A stretch of 64,000 bases of DNA. Origin: Selaginella tamariscina. Taxonomy: Eukaryota > Streptophyta > Lycopodiopsida > Selaginellales > Selaginellaceae. Positions 1 to 64,000 of the stretch are shown piece after piece. The translations under genes and the position numbers were made by a program. Numbering within the stretch: position 1 is the first letter of the stretch; every line of letters starts with the position of its first letter. The stretch lies in NCBI GenBank assembly GCA_003024785.1, contig PUQB01000462.1:27501-91500 (forward strand). Reading direction: 5' to 3'. Under the pieces are notes generated by a model that saw only the letters and a program-made list of their open reading frames with translations, was not told the DNA's origin and made no database searches.

Positions 1-207
1 ACATATCAATATAGTTTAAATGCGTGTGTGTGTTTCACCTGTAATTATAAACATATCAATATAGTTTAAATGAACTGTATACTAATGAGATGCTAACGAC
101 AAACCTGATTAGCATATGTTCTCTGGAAGGGGCTTTTCTCTGAATTGAGCTGCAATAACAAATAACATATCAATCTTCTGAATAACCTGAATGATTAAAC
201 CACTTAC

Positions 208-336
208 ATCTTTGAATTGAAGAACGCCCAACTTGGCCAGGTGCGTGACAGTGCCGTGAGCTGATTCCAATGGGATAATAAGCTGCACCAAGCTCATGTC
301 CTCGGATCTAAACATGTGCATATTGGGTATCACCAT
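208..336 (-). CDS. V-type H+-ATPase subunit a (VHA-a), first coding exon only
   Basis: This is the N-terminal exon of the large membrane subunit a of the vacuolar/trans-Golgi proton pump. The translated stretch with FRSEDMSLVQLIIPLESAH followed by a leucine/glycine-rich segment ending LQFKD is the conserved start of plant VHA-a, which normally reads RSE-M-LVQLIIP-ESAH. The exon ends at a canonical GTAAGT donor (complement of 201-207), so the rest of the gene lies left of the window. Three in-frame ATGs are possible (334-336, 319-321, 313-315); family alignment favours one of the two inner ones. Only about 40 of roughly 800 residues are present, and the match rests on this short but very conserved block. 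The 5' region to about 640 would hold its promoter and leader. Confidence 0.8.
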
Positions 337-911
337 TGGGATAGGATTTGTACTGAGAAAATAAATCGATGCAGCTTATTCTTGAATCAATTTCTGCTCA
401 AGAGTCTTCAGGACAGCGCCCCGAGTCGCGCGCCTGCTCGCGCCCTGATATTCACTCCTCTACTGAAACCCTAATTAGTACACAAAACCCTAGAATTTTT
501 GTCCTGAGGAATCGAACCCAGCGCGTGTTTATGATCTCAGGCGCATTTCGAACACCTGGCTTCTTAGCTTGTCACACATTTTATATAAGAATTTATATTA
601 CATATATACGATTGTTTAAAGAATATATATCATAATAATAACAAATAAACATTTACAATTTTATTTAGATATAATAAAACATTGGCCAGTTTAACACTAA
701 TAATATATTACATGAAGCAAAACGCAGGAATATATTAATATCCAATTTACATAACCTTATGCATTGTGATAATAAATTCATTAATAATTTACATAAATCA
801 TATAGCTACACACACGCACGCACGCAAGCACGTACTTACTCAGGTTCCATTTGAAGACAGTAGTGGTGTATAGTGAGCATACAAGTATATTAATATTCTA
901 TTGGTTACATT

Positions 912-957
<46 letters not shown>

Positions 958-1409
958 CAGCTGACAATCGAGAATCACAAGAATGTGTATACCCTAAACT
1001 AAACCATAATAATTTTAAATTATCAAAATTAAGTTAAACTACCAGATTTAATTAATAATTAAACTAATTTTTTTTTTTAAAACACTATTTAAATAATAAT
1101 GATAAATGGAAATTTACTTTAAATGAAATTGAATATCTCATACATTAAATGAATATCCCGCTTGCATATATTAATAAACCCTAAACCCAAAATATAAATT
1201 TATATTAAACGAACGCGGTTCGATGTCTGACGCGTGCATGGTTTTCTAGGGCTCATCGTTCGGTTTCGTTTACTAAGCAGCTGCTTCAGTACTCCAATTT
1301 GGACCGGCTATTCTCATTGTTCAAGAATTTGCTACAGAAAATCCAAGAGCAGATCTATAGAGGGATTTTATAAAACTTGGTGACCGGGGAGAGTTGCAGG
1401 GATCGAGGA
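337..1409. other. Divergent intergenic region between VHA-a and the carboxylesterase homologue
   Basis: No coding region is supported. It holds CT-rich leader-like sequence near 440-500, a (TA)n microsatellite at about 910-954, CA/CG-rich short repeats near 810-835, and AT-rich DNA. The complement of 508-519 matches the RNA polymerase III B-box consensus GGTTCGANTCC, but no convincing A-box or cloverleaf accompanies it. The two flanking genes are transcribed away from each other, so promoters for both should lie here. Confidence 0.5.
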
Positions 1410-2922
1410 ATGAATATAGGCCTCAAGATCTCAAGCTGGCGGTACAAGAACTCCCTGAAGCGCTCCGTAGTCCTGAAAGACGGCAAGATTCAGTCCACAA
1501 ATCGACCACCAATCAACAGCAGCACTGTGGCACCGAATGCATCGTTCCTAGATGGGGTTGCTACCAAGGATTGCATCATTGATCCTTCAACATCACTCTC
1601 AGTCCGTATCTTTCTTCCCCACCACTGTCTGGGCCTGGGAACGGACACAGCTTTGAGCAAGACATTCGGATGGGTGAATTCTGAGAATGAACAGAAATTC
1701 TCCACAGGAGCGTATTTCCCACGCAAGAATAAGGATGCTCACCTCATCAAATTGCCGGTCATTGTTCAGTTTCACAATGGGGCTTTCATAAGTGGTAGCA
1801 AGGATTCAACCTCCAACGATATCTTCTGTAGGAGGATTGCAAAGGCCTGCAAATGTATCGTGGTTGCTGTTGGTTACAGATTGTCTCCGAAACACAGGTA
1901 TCCCGCTGCTACAGATGATGGCCTCTTCACCTTACGCTGGCTGGCTAAGCAGGCTAATCTTGCCCATTTCTCATCTGCGATATTTTCATGGGATTACCGG
2001 TTACTTTGGTAACATGCTTGTAGATCCATGGATCTCTGCACATCTCGACTGCTCCAGGTATTATGTTCATATATATGTGTGTGTATGATAAATCTTTAAC
2101 AAGTGTATGGTTCTATATGCAGGTGTTTGTTGATGGGAATAGGAGCAGGGGGAACAATAGCACAACAAGTGGCACAGGCATCTACAAGTTTGACGCTAGA
2201 GTTAGAGCCGCTTAAAATAGTAGCCAGGTCCTCATCTACCTTTATCGCAGGGTCATTCACCGCTACCTTCAGAGGTACACACACACACACACACACACAC
2301 GCATATATAGAGACGGAGAGGAAATATAATATGTACAGGTTGGATTATCCAATGCCTACTTCATGGATAAGGACACATTATCACTGGCCTGGAGATGCTT
2401 TCTTCCTGAGGGTGAATATTCTGCTGACCATCCTGCCGTTGATCCGCTCAGGTGCAGCAAGGCGGTACTGTCGAGGATACCGTCCAGCTTGGTAATAAGT
2501 GCTGACTTGGACATGTTGAGGGATCGAGCTGCTGCTTATGTTGAATCTCTCAAAAAGGCCCACGTTGATGCCACGTTTCTTGTGTACAGGTACTGTGTGA
2601 CGTGTGTATATTATAATAGTTGCATAACTACAACTTTGTACATAATTTATACACGCACACACACGCACACACAATTTTGTATTATGTTCTTGCATTATAG
2701 GAAAGGAAAAGAGTTAACATTTTCCGTTTGTATGCACGCGCACAACACACATATTCCTACCAGTATGCGTGTATTTAATATAGAATGGAAAATGTATACA
2801 GGAATGCAGTACATGGTTTTGCTACAGTGGAGAGCTTAATGAATACAAAGCTAGCACGGGCCTGTGTAGAGGATATCGCTATATGGTTTGCTAAGCATGT
2901 GCGGTGTGATGATTGGAGCTGA
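1410..2922 (+). CDS. CXE16-like carboxylesterase (alpha/beta hydrolase) homologue without a nucleophilic serine, one frameshift
   Basis: Four exons (about 1410-2057, 2123-2274, 2339-2589, 2802-2922) joined by GT-AG introns encode a plant carboxylesterase of the CXE/GID1 fold, closest by eye to CXE16. Visible family blocks are DGVATKDCIIDPSTSLSVRI, FCRRIAKACK, VAVGYRLSPKHRYPAATDD and the C-terminal AVHGFATVESL with the catalytic histidine. Two catalytic elements are changed: the oxyanion-hole HGGG reads HNGA, and the nucleophile elbow G-x-S-x-G reads GIGAG, replacing Ser by Gly. A frameshift near 1975-1990 separates the first exon's ORF from the continuation GYFGNMLVDPW that the family expects. 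The start at 1410 gives a family-length N-terminus. It may be a decaying gene or a non-enzymatic homologue; catalysis is unlikely as written. Two introns contain CA repeats. Confidence 0.72.
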
Positions 2923-3436
2923 AAACAGCTGGTTTTTTTTGTAAGTATGTTCGTCATCAATTCTTTGTTTATTTCAATTTTGAAATGTATAATTGTTCTT
3001 TTAACATCGTTTAAATATACACACGTACAGATGTACTTGTATACAGCATTATATTGTGAGGTATATGATGGTTTATATATTTATATTAGATTTATATAAG
3101 AACCACCACGTACACACGCACGCATATATATAGCAGGTGTATATGTTAATTTATTATCTTTGTCTGGTGAGTACATGTCAATTTAGTGGTGGTTCCGAAG
3201 TCATTTTTATATTGTTTGAATGTCTCTATCTATATATTAATTTATCAAATGATTGGACGTGTATATGTTAATATGTAAGGAAATAGTCTTCCATTGTATG
3301 TGAAGAGAATAAGATAATAAAGTATAAGTTATTCAAAATACACAAACATTTATATATTTACATGTTTATATTTAAAGGCCGTATGAGTATTACTTTATAA
3401 AGAAGAATTTTACATAACATGTTCACATAGTTTTAA

Positions 3437-3725
3437 GTGGAGCATAATCTAGTTCCATTTCAATATACACATAGACATTATATTTTTAAAGCATTATATT
3501 ACACATGTAATAAAGATCACATATGTATATTATATTATTTTAATCAGCTATTATATTTAAATAATATAAATAACACATGTAATAAAGTTTTAAATGGAGC
3601 ATAATCCAGTTTCATTTTAACACAGATTTTATATTTTTAATGCTCAACTAGATCACAACCGCCTTACACAAAGAGCACATATGTATATTATATTATTTTA
3701 ACCAGCTATTACATATAATATATAT
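3437..3725. repeat. Imperfect tandem duplication, unit about 150 bp
   Basis: A block starting TGGAGCATAATC at about 3437 recurs at about 3595. Both copies continue through a run ending TATTTTTAA and then share CACATATGTATATTATATTA before diverging. There is no coding content; it looks like a local duplication in intergenic DNA. Confidence 0.55.
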
Positions 3726-5671
3726 CATCACCAAGTTTGGTTTCAACCCTAAACCCTAAACCTAAAAGCTTATAAACTATCAAAAAAGTAAATTAGCATG
3801 AATACTTAAAAATAAATTTATTAGGTTAACAATAATAATTAAATTAAAAGTAAATTTACTAAGTTTAAAATAATAACCAGGTTAGAGAGATAAACTAAGA
3901 GTAATAATAAAATTAAAGGTAATTAAATATTAAGCCAATGCATGGGTATAAATTCATAATAATTAAGTTAAGAGTTATTAAATAATTAAGCATATGGATA
4001 AGAATTTAAAGATGTACTTACTTTGGTTAAGAATAACAATTGGGATATAATACTAGTTTGCACCATTTCCCATATTTAAAAATATATATATACTTGTATA
4101 TAAATAACTTTTCAAAATAATAATTAGGTGAGTGAGTCTAATTGATGTGTTGTGTGCTATTGTATAAATATTCATACAATTATGTAGGTGTTCTCTAACA
4201 TGTTATTCTTAAGATAAACTATTAAATAATGAATTTAGGATAATCATCAAATTGAGTAAAATATATCAATGATTAAATGGGGCGTCCATGACACACAAAC
4301 ACACATTATAAACTTATTGATATTTTTAATTTGGTGAGTCTTTTAACTTAATTGTTATCCTTAACATGGCGAGTCTATTAAATTATTATTTTTAATTTAA
4401 TAAATTTATTGATAAATTAAACCTTCTTTAATTTAATTTTTATCCTTAATCTAATGATTTTATTTTTAAAATGAATCATTAACCAAATTATTTTATTTAA
4501 CCTAGTGAATTTATTTTTAAATTAGATTTTTAACTTAATTATTATTTTAAACATGGTTCAACTAAATCATTAATCTAATTATTATCCTTTCCTAAAGTGA
4601 ACCCATTCTTAAATTAAATTTTATTTTTAAGCTTAATTATTATCTTTAACTTAATTATTATTCTTAATTAAATTAAATTTAAGATAAGCATTGAATGGAA
4701 TTTAAAATGGTAACTGAGGAAATATAAAATAACCATTAATGAAGCGTACGTATTGAATAAACTTATTAGATAAGATTAGTATACATACTCATTGTTGGTG
4801 AGTTTAATTATTTAATAATAATTTATTATTTATCACATTTTTATCTTAAATTAAACCTTTAATGTAATTATTATCCTTAAAATAATGAGTTTATTACGAA
4901 ACTCCTAAATATTTATTTATTACAAGGCTTAACTATTTAATAACCCTTAACCTAATTTTTATCTTTATTAATATGGTGATTTTATTACTATGTAGTTCCG
5001 CTTTTATGCTGCCATACAAAATGAACACTTTGCAATATAATATTCCTTTAGGATTTATTAATATGACATTTAAATTCCTTATAGAATTTATGCTGGCAAT
5101 AACAGTATAAGTACGGGCAATGCTCTCCCTAAAGTATGGACTCTCTCTCTCACACACGCACATGCACATACACACAGGGTTACGTCCATACTCGCATCGC
5201 ATGCAGGATGTGAAGAATGTCAATTGGAAGGAATGGAGTTTAATAAGCATGTGAACAGATGGATAGAGAGGCGGTCTATGTTATACTTGCTCGAACTAAA
5301 CAGGAACTCTAAATAATTTGCATACATATTCACAATCAGCAATCTTATATTTTTGTTGGTTGCTTGCGTACTATTCATTACATTATATAATACAATGTAC
5401 AGGGTATACACACACACACAGATATAGATACATAGACGCGCGCCGCGCACATGTAACATAACGTGTTACATGTGTGCGTGTATATAACGTTTTACGCGCG
5501 CGCAAGTTTATGCCCTGCTGCATGATAAAGTGCCATCAAGACGTTTGGCTAATTAATCGTTATTAATTAAGATAATACCATAATGCAACCCACCAGGTAG
5601 GGGAACTCCTTAACAAAACTCTCTATTTCCCTCAGTTATGCAGTTCATTTCTCTCCTCTCACACAGACAAT

Positions 5672-5700
5672 TACTCTCTCTCTCTCTCTCTCTCTCTCTC

Positions 5701-5732
<32 letters not shown>
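5672..5732. repeat. (CT)n-(GA)n inverted microsatellite
   Basis: A run of CT dinucleotides passes directly into a run of GA dinucleotides at about 5702, forming a near-perfect palindrome of about 60 bp that can fold as a hairpin. It lies just beyond the 3' end of the methyltransferase homologue. Confidence 0.8.
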
Positions 5733-5734
<2 letters not shown>

Positions 5735-5864
5735 CGTTACGTGCATAGAGACACATTCCACATATACGGTCAGTCTAAGGCCTACATAGAACTGCTGTAG
5801 AGATCCTTGCTTAAGCACCAATAGGTCATATCTTTATTGATACACAAAAGCAAGAAACCACTTA

Positions 5865-7015
5865 TTAATGCACAACAAGACGTGACTTTTTGTCCATCTT
5901 ATAACCCTCTATAACTTGCTCCTTAGAAGGTACATTCTTCACAGTGATGTTAGAAAACCCGCTCTTTTCAAGGAGAGCTTTGTGTTCTCAAATGTCCGGC
6001 TTTTCCCTCCATCGGTATATCCAACCATTAACATATCAAGATCAAATTCAAAGGGACCATCCATGGTGTGGATCGGCTCCACGACAATAACCTTACCACC
6101 GTTAGGAAGTGCATTGTAACAGTTCTTGAGCAACTTGAGGCAATCCTCGTCGTTAAAATTAAGGAAAACGGTCTAAGAAATCAGATGCGAGGAGCTAATC
6201 AAGTGTGTCCGTGTACATGAGAAAGCTTACCTTAATCATCATAGCATCTCCACTAGGAACAGACTCAAACATATCTCCAGCCACGTGATGAACTCCTGCA
6301 ATATAATTGATGATTATTATACCGGCATTTAAACTCTAAAACGTACCTGTATAGTTTGGAGCAGTCTCGATAATATGTGGGAGGTCGAAGTTAATACCTT
6401 TGATATTGGGATATTTCTGCACTATCTTATCTATGCACATGCCTATGCCTCCACCAACATCCACAAGAGTGTTTATATTTTTGAATCCATCATAGTTATC
6501 CAAGATTAAGGACATAGTAACACCACTCCACACAATCAACCGTCGTTCAGCAGCTTGTTATACTCAGAGTCGTACTTACCGTGCTCCCAGACATGCACCT
6601 TATTTGCAATGGCATATGCATATCCTCCGTCTAAGATAGCTTCGTGGATCTTTTGAAAACCATTTAGACCGTAAGGATGCATGAGGAGAAGTAAGAAGTG
6701 GTATTCTTCCGCTAACCACTTGGAGATGCTGTTTACGGAGTAACAAACCTCACCATTTTCACCGGTTGTTTCGTCAAACACCTTCTTATGAACTAAGAAG
6801 TGGAGGATTCGTTGAAGAACGTCTTTCTGGGGATTCTTTGCATTCTTAAGCTTGGATACGATTTGATCGAGAGAAAGAGGGCCTGATTTGGCAAGCATAT
6901 TGGGGATATCAAGAAGAACAACAGCTTTGAGAATGAACGGAGTGATATATGAAAAGATCATGCTTTTGAGCTCAAAATGGCCCTGTGCATCCTCCCTGCT
7001 AATACTACTCTCCAT
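5865..7015 (-). CDS. COMT-type plant O-methyltransferase homologue, catalytic HDW replaced, two frameshifts
   Basis: Four exons (7015 to about 6347, 6295-6231, 6172-5865) read [19 protein letters not shown], then the dimerisation region, then the SAM-binding motif [16 protein letters not shown] and [11 protein letters not shown]. These are typical of class II plant small-molecule O-methyltransferases such as caffeate and flavonoid OMTs. The block that normally carries the catalytic base (LHDWSDE-C) reads FLNFNDEDC, so the His is replaced by Leu. A frameshift near 6540 splits exon 1 from the [10 protein letters not shown] segment. Another near 5955 lies in a T run, after which the expected C-terminus ([10 protein letters not shown] to SRLVVH) follows in a second frame, with the stop at 5865-5867. 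With those shifts corrected, the length of about 350 residues fits the family. It may be a pseudogene, or a gene with assembly indels; methyl transfer by the usual base looks unlikely. Confidence 0.75.
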
Positions 7016-8429
7016 TCTAATGTGATATGTGATGCCTTGGTAATGTGCGCATTTATATATGTGTACTGATATATTAAAGCTGAGCTACCAGTGAAAGGGA
7101 CTTTTAAACCTCTTTAGATTGTGCATGAGATTTTGCTTATCCATTCATTCTCCTTACCCCAAGGAAATTGAGTAGTCTCTTTCATTCCTATTTTTAAATG
7201 TATGAAATTTCTTATTTGTGTATGTGTACCTATTAAATGCATTATCCCAATTCCACTAATTTAGGATCCCCAACAAAATAAAAGTTTAATTAGTAATTTA
7301 AGTCTAATGATATTTAATATAATTATATTATATGCGAAATCATAAAACATTTGCCAGATTTATTCTTAAGTATAACATGGAGTCTATCGTTTAAAATATT
7401 TAAACTAATGAATTTACCTTTCATTTGACATGTAAATTTTTAAATTAATTGTTTTTTCGACAAAGAAAATGGTTAAAACAAAAGAAAATAAGATGTTAAA
7501 TTTAAACCATTTAAAAATGTTTTAACTTTAAACCATTAGAACAAAATTAAATCTTATTTAAGTTAGTACTTACTCAATCTTTAAAGAGTTTATAATTAAG
7601 TGGCTTTTGTAATTTCAGATTTATATTTTATTTAACTAGGGCAGTATCTTTCCTATATTTATATATCATACTTTACAATCAAATTATTATTAATAATTCT
7701 CATTTTATTTAATAATTAAGGATAATTCTATTTAACCCACTTTATATTTAAAATAATTATGCACTTATATTTATAAAGTGCATATGTATATTCATATTTG
7801 AAAATTTAGTATTCTCTCCTATTGAGAACAAGTTCAATATATAATAAAATAAATACATATAAAATTCTATTAAGAGGGTTTATAATTACCATTTTCTACT
7901 CAATTTGAAGATTAAAAAAATAATTACCATCTACTAAAACATATCTTGTACATATTATTAATCTATTTATATAATAAAGTTTAAATATGAGTTTTACATT
8001 ATAATGGTTAATTAAATTAAAAATTAAATTACTAGTGAGCAATTCCTATTTAATCATTAATGAGTTTTTTTTTAATTAATTAGTGTTTTAAGTTTAAAGA
8101 TATGAATACATTCAACATACATATTTAAAAAACAATGCATATTATTCTATATGTATATTATATAACCATGTTTGCTATATGAGAGAATATATTTATATTT
8201 ATTTGTGTGCACCATATTCACTTATGTTCATATATATATTTATATATATACACACACACATTTGTGTGGGCATTTACTATATAGCACTTACATAAAAGTG
8301 TACAATAATTAAATTAAGATTCGTGTATATATATATATAATTAAAGACGATGCATATATAATTGATATAGACCAATATATACCTATAAAAAACAATGCAT
8401 ATTGTATATTGTGTGTATAAGAATTGTGT
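7016..8429. other. AT-rich intergenic region
   Basis: About 1.4 kb of AT-rich sequence. The first ~100 bp should hold the promoter of the methyltransferase homologue, but I see no clear element. No coding region is supported. Confidence 0.5.
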
Positions 8430-9480
8430 ATAAATAATATTTTCTTATTTAAATATAATATTCTTTTTAAATTATTATAATTTTAACTAAACTATAAGGT
8501 AAATATATTTTATTTTTATTTTAAAATGAATGAAATTATAAATAAGGATGTTTAATCATAAATAAGAAGAGTATTGAGTTTTGAAGTTTACTTGGTACTA
8601 CAAACAGTGACTGGTTGACTGATGTAATATGGATGATGTATATCGTATACACATCATGTTTGATATTTTGTAACTATTTAGTTCATTATGTGTGCATATT
8701 TCAACGATTAAATACAATAAATCAGTAAGCGCGCACATATAGAAAGAGAGACTAAGATGAAGATGAGTGTCAATATAGTACGAACGTAGCATCATTAGGT
8801 TTTTAGTACACATGTATTTTATATATATATAGAAATATATGTATGAGAAGTTCTTTGTTTACTGAAATGATACACGTACATACAACACACACCACACATA
8901 TGCATCATCTATTATTGTATATATAGGATATAGTACGTACATGTTTATTAAATATATTTAAGACTAAACGGAAGATTTAAAGGACCGCTTAACTCTTGCA
9001 TATCTAAGTTTTATATATGCGTATATGTATAAACATACGTATATACACATGCATGTACGTGTGTAGCTGGTTTCTTTTTTATATGGATATCACATATGTA
9101 TGTATATGCATGTTACACAAGAGATATTTTCGAGATTAATTGCACTCCCTCCCTCTCTCCCTCCATCCCCCCCCCCCCTCTCTCTCTCTCATACACACAC
9201 ACACATTTATACACAGATGTACGTATAGTACATTAATATGTATAGCATAAGGCCTTCATACAAGCAATAATACATATGTCTACAATACATACGTATGTAT
9301 GTATGAGTGTTTATGTAACATGTCGACGTAAAGGGTTCTTTCTGCTAGTCCGCTTCTGTGTGCAATGTGTGTACTTACACATATATAATGCATTACACAT
9401 AAAGGAGATTGCGATATTTTGCTGGACACCATTTAATGGCTGATGTGAGGTAAAGTTTAAAGAGAATATACCACAATATC
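8430..9480. repeat. Inverted repeat arm A: upstream region of the dioxygenase pseudogene
   Basis: This ~1-kb segment is the reverse complement of 11487-12435, with small indels. Shared landmarks are a block around GAGAATATACCACAATAT at its right edge, TTTGCTGGACA, the CT/CA microsatellite near 9175, AAACGGAAGATT near 8970 and CAGTGACTGGTTGACTGATG near 8608. Parts also match the region upstream of the second dioxygenase gene (34170-34830) and a topoisomerase intron (35275-35560). It occupies the promoter position of the gene starting near 9660. Confidence 0.8.
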
Positions 9481-9659
9481 ACGAGCACCTATCAAAATAA
9501 TATAGGATAAAATCTGCACATAGTCAATGTGTAGACGAGGGTGACAATCGTGTGGACCTCACTACACAGTGTATGTAGATGCACGCGATATACACACCAC
9601 ATTATACGTATAGTTACATAGCGAAAAAGATGCATCATATAGAAGAGAGATCAGTTCCA

Positions 9660-10464
9660 AGACTAGTGGAGTGATGAAGGTAGATGTCGAATTGTTGGAC
9701 CGACCAAGCTTGCAAGGAATGGGGGTTCTTTCATGTGGTTAACCATGATGTTTGCGAGGAAACCATCAATAATATTATGCAGGTAAGTATGTGTGTGTGT
9801 GTGTGCGAAGATAGAGGTATATAGATTGTAGTTAATTATACACTGGTGATATATATAGATACATACATACATACATACATAGTAAATATATAAGTATTTT
9901 TATCTGATATAGATATACTTGCATCACTTATGGACTATCGCAGATATGTAGATATACATTAGAACAAATTACCAGATCATGTTTCTACACATACCCACAC
10001 AGATATCTTACCAGATCATGTTTCTACACATACCCACACACACACACACACTGTTGCATACAGGTTGCAGAAGAGTGTTTTGAGCTTCCCATGGAAGAGA
10101 GAATGAAGACTTCAGTGCAGAACCGAGTAAGACTATGAGTGGGATTAGATATGGCCTTCAGTTCGATAGTAATGGTGTTCAAATTGGAGGGATTTCTTGG
10201 ACTTGCTGAAGTGTTATCCTCTCACTGAAGATGTCTTAAACACATTCCCCGCCTCTCCCCATTTACTCAGGTTGTGTGTGTGTGTGTGTGTGTTTACATG
10301 CTTATACTCTATGTAGATATCTTATGCATATGTCATGGTATCATTTAGAATGCATGTAGTTGTAACAGCAGCTACTGTAAGAACCAGAAAATCAGAATTT
10401 TCACACTCTCTCTCTCTACACACATATATATATTACACGCATGTATCCACACATATATCCACAC

Positions 10465-10522
<58 letters not shown>

Positions 10523-11431
10523 GAGAGTATATACTAAACAGTGAAGTTAACACAGTACGTGCTCTGGCTTTAACCATGATGTCACTCATATCACAGGGAC
10601 TGGGGCTAGAAGCGGGCTGTGTTGAGAGTACAGTTTCACATCTAGAACAATCGTTGCTTATCAACAGGTATCTACCGTGTCCGGAGCCTCATCTTGTTCT
10701 TGGAGTACGTCCCATTGTGATCCAGGTTTGATTACTGTGCTCTCGATGAACCAAGTACAAGGCTTGCAAGTGAAGAAGTTCAACTCCTGGGTTACTGTTA
10801 AACCTATCCCAAATTCCCTCGTTGTCAACCCTGGTGATCAGCTACAGGTACTCTCTCTCTCTCTCCCTCTGTCAGTTATGCATATTACGTACATTTGCTG
10901 CAGCAAAGTTGTAGTTAAATGAACCTCCATATATCTATGTTCTACACATCTATAGATTCCTATATACATAGACACGTACAAGGTACAAATACATGCCCAC
11001 ATGCTGTATACGTATGCATGTAAGTTGTGTATGTCTGTATGTGTATCTACGCACACATACACACATGCATTTATCTGTTCAATATGTGTGTGTGTGTGTC
11101 ATTAGTAAGAAGACGTGTGTAGATATTTTTGTAGATATGAAGATTTTGTATATTTGTATTTCTGTTTATATTTCTATGTACATACATATACATGAATGTA
11201 TATAACTATTGTATGTATTTTGCAGATATTGAGTAACAGTAAGTATAAGAGCGTACAACATAGAGCATTGGCAAACTCCAACAAGACAAGGTTTTCATTT
11301 GCGAGTTTTTTTAACCCTCCCACGAATGAATAATTAAACCTCTTCCTCAGCTTGTGGATGAACAGCATCCAGCACAATACGCTGCATTGACATTCGAAGA
11401 ATACTTGAACAATATTTGTCTCAGAGGCTGA
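9660..11431 (+). pseudogene. 2-oxoglutarate/Fe(II) dioxygenase (DOXC class), broken copy
   Basis: This is an inverted, degraded duplicate of the gene at 31685-33989. Exons lie at about 9660-9782, 10064-10268, 10550-10848 and 11225-11431 and match the other copy closely. Three lesions are visible. About 100 bp are missing near 9670, including the start codon and N-terminus. About 29 bp are missing at the start of exon 3, just before 10554. One C is missing near 10710, where the other copy encodes the iron ligands RPHCDPG. The last exon also changes frame before VDEQHPAQYAALTFEEYL. It cannot make a normal enzyme as written. Because it is flanked by oppositely oriented copies of the family promoter region, antisense transcription is conceivable. 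Confidence 0.8.
10467..10522. repeat. (GA)n microsatellite in a dioxygenase intron
   Basis: Two adjoining runs of GA repeats separated by a short interruption, in the second intron of the broken dioxygenase. The matching intron of the second gene copy holds a shorter CT run near 32627. Confidence 0.8.
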
Positions 11432-11486
11432 GTAAACGCACTTTACAAACACTGACTCTTAATTAATGATTAAACTTGATTACTTA

Positions 11487-11769
11487 AATATTGTGGTATA
11501 TTCTCTTTATAAACTTTAGCAATTACTCACATCAGCCCATTAAATGGGAGCTGTCCAGCAAAATATCGCAATCTCCTTTATCTGTAATGCATTATATATG
11601 TTTAACACATCGCACGCGCGCGCCACACAAGCGGACTAACAGAAAGAAACCTCTTTAACACTTTACATACATACATACATACGTATGTATTGTAATCATA
11701 TGTATTATTGCTTGTATGAAGGCCTCATGCTATACATATTAATGTACTATACGTACATCTGTGTATAAA

Positions 11770-11808
<39 letters not shown>

Positions 11809-12435
11809 AAGAGGGGGAGGGAGAGAGGATCTGCCAGGAGAAATATAATCTAACCTCGAAAATATGATACACTCTCTTGTAACCAGCTACACACGTAATG
11901 CATGTGTATATACGTATGTTTATACATATACGCATATATAAAACTTAGATATGCAAGAGCTAAGCGGTCCTTTGAATCTTCCGTTTAGTCTTAAATATAT
12001 TTAATAAACATGTACGTACTATATCCTATATATACAATAATAGATGTGCATATGTGTGGTGTGTGTTGTATGTACGTCTATCATTTCAGTAAAAAAAAAC
12101 TTCTCATACATATATTTCTATATATATAAAATACATGTGTACTCGCTTACTGATTTATTGCATTTAATCGTTGAAATATGCACACATAATGAACTAAATA
12201 GTTACAAAATATCAAACATGATGTGTATACGATATACATCATCCATATTACATCAGTCAACCAGTCACTGTTTATAGTGACTTTCTGCTAATTAAACTTC
12301 AAAACTCAGTAGTCTTCTTATTTATAAATAAACATCCTTGTTTTACATTTTTAAAATTAAAATAAAATATATTACCTTATAATTTAGTTAAATTATAATA
12401 ATTTAAAAAGAATATTATATTTAAATAAGAAAATT
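11487..12435. repeat. Inverted repeat arm B, downstream of the dioxygenase pseudogene
   Basis: This begins about 55 bp after the pseudogene's stop with ATATTGTGGTATATTCTC and runs to about 12435, as the reverse complement of 8430-9480. In orientation it equals the upstream region of the second dioxygenase gene (34170-34830), so it is an extra promoter-region copy pointing leftward into the 3' end of the pseudogene. It contains a relic of the topoisomerase 3' exon near 11953-11990. Confidence 0.8.
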
Positions 12436-12861
12436 TATATATAAGTATTTTATTCATTCCAAATTTTCTGTACTCTATTTCATTCTAATTTTCCTATAAG
12501 GTTCATTCAACATAACAGCAATAGTGATAAATTTAATTTAATCTCATGTTCTACAAATTCTCAACTTACATTTCTTATACTCATTTCATAATAACTATAA
12601 CAAATCTCAAATAAAAGCATCTATGAGGTTCAAATGTATATAATATGATAAATAATAAGGATACATATAAGAAAATGTCTCTCTTTAAACTTATAAAAGT
12701 GAAGTATGAATGTAAATAGAAAACTCTTAAATGCAATGTGTGAAATTATACATTGTTTTACTTAACATTAGATTACATATAAAAAAATGTATATAAAATT
12801 AGGTTTTTTTTCTTTAGGGTTAGGATATTTTTTAAGGAAACTTTGTTTAGGGTTCAGCGGG
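12436..12861. other. AT-rich intergenic region
   Basis: About 430 bp of AT-rich sequence between inverted repeat arm B and the F-box-like pseudogene. No coding region or clear regulatory element is seen. Confidence 0.4.
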
Positions 12862-13824
12862 GCATGGCATATTCTGAGCTTTTTCCTAGTTTGCCGCAAG
12901 ACATTGTGAAGTAGAAATCTTACCGCTCATATCTAGGAAATCCAGGTTGTTGGGCATCTAGTGTGTAAACAATGGCATAGCTATTTCAAACAACTGCCTC
13001 CTTTGCCATTCCTAAGGGATTATAATCTACAATAAAGAGAAAGCATGCTACCAATTTATCGAGTTCGGTGACGATGTATGAAGTTTGACTTTGTTCTACC
13101 TGGAACAATTGAACCTACAAAGCTAGGCTATTGTAATGGCATTGTGTGGTTATTTAAGCCATTTTATTATTATATGGACTTGTGCAATGGTAAACTTGAA
13201 TGGAAAATGCTCCTGCGAGGAAGAAGGACTCATAAGTTATATATGGTCAATTGTCTCGTTGAACGGAGAGGTTTTAACATCTTGTTGGGATGTAATTCTA
13301 GTGTATGATCCTACAAAGAATAAGTGGGTTCGCTGGAACAGTCAAGGCATATAATATGCATGATTTGCAATGGCACAAAATTGTGGGATTGTTTCTACAA
13401 TTAGAAACGTTGGATGGAGCTTGGCGACTTTGGATTGCAAATCCAAACGTGGGTAGTGCATGGTGATGCATTGAAATACTCAATTGGAGTCATTATGAAT
13501 CCCCATTATGCAGTGTCAGCAGAGGATGGTACCATTGTAGTGTTTGAATGTGCTCGCTCATTTAAAACTTTAAATGGTATTGCTCGGATTGTTTTGTTGG
13601 GCATGGAGAATTGTATATGGTACCCACAGAGATGGCAAGGAACTGTGGAGAGGAGAGGTGGATTGGTGCAAAATAAGGTTGTGTGGAATAAAATTTATGA
13701 GTCGGAGCACACAATTATCTCAACTACATATTCACCCTACACTGTTGAAATCAACCAGTTAGTCCCATCGATCATCAATGTCAAGGTTCAATTCTTAGAG
13801 TCACTCCCGGTCCTAATGTTATAA
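12862..13824 (+). pseudogene. F-box/kelch-like protein remnant
   Basis: The reading starts MAYSELFPSLPQDIV, which resembles the opening of an F-box (LP-DIV), but a stop follows at once. Later pieces in shifted frames include KQWHSYFKQLPPLPFLRDYN, LGYCNGIVWLF and YDPTKNKWVRW, the last resembling a kelch/galactose-oxidase strand of plant F-box proteins. Open frames at 13078-13308 and 13414-13824 do not join without frameshifts and stops. F-box proteins are substrate receptors of SCF ubiquitin ligases; this copy looks dead. The assignment rests on short motifs. Confidence 0.5.
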
Positions 13825-14512
13825 ATTGAAATATGAAAATTATGATTTGTTGAATTTTAACTAAAACCTTAATATTGAGGTGTATCTTTTTTAAATTTAA
13901 ATAAATTAATTTCAATGAGCATATTGATGTTTAATAAATCTATGTATCTATTATTATTTACCCATTTCAGTACACTTAAAAAAGACTTTAAATTTGAATA
14001 AAGTTATAATAATTATAATGATATTTTACGGATTTAAGTAATGTGCTCAATATGTTTATGACATATATGTTTAATTTGTTGTAATTGGCATTTATATATA
14101 CCAAAGTTAAAGTTGAGATTTCAAATGTGTGTGCCGTTATTTGAAATAATTGAAGTACAATAATTATCTTGGTTATTATTATGATAATAAAATTAAATAA
14201 TTAAAATTATACTAGTCATTTATGTACACTTTCAACTGTGAAAACCAAGAGCATCTTTGCATATTGACGGCTACATTATGGACATATGTATGTATTTTCA
14301 GTATAACTTATGACATGTTTTTTAATAAAGTAACATTATGATATTATCTTTAACTAAGAATTAAAATGTTAAATAATGTATTATTATACTTATCAAGTTA
14401 ACAAGAGTGAACATTACATTTATATGATTTTGGCTTGTGTTTTACTCTTCAGTATTAAAATTCACCTCAATAACCGTTTAAAAACCACAACATACAATAT
14501 CAACTTATAATA
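13825..14512. other. AT-rich intergenic region left of the large element
   Basis: About 690 bp of AT-rich sequence between the F-box-like remnant and the element's left terminal repeat. No coding region is supported. Confidence 0.4.
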
Positions 14513-14640
14513 TGATGCACGTTGTAACTAAAGTGGGCATGATACGTGAGAAATGGGAATATAAAATAAATTACTAATAATACTAAGTTTTAATTATTAA
14601 TTAATCATTTAATTAATATGTAATTAAGCCTTAAATATTA
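14513..14640 (+). repeat. Left terminal inverted repeat of the large element
   Basis: The outer ~30 bp match the right end inverted. Further inward both ends share an AAATGGG-like block and a run of TTAATTAATT-like sequence. GAATATTC-type palindromes follow near 14687 and 14705, as they do inside the right end. Confidence 0.65.
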
Positions 14641-14794
14641 ATTAATTAATTAATTAATCCTTCAATAACCTTACTTAGTAAGGAATATTCCTAAAATATC
14701 TTAGAATATTCATATTATCTAAAAATAGTTTACAATAATGAAGAAATACTAATCAACATAATTAATAAAATGAAATCATTTTCTTATCAACATG

Positions 14795-15962
14795 TTAATT
14801 TTTTATAAAATACTTTCTTTTTATCATACAAAGAAATCTTTTTATTTTGTCTAAATCATCACTCTCCGGATTAATCAAATCATTTTGGTCAATATCTTGA
14901 TGTTGTTGCCACCACTTAACACTCTCACGAATGCAATTGGGAGTTGCCATCCTTGTTAATACATAAGATGTGATAAGAGAAGGTCTGCATAAAGGCTCAT
15001 CTAAAAACTGACGTTCCTTAAGAATAATATTATAAAGCGCCCGGTTGCTATCCTTCATTTTATAAAATTCAATATCACGAGAAAAAAAGCTTCAGGAAAT
15101 GTATGATACGGTGGATACTGCTCACAAAAATTTTTCGAGATTCTTCTTTCTGAGGCACGTATCCAAGTAGTTCACTAGCTCATCCATGATATCGGTATCA
15201 GAATATGGATCGAAAGTGATTGGATGAATACAAGCAATGTTTTGGTTGAGCATAGCCTTCTGAGGAGAGTCTACTACTAAGATATGTGCATTCTCGTTAT
15301 CCTTAAGCGACTGATCTCCCCTGAGTCCCAATTATTCTTTCATTCTTGAAGAAGTATGGCTTGCTTTCCTTTCTTATATTGTGAAATTCGAGAGGTTTAT
15401 ACACATTCGCTGGTCAAAAATCCAATCTTTACGAATCACCTCTTCTGCAACACTACAATGTTTCTTAAGTAAATTCAACAGCGGTGTTAAGTTATGAATC
15501 TGCATGCATGACCAAATCCCCACAAGCGCACCCATCTCCTTAAGCTTTTGAAAGAGACGATCCAACCCTGGACGAAAAATAATATCATATCGAAATTTAC
15601 CATGACAAGGAATGAAATCTCCTTGTTTGATTTCTTTTTTCTATCCTGGGCCTTTGTCGATGAAGCAGAACACCATTGACATCCAACAACACAATATGGC
15701 CATGAGTAACATGAGATAGCGTTGCCTCTTGAATACTTTGCAAATCACTTGTTTGCTCCCTTTCACATTTATCCGTTGCCACTATCTCGTTGCCTATCCC
15801 TTCATCATTTAATTGTACATCATCCTTACAAGATTCAGATATTGCATGCGCTGAAGAAATTGATTTCGGAACTGAAGCCAATAAAAATGATGATGAAGTG
15901 GCCCCCATGGTAACGATGTTTTGAGCTGCATTATTATCCATTTCCTGCATGAACTCTGTCAT
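14795..15962 (-). CDS. FCP1/NIF-like HAD phosphatase-family protein, several frameshifts
   Basis: The N-terminal ~80 residues are low in pattern. They are followed by HIVLLDVNGVLLHR, the HAD motif I position in FCP1/NIF/TIM50-like proteins, but DxN replaces DxD. Later blocks fit the same fold: CHGKFRYDIIFRPGLDRLFQ, MGALVGIWSCMQ (the hhhW/S region), NAHILVVDSPQKAM (the usual DDSP-K block) and YPPYHTFPEAF near the C-terminus. The blocks lie in different frames; at least three breaks occur (near 15630, 15350 and 15090), two at A or T runs. ATG at 15962 is the best start; the stop is at 14795. Family members act on phosphoserines of the RNA polymerase II tail or similar targets. The DxN change makes activity doubtful. 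It is the left-most gene of the large element and lies about 270 bp downstream of the ParB-like gene on the same strand. Confidence 0.55.
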
Positions 15963-16232
15963 TCTGACATGTGGCACAAGAAATTGTCGCCAAACCCCTC
16001 TCTTACCTCATGCAATGCTGAAAATCCATGTTCTCAATTATTTCATTACATCTGCAAAATGATAATTAGCTGACCTTAAAATTATCAAGGTATATTATTT
16101 ACCTTGTTAATGTGTGACCCATGTTTGAACTAAAAGCTTCATTAATCCTTGAGAATTTATTTTCTGTACAAATATAAAAAAATATACAAAAATGCCTTAT
16201 GTTACACTCATTTACAACTATTCATCACTCTA

Positions 16233-19200
16233 TCAATTCATTATCAATTCTTCTTCGCTATTACCTTCTGAGTGAGGCGAAGAAGGTCTAAGCCGCTTGT
16301 GAGATGGTTCAAGATCTTCTGCATCTTCTATTGATGTTTCCATGGGTCCTGGAGTGTGCGAATGTTCTGTACTCCTCGAGATAACTTCCGGTCTAATATC
16401 TGATTGAAGTTCGTTCTCAGACTCCGAGATTGAACCAGATTCACCTTCAGAGCTATCGCACTTATCTGGAGGGAACTTTCTCAAATACGCCTTTATGGAT
16501 TCGTTTGGGGTACTCAGTTGAGACCCAATCTATCCACTTGTTCAGGTCCTCAACCATGGTCTTATCCTTTTCAACGGCAAACACACATGTATGCCGAAGG
16601 TAACACTCCTTCAAGACGGACCCCCTAGTGCAGTAGTCAAAAACCCACGCATCACTGTGAGGACCCCTGATCAAGTTGACGATGCTCCGTGCCGCTTGAC
16701 TTGTAATGTTTGGATAACGTACATTGCCGAATACGTCACTCATACCTATCGGTGTATCGGATGGAGGTTCAGGGCCGTTGGAGTGCAAACAGATGCCTGG
16801 CCAGTCATTTGGAAGCTTGAAATTGTTTGGCGCATTCCTAACAACCAAGTGAACAACGTATCAATGCACTTGGGATTAGCATCGTTCATATAAAATCCTG
16901 TCCAACGATGTCTATTCTTCTTGGCGAAGGCGAAGGCAAAAGTATCGGTGACATGAGCAAGAATCAAGAAATAAATACCTGAAAAAGTAGGTATCAGTGA
17001 AGAGCGCAAGCATGAATTCAATAATAAATACCTTCTATGTATATGCTTGCACGGCTAAGTTTCTCCACCAGATCCTCTAGTGCCCTATCTGTCGAAAGAT
17101 TTTTTGACACCCGCCGATCCATCACGAACAATTGAAACGGTTTCCTACAAGCAGTGATGTTACCCCATAAAGTCTCCGAATCTAACAACAAACATCTGTA
17201 GGGCTTGTCGTGATTCGTAGCATCCTCCTTTATAAGGTTCAATTCGGTTCTCCGCTGCTGAAGGACTGCCATAAGAGAAGGCGTCATCCCAATGTTCTCC
17301 TTTTTGGCGTTGGCGTGCAATAGATTCTTGCCTAGATCTTCCGATTGGTTCACCCATTCGACAAGCATATCATCGTTCGTCACATGCAAATATTTGCTGA
17401 CCTCTTCATATGTTGAAGTCGAGGTCCAACCCAGTTTGTGGCAGTGTATTCCCAACCACTCCTTGAAATGCCTGACCGTCTTCAACTCCATTGCCTTGAG
17501 ATGAAAAGGAGAGGTTGGGCTGCTGTTATTAATTTGTAGTTTGCCATCGATCACCAAATCAGCCAAGACTTCCATCTCCTCCATCGTTGTTCCATTTAAA
17601 GGCTTCAACCATGTGAGCTTGAAATCGTTGTCTACATCCTTTGTAGATTGAACAGACTTAGCCTTCGGCGTCTTACTGGGTTTCTTTGCAGACTTTTCTG
17701 AGGGCTCCCCTTCACTTGTCTGCTTCTTCTTCAGTGTTCCTTTTGAAAAGGATTCCATAATCCCCAACCATTTGGCAAAGATCCTATCTTCGGGGCAAGA
17801 AATCAACATCATCAGAAAGGATGTTTCCTTCCCGCCCACCTGGGCAAAATCAACTGCTGCAATTTCTTCAACTCTCTGAGGAAAAAGACAGATTAATATA
17901 CCGGCGAGATAAATCCCGCCCAAACAATTTGCTTACCCGGTATTCCGCAGATTGTGTATTCCCTGCGGTAGCTCTTTGTGGTCGCTGAAGAGATTCCCAC
18001 ACGGCTCGCGTGTGTTTAAACTTCTCCCATATTTTGCTGTTGTAGTGGTTGGTGTCGGCAGCGTCCCATTCCGCCGATAACTTATGGTACTGCTCGATTG
18101 TGAGATTCGGCTTAGCTAAAAACGCCGATCTTTTTGTCAGCTTCTCACGGGTATGCTCGGAAAGTTTTGTTGCCATCGTTCCTTTGTTGTGTTCATCGAG
18201 AAGTCGTTGGGCTGCCGTTATTGTGTGCTGGCCACTAATGATGTAGTACTTGATAGATTTTTATTCTCCGTCTGAATCTTCATGAGTTGTTCTGGTGTTG
18301 TGATCCAGACTTTGTCAGCGCCCTTCCTTCTTTCATAGTATGGACACAAAACAGCATTATGTGGAACGGTATAAGAATTGTCGTCCTTCATCTTCTCCAT
18401 GAGCTCAGCTACACGTTCCTGGTTGAGTGGCCTGTAATTGAAGTTTGGGTTGACGCTGCAATATTTAACCCTACAAGGATAAATCTTATCATCCAACATC
18501 ATTTCCTTGTGACTTATTGCAGCATGAGATGCCACAGGTGCAGCTGACAAAACGATTGATGATTTTCTTTTGCGATCCGAATCAACATGTGTGATCCCCG
18601 ACTGCAGCTGTTCTAGTGTTCTCGGCACACTCTTCCAGCTCCCAAAGCTTCCTAAGCAAATTGAACGTGATCTGTAGAGAACCTGAGACCGAGCCACCCT
18701 CTCAATCTCCTTATGATGTCGCTGTGTTCTTCTTCAATGTGAAGAGGGAAGATTGCTCCACTTGCTGATTTTCTGTATTGTGAAGCAATATCTCCTGACA
18801 ATACACCTACTCGATGAGTCTGAAGATTTCGAAGTAGACATCCAGATGGATCCCCTCCATAGATGGGCTTTCGTTGAGTTGAAGAAGAACTCCAAGGTCA
18901 ACATCATTAGTGAACACGTGAACGTCATTATCCACAAGTCGACAAAACCACCCGAAATTAATGTTGTAACTGACGACCTCTGGATCCGAGAACGTGACAT
19001 TGGATGGAACAAGGCATATGTGTCGAGAATCGTCCAATCTGGGTTCGCAGCCTTGCTTCGGGTGCTTGACTAGCGAATCTACTTTCCATTGTTTTGCTTG
19101 TCCATGAGATGTGACAGAGGTTAATTTGACAGCAACCATGGTTGCTCCAATGCGCTTCCCATTTATCTTAAAATATGGCCAAGTTGATTCCAGAATCCCC

Positions 19201-19381
19201 CTGCCCATCTCTTCTCCTGCTCTTGTCTTTAATGTCACCTCAATTCCACATCTGAATACAAAAATGATTAGTTCAAGTATCCGAGTATAACAGATTTTAT
19301 TTTAATTCTTACCCAGAATTTGACGACGACTCCATACTAATGACTCGATCTCCTTGTTTGATCAAATCGTCCTTCTGCAAA
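16233..19381 (-). CDS. ParB-like domain plus permuted DNA-methylase-like protein, frameshifted
   Basis: The first clear exon follows a TTGCAG acceptor at about 19382 and encodes LIKQGDRVISMESSS. The next begins near 19249. A segment near 18540-18180 matches the ParB/sulfiredoxin-like N-terminal domain: VNPNFNYRPLNQERVAELME, PHNAVLCPYY and the signature YYIISGQHTITAAQRLLDE, where ParB has G-RR--AA. An intron at about 17880-17938 (GTAAGC to CTCAG) precedes a lysine-rich linker (KSAKKPSKTPKAKS) and a long helical region. The last part resembles a permuted N6/N4 methylase: GNVRYPNITSQAARSIVNLI then WVFDYCTRGSVLKECYLRHT and FAVEKD, where motif I (DxFxGxGT) is expected. I see no clear DPPY. The tail (16484-16233) is acidic with a KRLR patch. 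Frameshifts occur near 18265, 16840 and 16500. ParB-methylase fusions are common in bacterial mobile elements; here the gene faces a palindrome array. Its 5' exon is not identified. Confidence 0.5.
17903..17920. repeat. Single intronic copy of the 18-bp palindrome
   Basis: GGCGAGATAAATCCCGCC, two changes from the consensus GGCGGGATTAATCCCGCC, sits inside the short intron of the ParB/methylase-like gene. The identical 18-mer variant occurs in array 1 at 20816-20833, so this is a true member rather than chance. Confidence 0.8.
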
Positions 19382-19672
19382 ATAATACACTATAATACAA
19401 ATTATATAAAAACGCACACACACTTGTATAAACCCGAATATACAAAAATAATACACAGAGAGAAGTAGACGTAATTAACTGTCCGAAGCTCACATTTGTG
19501 TTAGTGCAAAAGAAAGATAACATTTCGTTTTAGAACCACCACAAATGTGAGCTCTGGACAGTTTTACATAGATTCCTAGCTTTTACTCGAAATATTATGA
19601 TAAGATGATAAAAGTAAATAAAATGAGATATGCAACTTATATATACTAATACACATATATATTCACATGGAA
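19382..19672. other. 5' region of the ParB-like gene, with a long inverted repeat
   Basis: AT-rich sequence between the first recognised exon and array 1. A 24-bp inverted repeat lies at 19477-19500 and 19540-19563 (core CTCACATTTGTG and its inverse, three mismatched positions or fewer), with a ~39-nt loop. It could be a structured leader, a small MITE-like insertion or a protein site. No exon is recognised here. Confidence 0.5.
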
Positions 19673-21002
19673 GGTGCGGCGGGATTAATCTCGCCACCCC
19701 TTCAATGCCTCCTGAAAGAGTGGGCGGGATTAATCTCGCCACCTTTCTGGAGGCCTTGAACGGGAGTGCGGAATTAATCTTGCCACCCTTCTCGGTCTCA
19801 GAGAGAACTGGGCAGGATTTATTTCTCACACCCCTTCAGTGACTCCAGAAAGGAGGCGGGATTAATCTCGCCCACCATGTAAGGGATGGTTAAATGAATT
19901 TCCCCCCTTCCCAGTTCTCTCCATTGGTATGTTGAAACCTTCTACGTCTCAGACAGAAACGTTTGGGATTGGTCCGACTCACCAATGGAGAAAAAAGGAA
20001 GGGTGGCGGGATTCATTCCTCCAACAGGCATTGAAGACTCGGCGGGATTAATCCCGCCGCCCAGGGCCTTCACTCGGTCCCTATGCGGCGGGATTAATCC
20101 CGCCGGACGCCAATTCCCTGCGCGGAATCGGGCGGGATTAATCCGCCGCCTAGGCACTTCAGGCAGGCCAATGGCGGCGGGATAAATCCCGCCCGATTCC
20201 GCGCAGGGCATGCGTACGCGGCGGGATTAATCCCGCCCACCATGTAAGATGGTGAAATTAATCCCACCACCTTCTCAGTTCCCTCCATTGGTATTTTGTA
20301 AACCTTCTCCGTCTCAGACAGAGTTAGTCGGGATTGATTCAACATACCAATGGAGGAAAAAGAAGGTGGGGGATTAATCCGCCACGGGCAATGAAGGTTC
20401 GGAGAGACTAATCCCGCCGCCCTCTCGTAAATCATGCGCTCACACATATATATTGGCTGCGGCATTTTGAACAGGGATGGGTGGGGGCGGGATTAATCCC
20501 GCCGCTTATATCCTGCGGAAGTGCCTGAGCGGCGGGATTAATCCCGCCGCCCTCCGCGAAGGGCATGAGCGTGGGGCCGGATTAATCCCGCCGTTCATGT
20601 CCTGCGTGAATTCCCTGGGCGGCGGGATTAATCCCGCCGTTACGCGAGGACATGTCATGCGGCTCTTCGGTTAGCCTTCCGTGCAGGATCTTTCATGCAG
20701 CTCTTCGGTTAGCCTCATGAGCGGCGGGATTAATCCCGCCGCCCATCCCTGTAAATGCCCTGCGCGGAATCCGCCGGGATTAATCCCGCCATTAGGCCTT
20801 CACATAGGCCATTCCGGCGAGATAAATCCCGCCGCATTCCGTGCAGGGCATGGTGAGCGCGGATTAATCCTGCCGGGCCCCTCACGCAGCCATGGGCGGC
20901 GGGATTAATCCCGCCGCTCTTCGGTTTGTCTAGAGCGGCGGGATTAATCCCGCCGCCATAGCCTGCGTGAAGGCCTCGCGGCGGGATTAATCCCGCCGCT
21001 CG
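19673..21002. repeat. Palindrome array 1 (GGCGGGATTAATCCCGCC)
   Basis: About 25 copies of an 18-bp palindrome and its variants, mostly 38-50 bp apart. By eye ten copies are exact, starting at 20041, 20087, 20220, 20486, 20531, 20621, 20723, 20898, 20937 and 20980. Copies near the ParB-like gene are more degenerate than those far from it. The spacers are GC-rich and related to each other (recurring CCCTGCGCGGAAT and CTTCGGTTAGCCT). The block stands out as GC-rich in AT-rich surroundings. Because the repeat is self-complementary, open frames run through it on both strands with repeating GGINPAA/GLIPP peptides; I consider these artefacts. Confidence 0.9.
19855..20410. repeat. Nested ~370-bp direct duplication inside array 1
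   Basis: The block at about 19855-20050 recurs at about 20225-20410. It runs from the palindrome and CCACCATGTAAG through CTCCATTGGTAT, the sequence GTCTCAGACAGA, ACCAATGGAG and a GAAGG..GGCG unit. Within each copy the CTCCATTGGTAT and ACCAATGGAG segments are inverted and can pair. A separate pair of imperfect inverted repeats occupies about 20113-20212 and 20758-20850 (GCGCGGAAT against its inverse). Confidence 0.7.
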
Positions 21003-21069
21003 AGGGCTTAGCATGTGTGCGAGATAAAAATTAATAAATAAAAAAATTATACAGATCAAAACACACACA

Positions 21070-21076
21070 TATTATA

Positions 21077-21127
<51 letters not shown>

Positions 21128-21452
21128 GTATGTATAGGAGTGTACGTGTGTGCAAGAGATAGATAAATAAATAAATTATACAGTACTGGTACACATAATA
21201 TGTGTGTATATGTATATCGTGTGTATGCGTGTGAGCGAAACAAATAAAATCATACAGATAAACAAACACACACACACACATATATATACACAGGAGTGTG
21301 CATGTGTGTGCGAAAGATAAAACTAATAAATAAATAAAATTATACAGATAAACACACACATATATATGTGTATATAGATATAGAGAGTCTGTGAATATAT
21401 AAGCATATATATAAACTAGTGTTGTATACTATTTGTTAATATGCATTGATTA

Positions 21453-21513
<61 letters not shown>

Positions 21514-21855
21514 AGCATGTGCGTGTGTGTGGAGAGATAGATCAATTAAAAAAAAATTATATAGATACTGGTACACATAATATGTATGTATATATGTATA
21601 TAGGTATATATATGTATATGTATATTGTGTGTATGCGTGTGTGAGCGAAACAAATAAAATCATACAGATAAACAAACACACACCCACACACATATATATA
21701 CACAGGAGTGCGTGTGTGTGCGAGAGATAAAACTAATAAATAAATAAAATATACGATAAACACACACATATATATGTGTGTGTATATATATAACCATATG
21801 AATATATAAGTTATATATAACTAGTGTTTGTATACTATTTGTAATATGCATTGAT

Positions 21856-21890
<35 letters not shown>

Positions 21891-22135
21891 AACAGTGTGC
21901 GTGTGTGTGGGAGAGATAGATCAATAAAATTTTTTTATAGATACTAGTACACATAATATATGTATGTATATATATAATATATATGTGTATATGTATATCG
22001 TGTGTATGCGTGTGTGAGCGAAAACAAATCATACAGATAAACAAACACACACCCACACACACAATATACATACACAGGAGTGTGCGTGTGTGTGCGAGAG
22101 ATAAAACTAATAAATAAAATTATACGCACACTCCT
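21070..22135. repeat. Tandem repeat, about 370-410 bp unit, roughly 2.5-3 copies, rich in CA/TA microsatellites
   Basis: Landmarks recur in order. TGGTACACATAATATGT occurs near 21187 and 21573, with a one-base variant near 21947. GAGCGAAACAAATAAAATCA occurs near 21233 and 21648, with a variant near 22016. CACAGGAGTG followed by a GATAAAACTAATAAATAAA block occurs near 21289, 21701 and 22073. (TA)n and (GTAT)n runs fill the remainder. No coding sequence. Confidence 0.75.
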
Positions 22136-22199
22136 ATACATATAATACATACATACAACACACACACACACACCACAGATCACCTGTGCAAGCCGCCGC

Positions 22200-23130
22200 C
22201 GCGATTTCACAGCCGCCTCCTCTTGAAACCCTAAGAATATACCTAACCCTAAAGAAATTAAAATATATATCACCCTAATAGAATATTCCTTCTGAGAATA
22301 TACTTAACCCTAAAAGAATAAAATATAGATTCGCCCTAAACGAATATTCTTTCATTATATTATTAGCGCGTGCGTGTGCGTGGGTGTATCACATACACCT
22401 AATCATGCAGGGATTTAACATGTGTGTGTCCATGAGAGTGTTAAAGTTTCATGTGTATTAATACATACATACACATTGCATATATTAATACACATATATA
22501 TACATACACACGTGTATACACACAGACATACATACATATCATGGTTTAGGGTTTAGGGTTAGGTTTGGATTTAGGATGGATCATGCATGGTGTTGTATGT
22601 ATGAGAGAAGAGAGAGTGTTGAAAAATATTTTGTACACATTGCATATATTAGTACACATATATACTACACATATTATACATAGATATACATACAATAGTA
22701 TATGAGAGAAGAGAGACAGTACATATTATGGATCATGCATGGTGTGTATTATACACACAGACATACATACATATTAGTACATAATATTTGAGAGACCGAG
22801 TACATATTATAGATCAGCATGGTTGTATGTTTGAGAGAAGAGACACAGTACATATTAACATGGATCATGCATGGTGTTATGTATGAGAGAAGACAGAAAG
22901 TACACTATATACATACAGAGTACACATATATACATACACACGTGTATACACACAAACTACATACATATTACATGAGTAAATTCATTGTGTTACATATTAG
23001 GGTTTAGGGTTTAGGGTTTAGGATGGATCATGCATGGTGTGAAGAGAGAGTGTTGAAAAATTATTTTTGTACACACATGTATACACAGGTTTTAGGGTTT
23101 AGGGTTTAGGGTTTGCTCCCAACAAGCTTA
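22200..23130. repeat. Telomere-like TTTAGGG tracts and a degenerate repeat with GGATCATGCATGGTGT
   Basis: Short TTTAGGG tracts occur at about 22543-22563, 22998-23022 and 23090-23114, and AACCCTAA-like bits near 22228-22300. A module starting GGATCATGCATGGTGT, usually followed by GAGAGAAGAGA and GTACACATAT, recurs near 22578, 22730, 22862 and 23024. This is interstitial telomere-type sequence within the large element, not a chromosome end. Confidence 0.65.
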
Positions 23131-23334
23131 ATATAAATATTACACATGTAAATTCAATGTGTTACATACACACAGATTGAGTACATATATCATACATGCG
23201 TTGAACATGATGTTTTCAATAAAGAAGCAACATATTTCTTCAGTTTAGTTTAGGGTTGTGCATATGTGTTTTTGTAAGTTCTTGTAATGCGTGTGTAAAT
23301 TATGATTGTGTTTATATATGTGTGCAAAACAAAC

Positions 23335-24060
23335 ATCGAATAATTAAGAAAATAATATTAATAAACACACTATGAACATATTTAAATTACTAATATATAT
23401 ATGATTTTATCTAATATATAGCCATATAGTTTAATAATATATATTAATTTAATATTGATAAAAAGGTTTAACATTGAAATATTCTTGAAATAATAAGAAA
23501 TTAATTGAGAAAATCCCATTAATATATACAAATGTAAATTAAGTACTCAATAATTAACTAAATTAATTATCATAATCATGTTTAATATTGGAATATTCTT
23601 GGAATAATAAGAAAATAAGAAATATCCCATTAATATAAAGAAGATTAATTACTCGAGTAATTAAAGGAAAATGATATTATATACACACTATGAACATATT
23701 TTAAATATACATAATAATACATCATTTTATCTAATATATAGTCATATATAGTTTAATAATATATATTAATTTAATATTGATAATAAGGTTTAACACAGGA
23801 ATATTCTTGAAATAATAACAAATTAATTGAGAAAATCCCATTAATATATACAAATGTAGAATACTTACTGCAATAATTAAGAACAAGACTAATTTAATTA
23901 TGATAATCAGGTTTAATATTAGAATATTCTTCAAATTTAATAAAATAATAAGAATATCCCATTGATACTAGGAAATGAAAATTAATACTCGAGTAATTAA
24001 GAAAATAATAATAATAAACAGACTATGAATTATTTTTGATACATAATAATATATCAATTT
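23335..24060. repeat. AT-rich tandem repeat, about 340-bp unit, just over two copies
   Basis: The sequence ACTATGAACATATTT, then ATTTTATCTAATATATAG, then a GTTTAATAATATATATTAAT block, then AATATTCTTGAAATAATAA, then ATCCCATTAATAT, appears from about 23370 and again from about 23687. A third start appears near 24020. GAATATTC palindromes occur in each copy. Confidence 0.7.
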
Positions 24061-24324
24061 ATTTATTGTATAAGTATTATATTATATATTATAATATAAA
24101 TATTACTTGAATACTAAGAATGTAGAATATAGTCTAAATTTCGTAATATTAAACAGCTTGAATCACTTGAATAACATTAAATGCAATTTTAAAATACTCT
24201 TGGAACTGGAGAGTATATATGTCAGAGTGTCGGATATTTGTGTCAACTCATCTTAAATTTTATTTTCTGTTCTTTTTAAAAAATTTGAATTCTGACATAT
24301 GTATTGTCGGTCTGACATGTAAAT

Positions 24325-24511
24325 TTGAAAATGCATTTAATTTCCCACTCAAATTCAGATCTGGTTCTTTCTCCGGCAAGGGTTTCTTCATTTCTGTATT
24401 TTCACTCTTTAGATCTTCTTTTTTTTCTTTATAGTGATCCTCTCAGGAGCGAGATTAAATTGGGTGCTATTCTTTATAGGAAAGCACGGCGCCTTCAGTG
24501 CTGTTTACAAG
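24325..24511 (+). CDS. Possible 5' exon of the transposase-like gene
   Basis: CT-rich leader-like sequence changes to a stretch able to encode GKHGAFSAVYK, directly followed by a strong donor GTAAGTATT at about 24512. If spliced to the acceptor TGTGCAG at about 25487, the first intron of the transposase-like gene would contain palindrome array 2. The frame and start are not certain. Confidence 0.35.
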
Positions 24512-24675
24512 TAAGTATTATAAACTAATTTAAAAATACTTATAAAGATTCACTCTCTTACATTCTCTCTTAAAATTACAATTTAGGGGTTACGAATGCA
24601 TTAGATATAATATATTCCGTTAGGATTTATCCCGTTTAAATATCCTTTTAACTTAATATTCTAGGTTAACCGGGG

Positions 24676-25342
24676 TGCGGATTAAATCCGCCATTTCTTT
24701 TTCGCCTCTTCGAAGAGGTGGCGGGATTAATCCCGCCGATAACCTTCTCAACTGATGAAGAGTTACCAGAATTTATTAGAAAGAGTTGTCGGCGGGATTA
24801 ATCCCGCCAACCATTTTAGGAGGCAGGGAAGGGGTGGCAGGATTAATCTCGCCACCACATCCCTGTTTTAAGGATTTGGGGACAGGATTATCCCGAGATC
24901 TCTTTGAAATCATAGTTTTGGAGAGAGTTATGTGCGGGTTTAATCCCCGCCACCCATTCCCGTCGTAAGAATTGTGGGCGGATTAATCTCGCCTTGGACT
25001 CCCTCCGACAAGGAAGAGCCGGCGGGATTAATCCGCCGCCTCTTCCTCCTCGGGGGAGTCCGACGGATTAATCCGCCGACTCTCTCCGAAGGGGTTGAGT
25101 CGGGGCGGATTAATCTCGCCGGACTCCCTTCCTCGTCGAAGAGAGTCGACGGGATTAATCCCGTCGGACTCCCCCGAGGAGAAGAGCGGCGGGATTAATC
25201 CCGCCGGCTCTTCCTTGTCGGAGGGAGTCCAAGGCGGATTAATCCCGCCGACTCTCTCCGAAGGGGTTGAGTCGGCGGCGGGATTAATCCCACCCGACCG
25301 TTCCTCGTCGGAGGGATTCGTGGCGGGATTAATCCCGCTCAT
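24676..25342. repeat. Palindrome array 2 (GGCGGGATTAATCCCGCC)
   Basis: About 15 copies of the 18-bp palindrome with a rather regular 40-51-bp period, and one longer gap. Exact copies start at 24720, 24791 and 25188. At 25148-25165 the sequence GACGGGATTAATCCCGTC carries matched changes on both arms, so the palindrome is kept. The spacers form a larger inverted repeat: 24996-25090 is broadly the inverse of 25130-25222, centred near 25110. A 25-bp spacer beginning ACTCTCTCCGAAGGGG is repeated directly at about 25078 and 25253. The array ends about 145 bp before the first conserved exon of the transposase-like gene. Confidence 0.9.
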
Positions 25343-25486
25343 CAGTTGTATTAATCAAACATGAGATATTATCTCTAAACATAATTATGTATTATTGCAT
25401 ATGCATATTATTAAGTAACCGTAATTCAGATTTCTTAAAATATTGCATAAACAGATATCAATAATAATACAATTATTTATGTGCAG

Positions 25487-28400
25487 GACAATATGTTTAA
25501 TACTGGAGATAAAGTATGTCTTCTTCGGAACAACGAGATAGTTGGCACTGGAACTGTGGAAGTTCGAGATAATAATGCTCATGTCACAATATTGCCCAAG
25601 GATCTTGTGTGTACGTATGGGTGAACACCATTTACAAGCATGTTGAGGTTCTGGAATGGAATTGAGGAGGGTTCTTCTGTATTGTGGAATTTGGATGAAG
25701 TCAAGGCTGACACAGAATATGCAGAGTCACAAACAAATAGTAGCACGAGTTTACCAGATGATGGCTTGCCTGCTGTGATGGATGAGGTGATTCTCTTTCT
25801 CGTGAGATTGAAGTCGGAAGGGCATCATCACAGCTATAAATCCAATGGAAACAGTGTCAGAAGAGAAACTAGGGTCCGACTTCGTGGGTGTAGTTGTGAC
25901 AGAGGTTTCACCTAATGGCACATTGTATCCTGGATCCCTCGTGAGGTGGCGCATCTGAATTAAGACGGCAAGATGTTCAACATATTCTGGGTTGGATTTC
26001 AATAATAACAACCGGAAAGAACAACTCATATTTGAAGAGGTTCCTTGCATTGGTCTATTGTAAGAAAAAGGCGATTCATGGGTTGTAGATCTTCCCCTGC
26101 AAGTTTCAGCAAGAGGTAAAGATGGATCTTACATCTTCCGAAAGTGTTACGCAGCATTTCCATGATTGACTATTGCAAGAAGAAGTGTTGTCAGATGGCA
26201 AACCGGAATGAAATTACCCAATGTAGACATGTTTTTCGTATGCTCACCAAAAGCAAAGGCATGAGTTTGTATATGCTGCACTAACTGGGTGTATTGAGGA
26301 ATGGCCTCGGACACAGGTTATCAGAGTACATCCATGGTATTTAATAAGGTGGCCATCTGCTTCAAAGCTTGGTACAGTATATACGGATCCAAAGACCACG
26401 TTCTACGTCGGAGGGATGAGTGCTAGATGGAGCGCGAACCTCAAGTACATGGGAACACTCGCTTGGTCAAAACCCGCTCTCACACATGGCAGCCATAGAG
26501 ATACTCAAGGCTTTGTGGAAGCAAATGCAGACAGGATGCCTCACAAATGCCGAACCACAAATGCAGGGGTCAGGGAAAATTCAAGGTTTTGCCTTCAATC
26601 TACACTCAATTGAAGTTGTGTGAACATGTGAACAAGTCCCTCAGTTTGATGGGGCTCCAACAATCTGCACTGGTACTTCAACAACATATGGAATACTCAT
26701 TTTAAGGATGTGAGATTGCAAAACACTCTAGCTTTTCCAAGTGTGACACTTGTACATCATTGAAGGCTGCAGAGGCTTGTGCAAAAACCTTGGTGGAGAT
26801 CACTGCCATTCAAAAGAAGATGGAGGCCCACATGATTGCACAACAAACTTGCCGGTCTCAGTACTATGCACACCGCATGCTTCTGGGTCACACCCATTAG
26901 AGTACCTGTGCTTGATCCATGACAAGATGGATCATTCAAAGACCAGCATTCCAAAGCTTTGCAACACCAAAGTGCCTTGAAAATGTCATGAAACTTCCGA
27001 TTTTATTGACAGGTGTGCTAACACATGGACACGGTTGTGAGTCATATGGACACTTTTCACTTCCACATTGGTCTAGCGACTCTAATTTCACTATTGGGTC
27101 ATTAGCCATGTGTTTTTAGAAACCTTGAAGCCCACTACAGACAAGTCCTATCAGTGATCTCAAAGTGAAGAAACAACACCTTCACCTTTACATAATGCTC
27201 TCATGAACACGTCTGCACTTGAGGCTACTTGGGAATATGAGAGGCATTGTCAACAGCCTGCACAGAAAATAGATGGCCCTGTTGAGAGTTCTGGTTCAGT
27301 GGAGGGATCTAGCTCAAATAGTGTACATGTGTCCTCAACATCAAATAAGCTTCCTCGTCATTTGCTTTTACAGATGGATAATTGTGCAGGCGAGAATAAA
27401 AATAGGTAAATCATTTACTTAAGGGTTTCTCAAGCTCATACTTACTTTTATTTTCTAGATATGTGCTAGCATACTTGTCAATGCTTGTTGCCAAAGGTGT
27501 GTTTGAAACAATCACGCTCAGTTTCCTTATGTTGGTCACACTCATGAAGATATTGATGCGTTCTTCAGCAAGGTCTCCAACTCTACAAAAAGGACAAGTG
27601 CACTTACTTACCGCATATGATGAATCTTTTGAAAATTGCATCTCCAAAAAAAGTTGTGCTTTGCTTGTGACTGAGGTGCCAGACTTCAAAAAAATTTCTC
27701 AAGGTATATAAAAGAAGGGAGTGATTCTTTTAGTGTGGTCACCTTGTGAGGTTAATGCTCTTTAAAAAGTGGAGAGGATGGAAAGTCACTTCTCCCAGAA
27801 GGACAACCAGACCCTATTCCATTGAGTGCCCAGCTCAAGGAACAAGAGGTTATTATTGATGGCATCAAAAATATGTGGCATGGGTTCAAAAATCGATGCC
27901 AAAGAATTCTGATAAGGCAACTGGTTACTCAGAACTATATAAGCATGTGGTCGACTATTGGGAGACTGTTGTTCGAGAGTTGGAAGGGCCTACTGTCACA
28001 AGTACAGAATTGCAACACCCTTTCTGGCCTAAAACAAGTGGCGAGAGGAGATTGAAATGACATCACTGAGCATAGATGACATAGAAGCCAGTAGTGATGT
28101 GGAAGTGCAAACCCCACACTTTGTTGGACAAAGGAACCAAAAACCTAAAGCATACTTTGATTGTGCTAGGATCTTCAAAAACTAATGATGGTTCTCATTA
28201 CTCCAGATGCGTCATATAATCAGCCTATTTGGATGGGTCAAATTATCGACACACCTGAAGTAATCACACAAAATAGTATTGTTAAGGTTGCATAGTTCAA
28301 ACCACAAAAAAGGCGACACGAGAAGGAGAGCGAAAGATATAAAGGATGCCTAGAGAAAATATGGTCTCTCAATCAAAAAGACCCAGCATGTTTTATAAAT

Positions 28401-28487
28401 GTTAAATCCATTCGATATGGGTGGATGTCAAGAAGCGTTGATAAAGTCACGATTAAACAAAACTGCAAGGGAATGTATGTTTTCTGA
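25487..28487 (+). CDS. DUF7869-type transposase-like protein, multiple frameshifts
   Basis: After a TGTGCAG acceptor the N-terminus encodes NTGDKVCLLRNNEIVGTGTV, a small domain often found at the start of plant transposase-like proteins. Later blocks in several frames match a large family of plant and algal mobile-element proteins (DUF7869): YCKKKCCQMANRNE, FSKCDTCTSLKAAEAC, SQYYAHR, LCLIHDKMDHSKTSIPK, GVLTHGHGCESYGHFSLPHW, SDSNFTIGSLA, LQMDNCAGENKNR, YVLAYLSMLVAKGVFETITL and a block that would read VGHTHEDID-FFSK with a frame change. A GT-AG intron splits ENKNR from YVLAYL (about 27406-27459). Candidate catalytic acids are D in HDKMD, D in QMDN and E/D in HEDID. The tail ends with RYGWMSRSVDKV and a stop at 28485-28487. 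At least five frameshifts make this copy inactive as written. Confidence 0.6.
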
Positions 28488-28869
28488 AGCTTAAAGCAAT
28501 TTATATTTATAAAATATATCATATATTTAATATTCATAATTATTATAAACTCTTTAATAATAGTACCAAATTGTATATACTTAACTATATAAATTTAAAA
28601 AATGATATGGAAGATTGACTATATTATTATAGGATTTTATATATATATTTACTACAAATTTTTAATTAATTAATGTTATATTTTAATATTAATATTTTAA
28701 TAACAACATCATATTTATATAATGTACCTCTTATGCTCTTCCTTAATTGTTATATTAGGCAATATATTATATAATTTAATACCTTCTACTTTTATAATGT
28801 TATTAATTTTTGTTCAATGAATGCTATAATTTTAAAGGGTAGAATACAAAATAGAATATTAAAGAATAT

Positions 28870-28997
28870 TCTCTTTTCAATATATATTCTAAAGAATATT
28901 CCTTTAATATTAGAAAATACTAATTAAATAGTTAAAATTGCTAATTATTAGGAAATGGGACTATAGCCATGCCCATTTTAGTTACAACTTGCATTAT
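28870..28997 (-). repeat. Right terminal inverted repeat of the large element
   Basis: Ends with ATGCCCATTTTAGTTACAAC (28969-28988) and TTGCATTAT. The preceding ~115 bp, with ACTAATTAAATAGTTAAAAT and GGACTATAG blocks, match 63058-63171 well in the same orientation. They match the left end inverted. Confidence 0.68.
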
Positions 28998-31174
28998 GGT
29001 TCCAGGTACTTAGACTACCCATTGGAATTTACATGCATGTAGATTCCTATAATAAATAATCATATTAATTATGTGCATACATACATAAACAGTTTAAAAT
29101 ATGTTACACATAAAAATTATTTAAACTAAAGAAGAAAGTGTTAAAAACCTTAGTGAAATCATCTTTTTGTATAAGTGTATTTTTAAAGTGTTAAAAACCA
29201 ATGAAATAAATTCAAAGATAAACAATTCTTTGTTTTTTGGTTAGGTTAGAGAAACTTAAGGTGTTTGAAAAGACTAATCTTCTTAATTTAAATAATTATA
29301 TGTATAAACATATATACTAGAGATATATAGAAATGTATTCTTATACAAAGCCTTAGTGAAATGTATATCTCTTTATAGGTTAATACTATATATATTATTT
29401 TTTAGTGTACTGTATAGTAATATACCTACACAATTCCAAACGTTTTCACTTACTCATTTCAAATTATTTAATAAATTTTCATAAGAACTCTTTTTTACAT
29501 ATAGAACTCCCTTTTTTTTTTTAATTTAATCAGAATTAGACTATAGAAAAAAATAAAAAATATTTCTAAGGCACATTTACACTAGTAACTATGTTTATTT
29601 AATGTTTATTTTCTTTAGTAGAAAATTGCATTTGCACTCTAATATTTAGTACGGAAGACTTTTTAAAAGTATGTATGAACTCTTAGTAAATTAATAAAAT
29701 AAGGTTAAGCCCATATAATATGCCTTCAAAATATTTAATATAATAATTAATTTTATTTATTTTTATTATATTTTATAAGACTAGAGACAACATACAATAA
29801 ATACCTAAATTTGAAATAAATTTGTATTCAAAATCAGGATTTATATATATATAAAGTATTCTTCACCATAAGGTTTGGTAAAGAATTAGTCACATTAGCA
29901 TATACATTAAGTATTACCCTTCATGTGAAAATTTATTCAATCGTAATGACTAAATATACTCATTTCCAAAGTGATAACTTTATCTCGTAAACATATTGAA
30001 CATCTTATTCTTACAAACTAAGATTTATATATGTAATGTTTAAATAAAAGGATGGAGCTAAATTAAAATATGTTTTCTATTAAACTAATAAAAAGTTTTA
30101 ATTTATTATCTTGGATAAATATGCTAATAAATTGATTATAATTGATTAAAATATTTTGATTAATAAATTCATAAACTTAAATTGAACATCCTAAATAAAT
30201 ATTTGCATATTACAAATCATTCTATTGTGTGATCTTATTTCTTTTACACCATCAACATGTTATATTTTATACAACTAATTAAAATTAATATTTTAAGCCA
30301 ATGTCTTTGATGTTGAATATGTCTTCAATGTAAAAGACACATTTTAGATTTTTTAATTACATGTTAGCAATGTTGCTTATATACATTGAGTATGCCATTT
30401 AATATTTTGATATGGTTCTTAATATTAAAAATTGTGTATCATGTTTCCTTACATTTAATACACTTTATCCTCTTTTATGCGGAGAATTTTTTTTTTTTTT
30501 CTTTTATATCATAATATAACACAGAATCATTAATATCTTTGATTAATTTAAAATCAATCATTTCAAACAATAGTATTCATAATAAAAGAGCATAAATATG
30601 CAAATTTATTAGAACACAACAATTTAGTTTCTTTTTATGACTGATAATAATATCTAATAATTATGAATAAATTTTTTAACAGTTTGAGAGTATTACATAA
30701 TTAGTAAATTATGTTTCTTGATTTGTTTTACTTGTTCCAGACATGTGTCAAAGTCTTTTTAAAATTTCATATTTCAATGTAAATTTTCTTCTTTAAAATT
30801 CTTAAAACTCATGCACAACAACACGAACTCACTCCAAATCATAGTATATACAACATGCTCTATACAAAATATTACAAACACTAAGTCTTATTTTGTATTA
30901 TATTTATATTGGTTTTACTGAATATATTATTTCTTCATTTCATTATCTCACATTAATCAAAGTAGTAAAAACTAATAATATAACATGCTATTAAGATTAC
31001 ATCGGTTTAGAACAAACTAATAATATACATACTCCAATTCAAAATGAACATTGGGCCTCGTAAACGTCGGTGTTCTATAAAAATGTCAAATTCATTATTG
31101 TAGTAATTAGTTATTGTTAATATAATAAAAAATTCTACAATAGTGCAGATTCCTGCTTCTCCCCTCTTTTAAAT
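28998..31174. other. AT-rich intergenic region
   Basis: More than 2 kb of AT-rich DNA with short poly-T runs (for example 29510-29522 and 30487-30500). I see no coding region, RNA gene or clear repeat. Confidence 0.45.
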
Positions 31175-31504
31175 GTGTTCACTTTTGATTCATCACATCA
31201 ATTTTTAGCCCACTCACAGTTTAAGTTTGGACTTATGATCACTGGACACGATTTGAAAGGTGTCATGAACTCTGTTCAATGCAAATTCTATGTACACGTT
31301 GGTTGTGAAGAGCATGATGGTACTGATAACATCCAATATTATTCAGTGCCATTCTGCAAGGAGAATTACCGCGGTCGTAACGAACTGAATGGGAGTAAGA
31401 ATGTGTACCTAAACAACGTGGGCAAGGAGCTCAACTTCACCATCCAATCGTTGAACAGATCCTTGGTGACACGTTCTTCACCCGTAAGACAACGAGGAGG
31501 ATGA
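31175..31504 (+). CDS. Orphan ORF fragment with zinc-finger-like spacing
   Basis: A ~110-residue open frame with normal-looking composition in AT-rich DNA. It contains NSVQCKFYVHVGCEEHDGTD and YYSVPFCKENYRGRNEL, vaguely like the C-x2-C...H motif of uncharacterised eukaryotic mobile-element proteins, in which a short Cys-rich block is followed by a basic segment. There is no convincing start context (the frame opens with a non-ATG codon), and no partner exon. It could be a remnant of a transposon protein. I do not recognise it with confidence. Confidence 0.3.
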   Translation: MFTFDSSHQFLAHSQFKFGLMITGHDLKGVMNSVQCKFYVHVGCEEHDGTDNIQYYSVPFCKENYRGRNELNGSKNVYLNNVGKELNFTIQSLNRSLVTRSSPVRQRGG

Positions 31505-31684
31505 CGATAATGAGCCAAGCACTAAGAGGAACGTGATAAAATGGTTCAAGCTATAACCATATGGTTCTTATTCATAACATTAAATTTAATTTCATTATAA
31601 ACAGCAATTCCGAGAACATAATTAACGATTAAGTAATCAAGTTTAATCGTCAATTAAGAGTCAGTGTTTGTAAAGTGCGTTTAC

Positions 31685-32933
31685 TCAGCCTCTGAGACAA
31701 ATATATGTTCAAGTATTTCTCGAATGTCAATGCAGCGTATTGTGCTGGATGCTGTTCATCCACAAGCTGAGGAAGAGGTTTAATTAATTCATTCGTGGGA
31801 GGGTAAAAAAACTCGCAAATGAAAACCTCGTCTTATTGGAGTTTGCATGCCTCTATGTTCTACGCTCTTGTACCTAACTGTTACTCAAAATCTGGAAAAA
31901 TATACATAGTTATATATATCCATGCATGTATATATATCTGATGACTAACACTCATCATATATGTATATACATGTATGTTGGTAGAAATATAAATATACAA
32001 AATCTTCATATCTCGTCTTCTTACCTAATGACACACACACCACACACACATATTGAACAGATAAATGCATGTGTGTATGAGTGCGTAGATACACAGACAT
32101 ATACAACTTACATGCATAAGCATGTGGGCAACTTCAAACAGTATTTATGTACGTTGTACGTGTGTATGTATATAGGAATCTATAGATGCGTAGAACATAG
32201 GTTGTTTCATTTAACTACCAACTTTAATATGCATAACTGTGTGGAGAGAGAGGGAGAGAGAGTACCTGTAGCTGATCACCAAGGTTGACAACGAGGGAAT
32301 TTGGGATAGGTTTAACAGTAACCCAGGAGTTGAACTTCTTCACTTGCAAGCCTTGTACTTGGTTCATCAAGAGCACAGTAATCAAACCTGGATCACAATG
32401 GGGACGTACTCCAAGAACAAGATGAGGCTCCGGACACGGTAGATACCTGTTGATAAGCAACGATTGTTCTAGATGTGAAACTGTACTCTCAACACAGCCC
32501 GCTTCTAGCCCCAGTCCCTGTGATATGAGTGATATCATGGTTAAAGCCAGAGCACGTACTTGCTCACAATACTCCTTCACTGCATTCCTGTGTTAACTTC
32601 ACTGTTTAGTATATACTCTCCCTCCTCTCTCTCTCTCTCTCTCATGTGTGGATATATGTAGGTAGTACTAAAGCCCCATCCCTACAGTTCCAGCAAAACC
32701 TCCTACGAGAAGCCAAAGTTTATATGCCCGGACTCCAGGTCCTTAACCGCATGGCCAAGGAAGCCCCATAACTCAGGCTACTTCTATCAATTAATGTAGC
32801 TAGCTTAAACTCGTTTACACACAAATATAATTACTATGAAGATATAGCGAGCTTTTAGACGCACGCACGCACCACTTAGAATAGAATGGGTCTATTATGG
32901 TATATATGTGTGTGTGCGTGCGTGCGTGTATGT

Positions 32934-32964
<31 letters not shown>

Positions 32965-33666
32965 GAGAGAGACCAGAAGGTGAAAACTCTGAGCTGCTGT
33001 TACAACTACATGCATTCAATGATACCATGACATATGCATAAGATATCTAATATGTATTAATCTACTGGTATCTATAGCTGATGGTAAGTTTTACTTGTTT
33101 ATAATATTTAGTTTTCATAGCTATACTACATATATACTATCAATATAGAGTATAAGCATGCACACACACAACCTGAGTAAATGAGGAGAGGCGGGGAATG
33201 CGTTTAAGACATCTTCAGTGAGAGGATAACACTTCAGCATGTCCAAGAAATCCCTCCAATCTTGAACACCATTACTATCGAACTGAAGGCCATATCTAAT
33301 TCCACTCATAGTCTTACTCGGTTCTGCACTGAAGTACTTCATTCTCTCTTCCATGGGAAGCTCAAAAAACTCTTCTGCAACCTGTATGCAACAGTGTGTG
33401 TGCGTGTGAGGTATGTGTAGAAACATGATCTGGTAAGATATTTTCTAATGTATATCTACATATCTGCGATAGTCCATAACTGATGTAAAATATCTATATC
33501 AGATAAAAAATATAGTTTATACATATATCATCTGTAGTTTATATATTTGCTATATATGAATGATGAATGTATCTATCTATCTATATATATCAGCAGTGTA
33601 TAATTAACTACAATTTATATACCTCTATACGTAGATATCTTCGTTCAGTAGTGGGGATTTATATAC

Positions 33667-33708
<42 letters not shown>

Positions 33709-33989
33709 CCACATACTTACCTGCATAATATTATTGATGCTTTCCTCGCAAACATCATGGTTAAGCACATGAAAGAATCCCCATTCCTTGCAAGCTTGGT
33801 CGATTTCTCCAACAATTCGACTTCTACCTTCATCACTTTGAATATCTGATAAATCTATGACTGGGATATCAATATCAGTTATACAAGTTGAATGTGATAA
33901 ACCATTCGGAAACATACATATTTTTCTGGAACTTTAGCAACTCTCTTCTCCACTAGTCTTGGAACTGATCTCTCTTTTATATGATGCAT
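31685..33989 (-). CDS. 2-oxoglutarate/Fe(II) dioxygenase (DOXC class), fuller copy
   Basis: Four exons (33989-33721, 33381-33173, 32587-32266, 31891-31685) joined by GT-AG introns. The N-terminus RSVPRLVEKRVAKVPEKYV and DIPVIDLSDIQ, CKEWGFFHVLNHDV, MSGIRYGLQFDSNGVQDWRD and GVRPHCDPGLITVL (iron ligands HxD) follow. Then come SWVTVKPIPNSLVVNLGDQL and the last exon with the third ligand near VEHR and RFSF as the RxS cosubstrate motif. This is the plant specialised-metabolism class that includes flavonol synthase and jasmonate or auxin oxidases; the substrate cannot be told. The last exon needs two or three single-base frame corrections, and a frame change also occurs near 33915. The start at 33989 (MHHIKERS) gives the usual N-terminus; 33915 is an alternative. 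It is the inverted partner of the broken copy at 9660-11431. Confidence 0.75.
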
Positions 33990-34169
33990 CTTTTCGCGCT
34001 ATGTAACTACAGTATATGTGTATCCCACGCATATATGTGGTGTGTATATCGCGTGCATCTACATACACTGTGTAGTGAGGTCCACACGATTGTCACCCTC
34101 GCATAGCCATACGTTAGCGTTTACACATTCACGATGTGCAGATATTATCCTATATTATTTTGATAGGTG

Positions 34170-34830
34170 TTCATGATATTATGGTATATTCTCTTTAAAC
34201 TTTGGCATATTACAGTAAAAAGAGTCTATTACCTTACATCAGCCCATTAAATGGGAGCTGTCCAGCAAAATGTCGCAATCTCCTTTACCTGTACTGCATT
34301 ATATATGTGTAAGTACACCATCTCACGCGCGCACACACAAGCGGACTAGCAGAAAGAGACGTCTTTAACACTTTACAACCTTTATGTCGACGTGTTACAT
34401 AAACACATACATGTATGTATTGTAAACATATGTATTATTGCCTGTATGAAGGCCTCATGCTATACATATTAATGTACTATACGTACATCTGTGTATAAGT
34501 GTGTGTGTGTGAGTGAGAGAGAGAGAGGATCTGCCAGGAGAATACTAAATTAACCTCCAAGATATGATACAGTCTCTCTCGTGTAACATGCGTACACATA
34601 CATATATGATATCCATATAAGAAAGAAAACCAGCTACATGCATGTGTATATACGTATGTTTATACAAATACGCATACACGCACACATGTCATATATATTA
34701 AAACTTAGTTATGCAGGAGCTAAGCGGTCCTTTGTATGGAGTTTTTCTAATCTTCCGTTTAGTCTTAAATATATTTAATAAACATGTACGTACTATATCC
34801 TATATTTCCAAATATAACCTACATAATTAC
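34170..34830. promoter_or_regulatory. Upstream region of the dioxygenase gene, third copy of the duplicated promoter block
   Basis: Matches arm B (11487-12035) in the same orientation: ACATCAGCCCATTAAATGGG near 34234, GTCCAGCAAAAT, a GTATGAAGGCCTCATGCTAT block and the AATGTACTATACGTACATCTG block. It lies immediately 5' of the dioxygenase start. At 34711-34766 it includes a decayed copy of the end of the topoisomerase coding sequence (GCAGGAGCTAAGCGGTCCTT). Confidence 0.7.
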
Positions 34831-34866
34831 CCATGGACATGTAGGCACGTGCACGCATATCTTGCT

Positions 34867-34908
<42 letters not shown>

Positions 34909-34913
34909 CTTAC

Positions 34914-37900
34914 TTATGCAAGAGCTAAGCGCTGCTTTAACTGTATGGGAGCCTTCCTAATCTTCCGTCTCGCTTCCTTCCCTTCCTCGAGTATCTCAAG
35001 AGCTTTCTCCATGGTAAGCTCCTCCACCTTCTGGTCCTTGGGTACATAGACGGAGTATCCCTCCCGGCGAATATAACATCCAAACCGTCCGATGCCCACC
35101 ACCACGGCTTTCCCTTCAGAGTCTTGTCCAAGCTCCTTTGGATATGTTACCAAGTGTAAAGCCATCTTTAAATCTACCTCCTCGGGCTTTAAACTCCCTG
35201 GTATCCTCACCCTCTTCGGTTTTAACTTGCCTTTGCCTGAAATAAAAAATATATATATTATAGAAACACATACACATAATAGATGATGCATATGTGTGGT
35301 GTGTGTTGTATGTACGTGTATCATTTCATTAAGGAATTTGTAATACATATATTTCTAAATACTGTGTACCAAAGACTTAATACATAAAGCAGATATATTC
35401 ACTCATCTTCATCTCTCTCTATGTGTGTGTGTGTGTGTGCACGTGCCTACTGATTTATTGCACTTAATCAATATAGCTACAATGTTCAAATATGCAATTA
35501 CAAAAATCAAACAAGATGTGTATACAATATGCATCATCATGCATATTAACATTTCACAGATATATATACTATTTATATCGATATTATACATACATATATT
35601 CGAGTATACCGTAAAAGTTACACAAACCCATGTATGATAATCTTCCCAGTATAAAGAGAATAAAAGACATACATAAATCGACAAACACAGCATATACACA
35701 TCAATAATGTGCTATGAAAGTATAAATATACGCCATTTCTTATATATTATATTATCAGTATATATATAACCGTGTATCGTATTAAATTTACCATCTTCAC
35801 CAATCTGTATATAATCCCCGTATGGACCCTCCTTGTACCAAACTGGAAGCCCTGTCTTAGGATCCACACCCAGAACCCTACTTCGTGTTTTTGCAGCAGT
35901 AGACCCCATTCCTCCTTCAATATAAACAAGTAAAATTCTAAAACCTTATCAAATATATATATACAATAACTACAGTATGATATATATTCAATGACTATTA
36001 CATAATTGAGATGTAACTATTTGTACCTCATCTTCATTGTCTAACTGTTGCAATAATGACATGACGGATACCGGTTACATCCGAGGAAGTAACCGTACCG
36101 AACTTGGAGAGCTTGAGTTCGAGCTCTCCCAGGTGACAGTCAGGACAAGTTCGATCCTTTCCTGCTAGCTTCTCCGAAAACAGCTGCAACACAATAACTT
36201 ATATTAATAAACTGCTGAATATATTTTTTTGTGTGTGTAGGCCAATATCTCTAGCATGTACAATATACTATTTTACGTCTAATGTACTATGTATGTATAC
36301 ATATCGATATATATGTACGCGCGCGCGTACCACCCACCTCAGCTAGCATTTGCGCAACCTGTTTATTGGGACCTGGCCCGTGGATGTAACCTTTGCATGG
36401 AAATTTGGCCAAAACTGCCTTAACACGTCTTTCCATTCAACACTTCCAGAGGAGATAGAGTCTAGCTGCTCTTCCATCTTTGCTGTGAATCCATAATCTA
36501 CAAACTCTGGAAAGTATCGAGAAAGGAATGCTGCCACCATTCGACCCCGTATCTGTGGAACTATTCTCTGCTTCTCCAGCTGCATATATTGCCTAAACTG
36601 TAATATAACTGTGTTAGTATGGACATCATATATAGATATGCATATAGATGGACACACATATCCTAAGTAACGGACATAATTTCTCTGCTAGTGTACTGAG
36701 CACACAGTACATACTTGCATATTATTTCATGATTTATATATACACCCATACATTAGTACATTAGAATCTGTGTATGTATGAACACATACTATTTAAATGC
36801 ACTTCAATTTTGATACTGTAATATATATATAATATCATGGCATACTATGTAAATTTGACTATATGCTTTAGTAGATTAGTGCAACATAGAACAGTTTGTT
36901 ACTATATTTTACGGTTCGATGTATTGCACAGATAAAATATTACGTGTAATAAGTACTATCAAAGGGACATATAGATAAATGCGTGCGTGTGTGTGTAGGG
37001 AGGTACAGCAGTTATGAATGTTTAAGAAGGGCTCAGAAGTGCTTGAAAAGACGGTCAGCAAGTACATTACTTAAATCATCCAAAATTGACAACATTGTTC
37101 ATCATTGCCCTTATTATCATAGAGAGAGAGAGAGAGACACCTATGGTTCTATATATATATAAAACGAGCTCAAAAGTGCTTGAACTGGTGCTCAGCAACG
37201 CATACTATAGATATGCTTTGATCACACATGTTGAATGTTTTCATCATCGCCCTTATGTGAAAAATATATCATTCAAATATTTCATGAGAGTATTTAAGTA
37301 CATAATCAAAAAAGTGATAGCTATCAACCATTAATACCAATAGACATGACATATAATTGGACGTACATGTGTATACACACGATACACAAAGACATACGTC
37401 GTATAGATGAATACACAGATAATGTGTGTATAGCGATATATGCACACGCACGTACCTGGAGGGTCTTGAGTATGTGTGCGTATGTGGAAGGCCTTCCAAT
37501 ACCAAGCTCCTCCATTTTTCTCACAAGGCTTCCTTCGGTATACCTCGGGGGCGGCTCTGTGAAGTGTTGCACATGCTTCACGCTGATTAGGGAGATTGAA
37601 CTCCCTACTTCGAGGGAAGGTAGTTTCATGTCCGGCTCCTCTTCGTCTTCCTTATCAGCATCTAGCATTTCATGCTCTTAGTTAGAGTATGTTGTACACA
37701 TATATAAATGCATACATATAGAACACATACGTGCATATGTAAAGAGAAAGGACAACACAATAGAGTCGATGCACGTATATATAAAGCTTATATACCTTGA
37801 GCAACAAGTGCATCTTTGTCTGAGAACACAATCCGGAATCCCGGAAAGTTCACAGACGATGCAGTTGAGCGCAGTCTGACGATTCCATTTGGGTCCTCCA

Positions 37901-37973
37901 CGTCCAAAGCTACGTGGTTGAACACTGCTTGCTCAAGTTGGCATGCCTGCCTCGTAAGAGTGTGAGTGAGTGA

Positions 37974-38006
<33 letters not shown>

Positions 38007-40700
38007 TTGGTTCTAATGTGCACACAGTGCATACCATTGTTCTACGCCATATGAGAGCGTATAGTTTCATGGAGTCGGCATCAAGCACGTCTGCTAAGGT
38101 AGACGGAAGACGTTTGATGTCAGTTGGCCTTATTGCTTCATGAGCCTCCTGTGCATTCTTCACTTTGGACTTGAACATGCGTGGTGACGAAGGAACATAT
38201 TCTTTGCCATACCTGATTCATATGAATAGAGTGTATATGTGTGTTGTGTGTGTGTATAAACAAAGTATATTTGGTGCAAGTTAGCAAACCTTTCTACTGC
38301 AAAGGAGCGAATGCTGTCGATTGCCTGGCTTGACAGTTGCTGGCTATCGGTTCGCATATATGTAATAAGCCCGACAACCTCATCCTTTGCCACTTTAATA
38401 CCTTCGTACAGCTTCTGTGCGAGACTCATTGTCTTCGAAGCACCTGTAACAGATAATTAGATATTAAACAGAAGCTAACGCATGAGCACGCGCGCGCACA
38501 CACACGCATAATTAATATAGATATATGATTTACCCAAACCAAGCTTGTTAGATGCATCCTGCTGGAGTGTGGAAGTAATATATGGCCCTGGGGCGTTACG
38601 TCGAAACACGCTTTTCTTCACGCTCTCGACTTTCAGCGTGTTTTTCGATATGTATAACACTGCAGCTTCTGCTTCTGGACTAGTCAATGTAAACTGCTCC
38701 AACTTGACACCATTATAATTCACAAGCCGCGAAGGGAAACCTGTTAGTGAATCTTATGTTGATTAGTTAAACCGTGTGTGCGTATGTGTGCGTGTGTGTA
38801 TACATTTATATACATAGAAATTTGTAAATATTCGCTATACATAATTATACACACATCTGATAGACACTATGTGTGGGCTTCATTATTCACATATTAGTAT
38901 ATGCATATATATTATAAATACAAACACTTCCTGTGTTTTTATGATACATATTGTGTGTGTGTGTGTTTAAAATAAATCAACATAAATATGATATGAACGT
39001 ACATTTAGCATCATCACCAGCATGGATCTCTGCATCGACGGTCCAGAACTCTCGAGGTGTGAAACTCTCTATCTCCTTCTCACGTTCAGCAATAAGGCAA
39101 AGAGCAGCGGATTGAACTCTACCAGCAGATTTACTCCCAGGAAGCTTTCTCCATAGAAGAGGAGAAATATCAAACCCAATGAGATAGTCTAGAGCTCTTC
39201 TTGCAAGATATGCATCCACCAGTGTCTGGCTTATCTCTCTTGGAGCACTCATACCTTCAAAGAAAGTAAGTAGATGTCTATATGTAGACTTGTATGCGTT
39301 ACACATAAAACCCAAATAGTAACTAATATCTGTGTTTGAAGCCAAGTTGCGTGATGTGTCTAGACAGGGTGTGGACATGTATAACTACAAAATACATTAT
39401 ATATTACCTCTTTCTATTGCAGACTTTGTTATCTCGTTGAACGTTACCTTTGAATAAGCATGCCTTTCTTAAGAATTCCCTCCATTTTGAGCATCTCAAC
39501 AACATGCCATGCTATTGCTTCCCCTTCTCTGTCCGGATCCGAGGCAAGCACGATGGCTTTGGCACCTATTTAATGACAGTTTGCAACACATGTTTATGCA
39601 TACTACCAACCTATGTTATATATGCATTAACTCCAGATGCCCAGAGTGGGTACATCAGCTGGTCATAGAAAATGAAGATATACGAATATATACACATTAT
39701 GTATGTACATAGATGCACACCTTTAAGAGCGGATTTAATCTGGTTGAAGTGCGACTTTGCACCGTCTGGAATTTCCCACACCAAATCAAAGTCGTCTTGT
39801 GGACGAACAGAGCCGGATCTTGCTGCTAAGTCCCTCACATGACCATAGCTTGCCACCACCGCGTAGTTTGACCCGAGATACTTCTCAATGGTCTTGGCTT
39901 TCGCAGGAGACTCTACCACCACCACTGCTTTCCCGTCCAGTAGAGATTCACTAGCAGTAGCTTCCTCTTCTACAACCTTTGCCTAAAACATAAAAACGCA
40001 TGGATGTGTATGTGTATGTATATGTATATGTAATACTGTGTCTCTGGAGAGAGAGAGAGATGCTTACCACCTCGACCTTTTTCTGGTTATTATTCTGCTT
40101 CTTCGTAGATTTCTTCTGTGGTGTGGTGTCTTTAGCCACCTCTTTAGTAGCTGGCTTCTGTTTAGCAGTATTCTTCGTGGCCGTCGGTTTTTTTGCAGCT
40201 GTAGATTTCACACCGGTATCTTCAACTGCATCTTCTGACTTCTTAGCTTTACCTCCTTTCTTCTTCTCTGAATCAAAGAACTAGATGAATCGAACAATAC
40301 CATGCTGTGTGTGTGTAACTTGAAGCAGTATACAATGAACTAAGTACCTGGTGTCAGAGCTTGTTGGTCCTTTGGTGTTGATGCCTTTGAAGGCTTCTTA
40401 TAACTACTCGCTGAAGATTTGGCTTCTGCAGCTTGTTTTTCCTTTGGTGGTTGTTTAGGCTTCTTCTTTGCAGGCGGAGTTTGCTGGCTCGGCTGCTCAA
40501 CCTGTTTCACATTGTATAGAATCTAATATATAATGTTATACACTGCATTATATGTATACATCTGTGCCTAACGTGTGTTTTTGTAAAAACACACAGTCAC
40601 AACGTTTATTACATACCCTGAAGCATGGTGTGTGTGTGTGCGCGCGCGCGAGCACGAGTCCACACGACAATGCACACACATAAATATTTGACAAATATAA

Positions 40701-40770
<70 letters not shown>

Positions 40771-40774
40771 AGAG

Positions 40775-40845
<71 letters not shown>

Positions 40846-41454
40846 AGAAGAGAGAGAGGAGAGAGAGACAGACACACACACACGAATAAAAAGTTAAGTA
40901 ACTATGCTATACAAATATATACATACTTTGGGTATATGAGAATATATGATCAGCATAAAACTTGACTATGCATGATATATAACAGACACACGCACATATG
41001 GGTGTGTCTGTGTGTGTGCAAATTTACATGCATGTTATAGAGAACATACCTTTACAGCTTCTGCCGAGACAACCTCATTCTCGGACGCCTTGGAAACCGC
41101 TGAAGCTCGAGCCTGTTTAGATTTCCACTTGAACCATTTCCTGCTGGATGAAAATCCTCTGTAATATCCCACCCAGTAGGAGAAGCCCAAAGGAGCAGTT
41201 TGCATTCCCCAGTGTGCACTGCTCAACATGGCGCCCCGATTTCGAGCTGCAAATCCCGTTCGCAAGCTTACGATGTTCCTACAAGATGAACTGCATAGCC
41301 GTGCCAAGACGATCCCTGCCCTGACGGCATTCCCTGCTCCCATTCCAGAAATTGGAGAGTTTACCTGAAGTTCGGCGAAACAAGACGCTGCTTGGAGTGC
41401 CATTCCATGCTCATTGTTGCTTCTCCTCCTATCAATCCGCCATGTCCTGTCCAT
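34914..41454 (-). CDS. Bacterial-type (type IA) DNA topoisomerase I, probably organelle-targeted
   Basis: This type IA topoisomerase relaxes negatively supercoiled DNA by a tyrosine-linked single-strand break. The N-terminus (start 41454) is basic and Ser/Ala-rich, like a plastid or mitochondrial transit peptide, followed by Lys/Ala-rich linkers (exons near 40400 and 40100). The Toprim domain begins [20 protein letters not shown] (about 39930) and continues with [15 protein letters not shown] (about 39540). Core blocks are [40 protein letters not shown] and the active-site segment [14 protein letters not shown] (about 38350). Next come [30 protein letters not shown] and [12 protein letters not shown]-terminal zinc finger ([14 protein letters not shown]) needs a frame correction to give [12 protein letters not shown], and repeats such as [20 protein letters not shown] follow. 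At least twelve exons. One frame slip occurs near 39445. It is head to head with TWD40-1. Confidence 0.88.
35275..35565. repeat. Copy of the dioxygenase-flanking repeat inside a topoisomerase intron
   Basis: GATGCATATGTGTGGTGTGT at about 35284 and the block CTACTGATTTATTGCA(C/T)TTAATC at about 35446 match arm B at 12046-12250 and, inverted, arm A at 8640-8910. In arm B these lie directly next to the promoter block. Here the real last exon of the topoisomerase lies between them and the promoter copy. Confidence 0.7.
40730..40870. repeat. Long (GA)n microsatellite in a topoisomerase intron
   Basis: About 140 bp of nearly pure GA repeat preceded by (TA)n, between two N-terminal linker exons. 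Open frames of alternating Arg-Glu or Ser-Leu through it are artefacts. Confidence 0.9.
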
Positions 41455-41906
41455 GATTTTCAAGAGCTTTCTTCAAGAATTGAGCACAGAGTAATCCAAT
41501 TGTTCTGTTAATGTTCTACAAGAATCTAGGCTCTCAAATGCAGATTTTTCTATAATTCCTTAGACAAATAAGACGGATGCAGAAACACAATGAAAATCTA
41601 CAGGAAGAAGAACAGATCGAGGATAACCCTAAGCCCTAGGGTTCAAATGCAGAATTGTCAGTGAAATGTGAGCCGTGGGATGAATAAAAAATTCCGGTAA
41701 ATGTACCGAGAATTGTGAATCGTTAGATGGATTTGGTAATCTTGTGGAAATTCCGGAACGGAATCGATTGAGCTTTAGAGTGAGGGGGAGGTTCACTGCT
41801 ACGCGAGGGGATCAAGGAGGTTTGGGCTAGGGTTTCTGGATCCGCGAGCTGAAGAGAGAAGGCGAGCGTCTTGTGATGTGGATCTAGGTGTAGGGTTTTA
41901 GTAGGC
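41455..41906. promoter_or_regulatory. Bidirectional promoter between topoisomerase I and TWD40-1
   Basis: The two start codons are about 450 bp apart and diverge. The interval is less AT-rich than the rest of the intergenic DNA and contains AACCCTAAGCCCTAGGG-like (telo-box-like) motifs near 41624-41640, GCTAGGGTTT near 41827 and TAGGGTTTTAG near 41891. Such telo-boxes are common in promoters of plant housekeeping genes. No TATA box is evident. Confidence 0.55.
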
Positions 41907-42525
41907 ATGGAGTGGACGGCTCGGCAGCATCTAGAAGTCTCTGCGGATGGAGCTCGGCCGCAGTGTGGAGCTTTCCATCACTCGCAAGCGCTCTTTGCAG
42001 CGGCTGTTGGGCAGCATATCACAGGTAAATCGCCATTTCAGTCACAAAATCTTGAGATTTACAATAAACAAAATCTCGATAATCCTCGCATTCGGCCAGG
42101 AACGTGGAAGATCATACTCGAGTCTATATATAATCGTCTTAATCCCCTTCAAAATCGCTGTTTTTCGACGCAAAGAATCGATAATTCTGTGCACACTTCG
42201 CATCTCGACCCGGAATATGAAATCCCTCATAATCCCGTTCAAAATCGCGTATAATCCTCTTAATCCTGCTTAATATCCCTGTCTTTCAAAGAATTGATAA
42301 TCCTATGCGCACTTCAAAATGTGGTTATCGTTCTGAGAAATCCTTGTATTGATGCAGAGTTTGATGCGCTAACGGGATGTATGCTCTCCAGCATCGATAT
42401 AGGTGCTCCTGTCGTGCGTATGGCATATAGTCCTGCTGGCGGTCATATTATTGTCGCTGTTCTTGAGGTATCATTCAAATGTATTACATTTGATTGAAAA
42501 TAAATAATATATATGTATGTGTGTC

Positions 42526-42558
<33 letters not shown>

Positions 42559-45500
42559 ATATATATATATATAAATTGCAGGATTGGAATATTGTATCGT
42601 GGGATCTGGACACGGAGCACACACACATTCTTTACTCTCCAGAACGGAAATCAGATAAAAATAGCTCCAGATTTAGAAATTCACATGGCATTGACGCCTC
42701 TTCGACCGTGGCTCTTCTTTGGAGCTCATCGGCGTCTGAGTGTAAATGGTGAGTTCAAGTATTGGTTGGTATGAAGTTTTAGTGTCTCTTCTTTTTATGT
42801 TGGTTGGTACATATTTTTCTTCTTTATTCGGTATCTATTCGAGTGTATGTGTATAATGAATGGTATGCATGCACGTGTGCAGTATATACATATCGGTCTC
42901 AACGTATATAATCATATCACACACACTAGCATGTCAAGATTCTGATGAGCGTTCCTTTTCAGTCGTGGGCACAATTGAAGGTGCCAAAGCAGCCACGAAA
43001 GTAAAAACAGATCTTAAGAAACCAATAACAGAACTCGCTTGTCATCCAAGGAGTCCGCTTCTGGTATGTTAGAGAAGGGGGGGGGGGAGTAAACGTATAC
43101 ATGGATTCATAGTTTCACATTTTTGGTGTAGTACGTGGCATATGCGGAGGGGTTGATCAGAGCGTACCATATACAGACGTTTACGGTCCAGTACACGTTA
43201 CAAAGTACGTCGAACTGATTTTATGAGGTTTACATTTGAGTAACCTGCCGTATTGCAGTTGATAATTCAATTAAACTTATTGGAGCGGGTGCATTTGCAT
43301 TCCATCCAACACTAGAGTGGGTTTTTGTTGGTGATAGAAGCGGTACATTGATTGCATGGGACGTTTCCGTACCATCACAGCCATATATGATTGGCATGTA
43401 AGTTCTTACAAAAGCTAACAATATTTTAAATAGCTTTACATATAACACACTATATTCTGTACTAGGAAAGGCACACACACACATGATCATGTAAAAGACG
43501 TCATAATGTAAATGTAACTTTGCATTAGTAATGGTCGGGTTATCTCAGTTGATGATTTTACTGATTTTTTCTTTTCTAACAGTACTCAAGTTGGATCAAA
43601 TTCGATTACAGCTGTATCTTGGCATTCTATGTTGCGGCTGCTTGTAACACTCACAAGAGATGGTTCTGTGCAAGTTTGGAGAACAAGAGTCATTTTAAAC
43701 TCGAATAAACCTCCAATGCGTGCAAATTTTTTCGAGTCTGCCGGTATTAGAACTTCGTAAATACACGCATGCATACTTGCATTATACACGTTCACCTATT
43801 TAGTTATATTGGAAATAAACAAGTGTGCTGTATTAATTGTTTTTATAGGAGTTGAAAGCTTGGATGTTGCAAAGGTGCTCGCTCAATGTGGAGGCGAAGT
43901 CGTGTACCCGTTACCGAAGGTTTCTAGTTTCCTTTTGCATCCTAAGCTGAACATGGCAACTTTATTTTTGCGGTAAACTGTGGATCTGTGTGTCCGCGGC
44001 GTGTATGTGAGAGTGTGTGTTTGTGTTTTTGTTTCGTTTAATTATTGCTTTTAACAGACCAACAGTAGAAGTGAGGAAGCAAGAAGGAGAGGCACAATAA
44101 TGTCACGGGAATCTAGAAAGCAGCTGTTTGCAGTCCTTCAAAGTGCAAGAGGTTCGCCAGGTAGGCAGCAATCAGATATTGTATATGTAGATACATTTAT
44201 ACATGATTGCAAATGTAGACTTGTATATAATGTTTATATCTTACGGTTATAATATATTTATCTGAATAGGGCTTCGAATACTAAAGACTAAAACTTGCAG
44301 GCTCTGTTTTGAAGGAAAAACTTCAAATCCTAGGGTCGACTGGAATTTTACCAGATTATCAACTGAAGCTACAGTTACAGCAGGCAAGAGGCCAGCACGG
44401 GTATGATTATTTTTATTTATATCATTTTTATTATGTGTATGCACGTGTGTGCGTGCGTGCGTGCTCGTTTATAGATGTTGTATATGTTTAATTCATTGAG
44501 AACTATTGTGCTTTTTGCAGACTAACAGTCTCTGATCTTGCCCGGAAAGCATTTTTATATGGAGTGAGTATTATGTGCTTTTGACACACATGCAGATACC
44601 TACATATACATACATGGATATATGTACATGTAGATACAGACATGTATCCATTGTTACTTACTGTTTTCTGTTTGTTAGAAGCATGACGGTCATGTGCGAG
44701 ATGGTGCTTCTTTTAGGCTGCCTCTGGTAACAATTGCAGATCCCTCTCATCATCTGCGTGATATACCTGTTTGCCAGGTAATGCACATCTTCAAACGCTT
44801 TTGTGTGTGTTCTCAACCACTGTATACGTTATTGTCATACAATCCATCAATATACGTAGTGAAATCAGTTAAGCAACTTGTTTTATATTTCCAGCCATTG
44901 CAGCAAGAGCTTCAATTTTTTAATTCCGAGCAAGGGATATTTAATTATCCCGCACGGGTCTTCTTTATGGATGGCTGCAATCTTTCAGCTTATAATGTTA
45001 CATCTGGAGATTACAATATCTACAAGAAGCTCTCTCCTACGGTCAGTTAAATATTACTCGCTTGACATTAATGTATAATATACATATATCTATATGTACG
45101 TATACGATATACTATATCACAATAAAAGTATATTGTGCACAGTAGTTACTAGTATCATATACATACATGCAACGTGGTTGATGTACTTGTATGCTTCTAG
45201 TAGGCTAGGACTACAGTTGTGCTGTTATTGTTTATGTATGTGAGGTATTTCCTACTAATGCTAGATGATTGACTATTTACATTCTTCTTTTCCTGACTTT
45301 AGGCCTTAGGAGGACAGGAACGGTCGCCGACTCACATGATATACAGCTCTCGACAACACATTTTTCTGATCTTTTTTGAATGCCGAGCTGCAATTGGAGA
45401 GGTTGTCATTTATCGAGAGTCTTTAACCGCTGAAGCTGTTGGTGAGCGCTTGTCTACTATAACAGGTAAGCATATATGCAAATAAATCTTATGCGTGACT

Positions 45501-47471
45501 TGTATGACATATACACGTACACACACACACATATATACTTGTGTGTGTATGTATAGCGAGGCACACGATGAATTTGTTACATGTTACAGGGGCAAGTCAT
45601 ATCATAATGTGTCATAAGGCGTATTCTACCATATTTACTATAACATCTGCTATGCTTTGTTAGCCTTTGTATTAATATATAGTATATACATGAGACTTAT
45701 TATGCATAGTACTTCTTTATATACCAATGTCTGTGTGTAAACTATTCTATAGTTTACATCAAGGTAGATGTTTCAAACATGACTTGTGTATTGTATGTTT
45801 GCATGTATAAACGTACGTGCGCAATAGATATAACAACTAATCTATCTAATCGAATTGTGGTCATATATAATATTTATATTTTGTTAGACGATGTATATGC
45901 ATATAAACATATAATATGCCATTTATGCATCACCATCGCCTGTTATTTATATTCTAAGATATATGTTATACACATAATGATACTTTATATATTAGGTGTA
46001 ACATGCTTTATTTCATACATGCAGGGCGTGATGGAGCATTTTTGGGGTTCAAGGAGGATAAATACGCAATACTCGAAGATGATGGTGTTGGTTTGTCAAT
46101 GTTTTCACTTGAGGACGATACGAAGAGTTTAGCATCTAATGGGGAGGCAAACGGTGCACTTGATGCTAGTACATTCTCCGAAATTCAAACGAGGCCCCCA
46201 CAAGTCCATGATCATGGGAAATCTGTTATACAGTTTACATTTGATTGTCCTGTGCAACGCATATTCTCTACTCCACTAGGTTCGTATATGTTGGTGTTAC
46301 ATGTTATCCCATTAGTATATATTTGTAACGTCTATATGTAGTATTGAAGCTAAATGGTGTCAAATAATACTAAGCAATGTATATTGCGAATAAGATAATT
46401 ATTGAAACTTCTCACCCCAGAATTATTTTGAATTTAATAGCATTCCTTTCTTATTTTTAGATTCTCTTTTAATGTATGTTGCTGCTGGGAGTCACATTGG
46501 ATTAGCAAGAATATTCTCAAGTGGTTATGGTGCTAGCGACATGTATGAGCTTTCTACAAAGCTGGAAGAAGGACGTTTTCTGAAGATCAAGCCTCTGGAA
46601 TCTGTTTTACAGGTTTGTTCGCAGTGTTAAGTATATATACATACGTATGTATTCACATTCATACATGTGCATGTGTAATACAACAACTTAGATAATGACA
46701 TAACTAGTATAGATATTGTCTAGCCAGTTGACCTGCGCGTGTTTACATGATTCACTTTATATATATGTCTTCGTCCATATGTATACTGTAACTGGTTACA
46801 CTAGCAGGATAGTATATGAACGTATTTGTGAAAGATAAATTTCTAGATTAGCTTCGAATACTACCATGGGGAGTATCATCAATGGAGGCAGTTAGTTAAA
46901 TTCTTGGCATATATATGTGTACCAAGGCCTGTATGAACTTCTTCATGTATTTGTGCATGTATATACGTCTTAGACACATATACTACAGGCAAGTACAAAT
47001 TAACGACATCTATACGATATATCGCCGTTACTACCTACATTCACAACACGTACTATCATATCATATCAATTATATGTTTCACAGGTTCGGTGGCAAGAGA
47101 CAATGATTGGACAGTTTGCGGGAATTCTTACGACTGAAAGAGTGATGATTGTTTCACAAAATCTGGAAATCGTTAACACAACATCAACCACTTTTGACAA
47201 AGGATACCCTCCAATATCCTTCTAACGTCATACATATGATTACTTGCACACACACATCTATATTTACATGTATACGTATATCCAAGTCCCGCTATAAGCT
47301 AACCTTAACACTCAGTACTTTAGATCTCTCGTTTGGTCTGGTCCAGCTTTACTCTTCTCTACACCAACCACCGTTGCTGTTCTTGGATGGGATGGACCTG
47401 CTTGTGCCATCACCACGCTTGCAACACCAAATTCAGGTCTGTCTATCCCTCCCTCCCTCTCCTCCCTCTCT

Positions 47472-47539
<68 letters not shown>

Positions 47540-49385
47540 GAGAGTGAATAGGCGCTCATATATACACTAATAACTCATATTTAGATATGCATTTATATAT
47601 ACACAATAACCATCTCTCTCCCTCTCTTGCTTTCACAATTGACTTGTAAGAATTGCATATTATGTATTCTTGTGTTTTCTCTAACATGAACTTTGTGGCT
47701 TCTAGCTCTTGTCGGTACCTTAAACGACAGAATTCTTCTAGCTAACCACAACGATCCGAATCCCAGACAAAAGCAAATGGTGGAGATTAAAACCCGCCTT
47801 GCAGGTAATAGATTTGCTATGTATGTATCTATGTGTATACATATACATGTAGTCTGGTTCTACTTAATTTTATTTTATAAGTTTCAGTGTATGCATGAAA
47901 TAGATTAAATAAAAACAGAGTGTATATGCTGTAGTTATGCATATTAATAGCAATACATAGACATATATCGGATAATCGGATTAATAATACAGGCACACCA
48001 TCTGATATTTTATATTTGATTTTTGACAGGTCTTCTTGAACCCCTTCTGATTGGGTGGACAAGTATGCAGATGAAGCTACAGCCTAAGCTTGATCTATCT
48101 GAGATTTTGTTTAGACTCACCTCAAGGTTCGACATTGTGTACTTATTTGAATAATTGAATCTTATTATAGTTTTAGCGTAATATGGCTAATAATTGATAT
48201 GCAATTACAGGTTTGACAGCCTCCGTATTACCCCGAGGTCACTTAACGCACTTGCTCGGATTCCATCTTATTGTGGAGAGCTTGCTGTTGAACTTGCACA
48301 AGCAGGACCTCAGTTTACTCAGGTGTTTATGTCTTACAAGCTTTATGTCTAACATAGCTACTAGATATGCACATAGAAGTTAACTTTTATTCTTCTAATC
48401 ATGAGAGACACATATATATTTTACTGAGAAAGGTTAAATAAGACTGGTGTGTGTGTGTGTGTGTGTCTCGGCTGTTTGTGTGCATATAATATACACCCAC
48501 ATTGTACAAAATATTCCTATCTGTTTCACATTGTACAGAAGATGCCTATTTGTTTAAGTATAATATTTATATCTTATGATGAATTTGCAGGAACTGCGAT
48601 GCAAATATGCTTTGAAAGCCCGTAAATTCTCGACTGCACTTTCTATTCTGAAGGACGAGTTTCTTCGCTCTAGAGATTATCCACGTTGTCCACGCAGGTC
48701 GAGACTCTTTCAGCGGTTCCAGGAGCTTGGAAGAACCTGCATCAAGTACGTATTCTCTTGTATTATAAAAACAGTATATATCGATATAAAACTACCGAGC
48801 GTGTTCATATACTTAGAAATATTGTACAGTACGACTAATACTGTGCGTGTCTATAAGTTTCCTATATCACTTAATCAATTACCTGTATCAATTACATTTG
48901 CATCTTAACCTGATTTCAGTATGTGTCCTTGTCTGTCATCACATATATACACATACACACATAAGTAATCCCATAAGAATAATACGATACATCACTGAAT
49001 TATGTATATGAGCAATTAATTAGATATACGGGCATACAGACACACACACATACTTATATATATATGCAGGTATGGCCAGTTTGATCAGGCAAAAGAAGCA
49101 TTTGAAGTGGTTGCAGATTACGAGAGCATGTTGGACTTGTTTATTTGCCACTTAAACCCGACTGCATTAAGAAGGTTAGTACAGAAGCTTGAGGAAACTG
49201 GTATAGACTCGGAGCTTAGACGGTTATCCGAGAAGATACTCCTAGTACGGTCAGCCGGTTGGGGACAAGGTGGTGTGTTTGCAAACTTCGCTGCAGAAAG
49301 CTTGGCTCCAAAGGGTCCTGAATGGGCTGGTGGTAATTGGGAAATAAAAACGTTCCAGGATTCTAAGACGGTCCGACGAGATGTG

Positions 49386-49416
<31 letters not shown>

Positions 49417-52400
49417 TGTGTGTGTGTTGTGTGTGAGTGTGCGTAAGTGAAACGCACTTATGTGTGCGTGTAAAACATTCATACAACCGTTAATTAAGTT
49501 ACAACTAGCCGGTCTATGTATGTACTTTGGTGTATATCTCACGTGTATATCCTTGTGTCGTTATATGCACATATATGTATCTGTCTGACTGCATGTGGCA
49601 ATGAAATTATATATAGATTATTAGTAGTAGTAGTATGTGACTTCTCATATAATATGTTTTAGGGCAACATTAAATAGGAAAAATACTAACGTTTATTCTA
49701 CAAATTCTTCTGTGTATAGTGGGAGCTTTCTGGAGAAGTGACAGCGTACATGAAGACATCAAACGGGGCAATTCCGACATTGATTCCGGATCATATTGGA
49801 GTATATTTTGGAACTCTCAAAGGCCGTGGGACTGTTGTTGAAGTCCGAGACGATGCATTGGTATGTTATATGTAAATATATCAAGGCATGTACGTGTATG
49901 TATTGTATATTAACATATACACATATTTTCTACATACGGTAGATTTTGATTATTGTTGTGCTGATGTATATATAGATTATGTATACACATATATATACAT
50001 ATTATAGATGTATGTGTACATACCTATACACATAGGTTATTCATTTCAGTACCTAATACATACATACATGCATACATACATATATTCTAATTTTTCTTTC
50101 ATCTACAGGTTAAAAGGCTTACGAGTGCAGAAAATGGTGGTGAGAAGCTTGCACTACCTGCTCCACCGCCCTCTTCACTTGGTATTATAAATTATACTCA
50201 TTATATTTATGTCCATGTATGACATATATTTATGGTCATTAGTTAAAGATAATATTATGGGTTCTATGCAAGTTCATCTTATATATATATGCATACGTGT
50301 ACATGAAAATATACACTATAGAAGTAAATATTGTATTATCTATATTTATTGATGTATTCTGAATTTGAACAGAGGCTAAAGCAGCTGAAGATAGTCTGCT
50401 AAACAAGATCAAGGCTGCTAAACCGGAGGATAAACTAGACGAGCAACAAAGAGCAGCTGAGGAGTTTAAGAAAGGAATGTATGGAGGCGCGGAGAGTAGC
50501 AGTGAGGATGATGAGGCAGCTTCTGCTACTACCAAGAAAAAGATACGTATTAATATACGGGATAAGCCTGTCGCTGGTACCTCTGTGGACCTTAACAAGG
50601 TTAAGGAAGCTACTAAACATTTTAAGCTTGCTGATAGCTTGCCTCCACGTGCTCGGCGTGCTTCATCAGGTGTGTATATGCATTGTCTCTTCGTATATAT
50701 GGATGTGCCTGTGCATGTATGGATAATATATACAATAATGTAAGCATGTTTATGCATGGGCATTTATGAACATTATATACACGCACATATATAACAGGTC
50801 TCTTCTCGTTACATTTATCTTTATATTTAGAATATAATCCTTTTATGGTTGTTTACAGGTGACTCGGGGAGCGGTGTGGAATACACGACTTCGCAACGGC
50901 TCAAAACTTTATGCCAGCTACCACAACGTCTCCGAATATTCCTCAAGCGAATATGTCTCAGGCTTACCTGATGGGAATGGGAGTCTCTGCTGCTACTGGT
51001 CCAATTCCCGAAGACTTCTTTCAAGGAAATGGGACGTCTCAGAATGCTACGGCTCCCGGGAATGCTCTGGGATCTGATGGTTTACACCAGGACTCTGGAA
51101 TAATGCCGTGAATCCTGCTACTACACAATTGCAGAACATGGATGCTGCTTCTTTCACGTTGAAGACTCCAGAACAGACTCAGGTAATTAACTATATACAC
51201 ATTGACTATAGACAGTTATGTTGTGTATTAATTATATATATAGACGTTACATGGTAGTACATATATACAGCAGTCATTATAATGTATGTGTCCTAATTCA
51301 CTGTAGTATGCGTCGTTGTCTATCTTATAAGACCGACCAGAAGTTTGTAGAATTCTACAAATTTATTTTAAATGTGTCAAATTCTTCGTCATTTAAAATA
51401 TCTCTATTTAATGTTAATGGATTATATATATTTGCGTGCACAATTTTTCTGAATGTATATAACCCTGGTACTAATATTATAATGTGTATACAGTTAGCAT
51501 CTACATATAATATGCGCATATATCTTGTACTATATACATATCAGTATTGTGTATGTGTATATTCTATATGTATACATTATAGTGTAATACATATATGTAA
51601 CACCTTTAATATGATGAAAATCTACTATATATGTTTGTTCCAGGCCGTTACAGCAAATGGCCCTCCGAGTTCACGGGGAGACATTTCCTTGCCAGACGGT
51701 GGTGTTCCTCCTCAAGCTGTGCAAGCTATTTCCTTACCTGACGGTGGTGTCCCTACTCAACCTGTTCAACCTGTAGCTTCACAGGCCCCAAGCTTGTTTG
51801 AATCCCCTGCAGCTGCTGCTAAAGTTCCACCTTCGCCCCCTCGACAACTAAAGCCCGGACAGGTACTTGCTCTATATCTTACAACTACATAAAAGACATT
51901 ATTACACACGTTTGCATAATTACAAACATATTCTACGACGTATAAACTGTACGCTACCTGAACTGGATTACAGTTACATGTTAAGGAACTATATAAATAT
52001 CCTCTCTCGCATTAATCAGTATGTTTTATTTACTTTGTAATAGAGTATGGCGTATTTGTGTATACTGTTTATATATCTTTTCTATACACAATATACCATA
52101 GTGTGTTTACATAAACTGTATTTTACAAGTATAATATGTTTACTATGAGACTGGTACTTTAGGAGAATTGCAGCACTTATTCTATATGATTCATGTGAAG
52201 ATAATTTTATAGTATATTACTCTATTTTTTGATTTATCTATATTACGTTGCATATGTAACGTAGTATAATGGTATCTATATTGTTTGTTTGATATATAGA
52301 GTTGAATTTAAATCATGTTTGTTTTGTAATTGTAGGACGTGGATATAACTTATAACAGACATGATACATAGATTGCAATATTTAATATAATTTGTATGTG

Positions 52401-54027
52401 ATTTTATGCGACATTAAACTTACGCTCTTCTCTTTAGGTTCCACGAGGCGCGCCTGCATCAACATGTTTCAAAGCGGCAGTTACACATTTAGAACAGAAT
52501 CAACTAAACGACGCAATGTCGTGTTTGGACGAGTCTTTCCTTGCACTTGCCAAAGATCGATCTCTTGGTATTGATATCAAATCTCAAGCAAGAATATGTT
52601 TCTCAGTATAAAGTCGCTGTACTCCTTTTACAGGTATGTCACATAATGCATATGTATAACATAGATATATGCCACCTATTTTTTCTCACCTACTTTTCAT
52701 ATATACAGGTGGGTACAGCTCTCTCTCTCTCTCTCTCCATATTAATTTTATGCTTATATTTATCTTTTCTAGGAAATTACTAAACTACAAAAAGTGGAAG
52801 GGCCAGGAGGAGTGGGCGCAAAAGATGAGATTGCCAGATTGGCCAGGCATTTAAGTACACTACCACTACAAGCGAAGCACCGGATTACATGCATACGTAC
52901 AGCTATAAAGAGAAATATGGTACGTGTGCAGGTGTATGTGTATGTGATCTTTAGATATACATATCATATCTATTTGTTTTCTCTGTTTAGTTACTATGTT
53001 GCTTGTTTTATTACTTATCAATTTGTATAATAGGATGTGCAAAACTATCGTTTTGCAAAGATTCAGCTCGATTTGCTACTCTCCAAGGCTCCTCCGAACA
53101 AACAGGAAGAACTTAAGTCACTTATAGCCATTTGCACTCAAAGAGGTACATAGCCTATACATCAAAGTGTTCGTTCTTTATAGGTCTCAGAGATACACAT
53201 CATACATTAATACAAACGTGCATATATAGAAATACTGTTTTCATGTCTGTATTATGGAGAATTTTGTATACTTGACGTTCGTGTGTGTGTGTGTGTGTGT
53301 TCCACAGTAAAGTATTACAGTGACATTTACATTCTCTACCCATTCTATGGCAAGTGAAGATATACACTGCTCAGATACATATCTAGATAGATATTTGCAT
53401 GTTTGTATTATTATATAAATAACTTTGATATAACTATGACGTGTATAGTTCTACAATTATGTACATAGACATCCATGCATGTTTGTGATATACAACTGTG
53501 TATACACACAAGCATACATAGACTGGTTACTGCACGTACGATTGGCGTGCATGTCTATTTAGCTGAAGGAGAGACGAATGCGTATATATGTGTATAAGTA
53601 TCTGTGTATTTGTGTGTCTATGTTTGTGAGTTAACAATTATTCATACTTTAATATGTGTATATATACGTATACAGGACTGAACGACAGGACAATGGATGA
53701 AACAGAAGATCCATCACAGTTCTGCTGTGCAACACTTGGACAACTATCAACAATAGGGCACGATTCATGCGATGTGTGCGGAGCCAAATTCTCGGCATTG
53801 ACTTCTCCTGGTTGCACATCTGCGGCATGGGCACCATTCGAAGATCAGACCTGGTGGACAATTATCCGCTGCATCGCCTTTTGCTTAAACTTTGTAAGGT
53901 GTGTGTTCATCTCTCTCCTTCTCTCTCTCTCTCACATAATGAATATCAGGTGACAAATTTTGACGCTGGAGAGGAACACGGGACAAGAGGTTGTACAGAC
54001 GGGATTTTTCTAACTTTGCAGCTATGA
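41907..54027 (+). CDS. TWD40-1: TWD40-1 (TSET/TPLATE complex WD40 subunit)
   Basis: TWD40-1 is a beta-propeller/alpha-solenoid subunit of the plant TSET/TPLATE adaptor complex in endocytosis at the plasma membrane. The start MEWTARQHLEV and the blocks EFDALTGCMLSSIDIGAPVV, VVGTIEGAKAATKVKTDLKK, KLIGAGAFAFHPTLEWVFVG, SRKQLFAVLQSARGSPGS, FVGHTH-free solenoid blocks such as STALSILKDEFLRSRDYPRC, GQFDQAKEAFEVVADYESML and FANFAAESLAPKGPEWAGGN follow the order of Arabidopsis TWD40-1 (At3g50590). The tail has an acidic linker (SSSEDDEAASA) before RINIRDKPVAG, two LPDGGVPPQ-like repeats (about 51690-51760), a coatomer-like block and a terminal pair of CxxC motifs (CDVCGAKFSA, then ICGMGTIRRSD after a frame correction near 53815). 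Roughly 25-30 exons. Frameshifts (for example in the A run near 42658) occur even in this essential gene. The exact 3' end is uncertain; homology ends near 53850. Confidence 0.88.
47478..47535. repeat. (CT)n microsatellite in a TWD40-1 intron
   Basis: About 58 bp of CT repeat starting right after the donor-like end of an exon. No coding meaning. Confidence 0.85.
49383..49435. repeat. (GT)n microsatellite at a TWD40-1 exon-intron boundary
   Basis: A GT-rich run follows the exon encoding NWEIKTFQDSKTV almost immediately, so many GT dinucleotides could serve as the donor. The next exon starts WELSGEVTAYMKTSNG after TATAG near 49719. Confidence 0.8.
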
Positions 54028-54212
54028 GGTGCGTATAATAAAAAATATCTTACATTAACAAAATATATAGTATAATAATAATAATAGTCTTTTAATCTGT
54101 ATAGCGTAATATCTGATAGATTACTCATTCAAGTTTTCTGTGTATACATTTGAATCATATCTATGTACACATTTATATATGTCATATGCAAGGCGGTCTT
54201 GTTTTTACATGG

Positions 54213-54283
<71 letters not shown>

Positions 54284-54866
54284 GTGTATGTTTGCACGTA
54301 TTGTTTCATATAGTAAAAATTTCATATGTACCCCTTGTCTATATATTTATCCCTAGAAGTTCTGAATAAATTGTTAAGAAATTATTAAAAATCTAATGAT
54401 ATTTTACTACAAGGATTACGTAATAGGCTAAACATGTTATGATATATGTTTAATTTGCTGTAATTCGGAGTTCAAGTTTAAACTTGAGATTTCACGATAA
54501 CGTATTTCAGGTGAAATTTTGCATATATATTCCCTGTATTTCCTGTGTGTGTGTGTGTATTCCATTTGTAGTTATGATTCAATTACATTATTTTGAACTG
54601 TTTATGTATATACGCACACACACACGCACGCTAGTAACCGATACTCTTATTTATTATTGTCAGGAATCTACATGCGTTTTTTGGTGTCTGTACAATGGGT
54701 AGGATGAGGTTTTGAGTTACAGCAGCTGTATTCTTTGCGTTGTGATTATTTATATTTTTCTTCTTTTTTGTTGGCTCATGCTATTTGTTATTATTTATGA
54801 AACTTTCACCTTCGTGATATATAAATCGGTGTTTATATAGTATTAAGATATTACGGGAGCTGTATA
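54028..54866. other. Region downstream of TWD40-1
   Basis: Holds the probable 3' untranslated region and a (CT)n-(TA)n microsatellite at about 54212-54284. No further conserved coding block is recognised. Confidence 0.4.
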
Positions 54867-55050
54867 TAGTCACTTACCCTTGGATAAATCACCGTCCTTA
54901 GAGTGTACAAGGGTAAAATGACCTTCGAGCTATAGTGACAAAGATAGTGCGACATAACCCCGTATATCTCTCAGATTGTGATCACACCTACTCTACTTTA
55001 CCTCTTGTTTTTCTTTTTTCTTAAGTGGGCTAGAACCGAATGTATTAACA
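54867..55050. repeat. Shortened relative of the GC-rich repeat at 58-59.4 kb
   Basis: GTCACTTACCCTTGGATAAA at about 54868 resembles 58373 onward in the large island. The block ending AAGTGGGCTAGAACCGAAT at about 55024 resembles the island's right edge (AAGTGGGCTAGCACTGAAT, 59391). The ~900 bp between these landmarks in the island are absent here, so it looks like an internally deleted copy. Confidence 0.5.
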
Positions 55051-58009
55051 CTTAAGGGTTAGGGCAATCTAAGGGTTAAGTTAACCCTAAAGTATATCTA
55101 ACAGTTTCATATAGAAGTTTTTAAAGATATTTAATGACACTTTATTACATCTATAGTAAAGAATAAAAACTATGATAATAAGTAAATAAATTTATCTTAT
55201 TAAAGGCATTGACCTTTTCTAATTCAATATATACATTAACACATGACGTACTACTAGCATTACAATAGAAATATTTTATAAAATAAAGAAATATTTGATA
55301 ATGGATATCATTAAAGTAAATGGATATCTTAGAAATATTCTTTTTTATGAATTTAGGGTTTTAATTTAAATATTAAGAGTAAAGGTATTGCAAAAAGTCT
55401 TTCATAACTTACATTAGTAAGACCTTAATTATGAAAATACAACAAGTGCAGAGGTCTCTAATAGTTTAAGACAGAAACATAAGTGCACGTGTAATATATT
55501 GTAAAGAGATATTAGGGACCAAGTTGAGAACCATACTCTTCATTAATAATCATGGATATTAAGAGACATGAGCAAGTGCGAGAGGTCTCATGTAACTTAC
55601 ATTAGCAAAACACTTACAATTGTAAACATAAATAATAAAGTTTAAAACTATAAGTGCAAGACTATAAACCCTAAATTAGATAGAAGGTCTCTCCCACTAC
55701 AAAGTTCGTGATAAATAAAAAGTAATAGAACGTTATAAAAGAAGAAGAATATGTATCTTATAAAAAACTCAAAGTATGGAAGGTATATTACACCTTATAG
55801 CTGTATTTATCTTTAAATATGAAAATTTTAGTGTGTTAGATTAAACAATAATATAAACATTATAACTTTGACAAGATTTATTATTACAATGACACCTTTA
55901 TAACATAAGGTCAGAAGCAATGCAAAAACACACTGCAAGAAAACAAGTAGTTCAATATATTAACATAATTATTAATAACTTAACATAATTGTTTTTAACT
56001 TGTTATATAAAAAGTTATTATTTATAATTAAGTTAATATTCAATAACCCACTAATCCATGTTCTTTTAAAAATAAAAATAATATCCATTAATTTTGTATA
56101 TAACAACTTGAACTGAAACCGAAAACATTTAAATAAATTAACACTCAAGTGTCTAATGTACAATTAAGGTCAACAAATAATAACAAGTTTTACAAATAAT
56201 TGTGTACAGCTTGAGTCAATTTCTTAATGATATAATTAACTTCTTTTAGAAAAACATAAAAAGCAACAGCATCACTATTAAAAATCATAACATAAAACAT
56301 TACATTAATAATTATTAAGTAACATATATAACTTTGGTTTTAATATTATACATATTCTAAACCAACATGAATTAATGGATTAATTATATGATATACTCTT
56401 ATATATGCATAATATTATTTTAAGTCCAATCTTGAGAAGAAAAATTATATAAACATCACTAAAAGCATTTTCACATGTGAAGATTAAATTTAAATTAAAT
56501 ATAATATCATCTTTTGGGTTAAATGTAAATATTCCAACTTGATTTATTGTTACACTACATTATGATTAAACCACAAGTTATATTTCATTTGACATAGACT
56601 AAAACTCACTTAAATCAATAATTTATCATACTTTACTTGAGAGTGTCGATGATGATAAATATTTCTTTATTAATAATGTTGTTAAACTTTTACAATAAAT
56701 AAGGTGTTTTCAAATGTAAGATAACACCTAAATGTGAACCATAGAAGAGTCATCGGCCATGATCACATATATATAAATTATTTTGTAACACCATCAATGT
56801 CTTTTGAAGAGTATTTTTATCATCATTATTAAATGAGTTGTAATTGATGCTTAAGATCATAACTAATATTTAAGATTATAATAAATGGTTCATGCAAAAG
56901 TAAGATGCAATTGATATACTTGGTTTGTATGTTATATAAAATGTTTTGTAACTCTTCGATAATTAACATATTGTAGGCTATTGATACTTGTAATGAATAT
57001 ATTCAAATTGAGTGATAAGGCACCTTTATTACAGGATCTTTTATATATATAATAATGATATTTGTGTTCTTCAACACAAGTACAATTATTAATTAAAAGT
57101 GAAACTCGTGAATTTTCCAACATGTTTAGTTCATTAAATTGCATGTAGTGGGCATGAAAGAATTAAATTGCATGGGCTGATTAAGTAAATAGATTTGGCT
57201 TATTCAAGTATATTAGAAAGAAAAAAGAACTTTCTAATGTGTTAAAAACAATTTCTTCTCACAAATTATAAATATGACATGCCATGATACAATAATAACA
57301 TAAATGTCTTTAAATAATTCTCACTATCTAATAAGCTTGTTGACAAGGAGGCTTCTTAAATCAACTACATGGTAAATAGATAAAGATATTTCATGAGATA
57401 CTATATAATCATTAACATATACCTGCAATGAGCAACCATGATTTAAACAATATTGCAACCACTAATGGAAAATCACAAGGCATAATATAACTTAAAACAT
57501 TGAAGTGGGTCTAATGCTTGAGACGTGCAACATTTTGCAAAAATGTAAGAAGATGATTGTAAAGATGTAGAGTGAACATTTGGTGTTCTACAAGCGCATT
57601 TTTAAACCTATACGTTTTTAGAAATTAAAAACTTAAAATTTTTTAATGATTGCTTGTGTATTACACAATATGATTATACATAATAAATGTGGTGAATGCA
57701 ATAGGTTTGTGTTAATCTCAAGGTTGCAAAATGGAAATGATAGAGACCTATAAACTTTCATCTAACCATATTAGCACATGTGAGACACCATTGCACATTA
57801 CTAGTTCATGATGACCTTATTAAACATTTTGGGTGAGAAAAATGTGAATAATAATTTTTTATATATTTTTTAAAGTTTTCTTACTTATATTAAATAAAAA
57901 TTAATGATTCCTTCTAACCTTGTCATTTATTTTCTTAATACACTTCGTTTCTCCAACATAAAGTATTGCTTACTTATCTCATCCATCCCATTTAACGACA
58001 TTGTCAGAG
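55051..58009. other. AT-rich intergenic region
   Basis: About 3 kb of AT-rich DNA. Phrases such as AAGTGC followed by GAGGTCTC recur near 55448 and 55575, hinting at decayed repeats. No domain or RNA gene is recognised. Confidence 0.4.
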
Positions 58010-59410
58010 TTTTAACCAAAGGGCCAACACGTGGCTGCCAGGTGGCCATTCGGCGTCATCACCCTGTGTGAGCAACGCTAAGTTTCCCAAACAACCCCAA
58101 CGACCCCTAGGGTTAGACTCTAATGCCCAAGTAGGAGACTTAGGGTTTAGCCTAAGTCTCCCTAGAATGTCTGCCCCCAGAACCCTTGAGGGATAACCCT
58201 AGTTGACTTAGGGTTTAGCCTAAGTCTCCCTAGAGTGTCTACCCCAAAACCCTTGAGGGATAACCCTAGTTGACTTAGGGTCTTGCCCTAGAAGACCTAG
58301 ACAGGCTCATGCCCTAACCCCCATCAAGGAGACGTGTGTTCCACACATACCCCTGACAGAGCTAAGGCATCGTCACTTACCCCTTGAGGAATCACCCTCA
58401 TCCGGGAGTACAACCCCTTTAGGGCGACAAGGGGTACCCTGAACCACGACTAACCCCTAAGGGTTTGAGTGGCCAAGTTATACCCTAGACCTAGGGCTAG
58501 TACTTAGTGAGGACACGAGTGTGCGCCGTAGGCGGACACGAGTGTTCTGCTAAGCAAACTCCCTAAGGCTAGGTTTGGGATAACCCTAAGCACATGACCT
58601 TGCGAGTGCCTCACGAAAGGGCTCTGCTAACAGCTTAGGTTGTTCAACCCTTGGATTCCAAGGAGAACACTCCCCTAGCCAAGTGTGCCAAAGCACACCT
58701 AGTTACGAGACCTAACCTCCCTTGAGCGGATGCCCAAGGCTTAGCACCCTAGTGCAAGCACAAGCATCTGTTTGCTAGAGTATCCAACCCCTTGGCGACA
58801 AGCCCATGACATAACCCCAAAGGGCGTGCCTGGGCGTTGTACCATGTGACGTTTAGCCCAGTGTCACATCTCCATGTGACACTGCCTTCCCCGATGTGGG
58901 CTATCATGCCATAGCCCTTAGATTCAAGAGTTGCACCAAGTGCCACAAACGTGGCTCCTAAATGCCAACTCTAGAACCCCTCAATGAACCCTCAGGAACT
59001 AGGTAACGTGAACCTGTCAAACAAGATCCCACACCCACAGTTGGACAAGGACACGGATGTGCCTTGCTTGGCCGTGAGTGCTACACCTAGCTTGACGTGG
59101 AGGAGGAGGCTGGAGACAAGCCTCAACCTCTGCCTCTTGGAACGTGCATTCCGACAAGACCTCCCAGGCATGGATTCGCCAACGTTAAGGGTAAGCTACC
59201 CCGAAGGTGGGACGTACCCCTGGCATCTGGAAGTTAGGGCGGCACAACAGAGGGTTGTGCCTTAACGACACAAGCTAGAGCTTGCACCGGGAGAAGAGTA
59301 ACGAGCTCAGTCATGAACCCAGGAACCCTCACTCCTATATACTCTACCTTATTTATGTGACGGAGCCCCCCCCCCTCTTTTCCTGTTGTGTAAGTGGGCT
59401 AGCACTGAAT
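58010..59410. repeat. GC-rich repeat island, possible non-autonomous mobile element
   Basis: A 1.4-kb block far more GC-rich than its flanks, dense in CCCTAGGG-like and AACCCTTGAGG-like phrases. Inside, a 67-68-bp unit starting GACTTAGGGTTTAGCCTAAG is repeated from 58137, 58205 and 58272 (third copy partial). Each unit opens with an inverted pair GACTTAGG/CCTAAGTC. An open frame at 58984-59265 has no recognisable domain. A shortened relative lies at 54867-55050. I see no reverse transcriptase, integrase or clear LTR. Confidence 0.6.
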
Positions 59411-60940
59411 TTTAGCCCCTTAGACAATTAACAGCATGAGCCTATAACTACAATCAATGTCCAAAGTAAAGGGTTGAGTCATAATAAAAACTATGACAGA
59501 CATTGCCATTATAATTTACTCACAGGTCTTCTATTAACTACAAATGCAGCATCTCATTTAATGCATTTGTCTTTTAGGATGTATGTTTAAGTATTACTTT
59601 TTGGTTTTTCATTGTTTGCTCTCTTAGGTAGTAGCCTCAAACTTATTGACCTTGATTGATACGTCTAGGTGTTTTCAACTTCAGCAATCTTCTCAAGTTC
59701 ATTAGCTTCATTATCTTTAATAGCATTTCCTTCACATTTTCTAAAGCATCTATATTAAATGAACTATTTCATTATATGTTTGTGTGCACATAAAGTGACA
59801 TGATGTTGTTTTCAATGAAGATTTCAAGAATATAATACTTTTTCCTTCCTCTTTTTTTTTCACCATATAATACTTTTTCCTTCCTCTTTTTTTTTTCACA
59901 ACGTAAAATTTAAGTGCCTTATATAACACATTTTAAGTTGTAATACTTTCGAAGGGTTACTTCTAACTGGTGCTACAACATTAATGTGTCACTAATAAGA
60001 TCTTGAGTCCTATTCCTATTTTTATTCTAAATAAGCACCTACATGTAGCCTTCACTAAACTTGTTCTAATAGTTAACCAACCCATCAACATCAACTTTTC
60101 AAAGATTTTGCATAAGAAAGGAGTGTACTTCTACTCTATTCCTTTTGTCAAAGTCCTCACTAATCTCCAACCTCATACTCTACAAAATACCAATTCTTCA
60201 ACTTCTTCTTTCTTGACATGTGTAACCACCATGCTACTTTTTGAGGGTCCTATGTGATACATGGTGTTATATGATGAGTGTCTATGAGAATGTTTTATTA
60301 AAAAGAAGCTTTAATATAGTTAATATATAGAATATACTTATTTATTAATATAAAAACACACTTGTATTTACAGTTTACTTTGTTGTATTCATGTGTAAAT
60401 ATTCAAAATTTTTCGAAAATATTTACAAATTAATTGCAATATTGTTATTATGAATAATTAAATTGTTTAAATGCACTAAACACTCATGTTATATTCTCAT
60501 TATCACATATATTAATATGCAACGCATATGTACGTGCCACTTGAGACTTATGCATACATGTGTATGTATATACTGATATATGAATAACCAAATTCAGTTT
60601 AAGTATTCAATACATTTGATTGCTTAGATGGGATGCTATTTATACATGAAACCCTAACATGTATATTTTTAACATTTGTCAACTTAATTAGTTAGTTGGT
60701 TTAAGATAGACTATTTAATTTAAAATTCATAATCCGTGACTTTCATGCTTGTCTAGTCCATGACCTAGATGCCCTACATAAAGTGTGGAGAATAATAACA
60801 ATAGACCTTCAAACTTTGCTGCTGTACTCTTCTATGGGGATTCCAAAAGCAACAATGCTTCTTTTTGAGTTGAATACTACAAAAAGAATATACTCCACGT
60901 CTCGTTTGTGTACGTTGTAATGCGTGTGTATATGTGTGTT
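59411..60940. other. AT-rich intergenic region
   Basis: Contains a 34-35-bp tandem duplication (CTTTTTCCTTCCTC phrase) at about 59831-59898 and an unremarkable open frame at 60003-60257 without recognisable domains. The 3' untranslated region of the dirigent gene would lie at its right edge. Confidence 0.4.
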
Positions 60941-61487
60941 CTAATCAATTATTATTTGATATTCTTCATAATGAATTACTGTGATATTAATTTCTAGACT
61001 GACAGAGGAAGGAGTGAACTTGACAGTTTTAATGAGTGCATACCCCTGTGCCTTTCTAAACACCCCAGTACCACCAATCACAGCGATCTCACGCACAGTC
61101 TGGCTTAGAATGTCTGCTCCATGCAAGCTGATGGTACTCCCAGAATACTCACCGGACTGGAACACAACAGAGAATGTTAGCAGGAGACTCTGCCCATTGA
61201 TCTGGGAGACGATCCATGTCCCCTGGCCTCGTCCGATCCGTGCCGAGGTTTGCTTCGGTCCATCCGTGATCACGTCGTCTATGACAGTCACGGTACCGAA
61301 TCCGCCGGTACCTGAAATGTAAGGGTCTCTTGTAAGACCTGTATATACAGAATTGTTACTTGCCTGCAACCATGAGGGCTGTCTGATTGGGCGGGAGAAC
61401 ATTGTCATGCATGTAAAACTGCAGAGATGTCTCCTTAGCAGATGAAACTCCACATAACGCTGCGAAGAATACCAAGAAAGGCACCAT
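60941..61487 (-). CDS. Dirigent protein, secreted
   Basis: Dirigent proteins guide stereoselective radical coupling of monolignols in the apoplast (lignan and lignin-related pathways). The start at 61487 gives a signal peptide MVPFLVFFAALCGVSSA, then TSLQFYMHDNVLPPNQTALM, the usual dirigent opening. The second exon carries GFGTVTVIDDVITDGP, the FSVVFQSGEYSGSTISLHG strand, TVREIAVIGGTGVFRKAQGY and an N-rich end. These are the core beta-barrel blocks in the expected order, and the length of about 165 residues fits the family. The single intron (about 61312-61363) starts GCAAGT and ends TTTCAG, so it is a GC-AG intron; without it the frame would run on with a different N-terminus. Both exons appear intact, unlike most genes here. 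Substrate and stereochemistry cannot be read from the sequence. Confidence 0.85.
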
Positions 61488-63049
61488 ATCTGTGCGCCCG
61501 CGCGTTATGTGGATCCAGGAAAGGGTATATGCGTTTTTAGTTTTAGTGGAGGAAGGTTTATGACAGGCGTGGAAAAAGTACTGAACAGTGTGTATATAGT
61601 GCTTTGCATCACCAGAGAATTGAAAATGACGGCTGGAGTTATCCGTAACGTTTTAGATTGGTCAAAACGTTATTAAGAATTAATTAATTATGTTAGGGTT
61701 AGGGCCAAGTCAGATCCACGTTTTATTTTTTTTATATTGACTGGACAATTACGTGTATGTGTCACAGTTTTCAACATTGCATAATTCTCTCACACACACG
61801 CACACAATTTATGTGTGGCCATGTGTTAAGACAATAGATAGGACATACATAGCATTAAGTGGCTATAAACTGATATATTTGATATATTGACATTAGATGG
61901 TGGTTACCAATGGAACTGTTTTGCTAAAAAACCAAATGGGATATGTTTATGTGTGTGCGTGTGTCTATGTGTGAAGGATAGAAGCTAAAGAATAGCTCTA
62001 TAAGATGTGACCCTCACCAAATATTAAATTTTCCACTTACATGTGAACAATATTTATAAATATTTAAATAATGTCTAAGTTAAAACTGTACACAATATTT
62101 AAACAATCAAACCTACAATACATAATATAGTTTAATTTTTAATTATTATTGAGTATGATTATTCACTTACATTTTTTTATCCCATTATAAGACATAAATT
62201 CTTTTTCATAATAATTTGGTGAGTAACTTTGTTAATCATAATAAATAATAATAATAATAATAATTATTATTATTATTATGTTAAATTGTATTATTAATCT
62301 TTATATAATATCTTCTCGTTGACTAAATGTTAAATAAAATTAATTAAGTACTTATAATTTTTGTGTAATAAATTTTTAAATAACACTCATGCTTTACTAA
62401 TACACATAATGTACGTAATGTTTCTCTTTCAGTACATTAGTAATACATGTATATCATAATAATATTTTTCTATTATGTTTTGAAGTTAAATATTAAATAT
62501 TATTGTAGTTTTAGCATTAGTGGATTTTAAATATTTTCACTATAATTTTTTATTTCACTTTTAAATTCATTATATATTTAATACATTATTTTCAAATATA
62601 AATTGAAGTTATTACTTTTGAATTTGAACATACTTTAAATCTTATTTCTGAATAATATGTTTCCTTACAGCTTTATATATTTAAATCCTCATTAAACATT
62701 GGAATTTAATAGTTATTTTTAAGGTAATAATAAAAAATATTGTTGATTAATGTAAATACTAACGTTACCACAGTATATAACAAATTTCACTATAGCCTTC
62801 GCCTTCAAATATTTGATTTTAATTTTTTATAATATAAATATATTGATAAATGCAACATAATTATTTTTTGTTCATATAAATATTAAAAACAAAGTTCTTT
62901 CTATGTAAACAAAAAATCAGAGATAATATAGCTAAATAAATATTATATATAAATTAATATTATTTATCCAATTTTAAATCTAGAATGGGAATGATATAAA
63001 AAAAAATTAATTAATACTTACGTATTAATTATTAATATTTTAAAAAATA
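61488..63049. other. Dirigent promoter side and AT-rich intergenic region
   Basis: The first ~200 bp hold the likely promoter of the dirigent gene, with a TATATA-like motif near 61595. The rest is AT-rich, including an (AAT)n-(ATT)n palindromic microsatellite at about 62243-62279. No coding region is supported. Confidence 0.45.
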
Positions 63050-63171
63050 TTTTTTCTTTAAACATATATTATTCTAAAATTATTTCTTTTATATTAAAAA
63101 ATACTAATTAAATAATTAAAATTATTAATTATTAAAAAAATGGACTATAAACATTCCCATTTAGTTACAAC
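63050..63171. mobile_element. Orphan right end of the large-element family
   Basis: About 115 bp ending CCCATTTAGTTACAAC match the right terminus of the large element (28870-28988), including ATACTAATTAAATA(A/G)TTAAAAT, a TAATTATTA block and GGACTATA(A/G). No partner left end was found within the window to the left. It may be a solo terminus, or the edge of a short derivative. Confidence 0.6.
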
Positions 63172-63473
63172 GTTACACAAGTTACTTATGGTGAAATAAA
63201 AATATAATCGCAATTTATGATTATAAAAAATATAAAATGTCAGATCAAATCTAAATTAAAACAATTAAACTTTAATTAATAAAGACATTACATCCTTTCC
63301 ACGTGATTAAGATAAGAATATTTTATCAAATAAATTTTTTTGCATTTTTTATTATTAAATGGATCATAGGTTGAAAACATGTAATTCATACATATGTGGA
63401 ACAATATATGTTCTTTTGTATATAATAGAATACATATACATATCATATACATAACATGCATATGTGTGCATAT

Positions 63474-63518
<45 letters not shown>

Positions 63519-64000
63519 AAGACATATATTACCATTAATAATTATCCCACTATATGTACCATAAACCATTATTAATATATTTAAAATAAATTTAACATAA
63601 AATACACATACTAATATACTCTCATTAACAATTCATATAACATATATATAGAATATTATTAATATATTTACTTGTTTATATACGTGAGTTAAATTGTGTA
63701 TATATTAAGCTCATTGTACACTTCTACTACTTGGCTTATTATATATTATATATATATATATAATATGTTGCTTACAATATTCAATTGTCATATATGTATT
63801 TAATCTTTTTTATGAAATGTGGGGCGAGAGAGAGTATAAGTATATATATTAATGACATATATAATTTCTATATGCATCTTTTTAACTTCAGTAATTCCTT
63901 GTTTGAGCCCTACCTTAATTCTCCTTTTTAAAACCAAGGTTTACACTTACTATCGTAACAATTTACTAATTTACCTTGGATACTTAACAAACAAAGTTAA
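63172..64000. other. AT-rich sequence to the window end
   Basis: AT-rich with a (GA)n run at about 63487-63514. No gene is supported. Confidence 0.4.

Follow-up and report, generated by a model that had tools for sequence, protein, structure and literature searches.

A high-copy family of large DNA elements with a DUF7869 gene and palindrome arrays in Selaginella tamariscina

Organization of the 14,480-bp element

The window analysed here, a 64,000-nt stretch of Selaginella tamariscina contig PUQB01000462.1, contains a 14,480-bp element at positions 14515-28994. It is bounded by inverted ends of 27 bp, the left terminal repeat ATGCACGTTGTAACTAAAGTGGGCATG at 14515-14541 (+) and the right one at 28968-28994 (-), which are identical at 25 of 27 positions. 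The borders (ATGCAC... at 14515 and ...TTGCAT at 28994) were set by comparing 18 copies; an earlier, sequence-only reading had the element right at 14513-28997, with borders 2-3 bp off. The near-exact inverted ends that it reported were also found, as their 21-bp core GTTGTAACTAAARTGGGCATG matched with 0 mismatches only at 14521 (+) and 28988 (-) in the window, the next-best places having 6 mismatches. Aligned over 30 bp, the ends scored 45 versus a maximum of 41 among 300 random pairs from the same AT-rich window, so that the window alone is not overwhelming; the genome-wide counts are.

The element is flanked by TATG at 14511-14514 and 28995-28998, a target-site duplication read from the letters and from the compared flanks of the 18 copies. 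With offset and length picked by a scan over these copies, an exact 4-bp duplication was present in 12 of 18 (window included) versus 1.76 expected, and all 12 end in TG. Five copies (C950, C447, C3, C882 and C91) had none, and C1304 has one only if a 1-nt insertion is allowed. Because TG occupies the left flank of all 18 copies and a 2-bp duplication two bases farther out scored marginally better (13/18 copies, 2.65 expected), TG may instead be part of the left end and the duplication 2 bp long. TGCA was rejected as the target duplication, since the 18 copies put it inside the element ends.

The rightward gene, at 25493-28494 (+) with one inferred intron at approximately 27410-27465, had been read as transposase-like, in agreement with the DUF7869 match of its joined pieces (Pfam PF25273, E 5e-38). 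This copy is mutated, as also proposed: the DUF7869 gene is broken by many frame shifts, and long open frames occur in other copies. Relative to copy C91, the window carried 21 frame-breaking indels in exon 1 and 11 in exon 2, versus 2-6 and 1-6 in the other aligning copies, a comparison that leaves out the partly deleted and misaligned exon 1 of C1182. Along a 3.5-kb stretch, 1-2 nt indels and substitutions relative to C91 numbered 11/6 in C447, 11/7 in C950, 8/7 in C837, 10/14 in C643, 6/22 in C3, and 10/23 in the window, suggesting that some indels are probably assembly errors; frameshifts were consequently dropped as proof of a dead copy. The window copy is unlikely to make the transposase itself and would move only in trans.

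Both leftward genes of the sequence-only reading are present. The first, at 14795-16007 (-), is interrupted in the window; in copy C447 it forms an open frame of 412 aa. It belongs to the NIF/FCP type (PF03031), with E-values of 2.8e-9 on the joined window pieces and 1.8e-11 on the C447 frame (44.4 bits, cut-off 21.8). A HAD-phosphatase-like gene of bacterial style had been proposed; the label bacterial-style does not hold, PF03031 being mainly eukaryotic. Phosphatases of the NIF/FCP-SCP group carry a DxDx(T/V) motif with both aspartates; the motif here reads LLDVNGV, with Asn as the second Asp, and the phosphatase activity of the protein is uncertain.

The second leftward gene (gene 2), at approximately 16235-19350 (-), was delimited from open frames and would encode roughly 900 residues, split over three or more inferred exons; copies C91 and C1081 have an open frame of 478 aa. 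Judged by eye, its sequence contains the ParB-like motif IISGQHTITAAQ and, in the C-terminal part, a methylase-like one, from which a bacterial-style ParB/methylase gene had been proposed. No ParB or methylase match was obtained in Pfam, NCBIfam, PHROGs or PDB, nor any match to the ParBc and ParBc_2 profiles at E<=10. By tblastn, a single weak match (E=1, 43% over 47 aa) to an annotated ParBc_2 plasmid protein was found, and a search for relatives of that protein for a profile returned none. Among 5.8 billion proteins, 7,994 candidates were scored with none at E<=0.001, and 639 candidates gave none at E<=10; the viral-contig scan revealed no homologue. A phage match at E=7 was an AAA ATPase and due to chance, as we also take four phage matches of the methylase-like part (E 3-8, including baseplate and polymerase genes) and its PDB matches, all to designed repeat proteins. 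Methylase family profiles did not match gene 2, and the place resembling motif IV of beta-class DNA methyltransferases by eye reads DRR, not DPP. Together, IISGQHTITAAQ and the palindromic site arrays described below are reminiscent of bacterial ParB-parS and ParBc_2 systems, but gene 2 has no profile match and the palindrome GGCGGGATTAATCCCGCC is unlike the parS consensus. ParB identity is thus unproven, and the bacterial-style label is upheld for neither leftward gene.

The 18-bp palindrome GGCGGGATTAATCCCGCC occurs in 24-52 copies per element, the number varying between copies, and 27,128 times exactly in the whole genome. All 36 window copies at <=4 mismatches lie inside the element, and the central repeat arrays noted earlier resolve into two. 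Array 1 (19678-20997), directly upstream of gene 2, has 24 palindromes at <=5 mismatches with a commonest spacing of 44-45 bp, and array 2 (24675-25339), directly upstream of the DUF7869 gene, has 13 at the same threshold and folds as a long hairpin (z -18.8 versus dinucleotide shuffles). Gene 2 carries a single palindrome with 2 mismatches (17903-17920) in the first of its inferred introns, which is kept in 11/11 copies. Palindromes are conserved and spacers decay, the identity of the former being inflated by their choice through likeness to the motif. The spacers are distantly related to one another in both orientations. Their observed/expected CpG is 0.62 and 0.85; 21 GC-rich bins taken from outside the element span 0.32-1.04, so the spacers bear no trace of protection from methylation, an idea that we discarded. 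Between the arrays lies an AT-rich centre (21006-24650, GC 0.27) that holds microsatellites and brief stretches of plant telomere-like TTTAGGG. Rfam and tRNA scans returned no match.

Copies in the host genome and comparison with known transposons

In the 300.7-Mb host assembly, the 21-bp core has 2,926 exact occurrences and the reversed control 0. We fetched 20 left ends, and a right end lay 12.6-15.0 kb away in all 17 copies that could be followed. Nine copies read end to end (the window and eight others) carry all three genes in an unchanged order. On the other side, ends facing outwards also occur: 11 such neighbours were counted within 25 kb, four at a distance of 13-15 kb, along with seven on the same strand. 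A further terminus reported at 63 kb in the window is homologous to the right end of the element (82% identity over 137 bp). It probably forms one half of a degenerate miniature copy of 199 bp (62973-63171, +), whose left end retains 15/21 of the core (6 mismatches) and which has no visible duplication.

These results agree with the proposal of a single large DNA transposon of a repeated family. The two findings named beforehand as refuting it, ends that never flank one gene set and ends from two unrelated MITEs, were both looked for and neither applies. We place at about 0.85 the probability that the window element belongs to a cut-and-paste DNA transposon family of high copy number and recent amplification, as supported by the precise inverted ends, the 4-bp duplication in two thirds of the compared copies, the many dispersed sites, the fixed gene order of end-to-end copies, and the prediction of a DDE fold for DUF7869. 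That two unrelated MITEs merely flank ordinary genes, with no large element, could be argued from the window, with its short ends and AT-rich random pairs that come close to their score, but this reading was checked and is refuted by the two-ended state of 17/17 followable copies and the shared genes in eight of them.

The predicted DUF7869 model (pLDDT 91) adopts a DDE integrase/transposase fold, with conserved acidic residues at the strand and helix sites expected of such enzymes. All 50 second-look structural matches listed were retroviral integrases or mariner-type transposases; for a longer model, Argonautes and unrelated chains also appeared at lower Z. Foldseek alone gave no match with E below 0.001, and a PDB sequence search none. 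The model and the genome-wide copies support DUF7869 as the putative DDE transposase of the element, as the sequence-only reading had it. Given this fold and the short duplication, we infer that the enzyme would cut at ATGCA and insert with a 4-bp stagger.

Three features of DDE-type TIR transposons are present: an RNase H-like core (in the predicted model), inverted ends at copy borders, and a fixed-length duplication of 4 bp (12/18 copies, with the 2-bp reading scoring similarly). The strand order of the core is also common to retroviral integrase, mariner-Mos1 and SETMAR, but identity in the structural alignments listed is 7-14%, and having a fold in common does not make DUF7869 a member of these families. 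CACTA/EnSpm elements have CACTA/G termini and 3-bp duplications, against ATGCA and 4 bp here; PF03017 matched weakly in the N-terminal part (E 0.21, below cut-off). Mutator and VANDAL elements have a MULE transposase and a duplication of about 9 bp, whereas here the duplication is 4 bp and the Pfam scans detect DUF7869 but not a MULE domain. Neither does the element fit KDZ (Kyakuja-Dileera-Zisupton), with its 4-bp duplication and no KDZ match by Pfam; the KDZ member Zisupton-1_PGr has 8-bp duplications, according to excerpts of PMC12730594. Two relatives scanned with Pfam had DUF7869 above the cut-off and no KDZ domain or integrase-core match, and one has a precomputed PF26133 listing. Duplications of 4 bp occur in Ginger1/IS481EU and other superfamilies (excerpts of PMC10045372), a comparison that covered duplication length and Pfam domains. 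DUF7869 is not mentioned by name in the literature searched, where the papers listed for active-site motif strings were all unrelated and none of those listed contained the two longer strings; the family may stand in Repbase under another name. DUF7869 proteins, with no stated function, also occur in liverworts, molluscs, echinoderms and Chromera. Viral contigs scanned for DUF7869, the ends and the arrays yielded no confirmed relative.

Possible roles of the palindrome arrays

Lying immediately upstream of two divergent genes, the two GC-rich arrays would be a binding platform for a DNA-binding protein encoded by the element. Bound there, such a protein would label the element and hold both promoters active, in analogy to VANC proteins on VANDAL tandem motifs. 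Among single candidates for this protein the gene 2 product is the likeliest, at somewhat less than even odds; the transposase and a host factor, taken together, stand at about even. VANDAL/VANC of Arabidopsis (non-TIR, Mutator-like) is likewise a plant DNA transposon of large size that has accessory genes and tandem short-motif arrays, which lie in noncoding DNA, upstream of genes and in introns, and gain and lose units (PMC5735166). The present element differs in its inverted ends, DUF7869 transposase, 4-bp duplication and 18-bp palindrome, as opposed to a 9-bp directional motif, and array binding is here only proposed. In fungi, TET/JBP-carrying transposons (KDZ, IS3EU, EnSpm, Plavaka and others) also have an accessory gene, though a different one, thought to aid escape from silencing (excerpts of PMC12730594).

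Three other explanations compete with a gene 2 protein on the arrays. The arrays could bind the DUF7869 transposase, as internal synapsis enhancers or self-repression sites, with gene 2 doing otherwise; one array sits at the DUF7869 promoter, and only the transposase is certain to need the DNA of the element. We consider this unlikely, however, as the window palindromes are absent from the terminal regions, the usual place of transposase binding, and the intron palindrome (11/11) points to gene 2.

Somewhat less probable is that the NIF gene and gene 2 were captured as passengers and play no part in transposition, and that the arrays are neutral tandem repeats, spread by slippage and inverted duplication. 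The pN/pS of the NIF gene (0.99, ten comparisons) and of gene 2 exon C (0.56) would fit, as would the mutual relatedness of the spacers in both orientations. Array 2 needs no special spacer order for its hairpin either: its MFE was -170.2 versus -154.9 +/- 8.6 for 60 spacer permutations (minimum -171.7), and since permuted spacers fold as well, a hairpin function was dropped. On the other hand, pN/pS is low in gene 2 exons A (0.28) and B (0.14), its 191-aa protein core is identical in 126/150 scored places, and palindromes are kept while spacers decay. Part of array 1 (20041-20638, MFE -207.6) also folds better than all 60 permutations, by a small margin (minimum -206.0).

Least credible of the three is that the arrays are host transcription-factor (E2F-like) sites, in which case the element would fire in dividing cells. 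GGCGGGA and its mirror resemble E2F half-sites, TCCCGCC is almost confined to the element (43/44 in the window), and the arrays stand directly upstream of both divergent genes; yet the strict plant consensus, WTTSSCSS, is not concentrated there (4/15 window matches), and a palindrome number that differs between copies suits a selfish array better than it does a host promoter.

With 27,128 exact palindromes in a 300-Mb genome, private protein-DNA codes against silencing become directly testable in this family, independently of Arabidopsis VANDAL. If DUF7869 proteins are DDE transposases, a widespread domain would gain a function, and the list of DNA transposon superfamilies would probably grow by one.

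A repeated element with paired ends and short target duplications

The sequence-only reading of one element bounded by near-exact inverted ends was borne out, both in the window and across the host assembly (300.7 Mb, 1,391 contigs). Within the window, the end core GTTGTAACTAAARTGGGCATG occurs without mismatch at two sites only, 14521 on the forward strand and 28988 on the reverse strand, which face each other. They enclose the NIF gene and gene 2 (both leftward), two palindrome arrays and the rightward DUF7869 gene. In the flanking DNA are fragments of ordinary genes, for a topoisomerase of bacterial type, a dirigent protein and a 2OG-Fe(II) oxygenase. Together with the liverwort relatives of DUF7869, these indicate a plant host. 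Related stretches at 8429-12443 and 31629-35361, one on each side of the element in inverted orientation, are ~76-97% identical by blastn and contain the 2OG-Fe(II) oxygenase and part of the topoisomerase 3' region.

Genome-wide, exact matches to the end core number 2,926, against 0 for the control. The left 188 bp of the element gave 291 candidate places, and all 40 that were scored matched over the full or nearly full length (98-100% identity); for the right 188 bp there were 1,513 candidates, of which the 40 scored showed 96-100% identity. Within the first 100 ends listed, 23 neighbouring pairs face inwards at distances of up to 25 kb, of which 18 are spaced 13.7-15.4 kb; there are also 11 outward-facing neighbours (255 bp to 24 kb apart, four at 13-15 kb) and seven same-strand neighbours. 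We retrieved 20 left ends, a non-random set drawn entirely from the 40 best matches, in which the copies on contigs C950, C447, C3 and C1182 were chosen since their right end had already been seen in the right 188-bp search. A right end was found for 17 of the 20, giving 18 copies of 12.6-15.0 kb with that of the window. Two of the remaining three (C1081 and one at C955) reach a contig edge, and in C764, which contains 2,978 N, the right core was looked for and not found. Ends and cargo are thus one element and not a chance frame. Roughly extrapolated, the assembly holds ~530 near-full-length copies (7-8 Mb, 2.5% of the assembly), if the share of ends that lie in near-full-length pairs is 36 in 100 throughout, as it is among the ends listed. 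At two other sites (C1:2394829/2395084 and C80:563737/563986), end cores lie merely ~250 bp apart, back to back in one case and head to tail in the other; these are perhaps nested or rearranged copies.

Because the sequence common to the copies extends past the core, the borders were placed at ATGCAC and TTGCAT, found in 18/18 copies, one with an additional base before TTGCAT. With the offset chosen by a scan over borders and lengths, identical 4-bp flanks were present in 12 of the 18 copies (1.76 expected when flanks were re-paired among copies), and the window copy is flanked by TATG. The flanks of C1304 agree given a 1-nt insertion, those of C447 agree at 3/4 positions, and the 4-bp flanks of C950, C3, C882 and C91 did not match. 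A nested 2-bp duplication scored marginally better in the scan (13/18, expected 2.65). All 18 copies read TG in the left flank. These two bases may thus be part of the left end; otherwise, the target must be strictly NNTG. The duplication terminates in TG in all 12 matching copies, and this right-side TG favours the NNTG target. A degenerate 199-bp miniature relative at 62973-63171 has a good right end and a poor left one; a target duplication was looked for there and none was seen.

Conserved layout and interrupted reading frames

Ten other copies were retrieved whole or nearly so, eight of which were readable end to end, as was the window copy; of the remaining nine followed copies, only the ends were read. 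The NIF gene, gene 2, the palindrome in its inferred intron and array 1 were each present in 11/11 copies including the window. Array 2 was found in 10/11, being absent from C1182 (12.6 kb), and the DUF7869 gene in 9/11, not being found in C1081, where the contig ends, or in C764, the copy with the N gap. Identity to the window is 96-99% over the left 5.3-6.2 kb and mostly 94-97% over the gene blocks on the right. C882 (L021 and L022) is a diverged family member with unchanged layout, suited to selection tests. The AT-rich centre contains large internal direct duplications (21198-22118 and 23336-24105, ~83% identical) and, at 22545, 23003 and 23091, brief stretches of TTTAGGG, a repeat resembling that of plant telomeres, with another outside the element at 3747.

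Interruptions differ from copy to copy. Open frames reach 478 aa for gene 2 (C91 and C1081), 412 aa for NIF (C447), and 680 aa (C643) or 496 + 392 aa (C950) for DUF7869. The window DUF7869 gene is the most interrupted among the compared copies, save for the partly deleted C1182. Indels of 1-2 nt outnumber substitutions in 3/5 copy comparisons, and single frameshifts should therefore not be over-read. A search with the DUF7869 profile PF25273 gave 4,250 candidates; the longest open frame in the 150 scored was 1,092 aa, and a stop was present in three of the places listed. The family was found in 0/14 control genomes searched, and DUF7869 relatives occur in liverworts. In C950, the N-terminal part of the DUF7869 gene matched PF03017 (TNP1/EN/SPM transposase domain) weakly, below the cut-off (E 0.21), and protein P0003, a DUF7869 relative, has PF26133 as a second precomputed domain.

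Accessory genes

The NIF gene belongs to PF03031 (E 1.8e-11), with asparagine in place of the second aspartate of motif I and a pN/pS of 0.99 over ten comparisons. On inspection by eye, one segment of gene 2 looks ParB-like and a C-terminal one methylase-like, but the gene matched none of the family profiles, and the sole outside support is a tblastn match (E=1) to a protein annotated as ParBc_2. A phage match (E=7) was dismissed as chance. From its sequence, gene 2 looks to have evolved under constraint. Between C882 and C91, exon A had a pS of 0.12 and a pN of 0.029, and exon B one of 0.108 and 0.021, respectively, but in exon C the two values were 0.062 and 0.033. With C91 as query, the protein of a 191-aa core was identical in 126 of the 150 places scored (4,896 candidates).

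Palindromes and a putative element-encoded binding protein

The palindrome GGCGGGATTAATCCCGCC has 27,128 exact copies genome-wide, against 0 for its backwards reading. All 36 in the window (≤4 mismatches) lie inside the element, and the most frequent spacing is 44-45 bp, both here and in grouped places listed elsewhere. Pairwise identity is 83% for the palindromes, which had been selected by similarity, and 29% for spacers in register; the spacers are distantly related to one another in both orientations. Folded as a single strand, array 2 (24975-25340) gives a long hairpin (z -18.8 vs dinucleotide shuffles), for which the palindromes and mutually complementary spacers mostly account.

PMC5735166 describes VANC target arrays in the VANDAL elements of Arabidopsis. 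The arrays studied here resemble them in their position upstream of both divergent genes, in the intron palindrome (here in 11/11 copies), and in a motif number that varies among copies (19-32 in array 1 and 11-19 in array 2, ≤3 mismatches). In the reading modelled on VANDAL, a protein encoded by the element itself would bind the palindromes; in rival readings, they would be bound by the transposase or by host E2F-like factors.
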